Made by a program: the position numbers and the translations under genes
Assembly: GCF_905475395.1 (NCBI RefSeq)
Contig: NC_058337.1
Location: 138,949,172-139,013,171 of the forward strand
Direction of reading: 5' to 3'
DNA length: 64,000 nucleotides
Origin: Chrysoperla carnea
Lineage: Eukaryota > Arthropoda > Insecta > Neuroptera > Chrysopidae
Shown: one piece after another, positions 1-64,000 of the stretch
How the letters are laid out: each line of letters starts with the position of its first letter
Numbering within the stretch: the first letter of the stretch is position 1
The notes under the pieces: model-generated
Told to the model about the DNA's origin: nothing
The model's database searches: none
The model's input: the letters and a program-made list of their open reading frames with translations, nothing else

Positions 1-2910
1 TTCGAGAGAACAAGATCTTTGTATCGAATCCTTCCCGTTTATTTGCAAAACCCCCTTCTCTCGTCGAGAATCCACCTTCGATAGAGCAAATCGATGGCTA
101 CTGGCGTGATTTATATGAAAAGTCGACTAGTGTAGATAAAAATATAAGACCAATCAAACTGTTCGAAAGGTTCTGCAACGCGCGCCTAGCAGAACAAGCG
201 GTCCTAACATCAATTACCGCTGATGAAGTATCCCTTGCTTTCAAAGGCAAGAAGAATCATTCGGCGCCTGGCATGGATGCTGTGTCCAACTTCTGGTGGA
301 AACGTTTAACTTCCACACACGCACATCTTGCTAGGCACTTTACTTCATACATCCTTGGGTACGGGACCTTTCCAACGTGGTTCGTGGAAGGACGAACAGT
401 TTTGATTCCCAAGAAAGGAGACCTTTCAGTTCCGAGCAATTATCGCCCGATTACATGTCTCAATACCGTGTACAAAGCGTTCACCTCCATTCTTAATGAA
501 CGCATACTCACAACCATAGAACCGGTTTGGCAGATGATATACGAGCAACGCGGCTCCAAACGAGGTATATCAGGTTGCAAAGATAATCTTCTTGTTGACA
601 GATGTATCTGTCAAGACGCTCGTCAGTATCAGCGCGACCTGAGTATGGCCTGGGTGGATTATAGGAAAGCATTTGACACTACCTCTCACCAACTCATACT
701 GGTGCTGCTCAAATGTTTGAAAATTCACCCCGATATCATCAGATGCATCGAAGAGCTGTTACCTTTGTGGAAGACCAAATTTACCATTAGATGTGGTAAA
801 CGTACTGTCTCAACAGATCTGGTAACGTATAAGCGTGGTGTCTATCAAGGCGACAGCCTTAGCCCGCTTTTATTCTGCATCTCCCTTATGCCCCTTTCCT
901 TGCGCTTGCGAGAAGAAACTGGTTACCGTTGTGGTCCCCCGGCAGATAGGAAGCATCAGGTAACTTATCTATTCTATATGGATGACCTGAAACTTTATGC
1001 TTCTTCTCAGAGCAGTCTATCTCAAGTTCTCAAAGCTGTCCATCAGTACACGAAGGCTATTGGCATGGAATTCGGACTTGATAAATGTGCCGTCATTCAT
1101 TGTAAGAGGGGTCGTGTCCCTGATTATGATGCAGACGTGCAGCTCACAGATGGAAGCATCGTGAAACATCTCGATGAAGAAGAGCTCTACACATATTTGG
1201 GTGTCGGTGAAAACCACATTCAAAGTGTGTCTACTGTCAAGGAAGCTCTTCGCGGCAGGTATAGGCACCGTCTTCGACAAATCTGGCAATCAGAATTGTC
1301 TGGGATCCATAAGATCCGTGCTACTAATATGCTTGCAATACCCATCCTTCTCTATTCTTTTGGTTCCATCAAATGGACAATAGAGGAGCTTAAGGAACTT
1401 GATAGAGGCACTCGCAAACTCATGAACGTCAATCGTAGTTTGCACCCACGTGCTTCTGTACCGCGTAATTACCTCCCACGCCAGCAAGGAGGTAGAGGTC
1501 TCCTATCCGTTGAATGTCTACATGATAGGGTAGTTTTAGGAATAGCTTGTCAGGTCATAAATAGTTCTGACCCTCTTATGAAACTCGTGCGCGATCATGA
1601 GTTACAGGGTAAAGGAGCATTCTTGTTCTCTGCAGCACAACATGCAGCGTCTAAATTGGGCCTTGCTTTTGATCCGTCTAATCGTGATCTTGATGATAAC
1701 GTGGTCCTTCTCTCCAAATCTCGACTTCGTTCAGCTGTAAAACGAGCTGAAATACGCTCCCTCTTCGAAGATCATCGGAATCGTGACCATCAGGGAATGT
1801 TCTACCGTCATCTAGACACCTGTAGTCTTTCCGTTGATCTTACGTTCTCTTTTCTCCGATCAGCTGGACTCAAGTCCGAAACAGAAGGCTTTATCTTCGC
1901 TGCCCAAGATGGTGTGATAGCGACGCTAAATCACCAAAAGTATGTATATAAGCAAGCAGTCTCCACCACTATGTGCAGAGCGTGCAAATCTCAGCCGGAG
2001 ACGCTGATGCACCTCATCTCGGCATGTCCTTCTTATGCCACGAACACCTACATACATCGCCATAACGCTGCCCTCCGCGTGCTGTACTACTTCTTGAGAC
2101 ACAAGTATGAAGTGGACCCTACGCCAGTCCTACCATATGCTCCAGGCGAGATCGAGTCCGTCGTCAAGAACGAGAAATGCATTATCTTCTGGAATTTCTC
2201 GTTCCCAACTACCAGGCAGCTCTCTGCTACTAAGCCTGATATAGTGCTCCAGGATATCTTATCTAAGACTATGTACGTCATCGAGTTCTCTGCGTCTGCA
2301 GAAACGAACATAGTCACGAAGGAGGAGCAAAAACGGTCTAAATATCTTGATCTCTTACAAGAACTACGACAACTACACCCTGGCTACTCAGTCAAAATGG
2401 TTGTCCTCATTATCGGTTGCCTAGGCGGAATTCGTCCAACTCTCGAGACGAATCTATCTCAAATTCCGGTCTGCAGGTCTCATCTTCGCCACCTTATCTC
2501 TTCTATGCAGAAGGCTGTCATTATAGGCACCCTTCGTACATTGAGATCGCATCAGACTGTCTTCAAGTAACAGCCCTTGAAGTTTCTTTCTTCTTTTTCT
2601 ATTTTTTTTTCTTTTAGTAGGTTCCACATCGCTGCGGTGCAGGGACGGAGCCTGCTTGACCAGGACATTAGACAGACTTACGTACCACCGACTCGGAAAA
2701 CAGACGGACCAACAGACGTCGCGTGGACTGACGGACGTACAGACTACACGGCCACAAGTCAGTGAACTTTCTTCAAAAGACGTAGCTGCCTTGTGAAGAT
2801 TTATGTCTCTCAAGGAGATGGGAGGCTCTGGGGTGTAAATCCTGTATCCTCTCTCCCTCCTTGGCAGACATGAATACGTTAATATCAAATTTAAATAATA
2901 ATAATAATAA
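1..2910 (+). mobile_element. R4/Dong-like LINE retrotransposon, copy 1 (5' part outside window)
   Basis: This is the 3' portion of a non-LTR retrotransposon. It holds a single long ORF, a 3' UTR of about 330 bases and a short (TAA)n tail at about 2896-2910. The UTR closely matches that of the second copy (6764-7087). R4/Dong elements are known to insert in TAA repeats, and the tail fits that habit. The 5' end lies beyond the window. Confidence 0.85.
3..2570 (+). CDS. LINE ORF: reverse transcriptase plus restriction-like endonuclease, partial
   Basis: The frame is open from base 3 to the stop at 2570, so the protein starts before the window. It makes the enzyme that nicks target DNA and primes reverse transcription of the element's RNA. 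Landmarks in order are the RT finger/palm region, the catalytic FYMDD motif encoded near 973, a C-x2-C-x8-H-x4-C knuckle near 1974-2030, and a C-terminal restriction-like endonuclease with a KPD...VIEFSA core near 2233-2295. This layout is typical of R2/R4-type LINEs and differs from the N-terminal APE endonuclease of other LINEs. It is nearly identical to copy 2 but keeps 12 residues (EELKELDRGTRK) that copy 2 lacks. No stop is seen in the visible part. Confidence 0.88.
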   Translation, partial: RENKIFVSNPSRLFAKPPSLVENPPSIEQIDGYWRDLYEKSTSVDKNIRPIKLFERFCNARLAEQAVLTSITADEVSLAFKGKKNHSAPGMDAVSNFWWKRLTSTHAHLARHFTSYILGYGTFPTWFVEGRTVLIPKKGDLSVPSNYRPITCLNTVYKAFTSILNERILTTIEPVWQMIYEQRGSKRGISGCKDNLLVDRCICQDARQYQRDLSMAWVDYRKAFDTTSHQLILVLLKCLKIHPDIIRCIEELLPLWKTKFTIRCGKRTVSTDLVTYKRGVYQGDSLSPLLFCISLMPLSLRLREETGYRCGPPADRKHQVTYLFYMDDLKLYASSQSSLSQVLKAVHQYTKAIGMEFGLDKCAVIHCKRGRVPDYDADVQLTDGSIVKHLDEEELYTYLGVGENHIQSVSTVKEALRGRYRHRLRQIWQSELSGIHKIRATNMLAIPILLYSFGSIKWTIEELKELDRGTRKLMNVNRSLHPRASVPRNYLPRQQGGRGLLSVECLHDRVVLGIACQVINSSDPLMKLVRDHELQGKGAFLFSAAQHAASKLGLAFDPSNRDLDDNVVLLSKSRLRSAVKRAEIRSLFEDHRNRDHQGMFYRHLDTCSLSVDLTFSFLRSAGLKSETEGFIFAAQDGVIATLNHQKYVYKQAVSTTMCRACKSQPETLMHLISACPSYATNTYIHRHNAALRVLYYFLRHKYEVDPTPVLPYAPGEIESVVKNEKCIIFWNFSFPTTRQLSATKPDIVLQDILSKTMYVIEFSASAETNIVTKEEQKRSKYLDLLQELRQLHPGYSVKMVVLIIGCLGGIRPTLETNLSQIPVCRSHLRHLISSMQKAVIIGTLRTLRSHQTVFK

Positions 2911-3707
2911 TTACTCTCCGACCAATGCAAACACACTCATTCCAAACACGGAAACTTCACACCAGCACCCACACAACACACAGTTACACACACAAAACAT
3001 AACGCAAGAAATATACCCGACACAACACAGCACATCTACAACAACACTTACACACGCAACATCAGCACATTCTCCAAACCAAACACAAAACAATACACAA
3101 GAAACAAACTCATCACAACACAACATCATTACTTACACTACAACAGCACTCATACACGCACCACCCCCACTTTATCGAAACGAGACACATAACACACCAC
3201 CCATTGCTCGGTTAACAAGCCTCACACAAGATCAAATATCAAGACCATCAGACGTCTCAAACAAAACACAAAACACTTCACAAGAAACACAACATAGTAT
3301 AACTTTATTAACCACAACACCCATACACGTACCACCACCAATAAATCAAAACCTCACACAAAACACTTCACCCATTGTAAGACTCACAAGACTCACACAT
3401 GGCCAAATTGCACACTATTCAAAACCGACGGAGAACGTCCCAATCGCTCATCGAACGCGAAAGCGAGCACAACACAATACAACACCACACACATCACCCA
3501 AAAGGCGAGGTCGCTGAACACAATAAACATACATACATTTATACACACTACAAGAACAAAAATACCCTCACAAATATACACGCACACTCACACACATTCT
3601 CCGGTTCACATGACAGACCAGAACAAGGAAAAAACAGTTTACCGTCACTTGACTGTGTCCGTGCGGTAAACTAAATCGGGCTCAGCCCTGCTATGAAATA
3701 GATGAGA
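2911..3707. other. A/C-rich spacer between the two LINE copies
   Basis: About 800 bases with strong A and C bias on the plus strand and many CACA and ACAA words. A 218-residue frame (2861-3517) is open, but its product is mostly Thr, His, Asn, Gln and Pro. This is what A/C-rich simple sequence gives in any open frame. I see no domain, and treat it as non-coding host DNA or a 5' flank. Confidence 0.5.
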
Positions 3708-3743
3708 CAATGATAATAATAATGATAATAATGATAATAATAA
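3708..3743. repeat. TAA/TGA microsatellite at the 5' edge of LINE copy 2
   Basis: A run of AAT and ATG trinucleotides sits immediately before the LINE coding frame. With the (TAA)n tract at the element's 3' end it brackets the copy. This is as expected for insertion into a TAA repeat, the known target of Dong-type elements. Confidence 0.75.
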
Positions 3744-6700
3744 AAGAACGGTTTCAAAATATCCTGTTCATAACCGATAATGACCTTTCCAAACGCAAAC
3801 GTCCAAAGTATCGCAAAACGTTTGCCAAAGCACAAGACCTTGCTTTAATCAACCAGATCGTCGACGATCATCTAAATCACACAAGTAGCCTACTCGAAAT
3901 CGATAGCTCAGTCTATGCTGCAATGTGTGCTCTTTCTCCTGCCCCCAAGTCTACTGAGACAGCCGAGGAGAAAACATGCAAGCGTATAGAGCAACTTGAC
4001 TCCAAGTTGACGCCTCTTCGACAGACGGTATCACGTATCGAGTGTGTGTTAGAGTACCAGAAAGCTGGTAAACCCTTCACCCCAAAGGTGCGAGCCTTCG
4101 CGCGTGAACTCAGGCACCAACACCACACACTAAACAAGGGTATCCTGCTCACTATCAAGCAGCGAAACATTGAAAAGATACGTGCACTAGCTCTCGCTCG
4201 GAAAAAGCTAGTTAAACGCGAGAAGTGTATTCGAGAGAACAAGATCTTTGTATCGAATCCTTCACGTTTATTTGCAAAACCCCCTTCTCTCGTCGAGAAT
4301 CCACCTTCGATAGAGCAAATCGATGGCTACTGGCGTGATTTATATGAAAAGTCGACCAGTGTAGATAAAAATATAAGACCAATCAAACTGTTCGAAAGGT
4401 TCTGCAACGCGCGCCTAGCAGAACAAGCGGTCCTAACATCTGTTACCGCTGATGAAGTATCCCTTGCTTTCAAAGGCAAGAAGAATCATTCGGCGCCTGG
4501 CATGGATGCTGTGTCCAACTTCTGGTGGAAACGTTTAACTTCCACACACGCGCATCTTGCTAGGCACTTTACTTCATACATCCTTGGGTACGGGACCTTT
4601 CCAACGTGGTTCGCGGAAGGACGAACAGTTTTGATTCCCAAGAAAGGAGACCTTTCAGTTCCGAGCAAATATCGCCCGATTACATGTCTCAATACCGTGT
4701 ACAAAGCGTTCACCTCCATTCTTAATGAACGCATACTCACAACCATAGAACCGGTTTGGCAGATGATATACGAGCAACGCGGCTCCAAACGAGGTATATC
4801 AGGTTGCAAAGATATTCTTCTTGTTGACAGATGTATCTGTCAAGACGCTCGTCAGTACCAACGTGACCTGAGTATGGCCTGGGTGGATTATAGGAAAGCA
4901 TTTGACACTACCTCTCACCAACTCATATTGGTGCTGCTCAAATGCTTGAAAATTCACCCCGATATCATCAGATGCATCCAAGAGCTGTTACCTTTGTGGA
5001 AGACCAAGTTTACCATTAGATGTGGTAAACGTACTGTCTCAACAGATCTGGTAACGTATAAGCGTGGTGTCTATCAAGGCGACAGCCTTAGCCCGCTTTT
5101 ATTCTGCATCTCCCTTATGCCCCTTTCCTTGCGCTTGCGAGAAGAAACTGGTTACCGTTGTGGTCCCCCGACAGATAGGAAGCATCAGGTAACTCATCTA
5201 TTCTATATGGATGACCTGAAACTTTATGCTTCTTCTGGGAGCAGTCTATCTCAAGCTCTCAAAGCTGTCCATCAGTACACGAAGGCTAATGGCATGGAAT
5301 TCGGACTCGATAAATGTGCCGTCATTCATTGTAAGAGGGGTCGTGTCCCTGATTACGATGCAGACGTGCAGCTCACAGATGGAAGCATCGTGAAACATCT
5401 CGATGAAGAAGAGCTCTACACATATTTGGGTGTCGGTGAAAACCACATTCAAAGTGTGTCTACAGTCAAAGAAGCCCTTCGCGGCAGGTATAGGCACCGT
5501 CTTCGACAAATCTGGCAATCAGAATTGTCTGGGATCCATAAGATCCGTGCTACTAATATGCTTGCAATACCCATCCTTCTCTATTCTTTTGGTTCCATCC
5601 AATGGACAATACTCATGAACGTCAATCGTAGTTTGCACCCACGTGCTTCTGTACCCCGTAACTACCTCCCACGCCAGCAAGGAGGTAGAGGTCTCCTATC
5701 CGTTGAATGTCTACATGATAGGGTAGTTTTAGGAATAGCTTGTCAGGTCATAAATAGTTCTGACCCTCTTATGGAACTCGTGCGCGATCATGAGCTCCAG
5801 GGTAAAGGAGCATTCTTGTTCTCTGCAGCACAACATGCAGCGTCTAAATTGGGCCTTGCTTTTGATCCGTCTAATCGTGATCTTGATGATAACGTGATCC
5901 TTCTCTCCAAATCTCGACTTCGTTTAGCTGTAAAACGAGCTGAAATACGCTCCTTCTTCGAGGATCATCGGCATCGTGACCATCAGGGAATGTTCTACCG
6001 TCATCTAGACTCCTGTGGTCTTTCCGTTGATCTTACGTTCTCTTTTCTGCGATCAGCTGGACTCAAGTCCGAAACAGAAGGCTTTATCATCGCTGCCCAA
6101 GATGGTGTGATAGGGACGCTAACTCACCAAAAATATGTATATAAGAAAGCAGTCTCCACCACTATGTGCAGAGCGTGCAAATCTCTGCCGGAGACGCTGA
6201 TGCACCTCATCTCGGCATGTCCTTCTTATGCCACGAACACCTACATACATCGCCATAACGCTGCCCTCTGCGTGCTGTACTACTTCTTGAGACACAAGTA
6301 TGAAGTGGACCCTACGCCAGTCCTACCATATGCTCCAGGCGAGATCGAGTCCGTCGTCAAGAACGAGAAATGCATTATCTTCTGGAATTTCTCGTTTCCA
6401 ACTACCAGGCAGCTCTCTGCTGCTAAGCCTGATATAGTGCTCCAGGATATCTCATCTAAGACTATGTACGTCATCGAGTTCTCTGCGCCTGCAGAAACGA
6501 ACATAGTCACGAAGGAGGAGCAAAAACGGACTAAATATCTTGATCTCTTACAAGAACTACGACAACTACACCCTGGCTACTCAGTCAAAATGGTTGTCCT
6601 CATTATCGGTTGCCTAGGCGGAATTCGTCCCACTCTCGAGACGAATCTATCTCAAATTCCGGTCTGCAGGTCTCATCTTCGTCACCTTATCTCTTCCATG

Positions 6701-6763
6701 CAGAAGGCTGTCATTATAGGCACCCTTCGTACATTGAGATCGCCTCAGACTGTCTTCAAGTAA
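3710..6763 (+). CDS. LINE ORF: reverse transcriptase plus restriction-like endonuclease
   Basis: A 1017-residue open frame. The first dozen residues (M, I repeats) are translated microsatellite, so the true start is unknown and probably lost. The basic N-terminal region (residues 15-270) is followed by the RT domain with FYMDD near residue 500, a C-x2-C-x8-H-x4-C knuckle near 820-837, and a restriction-like endonuclease core (KPDIVLQD then VIEFSA) near 905-930. Against copy 1 it has an in-frame loss of 36 bp after SIQWTI, removing 12 residues just C-terminal to the RT palm; activity is therefore doubtful although the frame is open. Family assignment rests on domain order and TAA targeting. 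Confidence 0.85.
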   Translation: MIIIMIIMIIIKERFQNILFITDNDLSKRKRPKYRKTFAKAQDLALINQIVDDHLNHTSSLLEIDSSVYAAMCALSPAPKSTETAEEKTCKRIEQLDSKLTPLRQTVSRIECVLEYQKAGKPFTPKVRAFARELRHQHHTLNKGILLTIKQRNIEKIRALALARKKLVKREKCIRENKIFVSNPSRLFAKPPSLVENPPSIEQIDGYWRDLYEKSTSVDKNIRPIKLFERFCNARLAEQAVLTSVTADEVSLAFKGKKNHSAPGMDAVSNFWWKRLTSTHAHLARHFTSYILGYGTFPTWFAEGRTVLIPKKGDLSVPSKYRPITCLNTVYKAFTSILNERILTTIEPVWQMIYEQRGSKRGISGCKDILLVDRCICQDARQYQRDLSMAWVDYRKAFDTTSHQLILVLLKCLKIHPDIIRCIQELLPLWKTKFTIRCGKRTVSTDLVTYKRGVYQGDSLSPLLFCISLMPLSLRLREETGYRCGPPTDRKHQVTHLFYMDDLKLYASSGSSLSQALKAVHQYTKANGMEFGLDKCAVIHCKRGRVPDYDADVQLTDGSIVKHLDEEELYTYLGVGENHIQSVSTVKEALRGRYRHRLRQIWQSELSGIHKIRATNMLAIPILLYSFGSIQWTILMNVNRSLHPRASVPRNYLPRQQGGRGLLSVECLHDRVVLGIACQVINSSDPLMELVRDHELQGKGAFLFSAAQHAASKLGLAFDPSNRDLDDNVILLSKSRLRLAVKRAEIRSFFEDHRHRDHQGMFYRHLDSCGLSVDLTFSFLRSAGLKSETEGFIIAAQDGVIGTLTHQKYVYKKAVSTTMCRACKSLPETLMHLISACPSYATNTYIHRHNAALCVLYYFLRHKYEVDPTPVLPYAPGEIESVVKNEKCIIFWNFSFPTTRQLSAAKPDIVLQDISSKTMYVIEFSAPAETNIVTKEEQKRTKYLDLLQELRQLHPGYSVKMVVLIIGCLGGIRPTLETNLSQIPVCRSHLRHLISSMQKAVIIGTLRTLRSPQTVFK

Positions 6764-7087
6764 CAGCCCTTGAAGTTTCTTTTTCTTCTTTTTTATTTTC
6801 TATTTTTTAGTAGGTTCCACATCGCTGCGGTGCAGGGACGGAGCCTGCTTGACCAGGACATTAGACAGACTTACGTACCACCGACTCGGAAAACAGACGG
6901 ACCAACAGACGTCGCGTGGACTGACGGACGTACAGACTACACGGCCACAAGTCAGTGAACTTTCTTCAAAAGACGTAGCTGCCTTGTGAAGATTTATGTC
7001 TCTCAAGAAGATGGGAGGCTCTGGGGTGTAAATCCTGTATCCTCTCTCCCTCCTTGGCAGGCATGAATTCGTTAATTTCAAATTTTA

Positions 7088-7126
<39 letters not shown>

Positions 7127-7130
7127 TATA
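7088..7130. repeat. (TAA)n tail of LINE copy 2
   Basis: Uninterrupted AAT/TAA trinucleotides follow the LINE 3' UTR. They mark the element's 3' end and the TAA target. Confidence 0.85.
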
Positions 7131-7317
7131 AAAATAATGTAAGAAATATATGCAGAAAAAACTAACTGAAGCAAAGGTGAATTTCAAAAGAGATACTTCA
7201 ACAGATATGTACATCACTTTTTATAGCATTATCCCCCCCACTAAAAAAAGTTGTAATTTGATATTTTTATAATCGTAATTCAAACTAATTATTTTTTCTT
7301 GGAATTCAGACTTGTCC

Positions 7318-8202
7318 ATACTTGCAAATTATTATCTAACACGTGTAAAATTATTTTAAGATCAAACAAGTTTAAACATGTAAAATATGATGATATCATA
7401 TTTTTCAAGGGCAAATCTATTTCAACATATTCTTGAAAATTGCTGACTAATGTACACGTGTAAAATTATTTTAAGATCAAAGTCCATTCAAACAAATTTG
7501 AACATGTTTTTTTATTATGTAAATTTCAAGTGTCATATTACATTGCTAATTCAATAAAAAAAAAAAATATTAACATCCGGTCACGTGTTTTGACACATGT
7601 AAAATTATTTTAAGTCGATTCAAACAAGTTTGAACTTGTAACAAGATGATGATATCATATTTTTCAAGGACAAATCTATTTCAATATATTCTTGAAAATT
7701 GCTGACTAATGTACACGTGTAAAATTATTTTAAGATCAAAGTCCATTCAAACAAGTTTGAACATGTATTTTTATTATGTAAATTTCAAGTGTCATATTAC
7801 ATCGCTGATTCAATAAAAAAAAAAAATATTAACATCCGGTCACGTGTTTTGACACATGTAAAATTATTTTAAGTCGATTCAAACAAGTTTGAACTTGTAA
7901 CAAGATGATGATATCATATTTTTCAAGGTCAAATCTATTTCAATATATTCTTGAAAATTGCTGACTAATGTACACGTGTAAAATTATTTTAAGATCAAAG
8001 TCCATTCAAACAAGTTTGAACATGTATTTTTATTATGTAAATTTCAAGTGTCATATTACATTGCTAATTCAATAAAAAAATATTAACATCCGGTCACGTG
8101 TAAAATTATTTCAAACAAGTTTGAACTTGTAACAGGATGATGATATCATATTTTTCAAGGTCAAATCTATTTCAACATATTCTTGAGAATTGCTGACTAA
8201 TG
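7318..8202. repeat. 259-bp tandem repeat (about 3.4 copies)
   Basis: The phrase GCTGACTAATG recurs at 7442, 7701, 7960 and 8192, giving spacings of 259, 259 and 232 bases. Each period holds the CACGTGTAAAATTATTTTAAG motif, mirrored AAACAAGTTTGAAC words and an A tract. The last period is shortened. This is a local eukaryotic minisatellite; no ORF of note lies in it. Confidence 0.85.
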
Positions 8203-8625
8203 TCAACGTACCGCCCCCCGTTCACTCTCCGCCACTATTGGTTAAAGCCAATGACGTCATCAATGCTTAGGCAGCCATTATTCCCCTCCACCACACCTCC
8301 CGACGCCATCTTGATTTACTATTGGTCAATGCCGAGGTTTCCAACATTCACCTAGGTTTGCCCTTTTTGGAAAAGTGTACCATCCAACTGGGCCAAAACG
8401 TACATGATGTCAACGTCCCGCCCCCCGTTCACTCCCCACCACTATTGGTCAAGCCCCGTTTATGTCATCCCTCACCCCCACCACACCTCCCAACGCCATC
8501 TTGATTTTTACAGCGCTACTATTGGTCAATGACGTCATCTATCCCCTCCAACTTCGCATTCAACCGAGGTTTCCAACATTCACCTAGGTTTGCCCTTTTT
8601 TGAAAAGTGTACCATCAAAGCGGGA
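8203..8625. repeat. Two diverged copies of a CCAAT/CRE-rich segment
   Basis: Copy A (about 8203-8395) and copy B (about 8410-8620) share the start CCGCCCCCCGTTCACTC and the end CGAGGTTTCCAACATTCACC. Both contain ATTGGT (reverse CCAAT), and TGACGTCAT (a perfect CRE) occurs in each at different places. The G+C content is well above that of the surroundings. No gene start follows on the plus strand before the bacterial junction. It could be a duplicated promoter or part of a repeat family. Confidence 0.6.
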
Positions 8626-8735
8626 TTACTTGAGGTCAAACTGTGCTGAAACCGGCTTGACTATACTACTCTTATATGTTCCTTATATGTTCCAAAATAC
8701 TTAATTTTAATATTGAGATGATATATTTCTTAAAA

Positions 8736-9713
8736 ACCTGAATTCTGGATTAGCTAATTTTGAGATACAGCAGGTTTATTAGGTTTCATACAGTATGCAA
8801 TTAGGGCGGATAAGATATGTACGAAGGCATTCCAAATTGATCTATGTCTTGTATGTTCGATCTCGAAAGAACCCTTCAGCAGACTAAATACTGTTTCGAT
8901 AATTGAGCGTTTGCGTAATAATATTTTTTCAAATAATGGCATAAGTTTATTCTTCATTTTCTTCTTTATGCCAGTTACTAACTTGAGTCCTTTACTGTAT
9001 AGATCATCAAAAAGCTCTTGTTTGATATAACCCTTATCGCCAAACAATAATCCCGTGATATGTTTGGTGATTGTCGAAACCGGTGCTCTATCATCTACAT
9101 TACCAGGCGTTAGTTTTAGACCTTGAATCTAACCTTTTTCGTTAATAAGCAAATGTAATTTTAGACCAAAAAACCAACTTTTTGTTGTTTTACCCAAAGC
9201 AGCAATACCAGCAAATACTTTATTACGAGAGATTCTTTTTGGATGAGAAACTTCTAAAGATGTGGCGTCAATATAAGAAACTCCCGTAGATTTGGCTTTC
9301 TGCGTATACCATTCAAGTAATAAAACTAAATAACTCAAAACTCTTGGTTTTAGAGCTATAAAACGAGTATATGATAGAAGAGTTACAAAGTCTGATTTAT
9401 ATAATTGTAGATAGGACATATAAAAATATTTAATGTTTTTACAAGGTGATTGATAGTATAAAAGCACTATTGTTAACAGCTCAGAATAGCTTATTTTAGG
9501 CTTTCTTGTAGGATTTTTGTTAATTAATGGTAAAAATGATTTATTAATCCATTGCTCGCTAATTTTACAAAAATCATCGACAAAACAAAATAATGCAGTA
9601 ATATTTTTCTTCATGGGGATACTCTTGTTTTTTTTTTGCTAAAAATTATATAGAGTATCTTCTATCCCTTGTAAATACTTACTTCCAATCCTGGAGTAAT
9701 CCAGAATTCAGGT
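8736..9713 (-). mobile_element. IS982-family insertion sequence, copy 1
   Basis: The outer ends read ACCTGAATTCTGGATTA and its inverse, the same terminal repeats as the copies near 26.6, 31.7 and 38.1 kb. It carries one transposase gene on the minus strand. Its right end lies inside an IS66 tnpB frame. Its left end is the first recognisable bacterial base of the window, next to eukaryotic repeats. Confidence 0.85.
8754..9614 (-). pseudogene. IS982 transposase, one nonsense codon
   Basis: Begins MKKNITALFCFVDDFC, the IS982-type start, and runs to the common C-terminus ending in NKPAVSQN. The frame is kept throughout, but a CAG glutamine codon (NEKGQ in sister copies) reads TAG at about 9127-9129. 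This splits it into 161- and 125-residue parts. The family's DDE chemistry is visible in VSYIDATS and LLFGDKGY. As it stands it should not make an active enzyme; other copies could act in trans. Confidence 0.85.
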
Positions 9714-10264
9714 TATCAAGACATTTATAATACAAACAAAAACCTTGACCATCCCACCATAATATTTTTATCTTGTCTGCTTGTTTACCCCTAAAAACAA
9801 ATAAAATACTCTTATGAAACTGATTTAATAATATCGATTGTGCCAATATTGATAAACCGTTAATACCCTTACGCATATCCGTACAACCAGTGCAAAGATA
9901 TATCCTACTCTCTGAAGACAAATTTAACATTGTAGCTCCAGTATTTTGATTATCTCCAGCAGTTTGTACTTTTAATGTTGCCTTCAAGTAACAAAGAAAA
10001 ATTATTAAATACTAATTCTGCTTTATTTAATATTATATGCTCATTGTGCTGTACTGATAATTCAACAAATTGATTATTTGAATTATTAGATACTTCCTTT
10101 TTTATCTTGTCACTCTTCTTTCTACTACGCCAACTTTATAATGTTTTAACCGATATTCCATAAGATTTTGCAAGTTGAGACATAATACATCCTGTTTTAT
10201 ATGATTCACTAATGATTTGGTTCTTTTGTGCTTCTGTAATAGTGGGGATTGTGATATTCTTCAT
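9714..10264 (-). mobile_element. IS66-family remnant (tnpA and tnpB pieces)
   Basis: Two adjoining minus-strand gene pieces belong to IS66. tnpA starts at 10264 (MKNITIPTITEAQK) with a Trp-type HTH, and has an in-frame TAA after SYGISVKTL. tnpB starts near 9927 (MLNLSSESRIYLCTG, then TDMRKGING and FVFRGKQADKIKILWWDG), the standard TnpB signature. tnpB is cut after KCLDNLN by the IS982 end; the last residues of the 9679-9987 frame come from IS982. tnpC is absent. Confidence 0.85.
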
Positions 10265-10419
10265 ACTATATTATCCTTTGCTTATGCCACTATAGAATAA
10301 TATGTATTGCTCACTATTTACTAGACCGCCTTTACAAGACGCTTACATTGTATCCATGTTTTACAACTTTGATCAAACACTACTTCATAATAATCAACCA
10401 CTTTCATCTGAGAGATAAA

Positions 10420-10960
10420 AGTTTGATTATAGCGACTAGAAGTCGCATATCAAGCTAAACCTTATTCGAGTCTTATGTTAGAAGTCATGTCTGATTCATG
10501 TGCATCAGTATGCTTATTAATACATTTATTAATTATATCATCAGTCACATTATCACTAGTAGCACTAAAGTAACCCCGTGCCCACAAATGTCTACCCAAG
10601 TATTTTTGTTTTAATATTGGAAATTCCTCTTGCATCTTCTTTGAAGATCTGACTTTCGCTTTTTGTACAAATTCACAGATTTTTATATGAGGTGGAATAT
10701 TAGCAAAAATGTGTATATGATCGCTTGATACTACTCCATTTTCTATTTTAATACCTAATTCTGTTGCTACCTGTGCAATAATTTCTCGAACCCTCTTTTT
10801 TATATCGTAAGTTAATACCTTATATCGATACTTTGTAATCCACACTATGTGATAGCGATGATAGTAAACTGTATGTGATTTCCTGCTGTAATGTGTCATA
10901 GTGCTTATGATGCTAACGCATCATCGTGCACATGGCAAGCTAAAGCTTCTCCATCTGGAA
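10420..10960 (-). mobile_element. IS200/IS605-family element, copy 1
   Basis: A single small transposase gene is flanked by short hairpins. The left one near 10425-10450 contains TAGCGACTAGAAGTCGC, and one near 10950-10970 holds CTCCATCTGGAAGATGGAGG. Such subterminal hairpins are what the HUH transposase recognises. The element sits inside an IS21 istA remnant. It is a different lineage from the three other IS200 copies in this window. Confidence 0.75.
10462..10899 (-). CDS. tnpA: IS200-type HUH transposase TnpA, catalytic Tyr changed
   Basis: A 145-residue Y1 transposase that would cut and rejoin single-stranded ends of its element. The HUH metal site is visible as DHIHIF near residue 60, and the RHLWARGYFSAT block near 107-118 is typical. 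At the place where family members have the nucleophilic tyrosine (VQKYIEQ in the 21.3-kb copy), this copy reads INKCINKH. The codon is TGT, one base from TAT. The frame is intact, but loss of the tyrosine should abolish strand transfer. Confidence 0.8.
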   Translation of the reverse strand: MTHYSRKSHTVYYHRYHIVWITKYRYKVLTYDIKKRVREIIAQVATELGIKIENGVVSSDHIHIFANIPPHIKICEFVQKAKVRSSKKMQEEFPILKQKYLGRHLWARGYFSATSDNVTDDIINKCINKHTDAHESDMTSNIRLE

Positions 10961-10964
10961 GATG

Positions 10965-11560
10965 GAGGTTTGTACCTCCAAAGTGACTATCAAGGCGACT
11001 ATAGCTTAAACGCATATTAAATACATATGCTTTAACTCTACGCCCCTTAGAATTATACTGTAAGCCTATGTCACCAAAATCTACTTGTGCTTCCTCTCCT
11101 GCTACAGTATGAAACCGAATGCAACTGTTATTCTGAATCTTATATTTTTTGATATAACGGGTTAGCTAACCATAACTTTTTGTATAACCTTGAATTTTTA
11201 ACTCTTCAAAAATTCTTATATAACTTAGATTCTTTTCTAATAACTTAATTATTTGTTCGTGCCAAGAATCCAGTGCTGAAGATCGTTCATATTGTGCAGG
11301 ATATTCTGTACCAGACACTACATAACGATTTATTATTTTTCTTACTGTTTTACGGTCTATCCTCGTTAGTTTGGCAATATTTCTTTGACTGTTGCCTTGC
11401 TTATAAAGGGTGATAATTGTTGTGTACATATTTATTCTTATCATTGTATCACTAGATATTTATTTTAATTAATTATCTAGTGAATATTGCACATTATAAC
11501 CTTATTAGGTTACACCAAATTCTTTGGTCCCTTTTTCGTGCAATTTACTGGTCCCTTTTA
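10965..11560 (-). mobile_element. IS21-family remnant (istA fragment)
   Basis: Minus-strand istA begins at 11444 (MIRINMYTTIITLYK) with an HTH (QRNIAKLTRIDRKTVRK) and runs through KSYG to a TAG near 11166. It then continues in the same frame as RYIKKYKIQNN and GEEAQVDFGDIG, which holds the first catalytic aspartate of the DDE domain. It stops where IS200 copy 1 enters. The right end (about 11525-11560) has two spaced AAAGGGACC boxes, typical multiple terminal repeats of IS21. istB is absent. Confidence 0.8.
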
Positions 11561-11562
11561 CT

Positions 11563-11638
11563 TTAGCAATGACAATAAGGTTCTACTTTTGAAAAAATAT
11601 TCAAACTTTGACATATATTAGCTAACTTATTGCCTATG
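11563..11638 (-). pseudogene. SAM-dependent methyltransferase, fragment beyond the intron
   Basis: Directly after the 3' end of the outer group II intron, the frame continues the interrupted methyltransferase: exon 1 ends GVHY plus two bases, and this piece gives D-IGNKLANICQSLNIFSKVEPYCHC then TAA at 11563-11565. The C-terminal remainder of the usual fold is missing because the IS21 remnant begins here. Assignment depends on the intron-exon joint, which keeps the frame. Confidence 0.6.
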
Positions 11639-11712
11639 GTCGGGTAGAAACCATAACATTTACTCCATATTTTAAATTGAAATTAGTTTCAATGCTATGG
11701 GTACCCCCACAC

Positions 11713-11744
11713 AACCGTGCTTGCGATTTTCCCGCACACGGCTC
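11713..11744 (-). ncRNA. Group II intron domain V (outer intron)
   Basis: The minus strand reads GAGCCGTGTGCGGG, a GAAAA-containing loop, then CGCAAGCACGGTT. This makes a 32-34-nt hairpin with the AGC-type catalytic triad position and bulge expected for the ribozyme's catalytic core. It is followed by domain VI about 40 bases before the 3' splice site. Confidence 0.85.
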
Positions 11745-11826
11745 TTCAATGAAACATTTACTATCAAAACTAGAATTAATACATTGCATGACATATCCTA
11801 GGTGTTGGTAGTGGATTCCACTATAG

Positions 11827-12317
11827 TTAATTTTGATACTGTTCAACATTCATACTCTTTTTCTGACTGCGACGATTTATCCACTTGAATACCATCCAAA
11901 AGATCGACTTATAAAACTTAGAGAGACAGCGATAATTACCACTCACTCCAAAATAATTATAATGTCCTGTTAATTTAGATTTAAGTACTGACCACCATGC
12001 TTTGAGACACATCTTATTACGTATCTTCTTTAACCACTCCTTAGTTTCCTTAAGCTTTTGACAAAGATTCTCTTTACTAGTCTTATGACCCATAACGAAA
12101 TACCCTTGTCTACTCTTGCCGCAATTATGCGTAAACCCAAGAAAGGTAAAAGTTTCTACTTTTTCTTTGCTTCTCTGAGCCTGTTTCCAGACTTGTCCTC
12201 CAAATTTACGAACTCTAGTTTTATCTTCTGATACCTGTAGACTAAACTTTTCTAACCTTATATGTAGCAGTTCTAGAAAATTCTTTGCATCTTTCTCACT
12301 TTCGCAACATACTACAA
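11827..12317 (-). CDS. ltrA: Group II intron RT/maturase, C-terminal part (outer intron)
   Basis: Minus-strand continuation of the RT begun at 14973. After the inner intron's 3' end it reads LVVCCESEKDAKNFL (RT after the YxDD motif), VETFTFLGFTHNCGKS, then the maturase X domain and the GIIM-type end WWSVLKSKLTGHYNYFGV and CLSKFYKSIFWM. The stop is at 11827. No start codon is expected, because the reading frame enters from the upstream half by splicing of the inner intron. The maturase part aids folding and splicing of its own intron. Confidence 0.8.
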
Positions 12318-12357
12318 GGTGAGTAGACCAAAGGAACCTCCCCTCCAGTCTCTCGCA

Positions 12358-12391
12358 GAACGGTGCGTAAACCTCTCAGCTTACACCGCTC
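12358..12391 (-). ncRNA. Group II intron domain V (inner intron)
   Basis: The minus strand reads GAGCGGTGTAAGCTGAGAGG then TTTACGCACCGTTC, a 34-nt hairpin of domain V form. It lies about 40 nt upstream of the 3' splice site. Its sequence differs from domain V of the outer intron, so the two introns belong to different lineages. Confidence 0.8.
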
Positions 12392-12394
12392 CAA

Positions 12395-13662
12395 TTATCC
12401 AAACCTTGATCCAAGGCCTAACCTCCAATGAACAAATAGTCTAGGTTCACGCTTTCGCACACACCCTAACCAATTCCTTGCTCTTTTCTTGTAACCTTGG
12501 AATCTTTTGTATTTCCTCATTACCCAACGTGTTAGAAAACGCTCCATGTTACGTAAAAATGGATACATAGCCGATTTATAATATCGTCCATAATAATTTA
12601 CCCATCCTTGTACATGTGCATTAAACATCCTCGCTACGCTAGGTCAGTAATAGTTTTATCACTTCGCAGATGTATTCTTCAACTCCTTATCTCCTTTCTG
12701 ATACGGTTTGCAGCTTCCTTACTAATTGCAGGTGTAAAGTTAACAAAAGTTTTATCATATTTATTCATTGACAATCGTGGTCTAAATGTATAGCCAAGAA
12801 AATCAAAGCTTTCATGCTCAAAAGAGCCTCCCCGATCATCATCTTTACAATACACTATTTTCGTCTTTTCTGGATGTAGTTCAAGACCACACTCTTTTAG
12901 TCTGATCTTAATCTCCCCCAGTACTTTCTTAGCCTGCTTTTGTGAACTACAATGTGCTAAAATATCATCTGTAAAACGTTCAAACCTTACTTCTGGATAG
13001 TTCCTTCTCATCCAATCATCAAATGCATGATGCATGAAAATGTTTGCCAACAAAGGACTCGCTACTCCTCCCTGAGGAGTACCAGACTTCCTTTCTATCA
13101 GTTCTCCACTCTCCAATTGTGAAGGGGCTTGAAGCCACCGCTCCACATAAAAATGGATCCACTTTTCTTCGCTATGGAATCTTATGGCTTTCATCATTAA
13201 TTGATGATCCAAACTATCGAAGAAATTCTTGATGTCCAGATCAATACACCAATCTTGCCGCCAACATCGCTGCCTTGCTACTCCAACTGCATCCAATGCC
13301 GATTTCCTAGGACGATACCCATAAGAATCTTCATGAAATTTTGGCTCCACTAATTGCTCAAGCTGGTCTTTAACCACTGCTTGTGCAATTCTATGTGCCA
13401 CAGTTGGAATACCTAACAAGCGTTTGCTACCATCTGATTTTGCTATTTCTACCGCCTTTACAGGTGGAGGAAAATACGTACCAGATGACATCCGGTTCCA
13501 TAACTTATAAAGGTTATCCTTTAGGTTTAATGCAAAATCTTCAATTGATTCTTCATCAACCCCATAGGTACCTTTGTTCGCTTTAACTCTTTCCCAAACT
13601 GCCATTATACTTTTCTTGGAAATACAAAATGGTTTTGTTTTATTCAATTTAGCTCCTCCCAA
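12395..13662 (-). pseudogene. ltrA: Group II intron RT/maturase of the inner intron, broken
   Basis: Starts MGGAKLNKTKPFCISKKS and shows the RT blocks GTYGVDEESIEDF, RLLGIPTVAHRIAQ, GYRPRKSALDAV, DIKNFFDSLDH and GTPQGGVASPLLANIFMH. The catalytic box reads FERFTDDILAHC, where most relatives have RYADD. After KEIRS a TGA stop occurs, a second stop follows RSDKTITDLA, and the frame then shifts before MFNAHVQGWVNYYG, the maturase end (12395-12628). So it has two stops and one frameshift. Without a helper RT this intron should no longer move. Confidence 0.85.
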
Positions 13663-14212
13663 TTATTATTAGTTGACTAATCAATAAAACGGATAACTCA
13701 GCCCCTTTGCTCTACTGCCTTTCAACAGCTTCATCACTACTACGAGCCAATCCGCCCCTATGTACTGCTTTGGTACTTAGATACTCATGGGTCTTCCACT
13801 TGCATCGCTCCCTTTGCATCAATACACAGGTTCCCACGTTCCACATAAGAGCCTGAACCAAGTTCATGCCACCTCTATGCCGGAGACCACTTGACCAGTA
13901 AACAGGTTCCCGCCAAATTTTTCCTGAGTTAACGACTACCCCTCAGTTTTGATCTCATCTATACGCTTTCGACACTTCAGCAATGTTTTAATCGCTTCAT
14001 CTCCTTGATTCTTACCTGATACCTTGCAAGGTTCCTTTTCTCTAACGCTCACCACCTTGGCTCTTAACCTCTTAACCAACGCAGCTTAGAGTGGTTTGAA
14101 GCCTCTTCCTGTAAAGCGGCTTCGGAAGGCCTACTTCCATCTCTTATATAGTTACGCACAAATTCAATTTACACTTATGGCTTCATGTAACTTCCTTTGC
14201 ACTCGTGGCACA

Positions 14213-14973
14213 CAGTCATCACAGTAGCGTATTAGCTCCATGTGTCCTTTTGCTTGTGGTTTAATTTCTTTCTTAAACCATAAGTCTAGTACATAATGAA
14301 GATAGACATTTGCAAGTAATGGACTAATCACTCCTCCTTGAGGAGTGCCTACCTCCGTTACTAACTGCTTTCCATCCTCAACTACTCCAGCTTTTAAGAA
14401 TTTTCTTACTAACAACAATAAATTACGATCAACAATTTTCTCCTCTAAGCGACGTTGTAGCCAATAGTGATTAACATTATCAAAGAACCCTTTAATATCT
14501 ACTTCTACAATATAATTAATCGGCTTAGTCATCACCGCTTTGTCTAATGCTCTGAATGCATCGTGACAGCTTAACTTAGGACTAAATCCATAAGATACCT
14601 CCAAAAACTCGGCTTCATAAATCTGTTCTGAGATTTTCTTTAGCATAATTTCAACTAACTTATCTTCAACTGATGGTATACCAAGACCACGCTTCTCATT
14701 CTTACCAGGTTTTGGGATATATACACTCTTTACTGGTTTAGGACGATATTGCTTCAACTTCATCGATTCCACTAATTGACTAAGCCTATCTTCTAGATTA
14801 ATACCGTATGATTCAACTGTCTCACCCTCAACCCCACAAACTTTATTAGCTTTTAGTTCTTGATAGCATTCTGCAAGATTAGCCTCATTCACATGATGTA
14901 TTAATGATGTGAATTTTAGCCTTTTATCTTGCTTCGCTCTTTTAGCTATTTGATTGAGTTTAACCTGCATCAT
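14213..14973 (-). CDS. ltrA: Group II intron RT, N-terminal part (outer intron)
   Basis: Begins MMQVKLNQIAKRAKQDKR at 14973 and contains RT blocks KANKVCGVEGETVESY, RGLGIPSVEDKLVE, SYGFSPKLSCHDAF, DIKGFFDNVNHY and GTPQGGVISPLLANVYLH. It runs to the catalytic RYCDD at the point where the inner intron enters. The remainder of the 14164-14973 frame (VPRVQRKLHEAISVN) is inner-intron RNA read through. With the inner intron spliced out, the frame connects to the C-terminal half at 12317. Confidence 0.85.
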
Positions 14974-15466
14974 TATAATAACCTCAGCGTGTTACCTTGA
15001 ATGGTACTCAACAAAGCTTTCCATTGCTGACCGCTTCCCCATGTACATAGCTTTCCTATGCTCCGAGTACTATCAGTCAGTCCGACTTCTTCTGTATCAT
15101 TTGTCAGTTCTTGCCTATTTTGACTTGACCCGACATACTCTTGCAAGAACACAGAAGATCTCCCATGTTTACGTAAACTCCATCTCATATCATGCAACGG
15201 ACTTCGATCCCGATAGAGTGAGTAATGACTTACCATTGCGTCACCATTCATGCTGCCTTCCGCACTATGAAAAACGTCGACCTCTATAATGTTGTCTATT
15301 TCGGGGCTCAACACCTTCACTTGCGTTGTAGCCTGATATGTCGCTTCTATTGGCTTCATTACATTTTTCACCGCCTGTAATGCAATAGTTGCCTCTATGC
15401 TGTTGGTTAGACTTTGCATAGATCGGATTCTCACCGACTGATTTTTACGCACTTCCCTTGGCGCAC

Positions 15467-16057
15467 TCATAGTGAACCCCGTTAATTTGCCCATAAGTCA
15501 TGACAAGCTTATAATAACGTTTGAAACTTTCGTTAGTTTCCTGATTATCTAGTTTTTGAAGGGTTGAATTTAGATCAGATTCTTGTAATGAAATTATCCC
15601 TTCTTTTTTTAATAAAGAACTCATCAGCTTTATAGCTTCAACAGGATTTTTCACATGCATTAATAGTAATCTAGAATAGATAATATCGGCTTTGGGATAA
15701 TCATTATTTGATAGTGAGTAAAGATTACTAACTATAAATGTAACATTTTTGAGTCCTGCATTCTTAATTCTTTGCTGGGCTATTTGAATTTGTTGCTTGC
15801 TAATATCAACTGCATATACTTGCCCATTATTACCTACTCTAGATGCCATAATCTCAGTCATTGTACCATTTCCACAACCAATATCCCAGATAATGGTGCT
15901 AATTCTTCCCAGATAATTCTTTTAGACCAGCTTTTTCAAGTTGCTCTATAGAATGCCGCTTTAACATCTGGTGCTGAAAATCTAAATTTTTAGCTCCTGC
16001 TTTTCCTACACCTAATATGTAAGAATTCTTTTGCTTTAAATAATTATCATGAGTCAT
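15467..16057 (-). pseudogene. SAM-dependent methyltransferase, 5' exon (frameshifted)
   Basis: Starts at MTHDNYLKQKNSYILGVGKAG (ATG ending at 16057). The frame shifts by one base near 15895-15905, then enters TIIWDIGCGNGTMTEIM, the glycine-rich motif I that binds S-adenosylmethionine. YAVDISKQQI follows (motif II), then ADIIYSRLLLMHVKNPVEA. It is class I methyltransferase-like; the methyl acceptor cannot be told. The coding sequence is stopped at GVHY by the group II intron, and the C-terminus is lost to an IS21 remnant. Three independent lesions make this a pseudogene. Confidence 0.75.
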
Positions 16058-16099
16058 AGTTCGAGACGTTCGTACAAATAGCAAAAACTGAAGAGTGGA

Positions 16100-16172
16100 G
16101 CGCCCTAAAGGATTCGAACCTCTGACCTACGGATTAGAAATCCATTGCTCTATCCAGCTGAGCTAAGGGCGC
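16100..16172 (-). tRNA. tRNA-Arg (anticodon TCT)
   Basis: The minus strand folds as a cloverleaf: acceptor GCGCCCT pairs with AGGGCGC, D arm TAGCTCAGCTGGATAGAGCA, anticodon stem ATGGA/TCCGT around loop TTTCTAA, and T arm GAGGTTCGAATCCTTT. The anticodon TCT reads AGA. CCA is not encoded. It lies just upstream of the methyltransferase remnant on the same strand. Confidence 0.93.
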
Positions 16173-16325
16173 TGAAATGGGTGGATATGGTTTATGTGTT
16201 TTAGTACAGTGTTTTTATGGCTCTGAAACCGTTATTATTAGTATCATTCCGTGGGGTTAAGCCGGCATTGCCTGCATAAATATCAAAAAACGTCCTATAT
16301 GTCATTCCCGCTTAAAGCTTGCCCC

Positions 16326-16386
16326 GCGTGGATCAATTTTCTCGTCATTGCGAGGAAATTACGAAGTAATTGACGAAGCAAGGAAG
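16326..16386. repeat. Rickettsia-type palindromic repeat fragment
   Basis: Contains CGTCATTGCGAGG, AATTACGAAGTAATT and GACGAAGCAA, an inverted-repeat core commonly seen in Rickettsia intergenic repeats. It lies between tRNA-Arg and an IS200 copy. Confidence 0.6.
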
Positions 16387-16970
16387 TATCAATTACTACC
16401 GTCTAAAGCCGGTAGTTTGGTTTACGCTTGCAAAGCAGATTAAAAGCGTAAACGCTAAAACTCTGATATTCTAAAATCATCTTTTTTATGATATTCTTCT
16501 TGTTGCTCTATATACTTCTGTACTGCTTCTGAATTCACATTACCAACTGTAACAACAAAATACCCTCTAGCCCAAAGATGTTGACCCCAATATCGCTTAC
16601 GAAGTAGTTCAAATTCCTGTAGCAATTTACGACTACTCTTTCCTTTAATATATTGTAACACCTTAGATATTGAGATACTCGGTGGAACTTATACTAATAT
16701 ATGAACATGATCAGGACTTATGCTGCCACTAATTATATCTATGTAATTAGCTGCACATATTTCCTGAATTACTTCCCTTGCTCTACTTGCTATTTGCCCA
16801 GTTAAAACTCTATACCTGTACTTTGTACAAAACACTATATGATACTTTAAATCATACAAGCTATGAGACCCTCTCCTATATTCCATCTCTTCCTCTAGTA
16901 ACCTATTAGATAGATTATACTAAAGTGTTCGCCTAAAGGCGAGGGTGTTAACCCTATCCCACTTAACTAC
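16387..16970 (-). mobile_element. IS200/IS605-family element, copy 2
   Basis: The ends match copies 3 and 4. On the low-coordinate side is CAATTACTACCGTC followed by a GTTTACGCTT..AAGCGTAAAC hairpin. On the high side is a hairpin around GTTCGCCTAAAGGCGA, next to CTATCCCACTTAACTAC. One HUH transposase gene lies inside. Confidence 0.8.
16455..16886 (-). pseudogene. tnpA: IS200 HUH transposase TnpA, one nonsense codon
   Basis: Identical in plan to the intact 143-residue copy at 21.3 kb (MEYRRGSHSLYDLKYHIVF). The serine codon TCA after DHVHILV is TAA here, cutting the protein just after the HUH motif. The downstream half, with the catalytic tyrosine (VQKYIEQQ), remains open. It is a single-base inactivation. 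Confidence 0.88.
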
Positions 16971-17159
16971 ATAAAAAACGCTATAAATTATCATTTTTTA
17001 TTAGTTTTCTAGATTGCCGCACTCACTTCGTTCGTTCGCAATGACGACTTAGCATCCACACAGGCAAGACTCCACAATAATAACATTGGAGTCATGCAAC
17101 AATGCCGGAAATTCTCAACTCGGCAATCTAATATTTTTACAATTTCTCACCTACAAAGG

Positions 17160-17234
17160 TGGTGCCGGATATCGGATTTGAACTGATGACCTACCGCTTA
17201 CAAGGCGGTTGCTCTACCACTAAGCTAATCCGGC
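17160..17234 (-). tRNA. tRNA-Thr (anticodon TGT)
   Basis: The minus strand folds as GCCGGAT acceptor with ATCCGGC, D arm TAGCTTAGTGGTAGAGC, anticodon stem ACCGC/GCGGT around loop CTTGTAA, and T arm CATCAGTTCAAATCCGAT. CCA is encoded in the DNA. Anticodon TGT reads ACA. The gene is isolated, between repeat-rich spacers. Confidence 0.93.
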
Positions 17235-17325
17235 TTATTTTTTTAGATATTCAGCTAAGTAAATTTAAAGCTTTTTTATACTGCAGCCTGACTAGTGTTG
17301 TTATATAGCTTAGTTTTACCCTCTG

Positions 17326-17548
17326 TCATCCCGTGGCTCATCCACGGGATCCAGTAAAATCCAAGCATATTAACTTAAAATTAAAAGCTCGATTTCTCTC
17401 GCTTTATGCTGGATTCAAGCCGTTGCTAAGAATGACATCGGAGGCGTTTCTAGAACTATGCAAGAACACAGGTATAAGCGACAATGCTAGATTTGACAAC
17501 ACTCTATACTTTTTTACTGGATCCCGTGGATGAGCCACGGGATGACAG
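17326..17548. repeat. Rickettsia palindromic element, long inverted repeat
   Basis: GTCATCCCGTGGCTCATCCA begins the left arm at about 17326, and its inverse ends the right arm at about 17548. Each arm also has an internal CCGTGG..CCACGG hairpin. The spacer holds a diverged repeat. It lies directly downstream of rpsP and could also act as its terminator. A 66-residue frame across it is not a gene. Confidence 0.75.
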
Positions 17549-17556
17549 TGGTATAA

Positions 17557-17883
17557 CTAAGCTTCTTTTTTGCTTGGTTTAGCTTTACGGTTTTTTAGCT
17601 TAACTTCCATCTCTTTTTTAACTTTCTCAGGAAGAGCTATACTGGCTTGCTCGATAAATCTTGTAACTCTATCTGTTGGTTTAGCACCAGATTTAAGCCA
17701 ATATTCTACACGATCCGCTTTTAGAACTACACGCTCATTACTATCTTTAGCAAGCATCGGATTATAAGTTCCAACTTTTTCTAAAAAATCACCATCACGT
17801 GGTGCGGTTGCGTTAGCTACTACTACACGGTAAAAAGGACGCTTTTTAGCACCGCCTCTAGCTAAACGAATTTTTACTGCCAT
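17557..17883 (-). CDS. rpsP: 30S ribosomal protein S16
   Basis: 108 residues starting [20 protein letters not shown], followed by [21 protein letters not shown] and the S16 core [21 protein letters not shown]16 binds 16S rRNA early in small-subunit assembly. The length fits an alphaproteobacterial S16 with a lysine-rich tail. It sits 12 bases after the stop of rpmG on the same strand, suggesting co-transcription. It is undamaged. Confidence 0.96.
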
Positions 17884-17895
17884 ATATTACTTCGA

Positions 17896-18066
17896 TTATT
17901 TTATTTTTTCTTCTTTAAAAAGAACATGTTTTCTTACTTTTGGATCGTATTTACGAAAAGAAAGCTTTTCGGTTTGCGTTTTTGTATTACGCTTTTTCAC
18001 TAAAAAAAAGCCTGTACCTGCTGTACTTACTAACCTTACCAAAATGTTTTTATTTTTTTTTGCCAT
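17896..18066 (-). CDS. rpmG: 50S ribosomal protein L33
   Basis: A 56-residue frame starting [20 protein letters not shown] and ending [14 protein letters not shown]. The core [20 protein letters not shown] is typical of the Cys-free L33 type. L33 is a small protein of the large subunit near the E site. It precedes rpsP by 12 bases. An A-rich stretch follows the start codon. Confidence 0.93.
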
Positions 18067-18141
18067 TAGCTTATCGCCTAATCAAGATATTATAATATTC
18101 TTAGTAGAACAGAATAAAACGAAATTACAAAATAGTCAAGG

Positions 18142-18166
18142 AAAAAACCAGCCAAGGTGGTTTTTT
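18142..18166 (-). terminator. Rho-independent terminator after hemF
   Basis: AAAAAACCA pairs with TGGTTTTTT around GCCAAGG, with a U tract on the minus strand. It begins two bases past the hemF stop codon. It would end the MFS-hemF transcript before rpmG. Confidence 0.8.
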
Positions 18167-18167
18167 G

Positions 18168-19007
18168 TTACGACCATTTTATTTCGGGTGGTAGCGACAT
18201 CAATATTGCCTCAACATTGCCGTCAGTCATTAAGCCAAACTTTGTGCCTCTATCATATAGCAAATTAAATTCTACGTATCTACCTCGTCTTATGAGCTGA
18301 TATTCTTTCTGCTCATCCGTCCAAGGTAAAAATAGCTTATTTCTAACGATTTCAGGATATACTGATAATAAAGCTTTGCCTACATCTTGCGTAAAAGAAA
18401 AATCTTGCTCAAAATTACCGCTATTTAGATAATCGTAAAATATTCCACCGACTCCTCTCGGTTCTTTTCTATGTTTCAAATAAAAATATTCATCACATTG
18501 CTTTTTAAATTTAGGATAATAGCCAGAATCATATCTATCACACGCTTCTTTGAAAGCTGCATGAAATTTTGCTGTCTCGTCTTTTTCTGGATAAAAAGGT
18601 GTTAAATCACCACCGCCACCAAACCAATTTTTTGAGGTTTCAATATAACGGGTATTGAAATGCATTGCAGGGATTAACGGAGATTTAAGGTGAGCAACTA
18701 ATGAAATACCGGTAGCAAAAAACTTGCCATCTAGCTCTGCTCCCGGGATTTCGGCACGAAATGCCTTTGAGAATTCACCAAATACAGTGGATATATTAAC
18801 GCCGACTTTTTCAAACACTTTCCCTTTCATAACCGACATAACACCGCCACCACCGCAATCACGTTCCCAGGTTGAGCGGACAAACTTACCAGGCTTTAAA
18901 CCTTTTGCCTTTGCGTATTCTTCTTCGATTTTCTCAAATTCCGTGCATAATAAATCACGTAAATTAGTAAACCAGCTATTTGTTACTTCTCTATTTTTTT
19001 TGTTCAT
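18168..19007 (-). CDS. hemF: Oxygen-dependent coproporphyrinogen III oxidase
   Basis: 279 residues; decarboxylates coproporphyrinogen III to protoporphyrinogen IX with O2 in haem synthesis. Family blocks are RSTWERDCGGGGVMSVMKG near 43-61, ISLVAHLKSPLIPAMHFNTR near 101-120 and WFGGGGDLTPFYPE near 126-139. GVGGIFYDYLN and the C-terminal RRGRYVEFNLLYDRGTKFGL follow. It is full length with no damage. Its start overlaps the end of the upstream MFS gene by 17 bases, so the two are one transcript. A terminator follows directly. Confidence 0.96.
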   Translation of the reverse strand: MNKKNREVTNSWFTNLRDLLCTEFEKIEEEYAKAKGLKPGKFVRSTWERDCGGGGVMSVMKGKVFEKVGVNISTVFGEFSKAFRAEIPGAELDGKFFATGISLVAHLKSPLIPAMHFNTRYIETSKNWFGGGGDLTPFYPEKDETAKFHAAFKEACDRYDSGYYPKFKKQCDEYFYLKHRKEPRGVGGIFYDYLNSGNFEQDFSFTQDVGKALLSVYPEIVRNKLFLPWTDEQKEYQLIRRGRYVEFNLLYDRGTKFGLMTDGNVEAILMSLPPEIKWS

Positions 19008-20253
19008 AACTATTTAACAACTGTTTGATTACTCTTCTCATCATATACATAATAATTAAAAATATAGCTGCAATAATCATGATATAGAAAGCTGGAGCGT
19101 AAAATAATTTAGTATGCTCAACAAGCCAACGTGAAATAATCGGGGACGTACCGCCAAATATTGCTATCGCAAAGTTGTAGCTGAAAGCAACGCCGGTAAA
19201 TTTTTGTTCTGCAGTAAATAGAGAAATAACGAATATATATGCCGTACTTGCTATACTTCCTGCAAGCATGCCAAGAACAGTAAGTGCTAGAATTTGCTGC
19301 CACGTTTGCTCTGCCGACATAGTCGGTAAGATCAATAGCAAAATTGCAGTACCAACTAAAATACTCATCTTAAACTTTCCGATAATATCGGTAGCACCGC
19401 CAGCAAGCGGCATCGCAACCATTGCAATAAACAAGCTATAAGCTGAATAGGATAAAGCAATAGCATTATCAAAATGCATAACATTGTAATAAAACACATT
19501 TATAAATGTTTTTACTAAATACATAATACTGCTAGCTATAGCACCTATACATATGGTCAAAAACATAGATTTCCAAGCTGTTTTTATTACGTTGGAAAAA
19601 GTAGCCTTAAGAACTTTTTTCTTTTTCTCAAGCATTTTAAAAATCGGCGTTTCTGAAACACGCAGTCGCAAGTAAAATCCGGCAAGCCCTATAAATCCGC
19701 CGAGAAGAAAAGCAAGCCGCCATGCAAAATCAATTTGGGAAAAATAACGCTCGATTATAATACCAATAAAAATTGCTACTAATGTGCCAACAATATTGGA
19801 ACCATGTACTAAATCTGCTGTAAAACCAGGTCTTAAATTTTGACGATGTTCTAAAATGAAAATAGCAGCTCCTGTTCCCTCACCGCTAATACAAAGCCCC
19901 TGAATAAGCCGCATTATGATTAGAGTAACGGGTGCACAAACCCCAATATCTGCATATGAGGGGATCAAACCCATGATAAAGGTCGGGATAGTCATACCAA
20001 GCAGAGATATTATCAGGGCAATACGCCTTCCATATCTATCACCAATATAACCAAATAATATACCACCGATAGGTCTTGTCAAAAACCCAACCGCAAATAC
20101 GGCTAAGCTTAAAAGAATCTGGATAAATTCTGACTCCCCCGGAAAGAAAATTCGCCCTATAATCGGCGAGAAAACTGAATATACAGTAAAGTCATAATAT
20201 TCAAGTATATTCCCTGAAATGGCAGATAGAAAAATGAATTTAGATTTATTTAT
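18991..20253 (-). CDS. MFS transporter of the ProP/metabolite:H+ symporter type; ATG start lost
   Basis: A 12-helix inner-membrane transporter. Motif A is visible as GYIGDRYGRR, and the N-terminal LSAISGNILEYYDFTVYSVF matches the ProP/MHS group. The first ATG in frame (20082) lies inside helix 2, too late. The frame is open up to an ATA at 20251-20253 followed by NKSKFIFL, with a TAG two codons further upstream. ATA lies where MNKSK would begin, so I infer ATG changed to ATA. Translation, if any, would be weak. The C-terminus overlaps hemF. Confidence 0.8.
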   Translation of the reverse strand: MNKSKFIFLSAISGNILEYYDFTVYSVFSPIIGRIFFPGESEFIQILLSLAVFAVGFLTRPIGGILFGYIGDRYGRRIALIISLLGMTIPTFIMGLIPSYADIGVCAPVTLIIMRLIQGLCISGEGTGAAIFILEHRQNLRPGFTADLVHGSNIVGTLVAIFIGIIIERYFSQIDFAWRLAFLLGGFIGLAGFYLRLRVSETPIFKMLEKKKKVLKATFSNVIKTAWKSMFLTICIGAIASSIMYLVKTFINVFYYNVMHFDNAIALSYSAYSLFIAMVAMPLAGGATDIIGKFKMSILVGTAILLLILPTMSAEQTWQQILALTVLGMLAGSIASTAYIFVISLFTAEQKFTGVAFSYNFAIAIFGGTSPIISRWLVEHTKLFYAPAFYIMIIAAIFLIIMYMMRRVIKQLLNSYEQKK

Positions 20254-20321
20254 CGAACTCTAAATAACTTAATTACTAATTAGTTATTAAACAAGTTCTA
20301 TCATGTATAAAGTATAAATTT

Positions 20322-20942
20322 TTATCCAATAAAATTTGCCCTTTTTGCACGTCGTGCATTTGTAGCTAAATCTCCAGTAGCCTTTTCATTATCTTGCTTT
20401 CTTTTTAATAATGTATCTTTTAAATCTTTACCTATTGTTGCTGTTTGTGTTACTGCAGTTTTCTTAGAAACATTTTTTAACTTAGCTTGATATTCTTTAA
20501 TTTTTGATATTCGGTTTTCACGCAATTGTTCATGATGAGTTTTGCCACCCGTTCCTTGAACCTTTTCTTCCATTTTTGCTACAAAATTCTTAAGAGGCTC
20601 AGGGTCTTTGTTCTGAATAAGAATTAAACAATTTTTGTCTAAAGCTCCTGGTATTTTTTCTTGTATCTTTTTTATCCCACGGTACATATCTAAAGGTTCT
20701 GGAGCATAATGCCCACTATTATCAGATATTAATTTTATTTTTCCAGCATCGATAGATATCATTCCAGCCATTTCAGCTGGTATACCGCCTAAAAATGAAG
20801 CATGAGACAAGCTGGGATTTTCTGGATCAACAGGCTGTCCTTCATAACTTCCAATATATCAATTACTACCGGCTTTAGACGGTAGTAATTGATCAACAGC
20901 TTTTTTCCAACGATTTTCATTGCCACTACCATTATTTTTCAT
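20322..20942 (-). pseudogene. Rickettsia-type hypothetical protein, interrupted by a palindromic repeat
   Basis: The start at 20942 gives MKNNGSGNENRWKKAVDQLL, then a palindrome at about 20858-20893 brings a stop. The frame resumes as YIGSYEGQPVDPENPSLSHA and SFLGGIPAEMAGMISIDAGK, then DNSGHYAPEPLDMYRGIKKI and a lysine-rich tail (to 20322). The HASFLGG..GHYAP block recurs at the ends of many large bacterial proteins; its role is unknown to me. Without the palindrome the two pieces look continuous. Confidence 0.65.
20858..20893. repeat. 36-bp palindrome related to the IS200 ends
   Basis: TCAATTACTACCGGC, then TTTA, then its inverse: a near-perfect hairpin. Half of the same sequence adjoins IS200 copies 2, 3 and 4 (about 16387, 21257, 28430). 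It stands here alone, inside a reading frame. Confidence 0.7.
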
Positions 20943-20996
20943 AATACATTCTCTATTTATTGACTATTATTAAAGATATTCATGTTTTTATTATTG

Positions 20997-21230
20997 TCAA
21001 ATTATATCTAGATGACTAGTAAAACCTGAGTCGTCTGAATCATAATCTGGAAGCGGTTCATTTAGTTTTAAAATATCTTTAATAGATAGATTTTTAATCC
21101 CTTTGCTAGTATCAACATGCATATCTCTATGAATTTTTGTTTCCTTTCTTCAGTATTATGATACTTCTTAATATGACCAGCAGCATTAGTTTTTAGTTTA
21201 GGGCTCTTTTAAAATAATTCAGCCCTAAAA
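20997..21230 (-). pseudogene. Unrecognised gene remnant
   Basis: A short minus-strand frame (21122-20997) reads MHVDTSKGIKNLSIKDILKL then NEPLPDYDSDDSGFTSHLDI and stop. An out-of-frame piece upstream reads AAGHIKKYHNTEERKQKF. Together they look like the decayed end of a small protein gene, cut by IS200 copy 3. I do not recognise it. Confidence 0.35.
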
Positions 21231-21256
21231 TTACCTTTAAATCTTAATTTGTTTGT

Positions 21257-21845
21257 ATCAATTACTACCGTCTAACGCTGCGCTGGTAGTTTGGTTTACG
21301 CTTGCAAAGCAGATTAAAAGCGTAAACGCTAAAACTCTGATATTCTAAAATCATCTTTTTTATGATATTCTTCTTGTTGCTCTATATACTTCTGTACTGC
21401 TTCTGAATTCACATTACCAACTGTAACAACAAAATACCCTCTAGCCCAAAGATGTTGACCCCAATATCGCTTACGAAGTAGTTCAAATTCCTGTAGCAAT
21501 TTACGACTACTCTTTCCTTTAATATATTGTAACACCTTAGATATTGAGATACTCGGTGGAACTGATACTAATATATGAACATGATCAGAACTTATGCTGC
21601 CACTAATTATATCTATGTAATTAGCTGCACATATTTCCTGAATTACTTCCCTTGCTCTACTTGCTATTTGCCCAGTTAAAACTCTATACCTGTACTTTGT
21701 ACAAAACACTATATGATACTTTAAATCATACAAGCTATGAGACCCTCTCCTATATTCCATCTCTTCCTCTAGTAACCTATTAGATAGATTATACTAAAGT
21801 GTTCGCCTAAAGGCGAGGGTGTTAACCCTATCCCACTGAACTACA
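21257..21845 (-). mobile_element. IS200/IS605-family element, copy 3 (intact)
   Basis: The same end hairpins as copies 2 and 4 surround an undamaged transposase gene. It is the only copy of this type in the window that could be active. It lies between two Rickettsia hypothetical genes. Confidence 0.85.
21329..21760 (-). CDS. tnpA: IS200-type HUH transposase TnpA
   Basis: 143 residues, MEYRRGSHSLYDLKYHIVF to DDFRISEF. The HUH pair is in SSDHVHILVSV near residue 60. The basic RYWGQHLWARGYF block is near 100-112, and the nucleophilic Tyr is in EAVQKYIEQQ near 127. The enzyme acts as a dimer on single-stranded element ends, without target duplication. It is full length and undamaged. Confidence 0.92.
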   Translation of the reverse strand: MEYRRGSHSLYDLKYHIVFCTKYRYRVLTGQIASRAREVIQEICAANYIDIISGSISSDHVHILVSVPPSISISKVLQYIKGKSSRKLLQEFELLRKRYWGQHLWARGYFVVTVGNVNSEAVQKYIEQQEEYHKKDDFRISEF

Positions 21846-21857
21846 TACAAATCAAAA

Positions 21858-22739
21858 TTATCTAGTAGGAACTTTTGGGGTTTCCACTTTTTTAAGTGCG
21901 GCAGCTTTCGGTTTTTTATTAATTCCTGCAAAATTCTTTTCTTGCTCTTTACGTAATTCTTCACCTATTTTTTTTGCAACTTCTCTACTACCTTTTAAAG
22001 CACTTCTAGCTGGTTTTTTATCAAGACTTTTCTTGCCTTTTGAAGTATCAACCTTTTCACTTTTATGAAAAGTTTTAGTTGCTGCTTTTTCTGATATTTT
22101 TACAGTTCGTTTATCGCTTTTTAAAGTATTTTTAGTAGCTTGCCTTTCATTTCTAACACTTCCTAAATAATAAATTTTATTACTTTCTTGTTTAAACTGA
22201 TTTTGATTTGGTATCGGTTTGCCTTTTAAATCTAAAAACTGATTATTTTTCTTAATGGCAAATACTTTTCCATTTTTTTCAAGGATAGTTTCATCAAACT
22301 TAACACCCTCATCTAATATTATTTTTGCAAAATCACCTACCTCTCCAACTTTTTTACCATTAAGATCATAAGCATAAAGTTTGGTTTCATGAAAATCGAA
22401 ATCGTCTAAAAAATTTTCTATTGATTTTTTATCTTTAGTAAAAGCACCTATAATTTGTTCTTCTTTTCGGACTGATTCTACTGGAAATATTTCATTTACA
22501 GTAATTTTTTCCGTACGTTTAATTATACCTAAAAAGGCTAGAATTTTTTTAAATTTACCTAAATCACGCTTTACTTCAATTTCTCGTTTTCTTTCTAGGT
22601 TTATTTTTTCTTTATGTTCTACTTCTCCTACGATTAAATGCCTATATACAGCTTTGCCGTGTTCATTTTTAAAATGTAGTATTTTAGCGTTTTTTATTTG
22701 ATTTAGTTCAGTTGTTTGTGGATGCTCTTTTTGTGTCAT
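21858..22739 (-). CDS. Hypothetical Rickettsia-type protein, Lys-rich
   Basis: 293 residues with no recognisable enzyme motif. The N-terminal half has repeated charged segments (EKINLERKREIEVKRD). The middle has AYDLNGKKVGEVGDFAKIIL and KNNQFLDLKGKPIPNQNQ, which may be a short duplicated motif. The C-terminal third is very basic and low in complexity (KSEKVDTSKGKKSLDKKPAR). There is no signal peptide or membrane segment. It is complete, starting at an ATG after a TA-rich spacer. It could be a nucleic-acid-binding or secreted protein; I do not know. Confidence 0.6.
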   Translation of the reverse strand: MTQKEHPQTTELNQIKNAKILHFKNEHGKAVYRHLIVGEVEHKEKINLERKREIEVKRDLGKFKKILAFLGIIKRTEKITVNEIFPVESVRKEEQIIGAFTKDKKSIENFLDDFDFHETKLYAYDLNGKKVGEVGDFAKIILDEGVKFDETILEKNGKVFAIKKNNQFLDLKGKPIPNQNQFKQESNKIYYLGSVRNERQATKNTLKSDKRTVKISEKAATKTFHKSEKVDTSKGKKSLDKKPARSALKGSREVAKKIGEELRKEQEKNFAGINKKPKAAALKKVETPKVPTR

Positions 22740-22906
22740 AGCTCCCTCTTAAAAATAAAAATTAATTTATTTTAGTGTAATAAGTTAAATAAGCACTTTT
22801 CAAGAAATTTCTAGCATTAGTTATTTCTTAATAGTTAATGTTTATTAAGAAATTTGGGTTATTGTGCTGTCCAGCCCCCATTTATCAAGAGTCCAGATCC
22901 TGTTAT

Positions 22907-24579
22907 CTCAGGTTTTGACAAAATCATTTTCTTTAGGAGAAATTTTTCTCCTAATTTTTGATACTTTTTTCGTAATAACAAAATTTATTCACTCTATTTG
23001 AATACATAGTGTATCAAAAACTGTAGCAATTTTTGCTAATATTGCTGGTTTATATTCGCCAATATCATTTGGTAATTCTAATTTTTTATTAAATGAGGTT
23101 TTGGTAATTTTATTACTTCCATCAAAACTTGATTTTATTGTGATTTCCAACTTGCCTTGTTTATTACTTTTGCGTATCACTGGTGCAAATGGTTTAATCA
23201 TATGATGATTTCTAATATTTCTCCTATCTGGTATCCCTCTTAATATAGGCTTTTCTACTATTTCCTCTGGTGAAATTTGTGACATAGATCTATAAACCTC
23301 ACTTGGAGACAACAAATTGCTATTGATTTTCTTATCCCATGCCCTTACTTTCTTTAACTTTACTGAAGATTGTGCATGATACAATATGTTGTATGCTAGC
23401 ATTACAAATAACATATAATCTTCATCTTTATCTGGATCATTTGTTTGAAATTTATCCATTAATAATTTTGACTTACCAAACTTAAAAAAATGCTCAATAT
23501 CAAACCTTGCTTATAATATTTATATCCTTCAGAAACACTAATTTTATCTTTTTGTTGACCAGAAACACATAACCATCAATCTCCCTTATATTTCTTAGCT
23601 CCCTCTGCATCTAATACCTCAACCTTAATAAAGTTCAGCAGTTTATCAGACATGATATATTTTTTCTTGCCCTTGATCAGGTAATTCTTAAATAACGAAA
23701 CTTTAATTGATAAATTACCATTTTTTGTAGCTTGAACTATAGTTTCTTCTTCATCTGCCATCAGTAAATCACCAGAACTATGACATGATAACTTATTTCC
23801 ATAAAATCTTTTTCGTCCTTTTATTCTTTGTTCTTCTGTATATTTTGTGTAAATACTCCAATTAATTCTTTGACGAGTTATTACCACCGTATTTGCTTCA
23901 GTATGTAGTGGGTGAATGAAAGACAGTGAACTATAACCTGCATCACCTACTGTTATATTGAGCGTATCTTTAGGTATTTGTTGAATAATTTTTATTATTT
24001 GCTTACTACCTTTAATATACTTATTTTCATCTGATTTTATTCTATCTATAGATACGGGTACAGACCATTTAGGCTGCATACCCATACAAACTACACTGTA
24101 CTCATAACCTGCCACTATTCCATTATTACTATTATTCCTAATATAAGTACGATCTGATGCTTTTTTTGCATCTTTTTTGCTATTAGGTGTTACATCTATT
24201 TGTAGTAAGTTGTCTACCCTCATTAATCAGTTTGCTTATTAAATAATTTTCGATAACTTCTCGAGTCTTGAAACGTTGTACATCTCTTGTATTTAATGAC
24301 TCATCACGAGCACAGTGAAAATTCCCTATGGCTCTCTATACACTTGACCAACTACGCTGAAAATATTTGTTAGTTGTTAACTCAACAACAGATCTTGCTT
24401 TAACACTATCGTTAGTTACTAGTGATAGTATTAATTCTAAAATAACCGCTTGGTTATAGGGAAAATTTTTTTATCTCTTGTAATATTTCTTGAACCATAC
24501 ACACTAATGACCACTTTTTTATTTGATCACATTTATAGCATAAATTACAAGTCTTCCTATCTTTTTGTCAAAACTTCAG
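22907..24579 (-). mobile_element. DDE insertion sequence inside the SDR gene, 6-bp target duplication
   Basis: The ends are imperfect inverted repeats: CTCAGGTTTTGACAAAA at 22907 and, read inward from 24579, CTGAAGTTTTGACAAAA. TGTTAT flanks both sides (22901-22906 and 24580-24585). The transposase gene on the minus strand is broken. The joined flanks give an SDR frame, confirming the boundaries. Confidence 0.82.
22989..24480 (-). pseudogene. DDE transposase of the 22.9-kb IS, broken
   Basis: Pieces in order: an upstream part with SLVTNDSVKARSVVELTTN, an in-frame TAG and RAIGNFHCARDESLNTRD. Then comes a frame change to MRVDNLLQIDVTPNSKKDAK (24223) running to NITVGDAGYSSLSFI (second catalytic Asp) and a TGA after KKYKGD. 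The same frame then continues as WLCVSGQQKDKISVSEGYKY, FDIEHFFKFGKSKLLMDKFQ (catalytic Glu region) to 22989. It resembles the IS701/IS4-like group with an FDIEHFFRFGKQ signature. It carries at least two stops and one frameshift. Confidence 0.7.
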
Positions 24580-25227
24580 TGTTATAGATGATGCTTTTTC
24601 GTCACATAGAAATATTACTAAATCAGCTATTTCGCTTGCCTCCACGAATTTCTTTGTGGCTTGTGACTTTAATATTACGTCTTTTAAGGCTGATTCTTCG
24701 CTAATATGGCGAGCTTTTGAGTATCTGCTATTTGGTTTTTTACAAGAGGAGTATTTACACAACCAGGACAAACAGCATTTACAGTGATATCATTCTCAGC
24801 TACTTCTAAAGCAACAGTTTTAGTTAATCCCAAAGATTCCGTGTTTTGCTGCCACATATGCCGATTTAAAAGGAGATGCAACATATGCGTGAGCTGAAGC
24901 GATATTGACGATACGCCCAAAGCCATTCTTTTTCATTATAGGATTAGCGTATTTTGTAGTATAGAAAGATGCTATTAAATCTATACGCAAAATCTGCTCC
25001 CATTTATCTTCAGGAAACTCATCGATAGGGGCAACATGTTGAATACCTGCGTTATTCACTAATATATCTATTTTTCTGAATTCTTTTACTATATTTTCAA
25101 ACATAGATTTTATTTCACTCGGCTTTTCAAGATTTACTCCTTGATAAAATATGTCAGCTGCACCAAGATTTTTTAATTCCGTAGAAATTTTTTGCACTTC
25201 ATCATCTTTTGCAAAACCATTAATAAC

Positions 25228-26386
25228 TCATGTTACGCACTGAGCATTAGAAGCAATCATATTATGTAATTCCTTAAAGGCTATCTGATTAGCTTTTAGC
25301 AATAATTTATACTTTATCGCAAATGATTAAGCTTAGTTTTGATTTTAAGTTTTTCTAATTTACAATAAGCTATCAGTAACGAAAAAATATGGTTACATTG
25401 TGAACGAATAACCTTAGTTGGGGATTTAGCCAAACTAGCGTTCTGTTTAATTGATTTATGGTATTCTTCGATTCTCCACCGTTTTTGATAGAGTTCGTAG
25501 AAACGTGGATTGTCTAAGCTTAAATCATTAGTAATCAAGTATAATGTACCATATGTACCGTTCTCGTTTGTGAAAACTTTTTTAAGTAGCTTAACTGGGA
25601 AATCAACCTCTTTGAGCCAAACTGTGAAAGTAGTATTATCTTGCATATCTAATGATTCAATTCGTTTAAAATATCCTTGTAGTTTAGCATCTTCCGAAAA
25701 AGCTATTGTCCTATTGGACTTAATACCAAAATTAAAATATTTGCTTAAATCATAGTGAATAAATTTTACTGTTTCTTTGGATGAAAACCAATTATCAGCA
25801 AGCACGTAAGCAAATTTTATGTCATTATTTATGGCTTGTTTAACTAGCTTACGAAATAACTCATTTTTATTAACGCTGGATTTACGTTTTTCTTTTTTAG
25901 TCTCTATATCACAAAATTTTATCTCCTTTTTTATAACTTCATAACTTACAGGAAAACTGATATCTCCATAACGAATCAAACACGATAGTAAATTAATGCC
26001 TTTTATATGACTTCCCTTAGCATAAGAAGAATGCCAACAGATTACTTCATTCTCATCTGTATAATTCTTTTCTGCTACTGAATCATCAAGAATTAATACT
26101 CCTGCATAATATTCTCCTGTTGCCTAACCAACTGTTAACATAACCCCATAATTCATTAGAACCATATTCTCCTTTGTGCAAAAACCTTGTTATTTGATCA
26201 TGACTCAACTCTCCACAAAGTAATTCTGATAATCCAGTCGCTGTCGCATACTTATTTTGACTAATCAAATAATCTGTATAAATATCAAGCAATCTTCCTT
26301 TCAATTCTTGTTCCCATGATTATTGTTTTTCTCCTCATTTCTTATATTAATTTTACACTTCTTTCAACCTTCACTGCGTAACATGA
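25228..26386 (-). mobile_element. IS4-family insertion sequence, 9-bp target duplication
   Basis: Terminal inverted repeats TCATGTTACGCA and TGCGTAACATGA lie at 25228 and 26386. The flanking duplication ATTAATAAC is at 25219-25227 and 26387-26395. It interrupts the 5' part of the SDR gene. A perfect duplication implies a fairly recent insertion. Confidence 0.85.
25314..26304 (-). pseudogene. IS4-family transposase, frameshifted
   Basis: Starts MKGRLLDIYTDYLISQNKYA (26304) and reads to GEYGSNELWGYVNSWLGNR. A frameshift near 26100-26120 follows, and the protein continues via LILDDSVAEK (first catalytic Asp), VICWHSSYAKGSHIKGINLL, YVLADNWFSSKE (second Asp) and YQKRWRIEEYHKSIKQNA. The last holds the Y-x2-R-x3-E-x6-K signature of IS4. 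It ends at 25314. One frameshift is enough to inactivate it. Confidence 0.82.
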
Positions 26387-26954
26387 ATTAATAACTAATT
26401 TTGTACCACGTTTTGCAAAATGCTTGGCTATTTCAAATCCGATACCACTTGTTGAACCAGTTATAACTACTACTTTATCTTTCATTTTTACCTCTTTAAA
26501 TAAACATATAATCCTAATAAGAGAAGAGTTGGGTAGACAAACTTTTGTTTGGAAAAGAGCAAGGCGTCCACAAGACGAGGAACGAAAGCCGTTATTTAAT
26601 ACGTGAGTTACCTGCGTATTTGTAACCTGAATTCTGGATTACTCCAGGTTTGGAAGTAAGTATTTACAAGAGATAGAAGATACTCTATATAATTTTTAGC
26701 AAAAAATAACAAGAGTATCCCCATGAAGAAAGATATTACTGCATTATTTTGTTTTGTCGATGATTTTTGTAAAATTAGCGAGCAATGGATTAATAAATCA
26801 TTTTTACCATTAATTAATAAAAATCCTACAAGAAAGCCTAAAATAAGCTATTCTGAGCTGTTAACAATAGTGCTTTTATGTGGTTAAGTGGGATAGGGTT
26901 AACACCCTTGCCTTTAGGCGAACACTTTAGTATAATCTATCTAATAGGTTACTA

Positions 26955-27950
26955 ACGTGAGTTTAGGATAAGAGTGTAGCAGTAAAGATAAACAAGGAAG
27001 AGTATTTACAAGATAAGAGTGTTGAGTTACATAGACTTTTAATCAAAGAAAATATGCACTCAACAATGAAAAAATGTATCATAACTCTGTTTTGTATAAT
27101 AGATAATTATTGTAAAATTTACGAAGAATGGGAAGAAAAGAAATTAATTCCTTGCTGTAGAAAGCGTAAAAGATTAGGGAATCTAGGCCTTTCAGAACTA
27201 TTAACTATAGTAGTATATTTTTATATATCACCATGCAAAGATTTTAAGAATTATTATTTATATCATTTATCATATAAATATAGAGGTTATTTTAGTCTTC
27301 CTAGTTACAGTCGGATAATCCAGTTGTGGTCAAGATTAGTATTACCTTTAACTATAATGTTACAATTATTTACTGGAGAGGAGACAGGCATATATTTTGT
27401 TGATTCAAGCAAATTATCTATATGTCATGAAAAACGAACAAATAGTAATAAAGTGTTTAGTGGCATTGCTAAAATAGGTATGAGTAGTTATGGATGGTTT
27501 ATGGGATTTAAATTACATATTGTAATTAATAATAAAGGGCAGATTATGGCAATTAAAATAACAAAGGGTAATGCTAGTGATTTGTCTGCTGTAGACTCAA
27601 TTACCATGGGACTATGTGGTAAATTATTTGGGGATAAGGCTTATATTTCTAAAACATTATCTGCTAAATTATTTAGTCGTAGACTACGGTTATTTACTGG
27701 GATTCGCAAGGATATGAAAAATCATTTATTAGATATAGAGGATAAAATCTTACTGAAAAGTAGATCAATTATTGAATCAGTATTTAATGTACTGAAAAAC
27801 AGCATGAACCTTGAACATTCAAGACATCGCTCCCCTGTTAATTTCTTAGTTCATATACTTTCTTGTGTCAATGCTTTTAATTTAAATAAATCTAGAAAAT
27901 CTTTAGCGATTTTAGATGATACTCAAACATCCTTATCCTAAACTGGCGTA
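26955..27950 (+). mobile_element. Second IS982-type element (different lineage), innermost of the nest
   Basis: Terminal repeats share AGTTTAGGATAAG, at 26955 and inverted at 27950, with an ACTA duplication outside. It holds one intact transposase gene. It is clearly different in sequence from the four ACCTGAATTC-type copies. Confidence 0.82.
27054..27941 (+). CDS. IS982-family transposase, intact
   Basis: 295 residues; the second ATG (MKKCIITLFCIIDNYCKIYE, 27066) aligns with the start of the other IS982 transposases and is the likelier start. Catalytic positions are visible in GIYFVDSSKLSICHEKR (Asp near 120), KLFGDKAYISK (near 200) and RSIIESVFNVLK (Glu near 248). The tail continues past LVHILSCVNAFNL. 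The length is normal for the family and there is no damage. It is probably the youngest insertion in this nest. Confidence 0.9.
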   Translation: MHSTMKKCIITLFCIIDNYCKIYEEWEEKKLIPCCRKRKRLGNLGLSELLTIVVYFYISPCKDFKNYYLYHLSYKYRGYFSLPSYSRIIQLWSRLVLPLTIMLQLFTGEETGIYFVDSSKLSICHEKRTNSNKVFSGIAKIGMSSYGWFMGFKLHIVINNKGQIMAIKITKGNASDLSAVDSITMGLCGKLFGDKAYISKTLSAKLFSRRLRLFTGIRKDMKNHLLDIEDKILLKSRSIIESVFNVLKNSMNLEHSRHRSPVNFLVHILSCVNAFNLNKSRKSLAILDDTQTSLS

Positions 27951-27963
27951 ACTAGAGGAAGAG

Positions 27964-28395
27964 ATGGAATATAGGAGAGGGTCTCATAGCCTGTATGAAT
28001 TAAAGTATCAAATAGTGTTTTGTACAAAGTACAGGTATAGAGTTTTAACTGGGCAAATAGCAAGTAGAGCAAGGGAAGTAATTCAGGAAATATGTGCAGC
28101 TAATTACATAGATATAATTAGTGGCAGCATTAGTCCTGATCATGTTCATATATTAGTATCAGTTCCACCGAGTATCTCAATATCTAAGGTGTTACAATAT
28201 ATTAAAGGAAAGAGTAGTCGTAAATTGCTACAGGAATTTGAACTACTTCGTAAGTGATATTGGGGTCAACATCTTTGGGCTAGAGGGTATTTTGTTGTTA
28301 CAGTTGGTAATGTGAATTCAGAAGCAGTACAGAAGTATATAGAGCAACAAGAAGAATATCATAAAAAAGATGATTTAAGGATATCAGAGTTTTAG
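27964..28395 (+). pseudogene. tnpA: IS200 HUH transposase TnpA, copy 4, one nonsense codon
   Basis: Matches the intact copy from MEYRRGSHSLYELKYQIVF through SPDHVHILVSVPPSISIS. After FELLRK an arginine CGA codon is TGA (about 28256-28258). Downstream, the WGQHLWARGYF block and VQKYIEQQ with the catalytic Tyr are still in frame, as far as DDLRISEF. One nonsense change separates HUH from Tyr. Confidence 0.88.
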
Positions 28396-29125
28396 CGTTT
28401 ACGCTTTTATTCTGCTTTGCAAGCGTAAACCAAACTACCGGCTTTAGACTTGTCCTATCTACAATTATATTAATCAGACTTTGTAACTCTTCCATCATAT
28501 ACTCGTTTTATAGCTCTAAAACCAAGAGTTTTGAGTTATTTAGTTTTATTACTTGAATGGTATACACAGAAAGCTAAATCTACGGGAGTTTCTTATATTG
28601 ACGCCACATCTTTAGAAGTTTGTCATCCAAAAAGAATCTCTCGTAATAAAGTATTTGCTGGTATTGCTGCTTTGGGTAAAACAACAAAAAGTTGGTTTTT
28701 TGGTCTAAAATTACATTTGCTTATTAACGAAAAAGGTCAGATTCAAGGTCTAAAACTAACGCCTGGTAATGTAGATGATAGAGCACCGGTTTCGACAATC
28801 ACCAAACATATCACGGGATTATTGTTTGGCGATAAGGGTTATATCAAACAAGAGCTTTTTGATGATCTATACAGTAAAGGACTCAAGTTAGTAACTGGTA
28901 TAAAGAAGAAAATGAAGAATAAACTTATGCCATTATTTGAAAAAATATTATTACGCAAATGCTCAATTATCGAAACAGTATTAAGTCTGCTGAAGGGTTC
29001 TTTCGAGATCGAACATACAAGACATAGATCAATTTGGAATGCCTTCGTACATATCTTATCCGCCCTAATTGCATACTGTATGAAACGATGCTATATCTCA
29101 AAATTAGCTAATCCAGAATTCAGGT

Positions 29126-29310
29126 TCAAATATTATTACGCAAATGCTCAATTATCGAAACAGTATTTAGTCTGCTGAAGGGTTCTTTCGAGATCGAACA
29201 TACAAGACATAGATCAATTTGGAATGCCTTCGTACATATCTTATCCGCCCTAATTGCATACTGTATGAAACGATGCTATATCTCAAAATTAGCTAATCCA
29301 GAATTCAGGT
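29126..29310 (+). repeat. Tandem second copy of the IS982 3' end
   Basis: About 182 bases from AATATTATTACGC to CCAGAATTCAGGT repeat the end of IS982 copy 2, including the unusual ACGATGCTATATCTC variant. The event therefore duplicated this copy's own terminus. Confidence 0.88.
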
Positions 29311-29396
29311 TTGTAGGACAACGCCGCCAATTTTTCAAATAAAACGAGTATACTTTACTTTAAAAGTAACTTATATTAAATATTACTTAAAGAAAA

Positions 29397-29564
29397 ATGT
29401 ATAAATCTATGGAAATTGTTAATAGCGTTGATGCATCTGTATCTTGTTGTGGCAAAGAACCGCCTTATGATCATCCAAAAGTTTATTTAGAAATTGATAA
29501 AGAAAAAAAGGAAGTTAGCTGCCCCTATTGTAGTAAGAAATTTAGATTAATAGAAACAAAATGA
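29397..29564 (+). CDS. CHCC zinc-finger protein (NDUFS6-like)
   Basis: 55 residues, MYKSMEIVNSVDASVSCCGK to KKFRLIETK. The metal set is C (in SCCGK), H (in YDHPKVYLEI) and C-x2-C (SCPYCSKKF). This is the zf-CHCC pattern of small proteobacterial proteins related to the complex I accessory subunit NDUFS6. The protein probably binds Zn. Its stop overlaps the mutL start (ATGA), so the two were co-translated. It is undamaged and too short to stand out by ORF length. Confidence 0.85.
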   Translation: MYKSMEIVNSVDASVSCCGKEPPYDHPKVYLEIDKEKKEVSCPYCSKKFRLIETK

Positions 29565-31283
29565 CTGTAAAGCTTCTTTCAGAAAGTATTGCATCTTTCT
29601 TCTTGCAGTACTGCATCGGTTGTAAAGGAATTGGTTGAAAATGCCGTCGATGCAGGTAGTACCAAAATTGACATTATCTTAGAGCATGCCGGCAAAAATC
29701 TAATCATCATTTCCGATGATGGCGTCGGTATGACGGATAAGGAGCTAGAGATTGCCGTTGAGCGTCATACTACTTCTAAACTTGATGAGACCAATTTCCT
29801 AAATATACATACTTTCGGTATTAGGGGCGAAGCATTACCATCTATTGCTGCTATTAGTAAAATGCTAATTACCTCTAAAAAACGTGACAATCAAAAAGCT
29901 TTTCAAATTAAATTAATTGGTGGTGACGAAAAACAAATTACAGCTTCTATACATAATGAAGGTACTAAAATTGAGATAAGAGATAGTCTAACTCATGACA
30001 GCAAAACCTTACTAAAGTTTAAAGGACAAAACAAAGATGCAGAAAGTAATTAAAAACAGCGTATAATTGACGTAATAGGTGAGGATTTTATAACAAATGC
30101 CTCTTATATAGATTTTAAATCCCCTGATTTCTCTATTTACGGCTATACGAGTATCCCGACATATAATAGAGCCTCCAGCGAAGATCAGTTTTTATTCATC
30201 AATAACAGACCGGTAAAAGATAAATTGCTGCAAGTAGCCCTAAGGGTAGCATATCAGGATTATATGCCACGTGATCGCTATCCGTTATGTGCAATATTTT
30301 TACAAATTGATCCACAACTTGTTGACGTAAATGTCCATCCGACAAAAGCAGAAGTTAGGTTTCATGATCCAAATTATGTACGAAATTTACTAATAGATTC
30401 AATCAAAAATGCCTTGTCAAATAAAAGTCATATCGCATCAACCACTATCGCATCTAGTGCTATTGAATTATTTAAAAACCCATTCGTTAATAAAGAACCA
30501 GCTATAAGTAAATCCTTAAACGTGAATAGTAAACCTAGCGAATATCGACCTACTATATCACCTACTGTACCTAAATATACGACAAATAATAGCTGCCAAA
30601 AATTGATAGATACACTGCCCCATGCTAAAATAGAGCAGGAAGTAGAACAGCGTATCCAAAACGAACCACAAAAATCTTCGCAATATAGGCTTGGGGCTGC
30701 TAAAGCACAGCTTCATACTACTTACGTCATTTCACAGACGGAAGATAGTATAGTAATTACTGACCAACATGCAGCACATGAGCGTCTTGGATATGAAAAA
30801 ATCAAGAATTATATTAAGAATGAAGAGCTGATAAAACAGCGTTTACTTATCCCTGAAATAGTAGAGTTACCAGACGAAAAAAGAGCAGATATTTTATATG
30901 AGAACAAAGATAAATTATCTAAATTAGGCTTAAGCTTAGAAAAACTAGTAACTACTAGTAAACTAGTAGTTACTAGTAAACTAGTAACCGAAATTCCCAA
31001 TATTCTTGGTGATATAAACGTACAAAAGCTCATTCAAGATTTGGCTGACCATTTAGCAGAATGCGGCGAAGATATAGCCTTAACCGAATTAATTGAGCAT
31101 GTTACCGAGACTTATGCTTGCCACTACTCTATCCGAGCAGGACGAAAATTATCAGCGGATGAAATGAACGCACTACTCCGCCAGAGGGAAGAAACTCCAT
31201 TTTCAGGGCAGTGCAACCATGGCAGACCTACCTATATTGAACTGAAGCTTAAAGATATAGAACGTTTATTTGGTAGAAAATAG
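29561..31283 (+). pseudogene. mutL: DNA mismatch repair protein MutL, decayed
   Basis: The ATG at 29561 gives MTVKLLSESIA, but the following AAGEVIERP block of the GHKL ATPase is lost and the frame changes. It re-enters at ASVVKELVENAVDAGSTKID, then ISDDGVGMTD and GIRGEALPSIAAISK are present. An internal deletion removes the ATPARLKFL region (GTKIEIRDSLTHDSKT). A leucine TTA is TAA after KDAESN (about 30051). The rest is open: FINNRPVKDKLLQ, VDVNVHPTKAEVRF, a linker, and a C-terminal QCNHGRPTYIEL endonuclease-type end. ATP-dependent function must be lost. Confidence 0.88.
30944..30990. repeat. In-frame palindromic expansion within mutL
   Basis: ACTAGTAACTACTAGTAAAC and its mirror form a near-perfect palindrome encoding LVTTSKLVVTSKLVTE. 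It adds about a dozen residues to the MutL C-terminal domain without changing frame. Confidence 0.65.
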
Positions 31284-31357
31284 ATAGCCTTGTTGCGTGG
31301 ACTGAAAACGCTTTCAAGATAAAACCGGCGTTGTTACATGACTCGGAAAGTGTATTC

Positions 31358-31520
31358 ATTGTCATCCCGTGGCGGCATTGCTTGCATGGATCGAAACGTC
31401 ATACCGTGGCTTGACCACGGTATCCAGTGCTTAAAAAGCCTAAATACAGCAAATTTTAAAATTAAAAGCTCGCTTTTTCTCGCTTTTTTCTGGATCCCGT
31501 GGACAAGCCACGGGATGACA
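31358..31520. repeat. Rickettsia palindromic element
   Basis: Begins GTCATCCCGTGGC and ends with the inverse of GTCATCCCGTGGCTTGTCCA. The spacer contains ATTAAAAGCTCG, also found in the 17.3-kb element, so both belong to one repeat family. The 64-residue frame across it is not a gene. Confidence 0.75.
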
Positions 31521-31716
31521 TTCTTACTATAAGCTAATTCGTAGTTTATTTAAATTACCATGTAATAAAATTATACTTATAATTGATAAACAATTGCTAA
31601 AATCGTATTTAGGTTTATTCCGCTCTATTATTCTTGGTACGTTATCATATCTGAAATTAATTAAAATTTTTATCTATGATGAGAATGACTTTGCTCTAGA
31701 TATAAAAGCCTTAAAA
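31521..31716. other. AT-rich spacer
   Basis: No ORF, RNA or repeat recognised between the palindromic element and IS982 copy 3. Confidence 0.5.
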
Positions 31717-32691
31717 ACCTGAATTCTGGATTAGCTAATTTTGAGTTATAGCAGGTTTATTAGGTTTCATACAGTATGCAATTAGGGCGGATAAGATATG
31801 TACGAGGGCATTCCAAATTGATTTATGTCTTGTATGTTCGATCTCGAAAGAACCCTTCAGCAGACTAAATACTGTTTCGATAATTGAGCGTTTGCGTAAT
31901 AATATTTTTTCAAATAATGGCATAAGTTTATTCTTCATTTCCTTCTTTATGCCAGTTACTAACTTGAGTCCTTTACTGTATAGATCATCAAAAAGCTCTT
32001 GTTTGATATAACCCTTATCGCCAAACAATAATCCCGTGATATGTTTGGTGATTGTCGAAACCGGTGCTCTATCATCTACATTACCAGGCGTTAGTTTTAG
32101 ACCTTGAATCTGACCTTTTTCGTTAATAAGCAAATGTAATTTTTGACCAAAAAACCAACTTTTTGTTGTTTTACCCAAAGCAGCAATACCAGCAAATACT
32201 TTATTACGAGAGATTCTTTTGGGATGACAAACTTCTAAAGATGTGGCGGTCGGGTAGAAGAAACTCCCGTAGATTTAGCTTTCTGCGTATACCATTCAAG
32301 TAATAAAACTAAATAACTCAAAACTCTTGGTTTTAGAGCTATAAAACGAGTATATGATGGAAGATTTACAAAGTCTGATTTATATAATTGTAGATAGGAC
32401 ATATAAAAATATTTAAAGTTTTTACAAGGTGATTGATAGTATAAAAGCACTATTGTTAACAGCTCAGAATAGCTTATTTTAGGCTTTCTTGTAGAATTTT
32501 TATTAATTAATGGTAAAAATGATTTATTAATCCATTGCTCGCTAATTTTACAAAAATCATCGACAAAACAAAATAATGCAGTAATATCTTTCTTCATGGG
32601 GATACTCTTGTTTTTTTTGCTAAAAATTATATTGAGTATCTTCTATCCCTTGTAAATACTTACTTCCAAACCTGGAGTAATCCAGAATTCA
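31717..32691 (-). mobile_element. IS982-family insertion sequence, copy 3
   Basis: The left end ACCTGAATTCTGGATTAG is at 31717. The right end TAATCCAGAATTCA runs to 32691, where traG coding sequence starts immediately. It is inserted into the tra cluster and truncates traG. Confidence 0.85.
31735..32597 (-). pseudogene. IS982 transposase, copy 3, with a group II intron-like scar
   Basis: Normal from MKKDITALFCFVDDFC to STGVS, then the codons for YID are replaced. The forward strand has GTCGGGTAG where intact copies have TCAATAT (about 32250), a net gain of two bases that ends the first frame as STRPPHL. The rest (32178-31735) is normal. The replacing bases equal the 3' end of the outer group II intron at 11639. 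Copy 4 carries the same change. Confidence 0.85.
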
Positions 32692-34475
32692 CTCGTTCTT
32701 ACTAACGGAATCCATCAAAGCCTGTGCTTCATCTTTATCGAATGGTTTATGTGGATCCGTATATTGTGGAGTTAATTGTTGCTCTTTATTATTTACCATT
32801 TGAGCCTTATAAGGTAGCGATCTACCTACCCCCTCTACAAAACCACCTACAGTGTCAATTTTTCCTTTACCGATTCTATCCTCTTCATAGTGATTAATTT
32901 GTAGCTGTTTTGCATATTGTTGATTACTGATGTGTTGATGAGAATCGTCATACTGATTAAGGTTATCATTGTATCTTGTATCATGCTGTGCTTTAATTTC
33001 ATCTCCTTTAGTTGTTATCTCTCCCCTTATCACATCTGTATCTGTTCTAATACCATGTCCCCTTGCAAATTCATCTCTTTTGCTGCCAATATTATTTTCT
33101 AACTGATGATTTTGAACAAAATTATCTACATTATTAGAATTTGCTATATTACTGCCTGCTCCTTGTATCTCTTGTAGATTTCTTTGTGCTGCAGCACCGC
33201 TGATGTCTCTAAAAATTGCTCTTGCTCTATACGTTCCTGCTGCTACCTCTCTTTGTGCATCTATTGCTGTTCCCCCATACCTATTTTGATAAGCATTTAA
33301 TACATCTTGATAAATATCTTTATCAAAGTTAGCTGAGTTACTGCGTGTATGACTAATTCCTTGATTATGACTAGCTATGTTGTTCTTATGCGTGCTTATG
33401 GAATTTTCTAGTCTTTCAGCTTGCTGATAAGATTCTCTTATTGAATCTTGCGTATTTTTATCAACTCCTAAACTTTCTAAGAAACTCTCAGTATTATTGG
33501 TACGCTCAGATGTACCTTGTTTTGCAATAGCAGAGGTATCACCTGAGATAGTTTTAGAACTATCTTCAGATTGCCTGCTGTTATTAATAGCCGATAATTC
33601 ACCCCCAGCTGTTGCTTGAGCAGAAAATAAACCCGCCGTTAACACACTTGGTAATCCAGCACTTGTTTGTGCTTGTGTATATGCTTTAGCATTCTGCTCC
33701 CAACCATAATTATTAGAGCTGTCTAACTTATCGATCTCTTGTAATGTTTTCTGTAATTCCTTGCCGTAATCAGTAGAAGTATCAATGTTATAGCCAGTAT
33801 CGGTTTTGGTATTTTGCATGATAGAGTGTAATGCCGAAGCTTCTTGAGCAACCAATTGTTCTTGTACTGTAGATAAGCTTGCTAGCTCTCCTGACATTAA
33901 TTGCTGCTCTTTTCTGATTCCTGCCTCGTGACTTGCAATTATGCCTTCACCTGCAACATAGCGTGCTTCACTAGTAGAAGAAGTTTGACCACTACCACCC
34001 GAGAATACTTGCTCACCTGATTGAGTAATAAGCTCACCAGTACCATCTGCATACTGACCTCTGTTAGTGCCATCAAAATACTGCATGCTGGTATCTACTT
34101 TATTAGCACTTGTATTGCCGTATTGCTGATTACCGCTACTGTAATTATCAAAGCTTTTGTTGTTGGTAGCTACTTCTGATCCAACGGCTCCTGATACAGA
34201 TTGCACACCTCCCACTATATTACCCGCTGAATGCATAATGCCGTCACCTCCAAGTTTTGTTAACCAAAAAGAAAGAAATGGTACTAACATCTGTAGTGAC
34301 GCGGCAATAGTTACTATCGTATCTATTTTTTTGTACATTGTAGATACTGCTGCGTAACTCATGACTTGTCTTGATCCTTCAGCAAAATCACTATAAGTTT
34401 CCATGATCATATTAAGGATGGCATTGAGCGCCGGCCATAGCCGCAACGAGCTATATATATATATATATAATTCTC
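32689..34475 (-). pseudogene. traG: TraG-like mating-pair stabilisation protein, internal fragment
   Basis: About 590 residues are open. The start of the fragment (ALNAILNMIMETYSDFAEGS, then YKKIDTIVTIAASLQMLVPF) is the end of the TraG N-terminal membrane region. The long hydrophilic region is rich in Gln, Ser and Asn (STVQEQLVAQEASALHSIMQ), as in the TraG periplasmic domain. The true N-terminus is missing; it is fused at about 34475 to the start of traF across a (TA)n run. The C-terminus ends at an IS982 boundary that supplies the stop. In F-type systems TraG stabilises mating pairs. Confidence 0.78.
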
Positions 34476-34598
34476 TCGCTCCTCAAACCATAACCAACCT
34501 CTGTATCTTTGATGAAAGAAATCGCTTGCAGATGCAAAACTTGCTTGCATGCAAATAAGAAAAACAACTACTAAATTCTTAATTATGCTGCATCTCAT
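34475..34598 (-). pseudogene. traF: TraF, N-terminal fragment
   Basis: MRCSIIKNLVVVFLICMQAS, then FASASDFFHQRYRGWLWFEE: a signal peptide with a likely cut after FASA, and the RGWLWFEE motif typical of TraF. The ATG overlaps the traN stop (ATGA). After EERE it runs into a TATATA tract and is fused to traG out of context. The rest of traF and all of traH, which normally lies between, are gone. Confidence 0.75.
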
Positions 34599-35674
34599 TG
34601 CTCTGCTCCTACTCTCCATCCACTTGCATTGTTATCTTGATTTTGTATGTTTCCATCGAACTCTCTGATATCAGTCAAACTATTATTAATTCTCTCTTTT
34701 AAATCGTTACTTTCTGGCATCTTATATTTTGAAAAGAATTTCACTTTTAAATCTTCAATAAATTCCGTAAAATCAATCTCATCCCAATTAATTCTTTGTA
34801 TCTATTCAAGTGTTAAACCTCGGCAATCTGGGGTCTTGCCGCTACCAAAACTTATACCTAATTGCTTTCTTGCTTGGACCTGTACTACCTTGTCAAGCAG
34901 CGTGCCAAAGCAACAATAATGGTGTTTTACAAGAGTTGTAACGCCGACCTTTTTATTGCTTTCTTTGCCCACATAAACACATAAATTCTTTTTTCTCTTC
35001 TCTATGAGTAACTGCTCATTAGGCGTGCATTTTGCTCCAAAATTACTGCCCCAACCTTTTAAACTGGCAGCGCAGCAATTGGTGTAGCTTGTAGTTTTTT
35101 TACTGCAGTGATCGCTACTGCCTTGAAAGAGACTAATATTTACCCCGTCCCCTGCTTTCATCTGGCTTACTGCATATAATTTAGAAATAGAATCCATCAT
35201 CTCACCATTAGTTAAAAAACTCTGATCTACGCAGTTTCCATCTATACACGGTATCCCTTCGCAAATTATCCCTTCCTGTCCTTCTTTTTCCTGCACTCTA
35301 ACTCTTGCTATAATGCTTTCTTTAACTATAGGTATCCATCTTTTGCAGGAATACTCTTCCTTCCTATTTACACAATTACCAATGGAATCAGTAAGTAAAC
35401 ACTCTAAAGTCGACACGAAATAGCAATGTGAATATTTGCCGCAATCATCTTTACTTGGATAATCACAAACCTTTTCTACGTTATACTCCCATCAATCTCT
35501 ATATACTTCAAAGCCATCAATTATTCGTACACCGCTTGATATGCATTCTCGTTGTATATCGGTGCATGGATAATTTGATTTAAATCTTTCATCGGCAATT
35601 GCCGCAGATGTAACAAGAAATCCCGCAAGAATAATAAAAAGTAATTGTTTGCACATTATGCTTAATTTTAACAT
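34595..35674 (-). pseudogene. traN: TraN-like Cys-rich protein, C-terminal part
   Basis: Begins MLKLSIMCKQLLFIILAGFL with a signal-like hydrophobic run, followed by many cysteines (CTDIQRECIS, CDYPSKDDCGKYSHC, CSKKTTSYTNCCAASLKGWG, HHYCCFGTLL). This pattern suits TraN, the outer-membrane mating-pair stabiliser. There are in-frame stops after EVYRD (TGA) and after RGLTLE (TAG). The frame then continues through QRINWDEIDF to GWRVGAEQ and a stop that overlaps the traF start. It is non-functional as it stands. Confidence 0.7.
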
Positions 35675-35677
35675 TTT

Positions 35678-36700
35678 CTAGTTCTTTAACCTGCAGCTCT
35701 CATTCCAGACTTCACTCCATGAAGCACAAATATTTTTCCAATCTCGGTACTGATATTTGAAATGATATACATCCCACTTAACTTCATATCTATGACACTC
35801 ACTAACACCACCACTACCTATAGGATTAATACCTATATTTTCATTAATTTGCTCAGGCTCCGCTCCTATTTTACCAGCTATGACCGACCTTAATTGATGC
35901 TGCACAGTATTATCCTGCCTCATATTCATATGGAAATATTTCTTTGTTCTTCGTCCCCTTCTGTCCTTCTTATACAATTCACCTTGACTAAGAAAGTGAT
36001 GATAATTTCTGCATATTTCCTCACCTGATATATCAATTGTTCGCTCCTGCCAAGGTTGCCATTGCCTCTCTACTTTTAAGCATTTTAATTGCAGCTCGTC
36101 TCTGCAATGATAAATGTTTCTAAGTCTTTCGCAGAAATGTTGGTCATAGATAGTATCTTGTCTTTGACTATCTACTTCCTGCTTATGTTCCATAAAATAT
36201 TCAGGATCTCTTTCAATATTGCCTTTAACTGTTTTGCAATCCACTCCAATATCTTTAAGATTTGCTATGATACCACTTATCATATTAGAGCTGCCGTTTG
36301 CTATTTTCTTAGCATCCTCTAAATGAGCCTGCATGCCAGACTTGCTTAAATCTACAAACATCTCGTTATGAAATGGATCTTTTGCCATTTCCATTCTTGC
36401 GGTGCTATCTAATTCTAGTGCATCTAAACTTTCTAATTTTGCTTTCTCATTTGTAATCTTGTCTAAATCAGCTATAGGAGGCATCTTATTCTGACCAATT
36501 TGCTCAACAATTAACCCTTTATCTTGCTCTAATGCTGTTTTAAACTCTTCTAGATTAGGTACGCTTCTCTCGAATAATGGATCGACTTTATTAATATTAG
36601 TCTCTAACTGCTGATCTAAATACTGAGCAAAAGCAGCATTAGTCAGTATTTGCATTACGACGCATAACAGCATTAATACAGCAATAGTTTTTACTCGCAT
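35678..36700 (-). CDS. TraN-like protein, N-terminal part (secreted)
   Basis: 340 residues with a clear signal peptide (KTIAVLMLLCVVMQILTNAA-FAQ). Next come a helical charged region (residues 30-170), then a Cys-containing part with CERLRNIYHCRDELQLKC and ECHRYEVKWDVYHFKYQYRD. Position between trbC and the Cys-rich TraN piece suggests it is the N-terminal portion of a split TraN, or a separate protein specific to rickettsial clusters. Its start overlaps the trbC end by 10 bases. The frame is intact. Confidence 0.6.
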   Translation of the reverse strand: MRVKTIAVLMLLCVVMQILTNAAFAQYLDQQLETNINKVDPLFERSVPNLEEFKTALEQDKGLIVEQIGQNKMPPIADLDKITNEKAKLESLDALELDSTARMEMAKDPFHNEMFVDLSKSGMQAHLEDAKKIANGSSNMISGIIANLKDIGVDCKTVKGNIERDPEYFMEHKQEVDSQRQDTIYDQHFCERLRNIYHCRDELQLKCLKVERQWQPWQERTIDISGEEICRNYHHFLSQGELYKKDRRGRRTKKYFHMNMRQDNTVQHQLRSVIAGKIGAEPEQINENIGINPIGSGGVSECHRYEVKWDVYHFKYQYRDWKNICASWSEVWNESCRLKN

Positions 36701-37290
36701 CTCTCTAGCCTCTGCTTTGCCTCTTTGCCCATATCCCCACGAGTAGCAAATTCTGCTAGAGCGTATTTGATTGATACAGCTCCTTGTATAGAATCGTACT
36801 GAGTAGAAGCACCTTCCACATCACACAAATTATCTACTTCTCTGCTTAGTACTATCACTGGTACTTGCTGAACGTTAAATTTTTTAAATGCTTCATCATC
36901 AATCTCAAGACCGCCGATGTCATTACCCTCAACTATTTCTTGTGCAAGCCTTAATAATTCCTTAAAACTGCCATTAGGTAGACCGTTAAACACTAAATGA
37001 CCACCATAGCGTTGTGACTCCTTGTAATAGCTACGTAGTAAATTTAAACTCATAGAGCTGCTTACAAAAATTCTAAGGCTCGTGTTATCATCATCTAAAA
37101 CTATAGATGTATCTGCTACATCTAAGGTTGTGTCATTTTGAGCAGTTGCTGTATTTTTAGATATTTGCTCAAATTCCTGATATTTTTCCTTCAACCCCTT
37201 ATTTAACGCGTTTTGTACTTGTACCTGGAGTTTTTTAGCAAACTCAATATCCTTTTCAGATATCACAAAAAAACTTCCTAAAACGTTCAT
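36691..37290 (-). CDS. trbC: TrbC-like F-type conjugation protein
   Basis: From an ATG at 37290 the frame reads MNVLGSFFVISEKDIEFAKK. It then passes through a helical stretch, then RIFVSSSMSLNLLRSYYKES, GGHLVFNGLPNGSFKELLR and FNVQQVPVIVLS, the TrbC signature with a thioredoxin-like feel. F-type TrbC is periplasmic and works in pilus assembly; here no clear signal peptide remains. The upstream end abuts truncated IS982 copy 4, and the open frame runs on into the transposase (36691-37581). traU, which normally lies upstream, is gone, so the N-terminus is probably incomplete. Confidence 0.75.
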   Translation of the reverse strand: MNVLGSFFVISEKDIEFAKKLQVQVQNALNKGLKEKYQEFEQISKNTATAQNDTTLDVADTSIVLDDDNTSLRIFVSSSMSLNLLRSYYKESQRYGGHLVFNGLPNGSFKELLRLAQEIVEGNDIGGLEIDDEAFKKFNVQQVPVIVLSREVDNLCDVEGASTQYDSIQGAVSIKYALAEFATRGDMGKEAKQRLERCE

Positions 37291-38000
37291 GCGTTTGCGT
37301 AATAATATTTTTTCAAATAATGGCATAAGTTTATTCTTCATTTTCTTCTTTATGCCAGTTACTAACTTGAGTCCTTTACTGTATAGATCATCAAAAAGCT
37401 CTTGTTTGATATAACCCTTATCGCCAAACAATAATCCCGTGATATATTTGGTGATTGTCGAAACCGGTGCTCTATCATCTACATTACCAGGCGTTAGTTT
37501 TAGACCTTGAATCTGACCTTTTTCGTTAATAAGCAAATGTAATTTTTGACCAAAAAACCAACTTTTTGTTGTTTTACCCAAAGCAGCAATACCAGCAAAT
37601 ACTTTATTACGAGAGATTCTTTTGGGATGACAAACTTCTAAAGATGTGGCGGTCGGGTAGAAGAAACTCCCGTAGATTTAGCTTTCTGCGTATACCATTC
37701 AAGTAATAAAACTAAATAACTCAAAACTCTTGGTTTTAGAGCTATAAAACGAGTATATGATGGAAGAGTTACAAAGTCTGATTTATATAATTGTAGATAG
37801 GACATATAAAAATATTTAAAGTTTTTACAAGGTGATTGATAGTATAAAAGCACTATTGTTAACAGCTCAGAATAGCTTATTTTAGGCTTTCTTGTAGAAT
37901 TTTTATTAATTAATGGTAAAAATGATTTATTAATCCATTGCTCGCTAATTTTACAAAAATCATCGAAAAAACAAAATAATGCAGTAATATCTTTCTTCAT
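37291..38000 (-). pseudogene. IS982 transposase, copy 4, truncated and scarred
   Basis: Starts MKKDITALFCFFDDFCKISE. It has the same GTCGGGTAG replacement after STGVS as copy 3 (about 37650), so the two descend from one damaged copy. The last roughly 50 codons, with the catalytic Glu, are missing. The remaining downstream frame is joined without a stop to trbC. Confidence 0.82.
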
Positions 38001-38097
38001 GGGGATACTCTTGTTTTTTTTGCTAAAAATTATATAGAGTATCTTCTATCCCTTGTAAATACTTACTTCCAAACCTGGAGTAATCCAGAATTCAGGT
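37291..38097 (-). mobile_element. IS982-family insertion sequence, copy 4 (truncated)
   Basis: The right end TAATCCAGAATTCAGGT is at 38097. The other end is missing: the element stops at about 37291 within EKILLRKR. It lies between traW and trbC and replaces traU, so an IS-linked deletion removed traU and the IS end together. Confidence 0.82.
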
Positions 38098-38616
38098 TCC
38101 AACAAGAATTATCCGAATTTCTAAATTGTCATCTTCTGATTGGCGTTCTTGCGTAACTATCATCTGTGTATTATTTTGTTCCATATTCTCTAATCGTGTT
38201 TTAAGCCACTCTACTTGCTGCTGACTTCTTCCATCGATGAATATTAGCTCACGATCAAATACCATGTGATCTAGCGGATTTACTGTTGTACCTGCCTTAT
38301 GAAGTATCTTACCGTCTGGTAGTTTTATATCCTTTGTTAAGGTAAAACTTGGATCATACCAAAACTCTCTTGGCTGACTTGTAGCTTTAATCCCTAACAC
38401 TGGTGCAGGCTCTAATATTTGACGTTTTGCAGTGCGTAGCATCTCTTCTTGGTGTTTTTGCAAATCAAGCCCTGATAAACGAGTCTTAACCATACTGACA
38501 AACCCTTCCTCTACTACCTCGTATGTTACACCTTGCTTCCCAAAATCCATAGCATGTGCCTCAACAATAAATATGACTTTGCAAATTATTAGGATTTTAA
38601 ATATTAATTTCATCAC
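38092..38616 (-). CDS. traW: TraW-like F-type conjugation protein, C-terminus cut
   Basis: 174 residues with a signal peptide (MMKLIFKILIICKVIFIVEA-HAMDFG), then YEVVEEGFVSMVKTRL and the conserved PREFWYDPSFTLTKDIKLPD and LDHMVFDRELIFIDGRSQQQ. TraW is a periplasmic pilus-assembly protein working with TraU and TrbC. The last codons (VGT) come from the IS982 end at 38097, so it is shortened. Its start overlaps the trbI stop. Confidence 0.8.
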   Translation of the reverse strand: MMKLIFKILIICKVIFIVEAHAMDFGKQGVTYEVVEEGFVSMVKTRLSGLDLQKHQEEMLRTAKRQILEPAPVLGIKATSQPREFWYDPSFTLTKDIKLPDGKILHKAGTTVNPLDHMVFDRELIFIDGRSQQQVEWLKTRLENMEQNNTQMIVTQERQSEDDNLEIRIILVGT

Positions 38617-39071
38617 TATGAGCTACTCTTTGGCGTCTTTAATCTATGTATTACTTTTTCATATACTTCTTTGCTAATAGATTTAGTATTCCGCCCTTCA
38701 ACATAATTATCTCCTACAAATATCACCGTGTGATATTTGTCCTCGCGCTTCATAGATTCTTTCCTAATTAAACTGATTGCCTTATTAATTTCACCAAAGA
38801 ACATTCTACCTTCAGAATTTTGTTCATGCTCAACTCTTGCTTTTTCTAATTCCATGATCTCACTACGTGATACATATAATATTTGCATTTCCTCTAGAGG
38901 ACTATTAAACATGCGAGAGCAAATATGACCGCAGCAATAACCTATGAGAAATATTAAAAACAATATTGTAATAACTGTTCCGCTAATTTGAGGTTTGATG
39001 GCTTCAGCACATAATGTCTTCCTTGAGGTTGATTGCCGAGGCTCGTTATTTCATATCTGATTCTGATTCAT
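38616..39071 (-). pseudogene. trbI: TrbI-like F-type membrane protein
   Basis: The ATG at 39071 overlaps the traC stop (ATGA), but the seventh codon is TGA (MNQNQI then stop). The frame then continues: EPRQSTSRKTLCAEAIKP, a single membrane helix (VITILFLIFLIGYCCGHI), and a charged domain to LKTPKSSS. Position between traC and traW, the size and the one-helix layout match TrbI. A downstream TTG start could still give the last 116 residues. Confidence 0.65.
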
Positions 39072-41783
39072 GTTAAAATAATCTCCTCTCTTGTGCTTCT
39101 GCGTGCCACTTGCTCATGCTCTATCTTAAATTGTGGTAATTTCTTACCTTTCTTTTTGATGAGCTCCCTAATGGCTGTATCCTTATCTAATCCATTATTC
39201 TTGCATTGATTCAAAAACCCGTAATCCTCACGCTCAGTCGAATACAAACACTCACTATAGGGATCTACCACCAACCTTCCTACAACACGTAAATTACTGC
39301 CCATAATCATGATTTCAGAATATTTATTCTCTGGATCTTTGGTAATAGTCTCGATTAATGACGTGCAATTCTTTAATTTCTCAGAATGCCTCATTTGACC
39401 AATCCCGGCTGGTTCTTGACGCAAGACCGCCGTCCAGCTGCTGTTATTTAAAATTGCTTGATGCTTCGGACCATTATCAAAATCTTTAAATTCCTGAACG
39501 CAGGTAATTAAACTGCCGCCGTACTTTCTAACAGTTCTTGCAAATGCCTCTAAAAAACCAACACTATGGTCAATAATTCTCCATGCCTCATCAACAATTA
39601 ACACAAATCTTTTTCTACGATCCCCATAGAGAAATTGCATTGTGATTTGCATTAATACGATTCCTAAAATGACTGATAAGAATACCTCATCCCCTTTTAT
39701 TTCATCGAATTCAAATATAGTTAAAGGAAAAATTGAATTTAGCATTCTTACCTTGTTTAAAATACCTGCCATGGACCCCGCTTGAAGTATATGGATATAA
39801 AGATATTGCAAGCTCCCTGCCCATACCATTTTCCATCTCTTCTAACACTCCCGCGTATCTATCTAAATTAAGACTGTCGCCATGCTGCCTTATGCCATCA
39901 TTTAAACCTTTCTCAATAATAGCTTCTTTTGTATTATCACCGCTCACACCGCACATCGTAGCTATAGTAGTCTTTGCGTAAATAACCGCATCTTTAGTGA
40001 TATAATGCTCACCAATCTTTAAAACCTCTATAGCCTCATTCTCTGCTATTTCTTGTTTATTATTATTTTCAGAAAATAATATTTCTAACCCTTCAGCGGT
40101 AAGACCAGTACGCTGCATTATTTCATCTTTGCTTTTACCTTCCCGCTTTAGCTTCTGTGCCTCTAAATAAACAGCTCCGCTACCAATAATCCCGTGAAAC
40201 GGATTAAGCGATAAATCATTGAGTGCATTAAATCTTAAGAACTCACTATTATTCAAGCCTTCCGCAATATTTTGATACGATGCTCCAATATCAAGTACGA
40301 ATACTTGTACATTTTGCGTCACTAAACTTGTTGCGAGCTCCTGCAAGAAGAATGAGTTACCACTGCCTGATGGTGCCATAACACATACATTATAGTAACC
40401 AGCTCCCCCTACCCTATAAAATGGATTCCAGTTAAACATCTCACCTTTGCGACCAAGTAATAATACGCCGCTTCTATTAATACCCTTCCATTTTCCATGA
40501 ATATGTAATTTAGCAACTACCTCACTTGCAGGTACGTTTTTTACTAATTGAAAGAATTTTAAAGATTTCCAAAATGCTGCTTGCTGCATTGGCATTATTG
40601 ATAAAAGACCCACAAGATGTAATTTATCGTTTCTAGCTAATTGAAAATCTAAACTGTTATAGTGGCTAAGTAGCTTTTCCTCCGCAATCTCCACAGAATT
40701 GTTTGTAGTTGTGATAAATACTTGAAAATTTTCAGTTAAAAATTTCTCACCATTCTTATTGCGATCATTAAGCACTTTCCACCACTTTGCTTCATTTTGC
40801 AGACTAATGTCATGTCTTGTGTACCATTTCTCTGATGCACGAATACTACGAAGCCCTTCTGAAATTATTTTCCCCTCATCTGCCTTATTGATGTTATTTG
40901 CTACAGTGTAACTAATAACTAATCTTGCAGGGAATCCACCTTCAAGATCAGGTCCAAGAAGCGATACCATATCGTTAATTCCAAAACTCTCAGGTAATTT
41001 CTTGAGGTAATACCCTCTAGTAACTAAATCAGTTTTTAAATGCTTGATCTCTTCTTCAGTAATGCTTGCCTCGTTAATCCCTTCAAATATCTGATCCGAT
41101 AAACGCTCGAGTAAATAATGTTTATTAGTTCTATTTTGGGTATGGCTGCTATTATCAAAGCTTTTTGTAATAATGCTATCTTCGGAAGCTAAAGGAGTTA
41201 GCTGCATATTAACCAAATCATTAACAAGATCAGCAACATCGCAGCTACGAGTATTTAGCTTAATTGAGGCAAATTTCTTCAGTAGCTTTTCTTTAAACTT
41301 AACAAGTATCTCTAATTTATTGCTATTGCCATCAACGCCTCTCATAGTGCAGCTAACATAAGTTTTCCAATCTCTGCCTATGCGACCATCACTATTACCG
41401 ATATCTCTTGCCTTTTCTCTTAAAAAAGCCTCGCGATATTTTGTAATTCTATCTAACATAGGGTCATTATGAGCTGTTCTTCCGTCTTTCCATAAACTGG
41501 AATTTCATTATTGAAAAAAAGATTTAAGTTCTTCTCAAGCGACTCATTACTACCTACTTTCATGGAAATTTCTGTTAAAAAGCCAGCAATCCCATCATCA
41601 TGAAAAAATATACCGATGCTAGATATATAACTTTTATAGTGCAGATAATCTTTTAGTGGCACTGCTCCTAAAAAATTTATTATCAAGGTGCTGGTTTAAG
41701 CGTTTTGTTGAAATCTCTTTCATTTCGTTTGACGTAAATCCGCAATAATCTTCTACTTTCTCTATTAATCTTCCAAGCACCAT
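39068..41783 (-). pseudogene. traC: TraC conjugation ATPase (VirB4-like), multiply broken
   Basis: The start at 41783 (MVLGRLIEKVEDYCGFTSNE) shifts frame before INFLGAVPLKDYLHYKSYIS, shifts again near 41455 (ITKYREAFLREKARD), and once more near 39740. The summed length of about 905 codons suits TraC. Walker A reads APSGSGNSFFLQEL, where the family has GKS, so the phosphate-binding Lys is Asn (AAC). Walker B is RFVLIVDEAW, followed by FARTVRKYGGSLITCVQEF. This ATPase powers F-pilus assembly at the inner membrane. Three frameshifts plus the Walker change leave no doubt that it is dead. Confidence 0.88.
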
Positions 41784-41857
41784 CTTTTTTACCTTAAATC
41801 CTCAAGCTTTAATTCTGGCTTCATATCATCCTGATTCTGCGTATAGCCTTTGTCGCC

Positions 41858-42064
41858 TTAATATCTCTTCTTTTGCTTTGCAACACTCTCAATCTGCCCA
41901 CTATCTATTTGTTCATTAACTAGACTTACTGGCATGCAATTAAGTTCTCTTGCGTCTGGACAACCAAAATGACTGCTATATGTACTACATCCACTGATAC
42001 CTACAGCAACCAGTAATATTGACCCTAGCTTGATGTTTTTTACTAATGTTTTAATATTCTTCAT
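41858..42064 (-). pseudogene. traV: TraV-like lipoprotein, shortened
   Basis: MKNIKTLVKNIKLGSILLVA then VGISGC, a lipobox with lipidated Cys, then STYSSHFGCPDARELNCMPV, the Cys pair typical of TraV. It stops at TAA after KQKKRY; 23 more codons lie open in frame before the traC start. F TraV is about 170 residues, so this is a remnant. It normally links the TraK ring to the outer membrane. Its start overlaps the traB end by 14 bases. Confidence 0.75.
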
Positions 42065-43279
42065 ATCCTTCCGCTTGTACTTGCTTGTTAACTTTGCGTG
42101 CTTTAGCAATTTTTTGCTGCATACCTACTTCCCCTAAGAAAAAACCTTTGGTAAATATTACATCTACCTTAACGCCTCCTGGAACGGTCAGTACCGGTGA
42201 CATCTGCTCAGCAAGTCTTAAATAGTAATCTGCGATCTTCTCACCTGCGTTACTTCCGCCGTTTAAAAGTCCTTGTCCTGCTACATCCTTAAATCCTTGA
42301 CGTTTTTTATTTACAGCTCCAAGTGATGTCAAAGTTAACGCATCTACTCCCTTTCTACTTGATGCAAGACCACTTAACATTGAGCCAATAAAAGCATTTT
42401 TGATATGTTTACTACTTGTCGCAATTACCTTGCCCTTAATACCATTCATACCATCATCGCCATGTACTACACCTATAACATCACTGGTAGTTACTAACTC
42501 CGTTTTAGGATCAATACAGATTAATTTCTCAGCACGAATAATTACTCTTTCACTAGAGAGATCCCCGTAACTGCTGCCTTGCACTCTACATTTACTAATA
42601 TCTACATTAATATTCTTTGGTAAATTGCCTCTGTTACTAAGTCATATTACTACAGGCGTTGCATTCTCGCTTGCCGTATTAACACCAGTAGAAGTTACAA
42701 TCCCGCCTAAAGTGTAACCACTTACAAAACTAGTCTAGAGCTGACCTCCCCGCTTCTTATTACCGCTTCTTGTTCATATTTGTTGCTCTCAGCAATATCA
42801 CTAACTCTTTTAAGCTCAAGTGCTGCACTTCTTAATTCATCTTGAGCAAATTTTAACTGCTCAGCCATTTTTTGCATCTCTTGATCTCGATGCTTACGCT
42901 GTTCTTCTTCCATAGCACGCATATCATGTATGACTTTTTCTACTTTTTCTACTTTTTCTTGTAACTCATACTGACTGTTACGTAGTTTATCTTCAAAATT
43001 ATTCTGCCATATTTTGTTTCCGTCCATCGCATCGTACGAGGTGATAATATTATATCCTTTAGCACTTACATTTTCTTCATCTTTAATCTTTTTGCTATTG
43101 CCTCCTTGTAACTTCATGGCAATACCAAGAACACCGCAAATTATCAGGCACGTATATAGCCATCTTCTTTCTTGTGCTTTGCGTAGAACACTTGCGTTTT
43201 CTACCGGCTCACTTTCAGTTGGTGCTAAGCCTAATTTTGTTTTTCTGATATTTTTAAAGATTTCTTTCAAATTAATCAC
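42051..43279 (-). pseudogene. traB: TraB-like conjugation scaffold protein
   Basis: The N-terminal piece (43279-42722) starts MINLKEIFKNIRKTKLGLAP and has a membrane helix (WLYTCLIICGVLGIAMKLQG), then a coiled coil (ELQEKVEKVEKVIHDMRAME). The frame changes near 42720 and a TGA follows ATPVVI. The C-terminal piece (42584-42051) has GSSYGDLSSERVIIRAEKLI and TLTSLGAVNKKRQGF, the TraB/VirB10-like domain. TraB bridges inner and outer membranes. There is one frameshift and at least one stop. Confidence 0.82.
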
Positions 43280-43934
43280 GATCTACCTCCTTCAAGGCTA
43301 TCCATACACAACAATTACGATTAGGACGTAATAGGCTGCAATTCTTTCTAATCACTGCATGCTCACCTTCAAATATCTGATTTAACATACAATCATTAAG
43401 CTCTATATCTTTGCCCTTTTTAAATATCCCAGATGAAATGTTAGTAATAGTTAGTTTTGCTCCGACATAAGGACCAAATCTATATGACATATCTTGTCTT
43501 ATTTTTAGTCCTTGAGATTCTAATGCATGAATCTCTCTCTTACTTGCATCCACAATGTATTTATCAGTATATTATCAATATTCTCTTCTATAAAGATTAT
43601 CTGTCCTGTGCTACCAGCTACTCTTAAACTAAGATCAATGGTGCGACCTCCTGCATATAACCGACATTTCTATATCTTCACCAATAGCTGCAAGAGGCGT
43701 AATAAATAGGTTCTTACCTACAGCATCTTGCAATATCTTGTATTTTGCAGCATCCCCTATCACTTCAATAATAGACTTTCCTGAAAACCATGTTCTATTT
43801 AAATGATCCTTGCTAATTACTGCCTTAACTTTACTTCCTTGTTTTAAACAATATGTTTGTTCTGCAAATGAGGTGCTGCTCATTAAAATAGTGCATACAT
43901 ATATGGTAAGTATCATTGCTCTAATTATTCTCAT
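43272..43934 (-). pseudogene. traK: TraK-like secretin-type protein
   Basis: MRIIRAMILTIYVCTILMSS-TSFAEQ is a signal peptide. The N-terminal domain follows to GEDIEMSVICRRSHH, where the frame shifts near 43640. It resumes as TIDLSLRVAGSTGQIIFIEE and runs through QDMSYRFGPYVGAKLTITNI to KEVDRD at 43272. F TraK forms the outer-membrane ring with TraV. It has one frameshift, plus possibly a second near 43560. Its end overlaps the traB start by 8 bases. Confidence 0.78.
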
Positions 43935-44583
43935 AATGTCCGCCTCTCTGATTTATCATTTCTTCTATCTTCTGCATATTTTCCTCTTCCTCTTTTACTA
44001 ACGCCTCTTTTTTCTTAAGATCTTCTTCGCTTTCAATATGATGAAATTCCTTTAATCTAAGAGTACTGCCTACTAAATCATAACTTAAAAAATATGAAGT
44101 CTCTTTAACGTCAATCCCGTGATCCCCAAATTTCGTAGTTAACACTCCTTTAGCAATCACGCTATTATCTGATGAATTTACCTCTAAAGATTTAACAGCA
44201 AAATAGGTAGATAAACCAAACTGCTTATATTGCTCCTTCACATGCGAGAAATACTGCCTGATCTCTTTCATATATTTTGTGCTACTGTGGCTTATATATT
44301 TACTAATTAGGGTTTCCTTGTAACTTATAACGTCCTTGTTCAAATCAAGAAGCATTGATAAATACATTAAACTTACCTCTTCTATATAACTCTCTGATAC
44401 CTGCCCCTGCCCTAGCCATACTTCTTGAGAAAGACCCGGTACTAATATTGTCTTATCTCGAGTGGTCATTAGCTTTAATGTTAAGCCGCAACAAATGAAA
44501 CTAAGCATTAAGGTCAAAATTAAAAATAAACCTCTTTGCTTAGCTAACATCTTTGCTTGATCACTTAATATTTTTTCTTGCAT
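43921..44583 (-). CDS. traE: TraE-like F-type conjugation protein
   Basis: 220 residues, MQEKILSDQAKMLAKQRGLF, with one membrane helix at residues 18-40 (LFLILTLMLSFICCGLTLKL). The TraE core follows: ILVPGLSQEVWLGQGQVSES, then YLSMLLDLNKDVISYKETLI and KGVLTTKFGDHGIDVKETSY. TraE is an inner-membrane pilus-assembly protein of the VirB8 fold. It is intact and overlaps the traK start by 14 bases. It is the last recognisable bacterial gene; traL, expected upstream, is missing at the junction. Confidence 0.85.
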   Translation of the reverse strand: MQEKILSDQAKMLAKQRGLFLILTLMLSFICCGLTLKLMTTRDKTILVPGLSQEVWLGQGQVSESYIEEVSLMYLSMLLDLNKDVISYKETLISKYISHSSTKYMKEIRQYFSHVKEQYKQFGLSTYFAVKSLEVNSSDNSVIAKGVLTTKFGDHGIDVKETSYFLSYDLVGSTLRLKEFHHIESEEDLKKKEALVKEEEENMQKIEEMINQRGGHYENN

Positions 44584-45410
44584 GATGATTATTTTTTTAC
44601 TTACTAAAAGAGTCTACGTTGGTATGATGAAGGTATATGCTTGCCAAGCAAAACTCTTGCACCAAGCCATCTCCAGTACAAGTTCTTTTGAATATTGCCC
44701 GACATATATTCCTTCAGTAGTTAATCTATGACAGTTCTGGACCAAATTCAATGTTATTTCTCCATAAGAAAAATCGTAGTTGGTAAAAAAAATTGGTATA
44801 GGAAAATACATGTTAAATATAAAAAAGGAAAGCGTGTAGAGTGTGGATGACGTTATGGTTCAGTAGGTAGACAGGTACCCTTTGAAATTTGGACTATTGG
44901 TACGGTTGAGGAAACGGAAGCAAATCAAGAATAAGTGATGTTGATATAAAGTGTAGAAAAAAATTATTTATTTTTAAGCTGATAAGGAAATGATTGTGGT
45001 TAGTATTAATTCAAAACCGCATGTTTGTTGTTAAAATAAAAGTATGTATTTAAAACCGCAAAATTTGATAAGGCATTGTTTTAATTAAATAATTTTGGGA
45101 TGCCGTACCATTCGCAGTTGATGGTGGCGGCCGGCTGCTGACCGCCAGCGTTTTTCGCACCCAGTTGTGAACCTGAATTACAACTGAACCGATTTTATAT
45201 AGTTGTGGTTCATTAAAACATCAAATCACAATATTTCAATACCATTTGCTAATACTATTTCTTATTAAGATTTATTTTACTTCTGAATAAATTTGAGAGT
45301 TTTACATATAAATTGTGTTTGTTAAATATCTGTTTTATTTGAGTTTAATATTTTAAATTACATATTAAAAGAAAACGTTAGTACGAAATCATAAAATTTT
45401 TTGATAAAAA

Positions 45411-45797
45411 ATGGGTTTAGACGGAACATGTTCTAAGTATAAATACAATGTATTTGTAAGCTGGTTTATACCAACATGTTTGCAAGTGTTGTTTGATACA
45501 CCAAATCATTTCAAAAAATTGGTAACATCAAAAGAAGCGTGGGAAGTATTTGAGGAATTGAATACAGTGAGGATGGTTGAAATTCAAAATATGGTGATGG
45601 AACTTATGGAACTGATGTATGAGTTTGAAGATAGATTGGGAGAAGAATTTTATCACCCTGACGGATGGGAGTATTTTGAACTAGAATGTTTGAAACGTAT
45701 TAGCTCATTTCAAAATTATTATGATGGTGAAATATTGGAGGAGTTTTCAACGTTTCTAACCTTATGGAACACAAAAACATTACAAAGACAAAATTGA
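45411..45797 (+). CDS. Unknown 128-residue ORF, acidic
   Basis: Begins MGLDGTCSKYKYNVFVSWFI with a hydrophobic patch. A helical acidic middle follows (EVFEELNTVRMVEIQNMVME, then LMELMYEFEDRLGEEFYHPD), and it ends WNTKTLQRQN. No domain is recognised. It has an ATG in a fair context after AT-rich DNA and an AT-rich 3' side with AATAAA-like words near 45870. It might be a host gene or part of the adjoining virus-like DNA. Confidence 0.4.
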   Translation: MGLDGTCSKYKYNVFVSWFIPTCLQVLFDTPNHFKKLVTSKEAWEVFEELNTVRMVEIQNMVMELMELMYEFEDRLGEEFYHPDGWEYFELECLKRISSFQNYYDGEILEEFSTFLTLWNTKTLQRQN

Positions 45798-46199
45798 ATT
45801 ATATTTTATGTACACATATGTAATAAATTATAATACTTATATTTTTTTGTAAATAATTTATATACTTAATAAATGTTTTTGAAAAAAATTTTTTTTGTTT
45901 GTGGTTTAGATTAAAAGTATAAAGATCAATTACTTTTAAGAATATAAGTTATTTTCTCTTAATGTAATAAGAAAAAATTAGACCTATGAGAGTTCTACGA
46001 TCAAAGCCCATGTTAAATCCCATAAGAGAAATCATAGTTGGTAATTAACTTTACCCAGCCGTTATCAAAAATTAAAAGCAGAAGAAATTGAAAAAATTAT
46101 GGAAGCACCTGAACTATATGTAATTGTGAAAGGTGTAAATAAGTTTAACTCATATGATATTGAGTTTGGTTAACAACAACATCAACCGCATCAATAATG

Positions 46200-46412
46200 A
46201 TAATGGAACGTAAATATTTTTTAAATCCAGTAAGATCAATAGGTGTTGGTATTGATCCATCTACAATGGGAGAGAAGATTATATTTTCATCAAGAAAGTA
46301 TTCGATTTTTATGGATGTAAGACAGTGGTATTTATTTTTGGAATTGTTCAACTACATTGAAAATATTTTTATATTAATTTCGTCGATGGTTCAATATTTC
46401 TACATGATGTAA
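46200..46412 (+). other. Unknown short frame in AT-rich DNA
   Basis: A 70-residue frame containing KYFLNPVRSIGVGIDPSTMG and DVRQWYLFLELFNYIENIF. Its composition is unlike random AT-rich translation (Gly, Pro and Trp present), so it may be a piece of a real gene. It is not recognised. Confidence 0.3.
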
Positions 46413-46763
46413 GGTATTATGGATCTACTGAAAATATTTTCGTTGGGAAATTAAAAAGTAACACTTTAAAGTTAGTCCAGCGTCTGAAATTTTTAATGAA
46501 TAAGGAATTGGATTATTTGGAAAAATTCAAGATAGTTAAAAAATAAAAAATAAATTTTTTGTACTAGAAAAATTAGTTTTTAATAAATGTAATTAAAAAA
46601 TACAATAAATAATGTAAAAGTGTAAACTATTAATTATTAGGAAAATATTGAGTCAGCGTTTGATAGTCGAATTAAGACTGGTATAATTATTAATTTAACA
46701 CACAAAGACTCAAAATTTTCAATATAATTTTTTAATTTTTATCAAATTAAATGTATTTTTTTA

Positions 46764-47284
46764 ATGTTTTTCCTTAATATTAAGAAACCTGTTCTGACTA
46801 CGAACAAAACAACGTTTTTCATTGCTATTCTTCATCAACCAAGTGCTATTGCATATAATAAATTATCGATCAATGCGATCTATGGTGTTCTATTTTCTAG
46901 GGTTTTAGAAATTTATAAAATTACGGATACATTCGTAAAAATAAATTTTTTGTCTCAATTTTTAAAGAAAATGTACTAATGGGACATTGGTACATTGAAA
47001 ATTATTGGCGATTAAAAATTTTAATTCAAAGAGACAAAATATTTTTCTTACTAGAAAAATGGAAAATGAATGTTTTAAAGGATTTCACTCAAATCAAAGT
47101 AAATTCAACATTTTGTGGTGAATTTGTAAAGCTACAGAATGATGATGAAGTTTACAAATTCAAATATTTTAATAGTAAGAATCAAATTATTGATAGAATT
47201 TCAAATTTAACGGAATGGTATCAGGAAAACATACATATTCTTTATTTGTTTTTAGTGAAGAAGCTCTCTTACAAGAAGAGCTAG
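46764..47284 (+). other. Unit 1: two adjoining small ORFs (71 and 101 residues)
   Basis: Frames 46764-46979 and 46979-47284 lie next to the AT-rich end. The first contains TTFFIAILHQPSAIAYNKLS; the second contains CGEFVKLQNDDEVYKFKYFN and SKNQIIDRISNLTEWYQENI. No family recognised. Both recur unchanged in units 2 and 3. They are parts of a broken virus-like element. Confidence 0.4.
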
Positions 47285-47389
47285 ATTTGGACTACGAGGT
47301 TGATGATGAGAATATTTAGAAATTTATAAAATTACGTATACATTCGCGTTCGGTCATTATAAATTACAATTAGATTATGAAATTGATTT

Positions 47390-48600
47390 GTCTCAATTTT
47401 TAAAGAAAATGTACTAATGGGACATTGGTACATTCAAAATTATTGGCGATTAAAAATTTTAATTATTTAAAACTAATTGTGTTTTAATTCAAAGAGACAA
47501 AATATTTATGTAAAAGATGATTTTAAATGACGCTGATAATGGATATTTCTTAGAAGTGGATCTCAAATATCCTGAAGAACTTCATGATAAACATAAGGAT
47601 TTAGCTTTTTGTCCTGAACATAGATCAGTACTAATTGTTACATTTATCAATACGAAACAACAACGAAATAAATTACAATTAGATTATGAAATTGATTTGT
47701 CTTAATTTTTAAAGAAAATGTACTAATGGGACATTGGTACATTCAAAATTATTGGCGATTAAAAATTTTAATTATTTAAAACTGATTGTGTTTTAATTCA
47801 AAGAGACAAAATATTTATGTAAAAGATGATTTTAAATGACGCTGATAATGGATATTTCTTAGAAGTGGATCTCAAATATCCTGAAGAACTTCATGATAAA
47901 CATAAGGATTTAGCTTTTTGTCCTGAACATAGATCAGTACTAATTGTTACATTTATCAATACGAAACAACAACGAAATAAATTACAATTAGATTATGAAA
48001 TTGATTTGTCTTAATTTTTAAAGAAAATGTACTAATGGGACATTGGTACATTCAAAATTATTGGCGATTAAAAATTTTAATTATTTAAAACTGATTATGT
48101 TTTAATTCAAAGAGACAAAATATTTATGTAAAAGATGATGATTTAAAACTTAGTGATGATTTTCAGTCAAAGTTATTCTGTTAAAATAATGTAATTTTAA
48201 AATAACTATTTTTAAACATAAGGATTTAGCTTTTTGTCCTGAACATAGATCAGTACTAATTGTTACATTTATCAATACGAAACAACAACGAAAAAAATCA
48301 AATTAACTAGAATAGTAGCCATAATGTGCACAACAGATTTTTACAAAAAAAAATATGATCGAAATTTAGTTGAAACACAAGCAAATTAACTGGAATAGTA
48401 GCCATAATTTACACAATGCAGATTTTTACAATAAAAAACATAATCAAAATTTAGTTTTCGGTCATGTAATTTAAAAACAACGAAATAAATTACAATTAGA
48501 TTATGAAATTGATTTGTCTTAATTTTTAAAGAAAATGTACTAATGGGACATTGGTACATTCAAAATTATTGGCGATTAAAAATTTTAATTATTTAAAACT
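47390..48600 (+). repeat. Tandem repeats within unit 1 (309 bp, then about 507 bp)
   Basis: The box ATGTACTAATGGGACATTGG recurs near 46970, 47409, 47718, 48028 and 48535, each time followed by TATTGGCGATTAAAAATTTT. Two 309-bp periods carry a coding piece, and later periods carry a shortened one. The same set occurs mirrored in each other unit. Confidence 0.85.
47517..48014 (+). other. Unit 1: family B DNA polymerase-like fragments, two tandem copies
   Basis: 47517-47705 and 47826-48014 give the same 62 residues, with [20 protein letters not shown] and LAFCPEHRS. This closely resembles the GYxLEVDLxYPxxLHDxHxDxPxxPE stretch in the palm of protein-primed family B polymerases of Polintons and related viruses, as I know it. 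Only this short piece is present, in two direct copies. Virus-like fossil. Confidence 0.6.
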
Positions 48601-49070
48601 GATTATGTTTTAATTCAAAGAGACAAAATATTTATGTAAAAGATGATGATTTAAAACTTAGTGATGATTTGCAGTCAAAGTTATTCTGTTAAAATAATGT
48701 AATTTTAAAATAACTATTTTTAAACATAAGGATTTAGCTTTTTGTCCTGAACATAGATCAGTACTAATTGTTACATTTATCAATACGAAACAACAACGAA
48801 AAAAATCAAATTAACTAGAATAGTAGCCATAATGTGCACAACAGATTTTTACAAAAAAAATATGATCGAAATTTAGTTGAAACACAAGCAAATTAACTGG
48901 AATAGTAGCCATAATTTACACAATGCAGATTTTTACAATAAAAAACATAATCAAAATTTAGTTTTCGGTCATGTAATTTAAAAAAAAAAAAAAATAAATA
49001 AATAAATAAATTAGATATCTACAAGTAATAATTGAAAGACAAAAAAAAATGTAGGATGTAAAAAAATTTT

Positions 49071-49781
49071 TTATCTAATAACATTACACAAAAACTGAAA
49101 AACCCGCTTTTCTGTACCATTAGAAAATAATCTTTGAAGTTGTTTATATGATATCGAAAATTCAAAATTGGTTTTAGCCCTTAAAATATTTTTAAATGAT
49201 AGCATAGTATCTGCATCATAAAAGCATATTTCAATAGCTAACCTATTTTTTAATATTATGGGAACTATTTTAAATTCAACCTCTAATAATTCATTACTAT
49301 AATGAATATAAAAAAAGTTCTCACCGATTCTAATAAATTTCAGAATTTCTTTACATCCTTCATTATTTTTATATTCTAATAACAAATTCAGCTGCTCCAC
49401 TGTATCGCTAACATCATGTGTTGGAATTCCATGAAAGAGAAGAAGATGTTTAATGTAATCTTGCGAGTTTGTAAACATTTTCCAATTACACAATGGGAGT
49501 ATGCATCGTGTGATAGCCATGCTCACGCAGTCATCACTCTCATGATATCGAAATTTAGAAATTTGCAATTTCTTCCCACACATATCGTTCGGACACACAA
49601 CCTCCATATCCATCATCCTCTCCAATACTTGATTTCTTGTAAATTCTTTATGTTCGTGACATACAGGACATCTATCTATTGCAGCGCTGTTGGATGCGAT
49701 TGGAAAAAAATAGCATCCATCACACACCGAATGGAAGTTATCGCATTGGTATATATGCACATTAAAAACCTCTCGACACAC
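49071..49781 (-). CDS. Unit 1: RING/SIAH-type zinc-finger ORF
   Basis: 236 residues. The N-terminal part has a RING-like Cys/His spacing (CREVFNVHIYQCDNFHSVCD, then CPVCHEHKE). A SIAH-type zinc finger follows (VVCPNDMCGKKLQISKFRYH, CILPLCNWKMFTNSQDYIKH). The rest looks like a beta-rich SINA-type C-terminal domain. Such proteins are usually E3 ubiquitin ligases. It is present once per unit on the side near the compound hairpin, transcribed toward the unit's middle. It probably came from a host gene and is carried by the virus-like element. A 128-residue frame on the opposite strand is its shadow. Confidence 0.65.
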   Translation of the reverse strand: MCREVFNVHIYQCDNFHSVCDGCYFFPIASNSAAIDRCPVCHEHKEFTRNQVLERMMDMEVVCPNDMCGKKLQISKFRYHESDDCVSMAITRCILPLCNWKMFTNSQDYIKHLLLFHGIPTHDVSDTVEQLNLLLEYKNNEGCKEILKFIRIGENFFYIHYSNELLEVEFKIVPIILKNRLAIEICFYDADTMLSFKNILRAKTNFEFSISYKQLQRLFSNGTEKRVFQFLCNVIR

Positions 49782-49863
49782 TTGGCAGCGGAATTCATTT
49801 AAAATCTATATGAATATTTTATACTATTAATTTTAAGTATGACCAAAAAAATAAATGTGTTGA

Positions 49864-50214
49864 TCAATTAGAATTGCGTATGGAAAGTGGTAGCGCTATA
49901 CGTTTCGCAAATAAATCTGTATATTTTGTTAGGTCGTAATAAAAAAACTCATCCGTTTTTTGTAATGCTTCCATCAAATTTTGCATACTACTTAGACCAC
50001 GCCTTGGATACTTGGCCGAGTAGAACTTCAAAATTGATCCATACTCCCTAACCACCTTCTCAATTGCTAATTCAACTTGCATTTTCGTAAAATTATTATC
50101 ATGCTCTTGATCATACACATGCATTTCAACAGGTTTTGGTACTGATGAACTCCCCAACAAAAAATGTGAATAAAAACTATTTTTATTTTTGTAAAATACC
50201 TTTTCGGCTTCCAT
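49864..50214 (-). CDS. Unit 1: unknown 116-residue ORF
   Basis: MEAEKVFYKNKNSFYSHFLL then GSSSVPKPVEMHVYDQEHDN, and MQVELAIEKVVREYGSILKF further on. It is mostly helical by eye, with no domain recognised. A (CAA)n tract and AT-rich DNA with a TATAAATAGG-like box (near 50317-50327 on the minus strand) lie upstream. This fits a eukaryotic or viral promoter next to the compound hairpin. It lies upstream of, and in the same direction as, the RING/SIAH ORF. Confidence 0.5.
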   Translation of the reverse strand: MEAEKVFYKNKNSFYSHFLLGSSSVPKPVEMHVYDQEHDNNFTKMQVELAIEKVVREYGSILKFYSAKYPRRGLSSMQNLMEALQKTDEFFYYDLTKYTDLFAKRIALPLSIRNSN

Positions 50215-50317
50215 TTTTTCAACAACAACAACAACAACAGCAACACAAGTAAAAATAATGTTAATACGAATGTAATGAAACTGTCTACTAAAGTAAATTA
50301 ACTCGCAAAAGTCCTAT

Positions 50318-50330
50318 TTATACAATGAAA
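50318..50330 (-). promoter_or_regulatory. Candidate TATA box upstream of the 116-residue ORF
   Basis: The minus strand reads TTGTATAAATAGGAC about 105 bases before the ATG at 50214, in otherwise plain AT-rich DNA. The same box occurs in each unit (mirrored near 51780 and 60752). It is a good TATA match; the start site cannot be seen. Confidence 0.45.
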
Positions 50331-50457
50331 TTTTATCTCCAAAAATTTTTTTGGGATGCATGTGATTATTATTGTTTAAATTTAAAAACCTGTAGGAAGT
50401 TGATAAAAGTGTTAAAGGAAACTAATTTATTTTAAATAATAATAAATTTTTTATTTA

Positions 50458-51645
50458 TATGTAGTTCGCATCACAAGTTTTCATATTTTCGAAATCAGCG
50501 TTTCGAATTGGTAAAACTATATTTTGTTTTATAAAACGCATGACCCGTCCTAACTCGACCCCATTAAAGGCATGGCCAACCTGTTGATCACAGGGTGAAT
50601 TCATACTGAAAACCATACCGGTTTCTAAACAGACCAGTATTAAACAGGTCAAAACCTGTATTAAACAGGTTAAAACCAGTATTAAACAGGTTAAAACCAG
50701 TATTAAACAGGTACAGACCAGTATCAAACAGACCTGTTTAGAAACAGACCTGTTTAGAAACAGGTCTGTATCTAAACAGGTCTCTTTCTAAACAGGTCTG
50801 TTTCTAAACAGGTCTGTTTCTAAACAGGTCTGTTTAATACTGGTCTGTACCTGTTTAATACTGGTTTTAACCTGTTTAATACAGGTTTTGACCTGTTTAA
50901 TACTGGTCTGTTTAGAAACCGGTATGGTTTTCAATATGAATTCACCCTGTGATCAACAGGTTGGCCATGCCTTTAATGGGGTCGAGGACCCGTCCTAACT
51001 CGACCCCATTAAAGGCATGGCCAACCTGTTGATCACAGGGTGAATTCATACTGAAAACCATACCGGTTTCTAAACAGACCAGTATTAAACAGGTCAAAAC
51101 CTGTATTAAACAGGTTAAAACCAGTATTAAACAGGTACAGACCAGTATTAAACAGACCTGTTTAGAAACAGACCTGTTTAGAAACAGACCTGTTTAGAAA
51201 GAGACCTGTTTAGATACAGACCTGTTTCTAAACAGGTCTGTTTCTAAACAGGTCTGTTTAATACTGGTCTGTACCTGTTTAATACTGGTTTTAACCTGTT
51301 TAATACTGGTTTTAACCTGTTTAATACTGGTTTTAACCTGTTTAATACAGGTTTTGACCTGTTTAATACTGGTCTGTTTAGAAACCGGTATGGTTTTCAG
51401 TATGAATTCACCCTGTGATCAACAGGTTGGCCATGCCTTTAATGGGGTCGAGTTAGGACGGGTCTGCGGGTTTTTGGCCCTTGCGTTCATTCTGTGATTG
51501 AATTCACCCTGTGATCAACAGGTTGGCCATGCCTTTAATGGGGTCGAGTTAGGACGGGTCATGCGTTTTATAAAACAAAATATAGTTTTACCAATTCGAA
51601 ACGCTGATTTCGAAAATATGAAAACTTGTGATGCGAACTACATAT
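50458..51645. repeat. Compound hairpin joint A1 (head-to-head)
   Basis: The outer arms are inverted repeats: TAGTTCGCATCACAAG at 50462 and its inverse ending at 51640. Inside are two further long palindromes, 50554-50986 and 50999-51452, each bounded by CTCGACCCCATTAAAGGCAT. They are built from short inverted words (TAAACAGGT, ACAGACCTG, TTAATACTGG). A unique spacer (about 51463-51498, TGCGGGTTTTTGGCCC) and a third arm copy follow. This nested layout resembles T- or cross-shaped viral telomere hairpins. Confidence 0.85.
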
Positions 51646-51888
51646 AAATAAAAAATTTATTATTATTTAAAATAAATTAGTTTCCTTTAACACTTTTATC
51701 AACTTCCTACAGGTTTTTAAATTTAAACAATAATAATCACATGCATCCGAAAAAAAATTTTTGGAGATAAAATTTCATTGTATAAATAGGACTTTTGCGA
51801 GTTAATTTACTTTAGTAGACAGTTTCATTACATTCGTATTAACATTATTTTTACTTGTGTTGCTGTTGTTGTTGTTGTTGTTGAAAAA

Positions 51889-52239
51889 ATGGAAGCCGAA
51901 AAGGTATTTTACAAAAATAAAAATAGTTTTTATTCACATTTTTTGTTGGGGAGTTCATCAGTACCAAAACCTGTTGAAATGCATGTGTATGATCAAGAGC
52001 ATGATAATAATTTTACGAAAATGCAAGTTGAATTAGCAATTGAGAAGGTGGTTAGGGAGTATGGATCAATTTTGAAGTTCTACTCGGCCAAGTATCCAAG
52101 GCGTGGTCTAAGTAGTATGCAAAATTTGATGGAAGCATTACAAAAAACGGATGAGTTTTTTTATTACGACCTAACAAAATATACAGATTTATTTGCGAAA
52201 CGTATAGCGCTACCACTTTCCATACGCAATTCTAATTGA
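51889..52239 (+). CDS. Unit 2: unknown 116-residue ORF
   Basis: The same 116 residues as at 49864-50214, mirrored. It lies beside compound hairpin A1 and reads toward the RING/SIAH ORF. Confidence 0.5.
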   Translation: MEAEKVFYKNKNSFYSHFLLGSSSVPKPVEMHVYDQEHDNNFTKMQVELAIEKVVREYGSILKFYSAKYPRRGLSSMQNLMEALQKTDEFFYYDLTKYTDLFAKRIALPLSIRNSN

Positions 52240-52321
52240 TCAACACATTTATTTTTTTGGTCATACTTAAAATTAATAGTATAAAATATTCATATAGATT
52301 TTAAATGAATTCCGCTGCCAA

Positions 52322-53032
52322 GTGTGTCGAGAGGTTTTTAATGTGCATATATACCAATGCGATAACTTCCATTCGGTGTGTGATGGATGCTATTTTTTTC
52401 CAATCGCATCCAACAGCGCTGCAATAGATAGATGTCCTGTATGTCACGAACATAAAGAATTTACAAGAAATCAAGTATTGGAGAGGATGATGGATATGGA
52501 GGTTGTGTGTCCGAACGATATGTGTGGGAAGAAATTGCAAATTTCTAAATTTCGATATCATGAGAGTGATGACTGCGTGAGCATGGCTATCACACGATGC
52601 ATACTCCCATTGTGTAATTGGAAAATGTTTACAAACTCGCAAGATTACATTAAACATCTTCTTCTCTTTCATGGAATTCCAACACATGATGTTAGCGATA
52701 CAGTGGAGCAGCTGAATTTGTTATTAGAATATAAAAATAATGAAGGATGTAAAGAAATTCTGAAATTTATTAGATTCGGTGAGAACTTTTTTTATATTCA
52801 TTATAGTAATGAATTATTAGAGGTTGAATTTAAAATAGTTCCCATAATATTAAAAAATAGGTTAGCTATTGAAATATGCTTTTATGATGCAGATACTATG
52901 CTATCATTTAAAAATATTTTAAGGGCTAAAACCAATTTTGAATTTTCGATATCATATAAACAACTTCAAAGATTATTTTCTAATGGTACAGAAAAGCGGG
53001 TTTTTCAGTTTTTGTGTAATGTTATTAGATAA
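52322..53032 (+). CDS. Unit 2: RING/SIAH-type zinc-finger ORF
   Basis: 236 residues, matching the unit 1 copy but for one residue (RFGENFF rather than RIGENFF). RING-like and SIAH-type Cys/His patterns are unchanged. The near identity of copies on opposite strands shows recent duplication. Confidence 0.65.
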   Translation: MCREVFNVHIYQCDNFHSVCDGCYFFPIASNSAAIDRCPVCHEHKEFTRNQVLERMMDMEVVCPNDMCGKKLQISKFRYHESDDCVSMAITRCILPLCNWKMFTNSQDYIKHLLLFHGIPTHDVSDTVEQLNLLLEYKNNEGCKEILKFIRFGENFFYIHYSNELLEVEFKIVPIILKNRLAIEICFYDADTMLSFKNILRAKTNFEFSISYKQLQRLFSNGTEKRVFQFLCNVIR

Positions 53033-53099
53033 AAAATTTTTTTACATCCTACATTTTTTTTTGTCTTTCAATTATTACTTGTAGATATCTAATTTATTT

Positions 53100-55540
53100 A
53101 TATATTTTTTTTTTTTTTTAAATTACATGACCGAAAACTAAATTTTGATTATGTTTTTTATTGTAAAAATCTGCATTGTGTAAATTATGGCTACTATTCC
53201 AGTTAATTTGCTTGTGTTTCAACTAAATTTCGATCATATTTTTTTTGTAAAAATCTGTTGTGCACATTATGGCTACTATTCTAGTTAATTTGATTTTTTT
53301 CGTTGTTGTTTCGTATTGATACATGTAACAATTAGTACTGATCTATGTTCAGGACAAAAAGCTAAATCCTTATGTTTAAAAATAGTTATTTTAAAATTAC
53401 ATTATTTTAACAGAATAACTTTGACTGCAAATCATCACTAAGTTTTAAATCATCATCTTTTACATAAATATTTTGTCTCTTTGAATTAAAACATAATCAG
53501 TTTTAAATAATTAAAATTTTTAATCGCCAATAATTTTGAATGTACCAATGTCCCATTAGTACATTTTCTTTAAAAATTAAGACAAATCAATTTCATAATC
53601 TAATTGTAATTTATTTCGTTGTTTTTAAATTACATGACCGAAAACTAAATTTTGATTATGTTTTTTATTGTAAAAATCTGCATTGTGTAAATTATGGCTA
53701 CTATTCCAGTTAATTTGCTTGTGTTTCAACTAAATTTCGATCATATTTTTTTTTGTAAAAATCTGTTGTGCACATTATGGCTACTATTCTAGTTAATTTG
53801 ATTTTTTTCGTTGTTGTTTCGTATTGATAAATGTAACAATTAGTACTGATCTATGTTCAGGACAAAAAGCTAAATCCTTATGTTTAAAAATAGTTATTTT
53901 AAAATTACATTATTTTAACAGAATAACTTTGACTGCAAATCATCACTAAGTTTTAAATCATCATCTTTTACATAAATATTTTGTCTCTTTGAATTAAAAC
54001 ATAATCAGTTTTAAATAATTAAAATTTTTAATCGCCAATAATTTTGAATGTACCAATGTCCCATTAGTACATTTTCTTTAAAAATTAAGACAAATCAATT
54101 TCATAATCTAATTGTAATTTATTTCGTTGTTGTTTCGTATTGATAAATGTAACAATTAGTACTGATCTATGTTCAGGACAAAAAGCTAAATCCTTATGTT
54201 TATCATGAAGTTCTTCAGGATATTTGAGATCCACTTCTAAGAAATATCCATTATCAGCGTCATTTAAAATCATCTTTTACATAAATATTTTGTCTCTTTG
54301 AATTAAAACACAATCAGTTTTAAATAATTAAAATTTTTAATCGCCAATAATTTTGAATGTACCAATGTCCCATTAGTACATTTTCTTTAAAAATTAAGAC
54401 AAATCAATTTCATAATCTAATTGTAATTTATTTCGTTGTTGTTTCGTATTGATAAATGTAACAATTAGTACTGATCTATGTTCAGGACAAAAAGCTAAAT
54501 CCTTATGTTTATCATGAAGTTCTTCAGGATATTTGAGATCCACTTCTAAGAAATATCCATTATCAGCGTCATTTAAAATCATCTTTTACATAAATATTTT
54601 GTCTCTTTGAATTAAAACACAATTAGTTTTAAATAATTAAAATTTTTAATCGCCAATAATTTTGAATGTACCAATGTCCCATTAGTACATTTTCTTTAAA
54701 AATTGAGACAAATCAATTTCATAATCTAATTGTAATTTATAATGACCGAACGCGAATGTATACGTAATTTTATAAATTTCTAAATATTCTCATCATCAAC
54801 CTCGTAGTCCAAATCTAGCTCTTCTTGTAAGAGAGCTTCTTCACTAAAAACAAATAAAGAATATGTATGTTTTCCTGATACCATTCCGTTAAATTTGAAA
54901 TTCTATCAATAATTTGATTCTTACTATTAAAATATTTGAATTTGTAAACTTCATCATCATTCTGTAGCTTTACAAATTCACCACAAAATGTTGAATTTAC
55001 TTTGATTTGAGTGAAATCCTTTAAAACATTCATTTTCCATTTTTCTAGTAAAAAAAATATTTTGTCTCTTTGAATTAAAATTTTTAATCGCCAATAATTT
55101 TCAATGTACCAATGTCCCATTAGTACATTTTCTTTAAAAATTGAGACAAAAAATTTATTTTTACGAATGTATCCGTAATTTTATAAATTTCTAAAACCCT
55201 AGAAAATAGAACACCATAGATCGCATTGATCGATAATTTATTATATGCAATAGCACTTGGTTGATGAAGAATAGCAATGAAAAACGTTGTTTTGTTCGTA
55301 GTCAGAACAGGTTTCTTAATATTAAGGAAAAACATTAAAAAAATACATTTAATTTGATAAAAATTAAAAAATTATATTGAAAATTTTGAGTCTTTGTGTG
55401 TTAAATTAATAATTATACCAGTCTTAATTCGACTATCAAACGCTGACTCAATATTTTCCTAATAATTAATAGTTTACACTTTTACATTATTTATTGTATT
55501 TTTTAATTACATTTATTAAAAACTAATTTTTCTAGTACAA
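53100..55540 (-). repeat. Unit 2: mirrored tandem-repeat half
   Basis: Mirror image of 46550-48970. It holds the family B polymerase-like pieces at 54085-54273 and 54394-54582, and the 101- and 71-residue frames at 54815-55120 and 55120-55335, all on the minus strand. It ends at the AT-rich hairpin centred on 55536. Confidence 0.75.
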
Positions 55541-55632
55541 AAAATTTATTTTTTAATAAATGTAATTAAAAAATACAATAAATAATGTAAAAGTGTAAAC
55601 TATTAATTATTAGGAAAATATTGAGTCAGCGT
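55440..55632. repeat. AT-rich hairpin joint B (tail-to-tail)
   Basis: Perfect inverted arms (TTTTTAATTACATTTATTAA and inverse) enclose an asymmetric loop of about 28 bases (55523-55550: CTAATTTTTCTAGTACAAAA then AATTTATT). At the left end of the array (46550-46580) the same loop lies in the opposite orientation relative to the arm it adjoins. This gives the two possible forms of an asymmetric terminal loop. Confidence 0.8.
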
Positions 55633-55736
55633 TTGATAGTCGAATTAAGACTGGTATAATTATTAATTTAACACACAAAGACTCAAAATTTTCAATATAA
55701 TTTTTTAATTTTTATCAAATTAAATGTATTTTTTTA

Positions 55737-56987
55737 ATGTTTTTCCTTAATATTAAGAAACCTGTTCTGACTACGAACAAAACAACGTTTTTCATTGCTA
55801 TTCTTCATCAACCAAGTGCTATTGCATATAATAAATTATCGATCAATGCGATCTATGGTGTTCTATTTTCTAGGGTTTTAGAAATTTATAAAATTACGGA
55901 TACATTCGTAAAAATAAATTTTTTGTCTCAATTTTTAAAGAAAATGTACTAATGGGACATTGGTACATTGAAAATTATTGGCGATTAAAAATTTTAATTC
56001 AAAGAGACAAAATATTTTTTTTACTAGAAAAATGGAAAATGAATGTTTTAAAGGATTTCACTCAAATCAAAGTAAATTCAACATTTTGTGGTGAATTTGT
56101 AAAGCTACAGAATGATGATGAAGTTTACAAATTCAAATATTTTAATAGTAAGAATCAAATTATTGATAGAATTTCAAATTTAACGGAATGGTATCAGGAA
56201 AACATACATATTCTTTATTTGTTTTTAGTGAAGAAGCTCTCTTACAAGAAGAGCTAGATTTGGACTACGAGGTTGATGATGAGAATATTTAGAAATTTAT
56301 AAAATTACGTATACATTCGCGTTCGGTCATTATAAATTACAATTAGATTATGAAATTGATTTGTCTCAATTTTTAAAGAAAATGTACTAATGGGACATTG
56401 GTACATTCAAAATTATTGGCGATTAAAAATTTTAATTATTTAAAACTAATTGTGTTTTAATTCAAAGAGACAAAATATTTATGTAAAAGATGATTTTAAA
56501 TGACGCTGATAATGGATATTTCTTAGAAGTGGATCTCAAATATCCTGAAGAACTTCATGATAAACATAAGGATTTAGCTTTTTGTCCTGAACATAGATCA
56601 GTACTAATTGTTACATTTATCAATACGAAACAACAACGAAATAAATTACAATTAGATTATGAAATTGATTTGTCTTAATTTTTAAAGAAAATGTACTAAT
56701 GGGACATTGGTACATTCAAAATTATTGGCTATTAAAAATTTTAATTATTTAAAACTGATTGTGTTTTAATTCAAAGAGACAAAATATTTATGTAAAAGAT
56801 GATTTTAAATGACGCTGATAATGGATATTTCTTAGAAGTGGATCTCAAATATCCTGAAGAACTTCATGATAAACATAAGGATTTAGCTTTTTGTCCTGAA
56901 CATAGATCAGTACTAATTGTTACATTTATCAATACGAAACAACAACGAAATAAATTACAATTAGATTATGAAATTGATTTGTCTTAA
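55737..56987 (+). repeat. Unit 3: small ORFs and polymerase-like fragments
   Basis: Direct copy of the unit 1 left half. It has frames of 71 (55737-55952), 101 (55952-56257) and twice 62 residues (56490-56678, 56799-56987). The 62-residue pieces carry the family B polymerase-like stretch. Almost no difference from unit 1 is seen. Confidence 0.7.
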
Positions 56988-58042
56988 TTTTTAAAGAAAA
57001 TGTACTAATGGGACATTGGTACATTCAAAATTATTGGCGATTAAAAATTTTAATTATTTAAAACTGATTATGTTTTAATTCAAAGAGACAAAATATTTAT
57101 GTAAAAGATGATGATTTAAAACTTAGTGATGATTTGCAGTCAAAGTTATTCTGTTAAAATAATGTAATTTTAAAATAACTATTTTTAAACATAAGGATTT
57201 AGCTTTTTGTCCTGAACATAGATCAGTACTAATTGTTACATTTATCAATACGAAACAACAACGAAAAAAATCAAATTAACTAGAATAGTAGCCATAATGT
57301 GCACAACAGATTTTTACAAAAAAAAATATGATCGAAATTTAGTTGAAACACAAGCAAATTAACTGGAATAGTAGCCATAATTTACACAATGCAGATTTTT
57401 ACAATAAAAAACATAATCAAAATTTAGTTTTCGGTCATGTAATTTAAAAACAACGAAATAAATTACAATTAGATTATGAAATTGATTTGTCTTAATTTTT
57501 AAAGAAAATGTACTAATGGGACATTGGTACATTCAAAATTATTGGCGATTAAAAATTTTAATTATTTAAAACTGATTATGTTTTAATTCAAAGAGACAAA
57601 ATATTTATGTAAAAGATGATGATTTAAAACTTAGTGATGATTTGCAGTCAAAGTTATTCTGTTAAAATAATGTAATTTTAAAATAACTATTTTTAAACAT
57701 AAGGATTTAGCTTTTTGTCCTGAACATAGATCAGTACTAATTGTTACATTTATCAATACGAAACAACAACGAAAAAAATCAAATTAACTAGAATAGTAGC
57801 CATAATGTGCACAACAGATTTTTACAAAAAAAATATGATCGAAATTTAGTTGAAACACAAGCAAATTAACTGGAATAGTAGCCATAATTTACACAATGCA
57901 GATTTTTACAATAAAAAACATAATCAAAATTTAGTTTTCGGTCATGTAATTTAAAAAAAAAAAAAATAAATAAATAAATAAATTAGATATCTACAAGTAA
58001 TAATTGAAAGACAAAAAAAAATGTAGGATGTAAAAAAATTTT

Positions 58043-58753
58043 TTATCTAATAACATTACACAAAAACTGAAAAACCCGCTTTTCTGTACCATTAGAAAAT
58101 AATCTTTGAAGTTGTTTATATGATATCGAAAATTCAAAATTGGTTTTAGCCCTTAAAATATTTTTAAATGATAGCATAGTATCTGCATCATAAAAGCATA
58201 TTTCAATAGCTAACCTATTTTTTAATATTATGGGAACTATTTTAAATTCAACCTCTAATAATTCATTACTATAATGAATATAAAAAAAGTTCTCACCGAA
58301 TCTAATAAATTTCAGAATTTCTTTACATCCTTCATTATTTTTATATTCTAATAACAAATTCAGCTGCTCCACTGTATCGCTAACATCATGTGTTGGAATT
58401 CCATGAAAGAGAAGAAGATGTTTAATGTAATCTTGCGAGTTTGTAAACATTTTCCAATTACACAATGGGAGTATGCATCGTGTGATAGCCATGCTCACGC
58501 AGTCATCACTCTCATGATATCGAAATTTAGAAATTTGCAATTTCTTCCCACACATATCGTTCGGACACACAACCTCCATATCCATCATCCTCTCCAATAC
58601 TTGATTTCTTGTAAATTCTTTATGTTCGTGACATACAGGACATCTATCTATTGCAGCGCTGTTGGATGCGATTGGAAAAAAATAGCATCCATCACACACC
58701 GAATGGAAGATATCGCATTGGTATATATGCACATTAAAAACCTCTCGACACAC
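58043..58753 (-). CDS. Unit 3: RING/SIAH-type zinc-finger ORF
   Basis: 236 residues; compared with unit 1 it has IYQCDIFHSV instead of IYQCDNFHSV and RFGENFF. The zinc-binding pattern is kept. It is the third nearly identical copy. Confidence 0.65.
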   Translation of the reverse strand: MCREVFNVHIYQCDIFHSVCDGCYFFPIASNSAAIDRCPVCHEHKEFTRNQVLERMMDMEVVCPNDMCGKKLQISKFRYHESDDCVSMAITRCILPLCNWKMFTNSQDYIKHLLLFHGIPTHDVSDTVEQLNLLLEYKNNEGCKEILKFIRFGENFFYIHYSNELLEVEFKIVPIILKNRLAIEICFYDADTMLSFKNILRAKTNFEFSISYKQLQRLFSNGTEKRVFQFLCNVIR

Positions 58754-58835
58754 TTGGCAGCGGAATTCATTTAAAATCTATATGAATATTTTATACTATT
58801 AATTTTAAGTATGACCAAAAAAATAAATGTGTTGA

Positions 58836-59186
58836 TCAATTAGAATTGCGTATGGAAAGTGGTAGCGCTATACGTTTCGCAAATAAATCTGTATATTTTG
58901 TTAGGTCGTAATAAAAAAACTCATCCGTTTTTTGTAATGCTTCCATCAAATTTTGCATACTACTTAGACCACGCCTTGGATACTTGGCCGAGTAGAACTT
59001 CAAAATTGATCCATACTCCCTAACCACCTTCTCAATTGCTAATTCAACTTGCATTTTCGTAAAATTATTATCATGCTCTTGATCATACACATGCATTTCA
59101 ACAGGTTTTGGTACTGATGAACTCCCCAACAAAAAATGTGAATAAAAACTATTTTTATTTTTGTAAAATACCTTTTCGGCTTCCAT
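58836..59186 (-). CDS. Unit 3: unknown 116-residue ORF
   Basis: Identical to the unit 1 copy. It lies beside compound hairpin A2. Confidence 0.5.
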   Translation of the reverse strand: MEAEKVFYKNKNSFYSHFLLGSSSVPKPVEMHVYDQEHDNNFTKMQVELAIEKVVREYGSILKFYSAKYPRRGLSSMQNLMEALQKTDEFFYYDLTKYTDLFAKRIALPLSIRNSN

Positions 59187-59429
59187 TTTTTCAACAACAA
59201 CAACAACAACAGCAACACAAGTAAAAATAATGTTAATACGAATGTAATGAAACTGTCTACTAAAGTAAATTAACTCGCAAAAGTCCTATTTATACAATGA
59301 AATTTTATCTCCAAAAATTTTTTTGGGATGCATGTGATTATTATTGTTTAAATTTAAAAACCTGTAGGAAGTTGATAAAAGTGTTAAAGGAAACTAATTT
59401 ATCTTAAATAATAATAAATTTTTTATTTA

Positions 59430-60617
59430 TATGTAGTTCGAATCACAAGTTTTCATATTTTCGAAATCAGCGTTTCGAATTGGTAAAACTATATTTTGTT
59501 TTATAAAACGCATGACCCGTCCTAACTCGACCCCATTAAAGGCATGGCCAACCTGTTGATCACAGGGTGAATTCATACTGAAAACCATACCGGTTTCTAA
59601 ACAGACCAGTATTAAACAGGTCAAAACCTGTATTAAACAGGTTAAAACCAGTATTAAACAGGTTAAAACCAGTATTAAACAGGTACAGACCAGTATTAAA
59701 CAGACCTGTTTAGAAACAGACCTGTTTAGAAACAGGTCTGTATCTAAACAGGTCTCTTTCTAAACAGGTCTGTTTCTAAACAGGTCTGTTTCTAAACAGG
59801 TCTGTTTAATACTGGTCTGTACCTGTTTAATACTGGTTTTAACCTGTTTAATACAGGTTTTGACCTGTTTAATACTGGTCTGTTTAGAAACCGGTATGGT
59901 TTTCAATATGAATTCACCCTGTAATCAACAGGTTGGCCATGCCTTTAATGGGGTCGAGGACCCGTCCTAACTCGACCCCATTAAAGGCATGGCCAACCTG
60001 TTGATCACAGGGTGAATTCATACTGAAAACCATACCGGTTTCTAAACAGACCAGTATTAAACAGGTCAAAACCTGTATTAAACAGGTTAAAACCAGTATT
60101 AAACAGGTACAGACCAGTATTAAACAGACCTGTTTAGAAACAGACCTGTTTAGAAACAGACCTGTTTAGATACAGACCTGTTTAGATACAGACCTGTTTC
60201 TAAACAGGTCTGTTTCTAAACAGGTCTGTTTAATACTGGTCTGTACCTGTTTAATACTGGTTTTAACCTGTTTAATACTGGTTTTAACCTGTTTAATACT
60301 GGTTTTAACCTGTTTAATACAGGTTTTGACCTGTTTAATACTGGTCTGTTTAGAAACCGGTATGGTTTTCAGTATGAATTCACCCTGTGATCAACAGGTT
60401 GGCCATGCCTTTAATGGGGTCGAGTTAGGACGGGTCTGCGGGTTTTTGGCCCTTGCGTTCATTCTGTGATTGAATTCACCCTGTGATCAACAGGTTGGCC
60501 ATGCCTTTAATGGGGTCGAGTTAGGACGGGTCATGCGTTTTATAAAACAAAATATAGTTTTACCAATTCGAAACGCTGATTTCGAAAATATGAAAACTTG
60601 TGATGCGAACTACATAT
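59430..60617. repeat. Compound hairpin joint A2 (head-to-head)
   Basis: Same plan and same left-to-right order as A1: outer arm, inner palindrome 1 (about 59526-59958), inner palindrome 2 (about 59971-60424), spacer TGCGGGTTTTTGGCCC, third arm copy, outer arm. A few word changes (for example TTTAGATACAGACC in place of TTTAGAAAGAGACC) distinguish it from A1. Confidence 0.85.
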
Positions 60618-60860
60618 AAATAAAAAATTTATTATTATTTAAAATAAATTAGTTTCCTTTAACACTTTTATCAACTTCCTACAGGTTTTTAAATTTAAAC
60701 AATAATAATCACATGCATCCGAAAAAAAATTTTTGGAGATAAAATTTCATTGTATAAATAGGACTTTTGCGAGTTAATTTACTTTAGTAGACAGTTTCAT
60801 TACATTCGTATTAACATTATTTTTACTTGTGTTGCTGTTGTTGTTGTTGTTGTTGAAAAA

Positions 60861-61211
60861 ATGGAAGCCGAAAAGGTATTTTACAAAAATAAAAATAGTT
60901 TTTATTCACATTTTTTGTTGGGGAGTTCATCAGTACCAAAACCTGTTGAAATGCATGTGTATGATCAAGAGCATGATAATAATTTTACGAAAATGCAAGT
61001 TGAATTAGCAATTGAGAAGGTGGTTAGGGAGTATGGATCAATTTTGAAGTTCTACTCGGCCAAGTATCCAAGGCGTGGTCTAAGTAGTATGCAAAATTTG
61101 ATGGAAGCATTACAAAAAACGGATGAGTTTTTTTATTACGACCTAACAAAATATACAGATTTATTTGCGAAACGTATAGCGCTACCACTTTCCATACGCA
61201 ATTCTAATTGA
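60861..61211 (+). CDS. Unit 4: unknown 116-residue ORF
   Basis: Fourth copy, identical to the others, beside joint A2. Confidence 0.5.
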   Translation: MEAEKVFYKNKNSFYSHFLLGSSSVPKPVEMHVYDQEHDNNFTKMQVELAIEKVVREYGSILKFYSAKYPRRGLSSMQNLMEALQKTDEFFYYDLTKYTDLFAKRIALPLSIRNSN

Positions 61212-61293
61212 TCAACACATTTATTTTTTTGGTCATACTTAAAATTAATAGTATAAAATATTCATATAGATTTTAAATGAATTCCGCTGCCAA

Positions 61294-62004
61294 GTGTGTC
61301 GAGAGGTTTTTAATGTGCATATATACCAATGCGATAACTTCCATTCGGTGTGTGATGGATGCTATTTTTTTCCAATCGCATCCAACAGCGCTGCAATAGA
61401 TAGATGTCCTGTATGTCACGAACATAAAGAATTTACAAGAAATCAAGTATTGGAGAGGATGATGGATATGGAGGTTGTGTGTCCGAACGATATGTGTGGG
61501 AAGAAATTGCAAATTTCTAAATTTCGATATCATGAGAGTGATGACTGCGTGAGCATGGCTATCACACGATGCATACTCCCATTGTGTAATTGGAAAATGT
61601 TTACAAACTCGCAAGATTACATTAAACATCTTCTTCTCTTTCATGGAATTCCAACACATGATGTTAGCGATACAGTGGAGCAGCTGAATTTGTTATTAGA
61701 ATATAAAAATAATGAAGGATGTAAAGAAATTCTGAAATTTATTAGATTCGGTGAGAACTTTTTTTATATTCATTATAGTAATGAATTATTAGAGGTTGAA
61801 TTTAAAATAGTTCCCATAATATTAAAAAATAGGTTAGCTATTGAAATATGCTTTTATGATGCAGATACTATGCTATCATTTAAAAATATTTTAAGGGCTA
61901 AAACCAATTTTGAATTTTCGATATCATATAAACAACTTCAAAGATTATTTTCTAATGGTACAGAAAAGCGGGTTTTTCAGTTTTTGTGTAATGTTATTAG
62001 ATAA
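61294..62004 (+). CDS. Unit 4: RING/SIAH-type zinc-finger ORF
   Basis: Fourth copy, identical to that of unit 2 over 236 residues by eye, including RFGENFF. Confidence 0.65.
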   Translation: MCREVFNVHIYQCDNFHSVCDGCYFFPIASNSAAIDRCPVCHEHKEFTRNQVLERMMDMEVVCPNDMCGKKLQISKFRYHESDDCVSMAITRCILPLCNWKMFTNSQDYIKHLLLFHGIPTHDVSDTVEQLNLLLEYKNNEGCKEILKFIRFGENFFYIHYSNELLEVEFKIVPIILKNRLAIEICFYDADTMLSFKNILRAKTNFEFSISYKQLQRLFSNGTEKRVFQFLCNVIR

Positions 62005-62079
62005 AAAATTTTTTTACATCCTACATTTTTTTTTGTCTTTCAATTATTACTTGTAGATATCTAATTTATTTATTTATTT

Positions 62080-64000
62080 ATTTTTTTTTTTTTTAAATTA
62101 CATGACCGAAAACTAAATTTTGATTATGTTTTTTATTGTAAAAATCTGCATTGTGTAAATTATGGCTACTATTCCAGTTAATTTGCTTGTGTTTCAACTA
62201 AATTTCGATCATATTTTTTTTGTAAAAATCTGTTGTGCACATTATGGCTACTATTCTAGTTAATTTGATTTTTTTCGTTGTTGTTTCGTATTGATAAATG
62301 TAACAATTAGTACTGATCTATGTTCAGGACAAAAAGCTAAATCCTTATGTTTAAAAATAGTTATTTTAAAATTACATTATTTTAACAGAATAACTTTGAC
62401 TGCAAATCATCACTAAGTTTTAAATCATCATCTTTTACATAAATATTTTGTCTCTTTGAATTAAAACATAATCAGTTTTAAATAATTAAAATTTTTAATC
62501 GCCAATAATTTTGAATGTACCAATGTCCCATTAGTACATTTTCTTTAAAAATTAAGACAAATCAATTTCATAATCTAATTGTAATTTATTTCGTTGTTTT
62601 TAAATTACATGACCGAAAACTAAATTTTGATTATGTTTTTTATTGTAAAAATCTGCATTGTGTAAATTATGGCTACTATTCCAGTTAATTTGCTTGTGTT
62701 TCAACTAAATTTCGATCATATTTTTTTTTGTAAAAATCTGTTGTGCACATTATGGCTACTATTCTAGTTAATTTGATTTTTTTCGTTGTTGTTTCGTATT
62801 GATAAATGTAACAATTAGTACTGATCTATGTTCAGGACAAAAAGCTAAATCCTTATGTTTAAAAATAGTTATTTTAAAATTACATTATTTTAACAGAATA
62901 ACTTTGACTGCAAATCATCACTAAGTTTTAAATCATCATCTTTTACATAAATATTTTGTCTCTTTGAATTAAAACATAATCAGTTTTAAATAATTAAAAT
63001 TTTTAATCGCCAATAATTTTGAATGTACCAATGTCCCATTAGTACATTTTCTTTAAAAATTAAGACAAATCAATTTCATAATCTAATTGTAATTTATTTC
63101 GTTGTTGTTTCGTATTGATAAATGTAACAATTAGTACTGATCTATGTTCAGGACAAAAAGCTAAATCCTTATGTTTATCATGAAGTTCTTCAGGATATTT
63201 GAGATCCACTTCTAAGAAATATCCATTATCAGCGTCATTTAAAATCATCTTTTACATAAATATTTTGTCTCTTTGAATTAAAACACAATCAGTTTTAAAT
63301 AATTAAAATTTTTAATCGCCAATAATTTTGAATGTACCAATGTCCCATTAGTACATTTTCTTTAAAAATTAAGACAAATCAATTTCATAATCTAATTGTA
63401 ATTTATTTCGTTGTTGTTTCGTATTGATAAATGTAACAATTAGTACTGATCTATGTTCAGGACAAAAAGCTAAATCCTTATGTTTATCATGAAGTTCTTC
63501 AGGATATTTGAGATCCACTTCTAAGAAATATCCATTATCAGCGTCATTTAAAATCATCTTTTACATAAATATTTTGTCTCTTTGAATTAAAACACAATTA
63601 GTTTTAAATAATTAAAATTTTTAATCGCCAATAATTTTGAATGTACCAATGTCCCATTAGTACATTTTCTTTAAAAATTGAGACAAATCAATTTCATAAT
63701 CTAATTGTAATTTATAATGACCGAACGCGAATGTATACGTAATTTTATAAATTTCTAAATATTCTCATCATCAACCTCGTAGTCCATATCTAGCTCTTCT
63801 TGTAAGAGAGCTTCTTCACTAAAAACAAATAAAGAATATGTATGTTTTCCTGATACCATTCCGTTAAATTTGAAATTCTATCAATAATTTGATTCTTACT
63901 ATTAAAATATTTGAATTTGTAAACTTCATCATCATTCTGTAGCTTTACAAATTCACCACAAAATGTTGAATTTACTTTGATTTGAGTGAAATCCTTTAAA
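62080..64000 (-). repeat. Unit 4: mirrored tandem-repeat half, running off the window
   Basis: Mirrors unit 3. It contains the 62-residue polymerase-like pieces at 63060-63248 and 63369-63557, then the start of the 101-residue region at the window edge. The unit would end at about 64510, so the array may continue. Confidence 0.75.

Follow-up and report, generated by a model that had tools for sequence, protein, structure and literature searches.

A defective Polinton palindrome in Rickettsia-derived DNA of Chrysoperla carnea and its probable origin by fold-back replication

The inverted array in the window (the whole stretch of DNA analysed here, 64,000 nucleotides of chromosome 1 of the lacewing Chrysoperla carnea) is one integrated, defective Polinton (Maverick/adintovirus-type) palindrome that probably formed by fold-back during protein-primed replication. 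A second group of palindromic Polinton relatives in the same genome is the stronger find.

Extent and symmetry of the array

The array is a single element, a 21,643-bp palindrome that runs from window base 44716 to 2,358 bases beyond the window end; inverted homology stops at 44716 on one side and at L009:2358 (C1:139015529) on the other. An earlier note on this DNA had placed the limits at 46550 and 64000, which is wrong, and 46550 is not a unit end in the relatives on C2 and at C5:73.07 Mb, where sequence runs through it (46348-46700, 97%). The symmetry centres proposed there (about 51051, 55536 and 60023) are confirmed, as are units of about 4.49 kb with alternating direction (direct-repeat period 8,973 bp, identity 99.76%). 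These are U1 (46544..50603, plus strand), its reverse U2 (51561..55522, minus strand, up to the stem of joint B), U3 (55550..59513, plus strand) and U4 (60533..64000, minus strand), the last of which continues beyond the window as far as the second Polinton terminus.

The longest inverted arms (56047-59324 and 60723-64000) are 3,278 nt long and 100% identical, so that chance is excluded as the source of the symmetry. With joints A and B left out, 14 of 9,786 sites distinguish the left half from the right; the array is palindromic over its whole length, the A cores excepted. Comparison of the four units (47074-50603 and its copies) yields 15 variable alignment columns, two with a direct pattern, none with the mirror pattern that is expected from fold-back at B, and 13 uninformative.

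Termini and insertion site

Both ends are one and the same Polinton terminus, AGTAGTTAATC, reading AGTAGT...ACTACT at both ends in agreement with the AG/AGT terminal inverted repeats of Polintons/Mavericks, and each end of the palindrome carries the same 2.36-kb end. The flanking target site duplication (TSD), TCCTTC, has the 6 bp of a Polinton/Maverick TSD; its left copy occupies 44710..44715 and its right copy follows L009:2358. (End motifs and TSD length are as given in PMC8097293.) The target is a Rickettsia-derived traL, next to a traE, likewise Rickettsia-derived, that flanks the insertion (43921..44583, minus strand). R. tamurae has the intact traL site; aligned to it, the two flanks share exactly 6 bp. 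A bacterial contig or MAG chimera is rejected as the source of the window, which sits on chromosome 1 of the 559-Mb C. carnea genome. The terminus recurs: 29 of the 56 genome matches listed start with base 1 of the query, but as the query itself begins at 44716 this count alone does not place the end; at C2 and C5:73.05 similarity ceases at the 44716-type end. That both ends are the same Polinton end implies that the palindrome most likely predates its insertion, and integration as a ready palindrome is well supported.

The element is internally recombinant. A Polinton terminus with its subterminal segment (44716..45354; closest to C3:14296769-14297406, 96%) is followed by a plus-strand segment from the opposite, polymerase-side Polinton end (45346..45960; C2:82099197-82099810, 97%) and by the remnant of another Polinton terminal repeat (45984..46044), whose start corresponds to a point 10 nt inward from the end of C5:73053996-73072908. 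Beyond these lies a Polinton right-end gene block (46046..50459), arranged like C2:82111492-82116353, in comparison with which about 1.16 kb is absent between 46346 and 46348; U1 is its repeated part.

The two joints

Joint A (centres 51051 and 60023) is a repeat block of about 1 kb, whose inner palindrome centre lies about 58 nt off the unit axis. A 71-nt piece of the Polinton ATPase-side region (50471..50541), inverted relative to the preceding gene block, adjoins the left core (50542..51560). The core consists of two foldback-like palindromic repeat units and a partial one; a register slip of a snap-back is rejected on this ground as an account of joint A. The repeats have many matches elsewhere in the genome. 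Foldback transposons have long inverted arms made up of short tandem repeats, and the joint A repeats resemble them, with the difference that here they occupy central or near-central positions in Polinton-ended palindromes. The right core (59514..60532) has the orientation of the left one (4 differences in direct versus 250 in inverted alignment), so that symmetry about 55536 breaks inside the cores.

Joint B (55536), a palindrome whose 27-nt loop (55523..55549) is closed by a short AAAAA/TTTTT stem, is present a single time in the array. Two relatives read through its site without a break. Folding of the single strand before joint B is modestly better than that of shuffled sequence, which is not significant (z -1.04; 33 of 200 shuffles equal or better). 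The two joints had been described as different hairpins: the difference holds, B being a looped palindrome, but A is a repeat block.

Gene content and full-length relatives

The open reading frames of at least 90 aa in the window element are a SIAH-like frame, ORFs of 116, 101 and 128 aa, and a 128-aa ORF antisense to the SIAH-like frame; no PolB, integrase or capsid gene is among them. One 128-aa ORF (45411-45797) lies inside the polymerase-side segment. The RING/SIAH-like frame (49071..49805, minus strand; 244 aa from stop to stop, with an ATG ORF of 181 aa at 49071-49616) scores 26.2 bits against Sina_RING, under the cut-off of 29.3; none of 64 candidates matches the SIAH-like protein at E <= 0.001, and no solved structure does at E <= 0.01. 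The 116-aa ORF (49864..50214, minus strand) and the SIAH-like frame are present as first reported. The gene set had been taken to fit no known family, but it does fit the Polintons: in full-length copies both adjoin the major capsid gene. PolB fragments exist in smaller frames, with a 309-bp internal tandem repeat (47359..48305) that holds such fragments, and 47516-47636 is 95% like the PolB of the palindromic group. A PolB search of IMG/VR gave two stretches that fitted the pattern, neither of them a relative.

Full-length Polintons with similar termini, each with its own TSD, lie at C2:82098431-82117252 and C5:73053996-73072908. The C2 copy has Pfam matches to an rve integrase, a PLA2-like protein and a double jelly-roll capsid protein (what we take to be its ATPase and protease have no family match), and the C5 copy has corresponding ORFs. 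The full Polinton/Maverick gene set (PolB, rve integrase, capsid, protease, ATPase) is not found in the window element, which is classed here as a defective Polinton derivative and not a complete member. The earlier suggestion of a defective relative of some larger virus-like element was right. The window element shares (AGT)2-type termini, 6-bp TSD and gene block with Polintons/Mavericks (adintoviruses) and differs from them in being palindromic and internally recombinant, and in the PolB, integrase and capsid genes not found in it.

Palindromic Polintons elsewhere in the genome

The second group consists of pairs of similar termini in inverted orientation, spaced by 1.9-15.8 kb, between which the inner matches are mirrored. 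Of the seven loci at which both ends were read, five have perfect 6-bp TSDs (CCTTTA, GAGGAC, AATATA, AGGTTA, CATAAC), and the loci are spread over several chromosomes; the remaining two, C5:66.9 and C1:139.33, have none. C5:66.9 (C5:66894030-66907886), the only locus read from end to end, is palindromic over 13.9 kb and has one PolB gene in each arm; its inner arms of 4,866 nt are separated by 189 nt, its outer 1,891 alignment columns are 99.8% identical, and no integrase or capsid gene is seen in it. The other loci have inverted terminus pairs with mirrored inner or PolB nucleotide matches (at C4:36.9, no PolB match among 40 scored of 169 candidates). In 1,106 columns, arm differs from arm by no mismatch at C1:50.1 and by one at C5:66.9; between these loci, the only two compared, there are 1-2 mismatches and 7 gap columns common to both arms. 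The existence of this group, whose one fully read member has a PolB gene in each arm, suggests that palindromes are a recurrent, transmissible form of Polinton, and that mirror-image forms can multiply and integrate.

A tentative reading, to which we give somewhat less than even weight, is that these are self-copying, fully palindromic Polinton satellites, with two outward PolB genes, a repeat-rich hairpin-loop centre and Polinton termini at both ends. A linear monomer with one hairpin and one open end would be regenerated in each cycle, integrase (possibly also capsids) would be borrowed from full-length Polintons, and the satellites would in turn seed further palindromes, the window element being one example.

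Origin of the palindrome

In the proposed pathway the window element would have arisen as a free linear molecule in the course of protein-primed replication. A strand that had been displaced or left unfinished would fold back at the A repeats and copy itself; a second fold-back, at the AAAAA/TTTTT repeat in joint B, would be copied again, to give a mirror-image molecule that has replication origins at both ends. A full-length helper Polinton would provide polymerase and integrase in trans, the integrase inserting the product. In any element that is an inverted repeat throughout, a strand set free by displacement could form a hairpin and so rebuild the double-stranded terminal origin. Copying of a linear DNA by fold-back is the most likely origin, and to that extent the earlier reading is right. 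The direct orientation of the A cores speaks against the simplest form of fold-back replication; it would be explained if one A segment had subsequently been inverted by way of its long inverted arms.

The direct orientation of the A cores is accounted for if there was no second fold-back and B is instead the end-joining point of two first-order palindromes (end-U1-A-U2-end) that had both been broken near 46550. A short-homology junction at B is consistent with this, but the two breaks must then have fallen no more than about 33 nt apart, a coincidence that a snap-back yields automatically, and we consider the scheme rather unlikely. Of similarly low probability is an ordinary Polinton in traL that was made palindromic after its insertion, through inverted duplication and gene conversion in the chromosome. 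Conversion could also be the source of near-identical arms, and the A cores and two of the variants are direct rather than mirrored; however, because the same 2.36-kb end stands on both sides within an intact 6-bp TSD, one terminus would have to be overwritten to its exact last base with the flank untouched, and palindromic relatives with separate TSDs of their own exist on several chromosomes.

In favour of an assembly or library artefact of fold-back reads, the middle pair of units lacks a unique anchor and a typical HiFi read is shorter than the 21.6-kb insertion. Set against this are the exact TSD, the 15 columns at which the four units differ, the palindromic loci with different TSDs on several chromosomes, and an assembly made from PacBio HiFi reads at 40x with Hi-C (PMC10116181), which together make an artefact very unlikely. 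The linear replicon that the earlier note envisaged, with a different hairpin telomere at each end and concatemer copying, does agree with alternating units and two joint types. It is contradicted by the true ends, which are Polinton termini with a 6-bp TSD, by two relatives in which B is not a terminus, and by the five ORFs tested from the units and the end, in which there is no resolvase, NS1 or Rep-type domain; its probability is close to nil. A parvovirus-like rolling-hairpin replicon is rejected on the same lack of an NS1/Rep domain and on the Polinton termini.

Relation to known systems

The replication mode of Polintons is inferred mostly from gene content. If the proposed origin is true, TSD-flanked palindromic copies are fossils of Polinton replication intermediates, and free linear Polinton DNA, usable at both ends, has been present in the germ line and was inserted by an integrase acting in trans. 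A palindromic group that encodes PolB itself would amount to a transposon-virus satellite, through which Polinton replication could be tested directly. Symmetric or snap-back defective genomes occur in adenovirus and other protein-primed viruses, and adenovirus-type snap-back genomes are, like the window element, mirror molecules with one viral end at both termini. The window palindrome differs from these in being chromosomal, with a TSD, and the second group in being near-identical at several loci.

AAV replicates by a rolling-hairpin mode with Rep, and in this differs. Its snapback defective genomes, in which a snapback configuration leads to self-complementary genomes (PMC8235507), are alike in configuration. 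For the invertron-type mitochondrial plasmids pAL2-1 and kalilo, panhandle-type replication intermediates have been suggested to give rise to the long inverted repeats that surround integrated copies (PMC1864894); there the plasmid is flanked by repeats of host DNA, whereas in the lacewing the element itself is palindromic. No description of palindromic Polintons was found in the Polinton, adenovirus, linear-plasmid and Chrysoperla literature (titles and abstract openings among the matches listed), and the string 'palindrom' has no occurrence in the main texts of PMC4028283, PMC6431247, PMC8097293 and PMC11071296. Insertion inside Rickettsia-derived DNA orders the two events, provided that the bacterial DNA entered the chromosome without the element.

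Extent and identity of the palindromic element

The palindromic element of the window is a Polinton derivative of 21,643 bp (C1:138993887-139015529; C1 to C6 are chromosomes or contigs of the same genome, and bare coordinates are window positions), running from 44716 to position 2358 of L009, the sequence directly to the right. The symmetry centres at 51051, 55536 and 60023 proposed in the earlier note are borne out, with complementary arms perfect over up to 3,278 nt. The array ends that it reported are not, in that the array extends beyond both: L009:1-2358 is the reverse complement of 47073-44716 with 3 mismatches. With the A cores and B loop excluded, 14 mismatches in 9,786 aligned sites and 6 gap columns separate the left half from the right.

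At 44716 the element begins with a Polinton terminus (AGTAGTTAATC). Twenty-nine of the 56 genome matches listed for 44716-45410 start at the first base (best 40 of 46 candidates, the counts being lower bounds). Two full-length relatives, C2:82098431-82117252 and C5:73053996-73072908, end on both sides at the same terminal base, with TSDs CTACTA and GATAGG, respectively; TCCTTC is found at both ends of the window element. These termini and this TSD fit the (AGT)2-type termini and 6-bp TSD given for vertebrate Mavericks in passages of PMC8097293.

ORFs of the C2 copy match the Pfam rve integrase (9e-17), PLA2-like (1e-12) and double jelly-roll capsid (1.3e-122) families, and a chromo domain match is below its cut-off; the ATPase and protease are putative, named from the appearance of their sequences. 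Corresponding ORFs are present among those listed for the C5 copy. The capsid gene is adjoined by the SIAH-like and 116-aa ORFs that the earlier note had picked out. In the family search L029/L014, the long ORF in the C2 copy, reached no PolB model directly; it is called PolB because a relative with which it has a 66% nucleotide match, the PolB of the palindromic group described below, does so (PF03175, 4.8e-24). The top two protein matches of one PolB from this genome are from C. carnea (91% and 84% identity). The genome comprises 559,487,470 bases in 337 contigs (139,979,878 in C1); the C. carnea assembly inChrCarn1.1, of which this may be a slightly different version, is described in PMC10116181 as PacBio HiFi at 40-fold with Hi-C.

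Internal structure and joints

The outermost segment (44716-45354) resembles the Polinton copy at C3:14.30 Mb (96%) and is followed by one from the opposite, polymerase-side Polinton end (45346-45960; 97% to C2), a second-terminus remnant (45984-46044), the right-end gene block (46046-50459, with ~1.16 kb absent relative to C2) and an inverted snippet of the ATPase side (50471-50541). Joint A (50542-51560), centred at 51051 and again at 60023, consists of two foldback-like palindromic units and one partial unit; 481 genome matches, itself included, are listed for this region (best 40 of 656 candidates).

Joint B, at 55536, has a 27-nt loop closed by an AAAAA/TTTTT stem, and its left arm is ~33 nt longer than the right. 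Two relatives, at C2 and C5:73.07 Mb, run continuously through this site. It looks as though a strand stopped here, folded at a short repeat and copied itself. Speaking against a simple double fold-back are the direct orientation of the A cores (4 differences direct versus 250 inverted), the pattern of 15 variable columns (2 direct, none mirror, 13 uninformative) and the only modest folding of the strand before B (z -1.04).

A palindromic group of PolB elements

The PolB search (best 40 of 169 candidates) places one PolB group in close inverted pairs at C5:66.9, C3:57.7, C1:50.1, C6:2.8 and C3:15.6 Mb. One locus, C5:66894030-66907886, was read fully; most others are known from paired matches and 60-nt ends. 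The inner arms of the C5:66.9 locus (4,866 nt) show 100% complementarity in the repeat search (99.98% by BLAST) and enclose 189 nt of short tandem repeats; its outer arms stand at 99.8%. The right arm carries a PolB frame of 1,303 aa that faces outward, and the left arm matching ORF pieces. The family search at this locus took in PolB alone, and no further Polinton-looking gene appears in the ORFs listed (at least 100 aa in the inner 10 kb, at least 80 aa outside).

Inverted terminus pairs are also found at shorter spacing at C4:36.88 (5.6 kb), C3:15.59 (6.3 kb) and C1:139.33 (1.9 kb), and at longer spacing at C6:2.81 (15.8 kb), all with mirrored inner matches (the inner parts being known as matches only). 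Among the 7 loci whose ends were both read, TSDs, terminal A included, are present at 5 (C1:50.1, C3:57.7, C4:36.9, C3:15.6 and C6:2.8), whereas C5:66.9 and C1:139.33 lack one; adding the window element and the two full-length copies, likewise read at both ends, brings the count to 8 of 10.

At C1:50.1 the arms are identical across 1,100 nt. The C5:66.9 arms depart from them by 1-2 mismatches and by 7 gap columns that are common to both C5:66.9 arms. Arms within a locus thus change together, in the two loci compared.

Joint A probably derives from this group, judging from sequence likeness, because the group's inner-arm repeats match the A-joint repeats at 78-90%, its PolB matches the 'polymerase-like scraps' of the earlier note at 95%, and A-type repeats lie between the two termini of the C1:139.33 element.

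Proposed mode of replication and integration

In protein-primed replication, synthesis initiates at each end and a strand is displaced; rebuilding of the origin depends on the inverted ends. In a wholly palindromic element the displaced strand could fold and rebuild its origin at once, and copying one arm through a central hairpin would yield both arms, so that the arms would remain identical. Integration would require the termini alone, and a helper integrase might therefore act. What the sequences show is the palindromes, their termini and TSDs, a PolB frame at a single locus, and arms that vary in concert within the pair of loci set side by side; replication fold-back, a helper integrase and any packaging are inferred. 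Background on protein-primed replication is partly that of passages of PMC8097293. No title or abstract start in the Polinton literature searched, which leaves subscription papers largely outside, describes palindromic Polintons; this is not proof.

Insertion site and Rickettsia-derived surroundings

The flanks of the window element align with Rickettsia tamurae AT-1 (L040) at 2912-2802 (left) and 2807-2143 (right), overlapping by exactly 6 bp within a single ORF that matches Pfam TraL at 24.5 bits (cut-off 24.4). TraE lies to the left; the ORF to the right, which gave no match in the family search, we take to be TraA-like from its position. TraC, ParA and HD-domain proteins are among those encoded nearby. 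What is presumably an RT-like ORF lies ~7.7 kb past the right end, between the HD-domain ORF and ParA, as one would expect of bacterial DNA residing inside an insect chromosome.

Rickettsia-like DNA occupies tens of kb of lacewing chromosome 1 (8700-44715, L009:2359-10000 and L010), roughly 1 Mb away from the end of the scaffold, and contains conjugation genes, group II introns, ParA and what we take to be IS982-type transposases. The closest relative found is R. tamurae (84.7% nucleotide identity beside the insertion). A second short Rickettsia-like piece lies at C1:138601472-138601727. Adjoining the bacterial DNA is a duplicated block (273-6763; 97-98% identity) with two reverse-transcriptase ORFs. 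The bacterial DNA is edged by a 259-bp tandem repeat (7339-8203) that resembles the palindromic PolB element's inner arm at ~86-89%.

Other Polinton-related observations

A database protein (P0019) annotated as 'DNA polymerase [Rickettsia endosymbiont of Ceutorhynchus assimilis]' has 62% identity to the Polinton-type PolB of the insect, and may be read as contamination or a similar juxtaposition. Several Polinton subfamilies form a dense fragment cluster at C5:71.5-74.1 Mb, with capsid gene matches of 63-99%; nested within a Polinton copy at C5:72.05 Mb (L027:3365-7366) are what we take to be Gag-pol-like ORFs of an LTR retrotransposon. A Polinton terminus pair 4.6 kb apart, at C2:93579797-93584352, is apparently a simple internal-deletion derivative.
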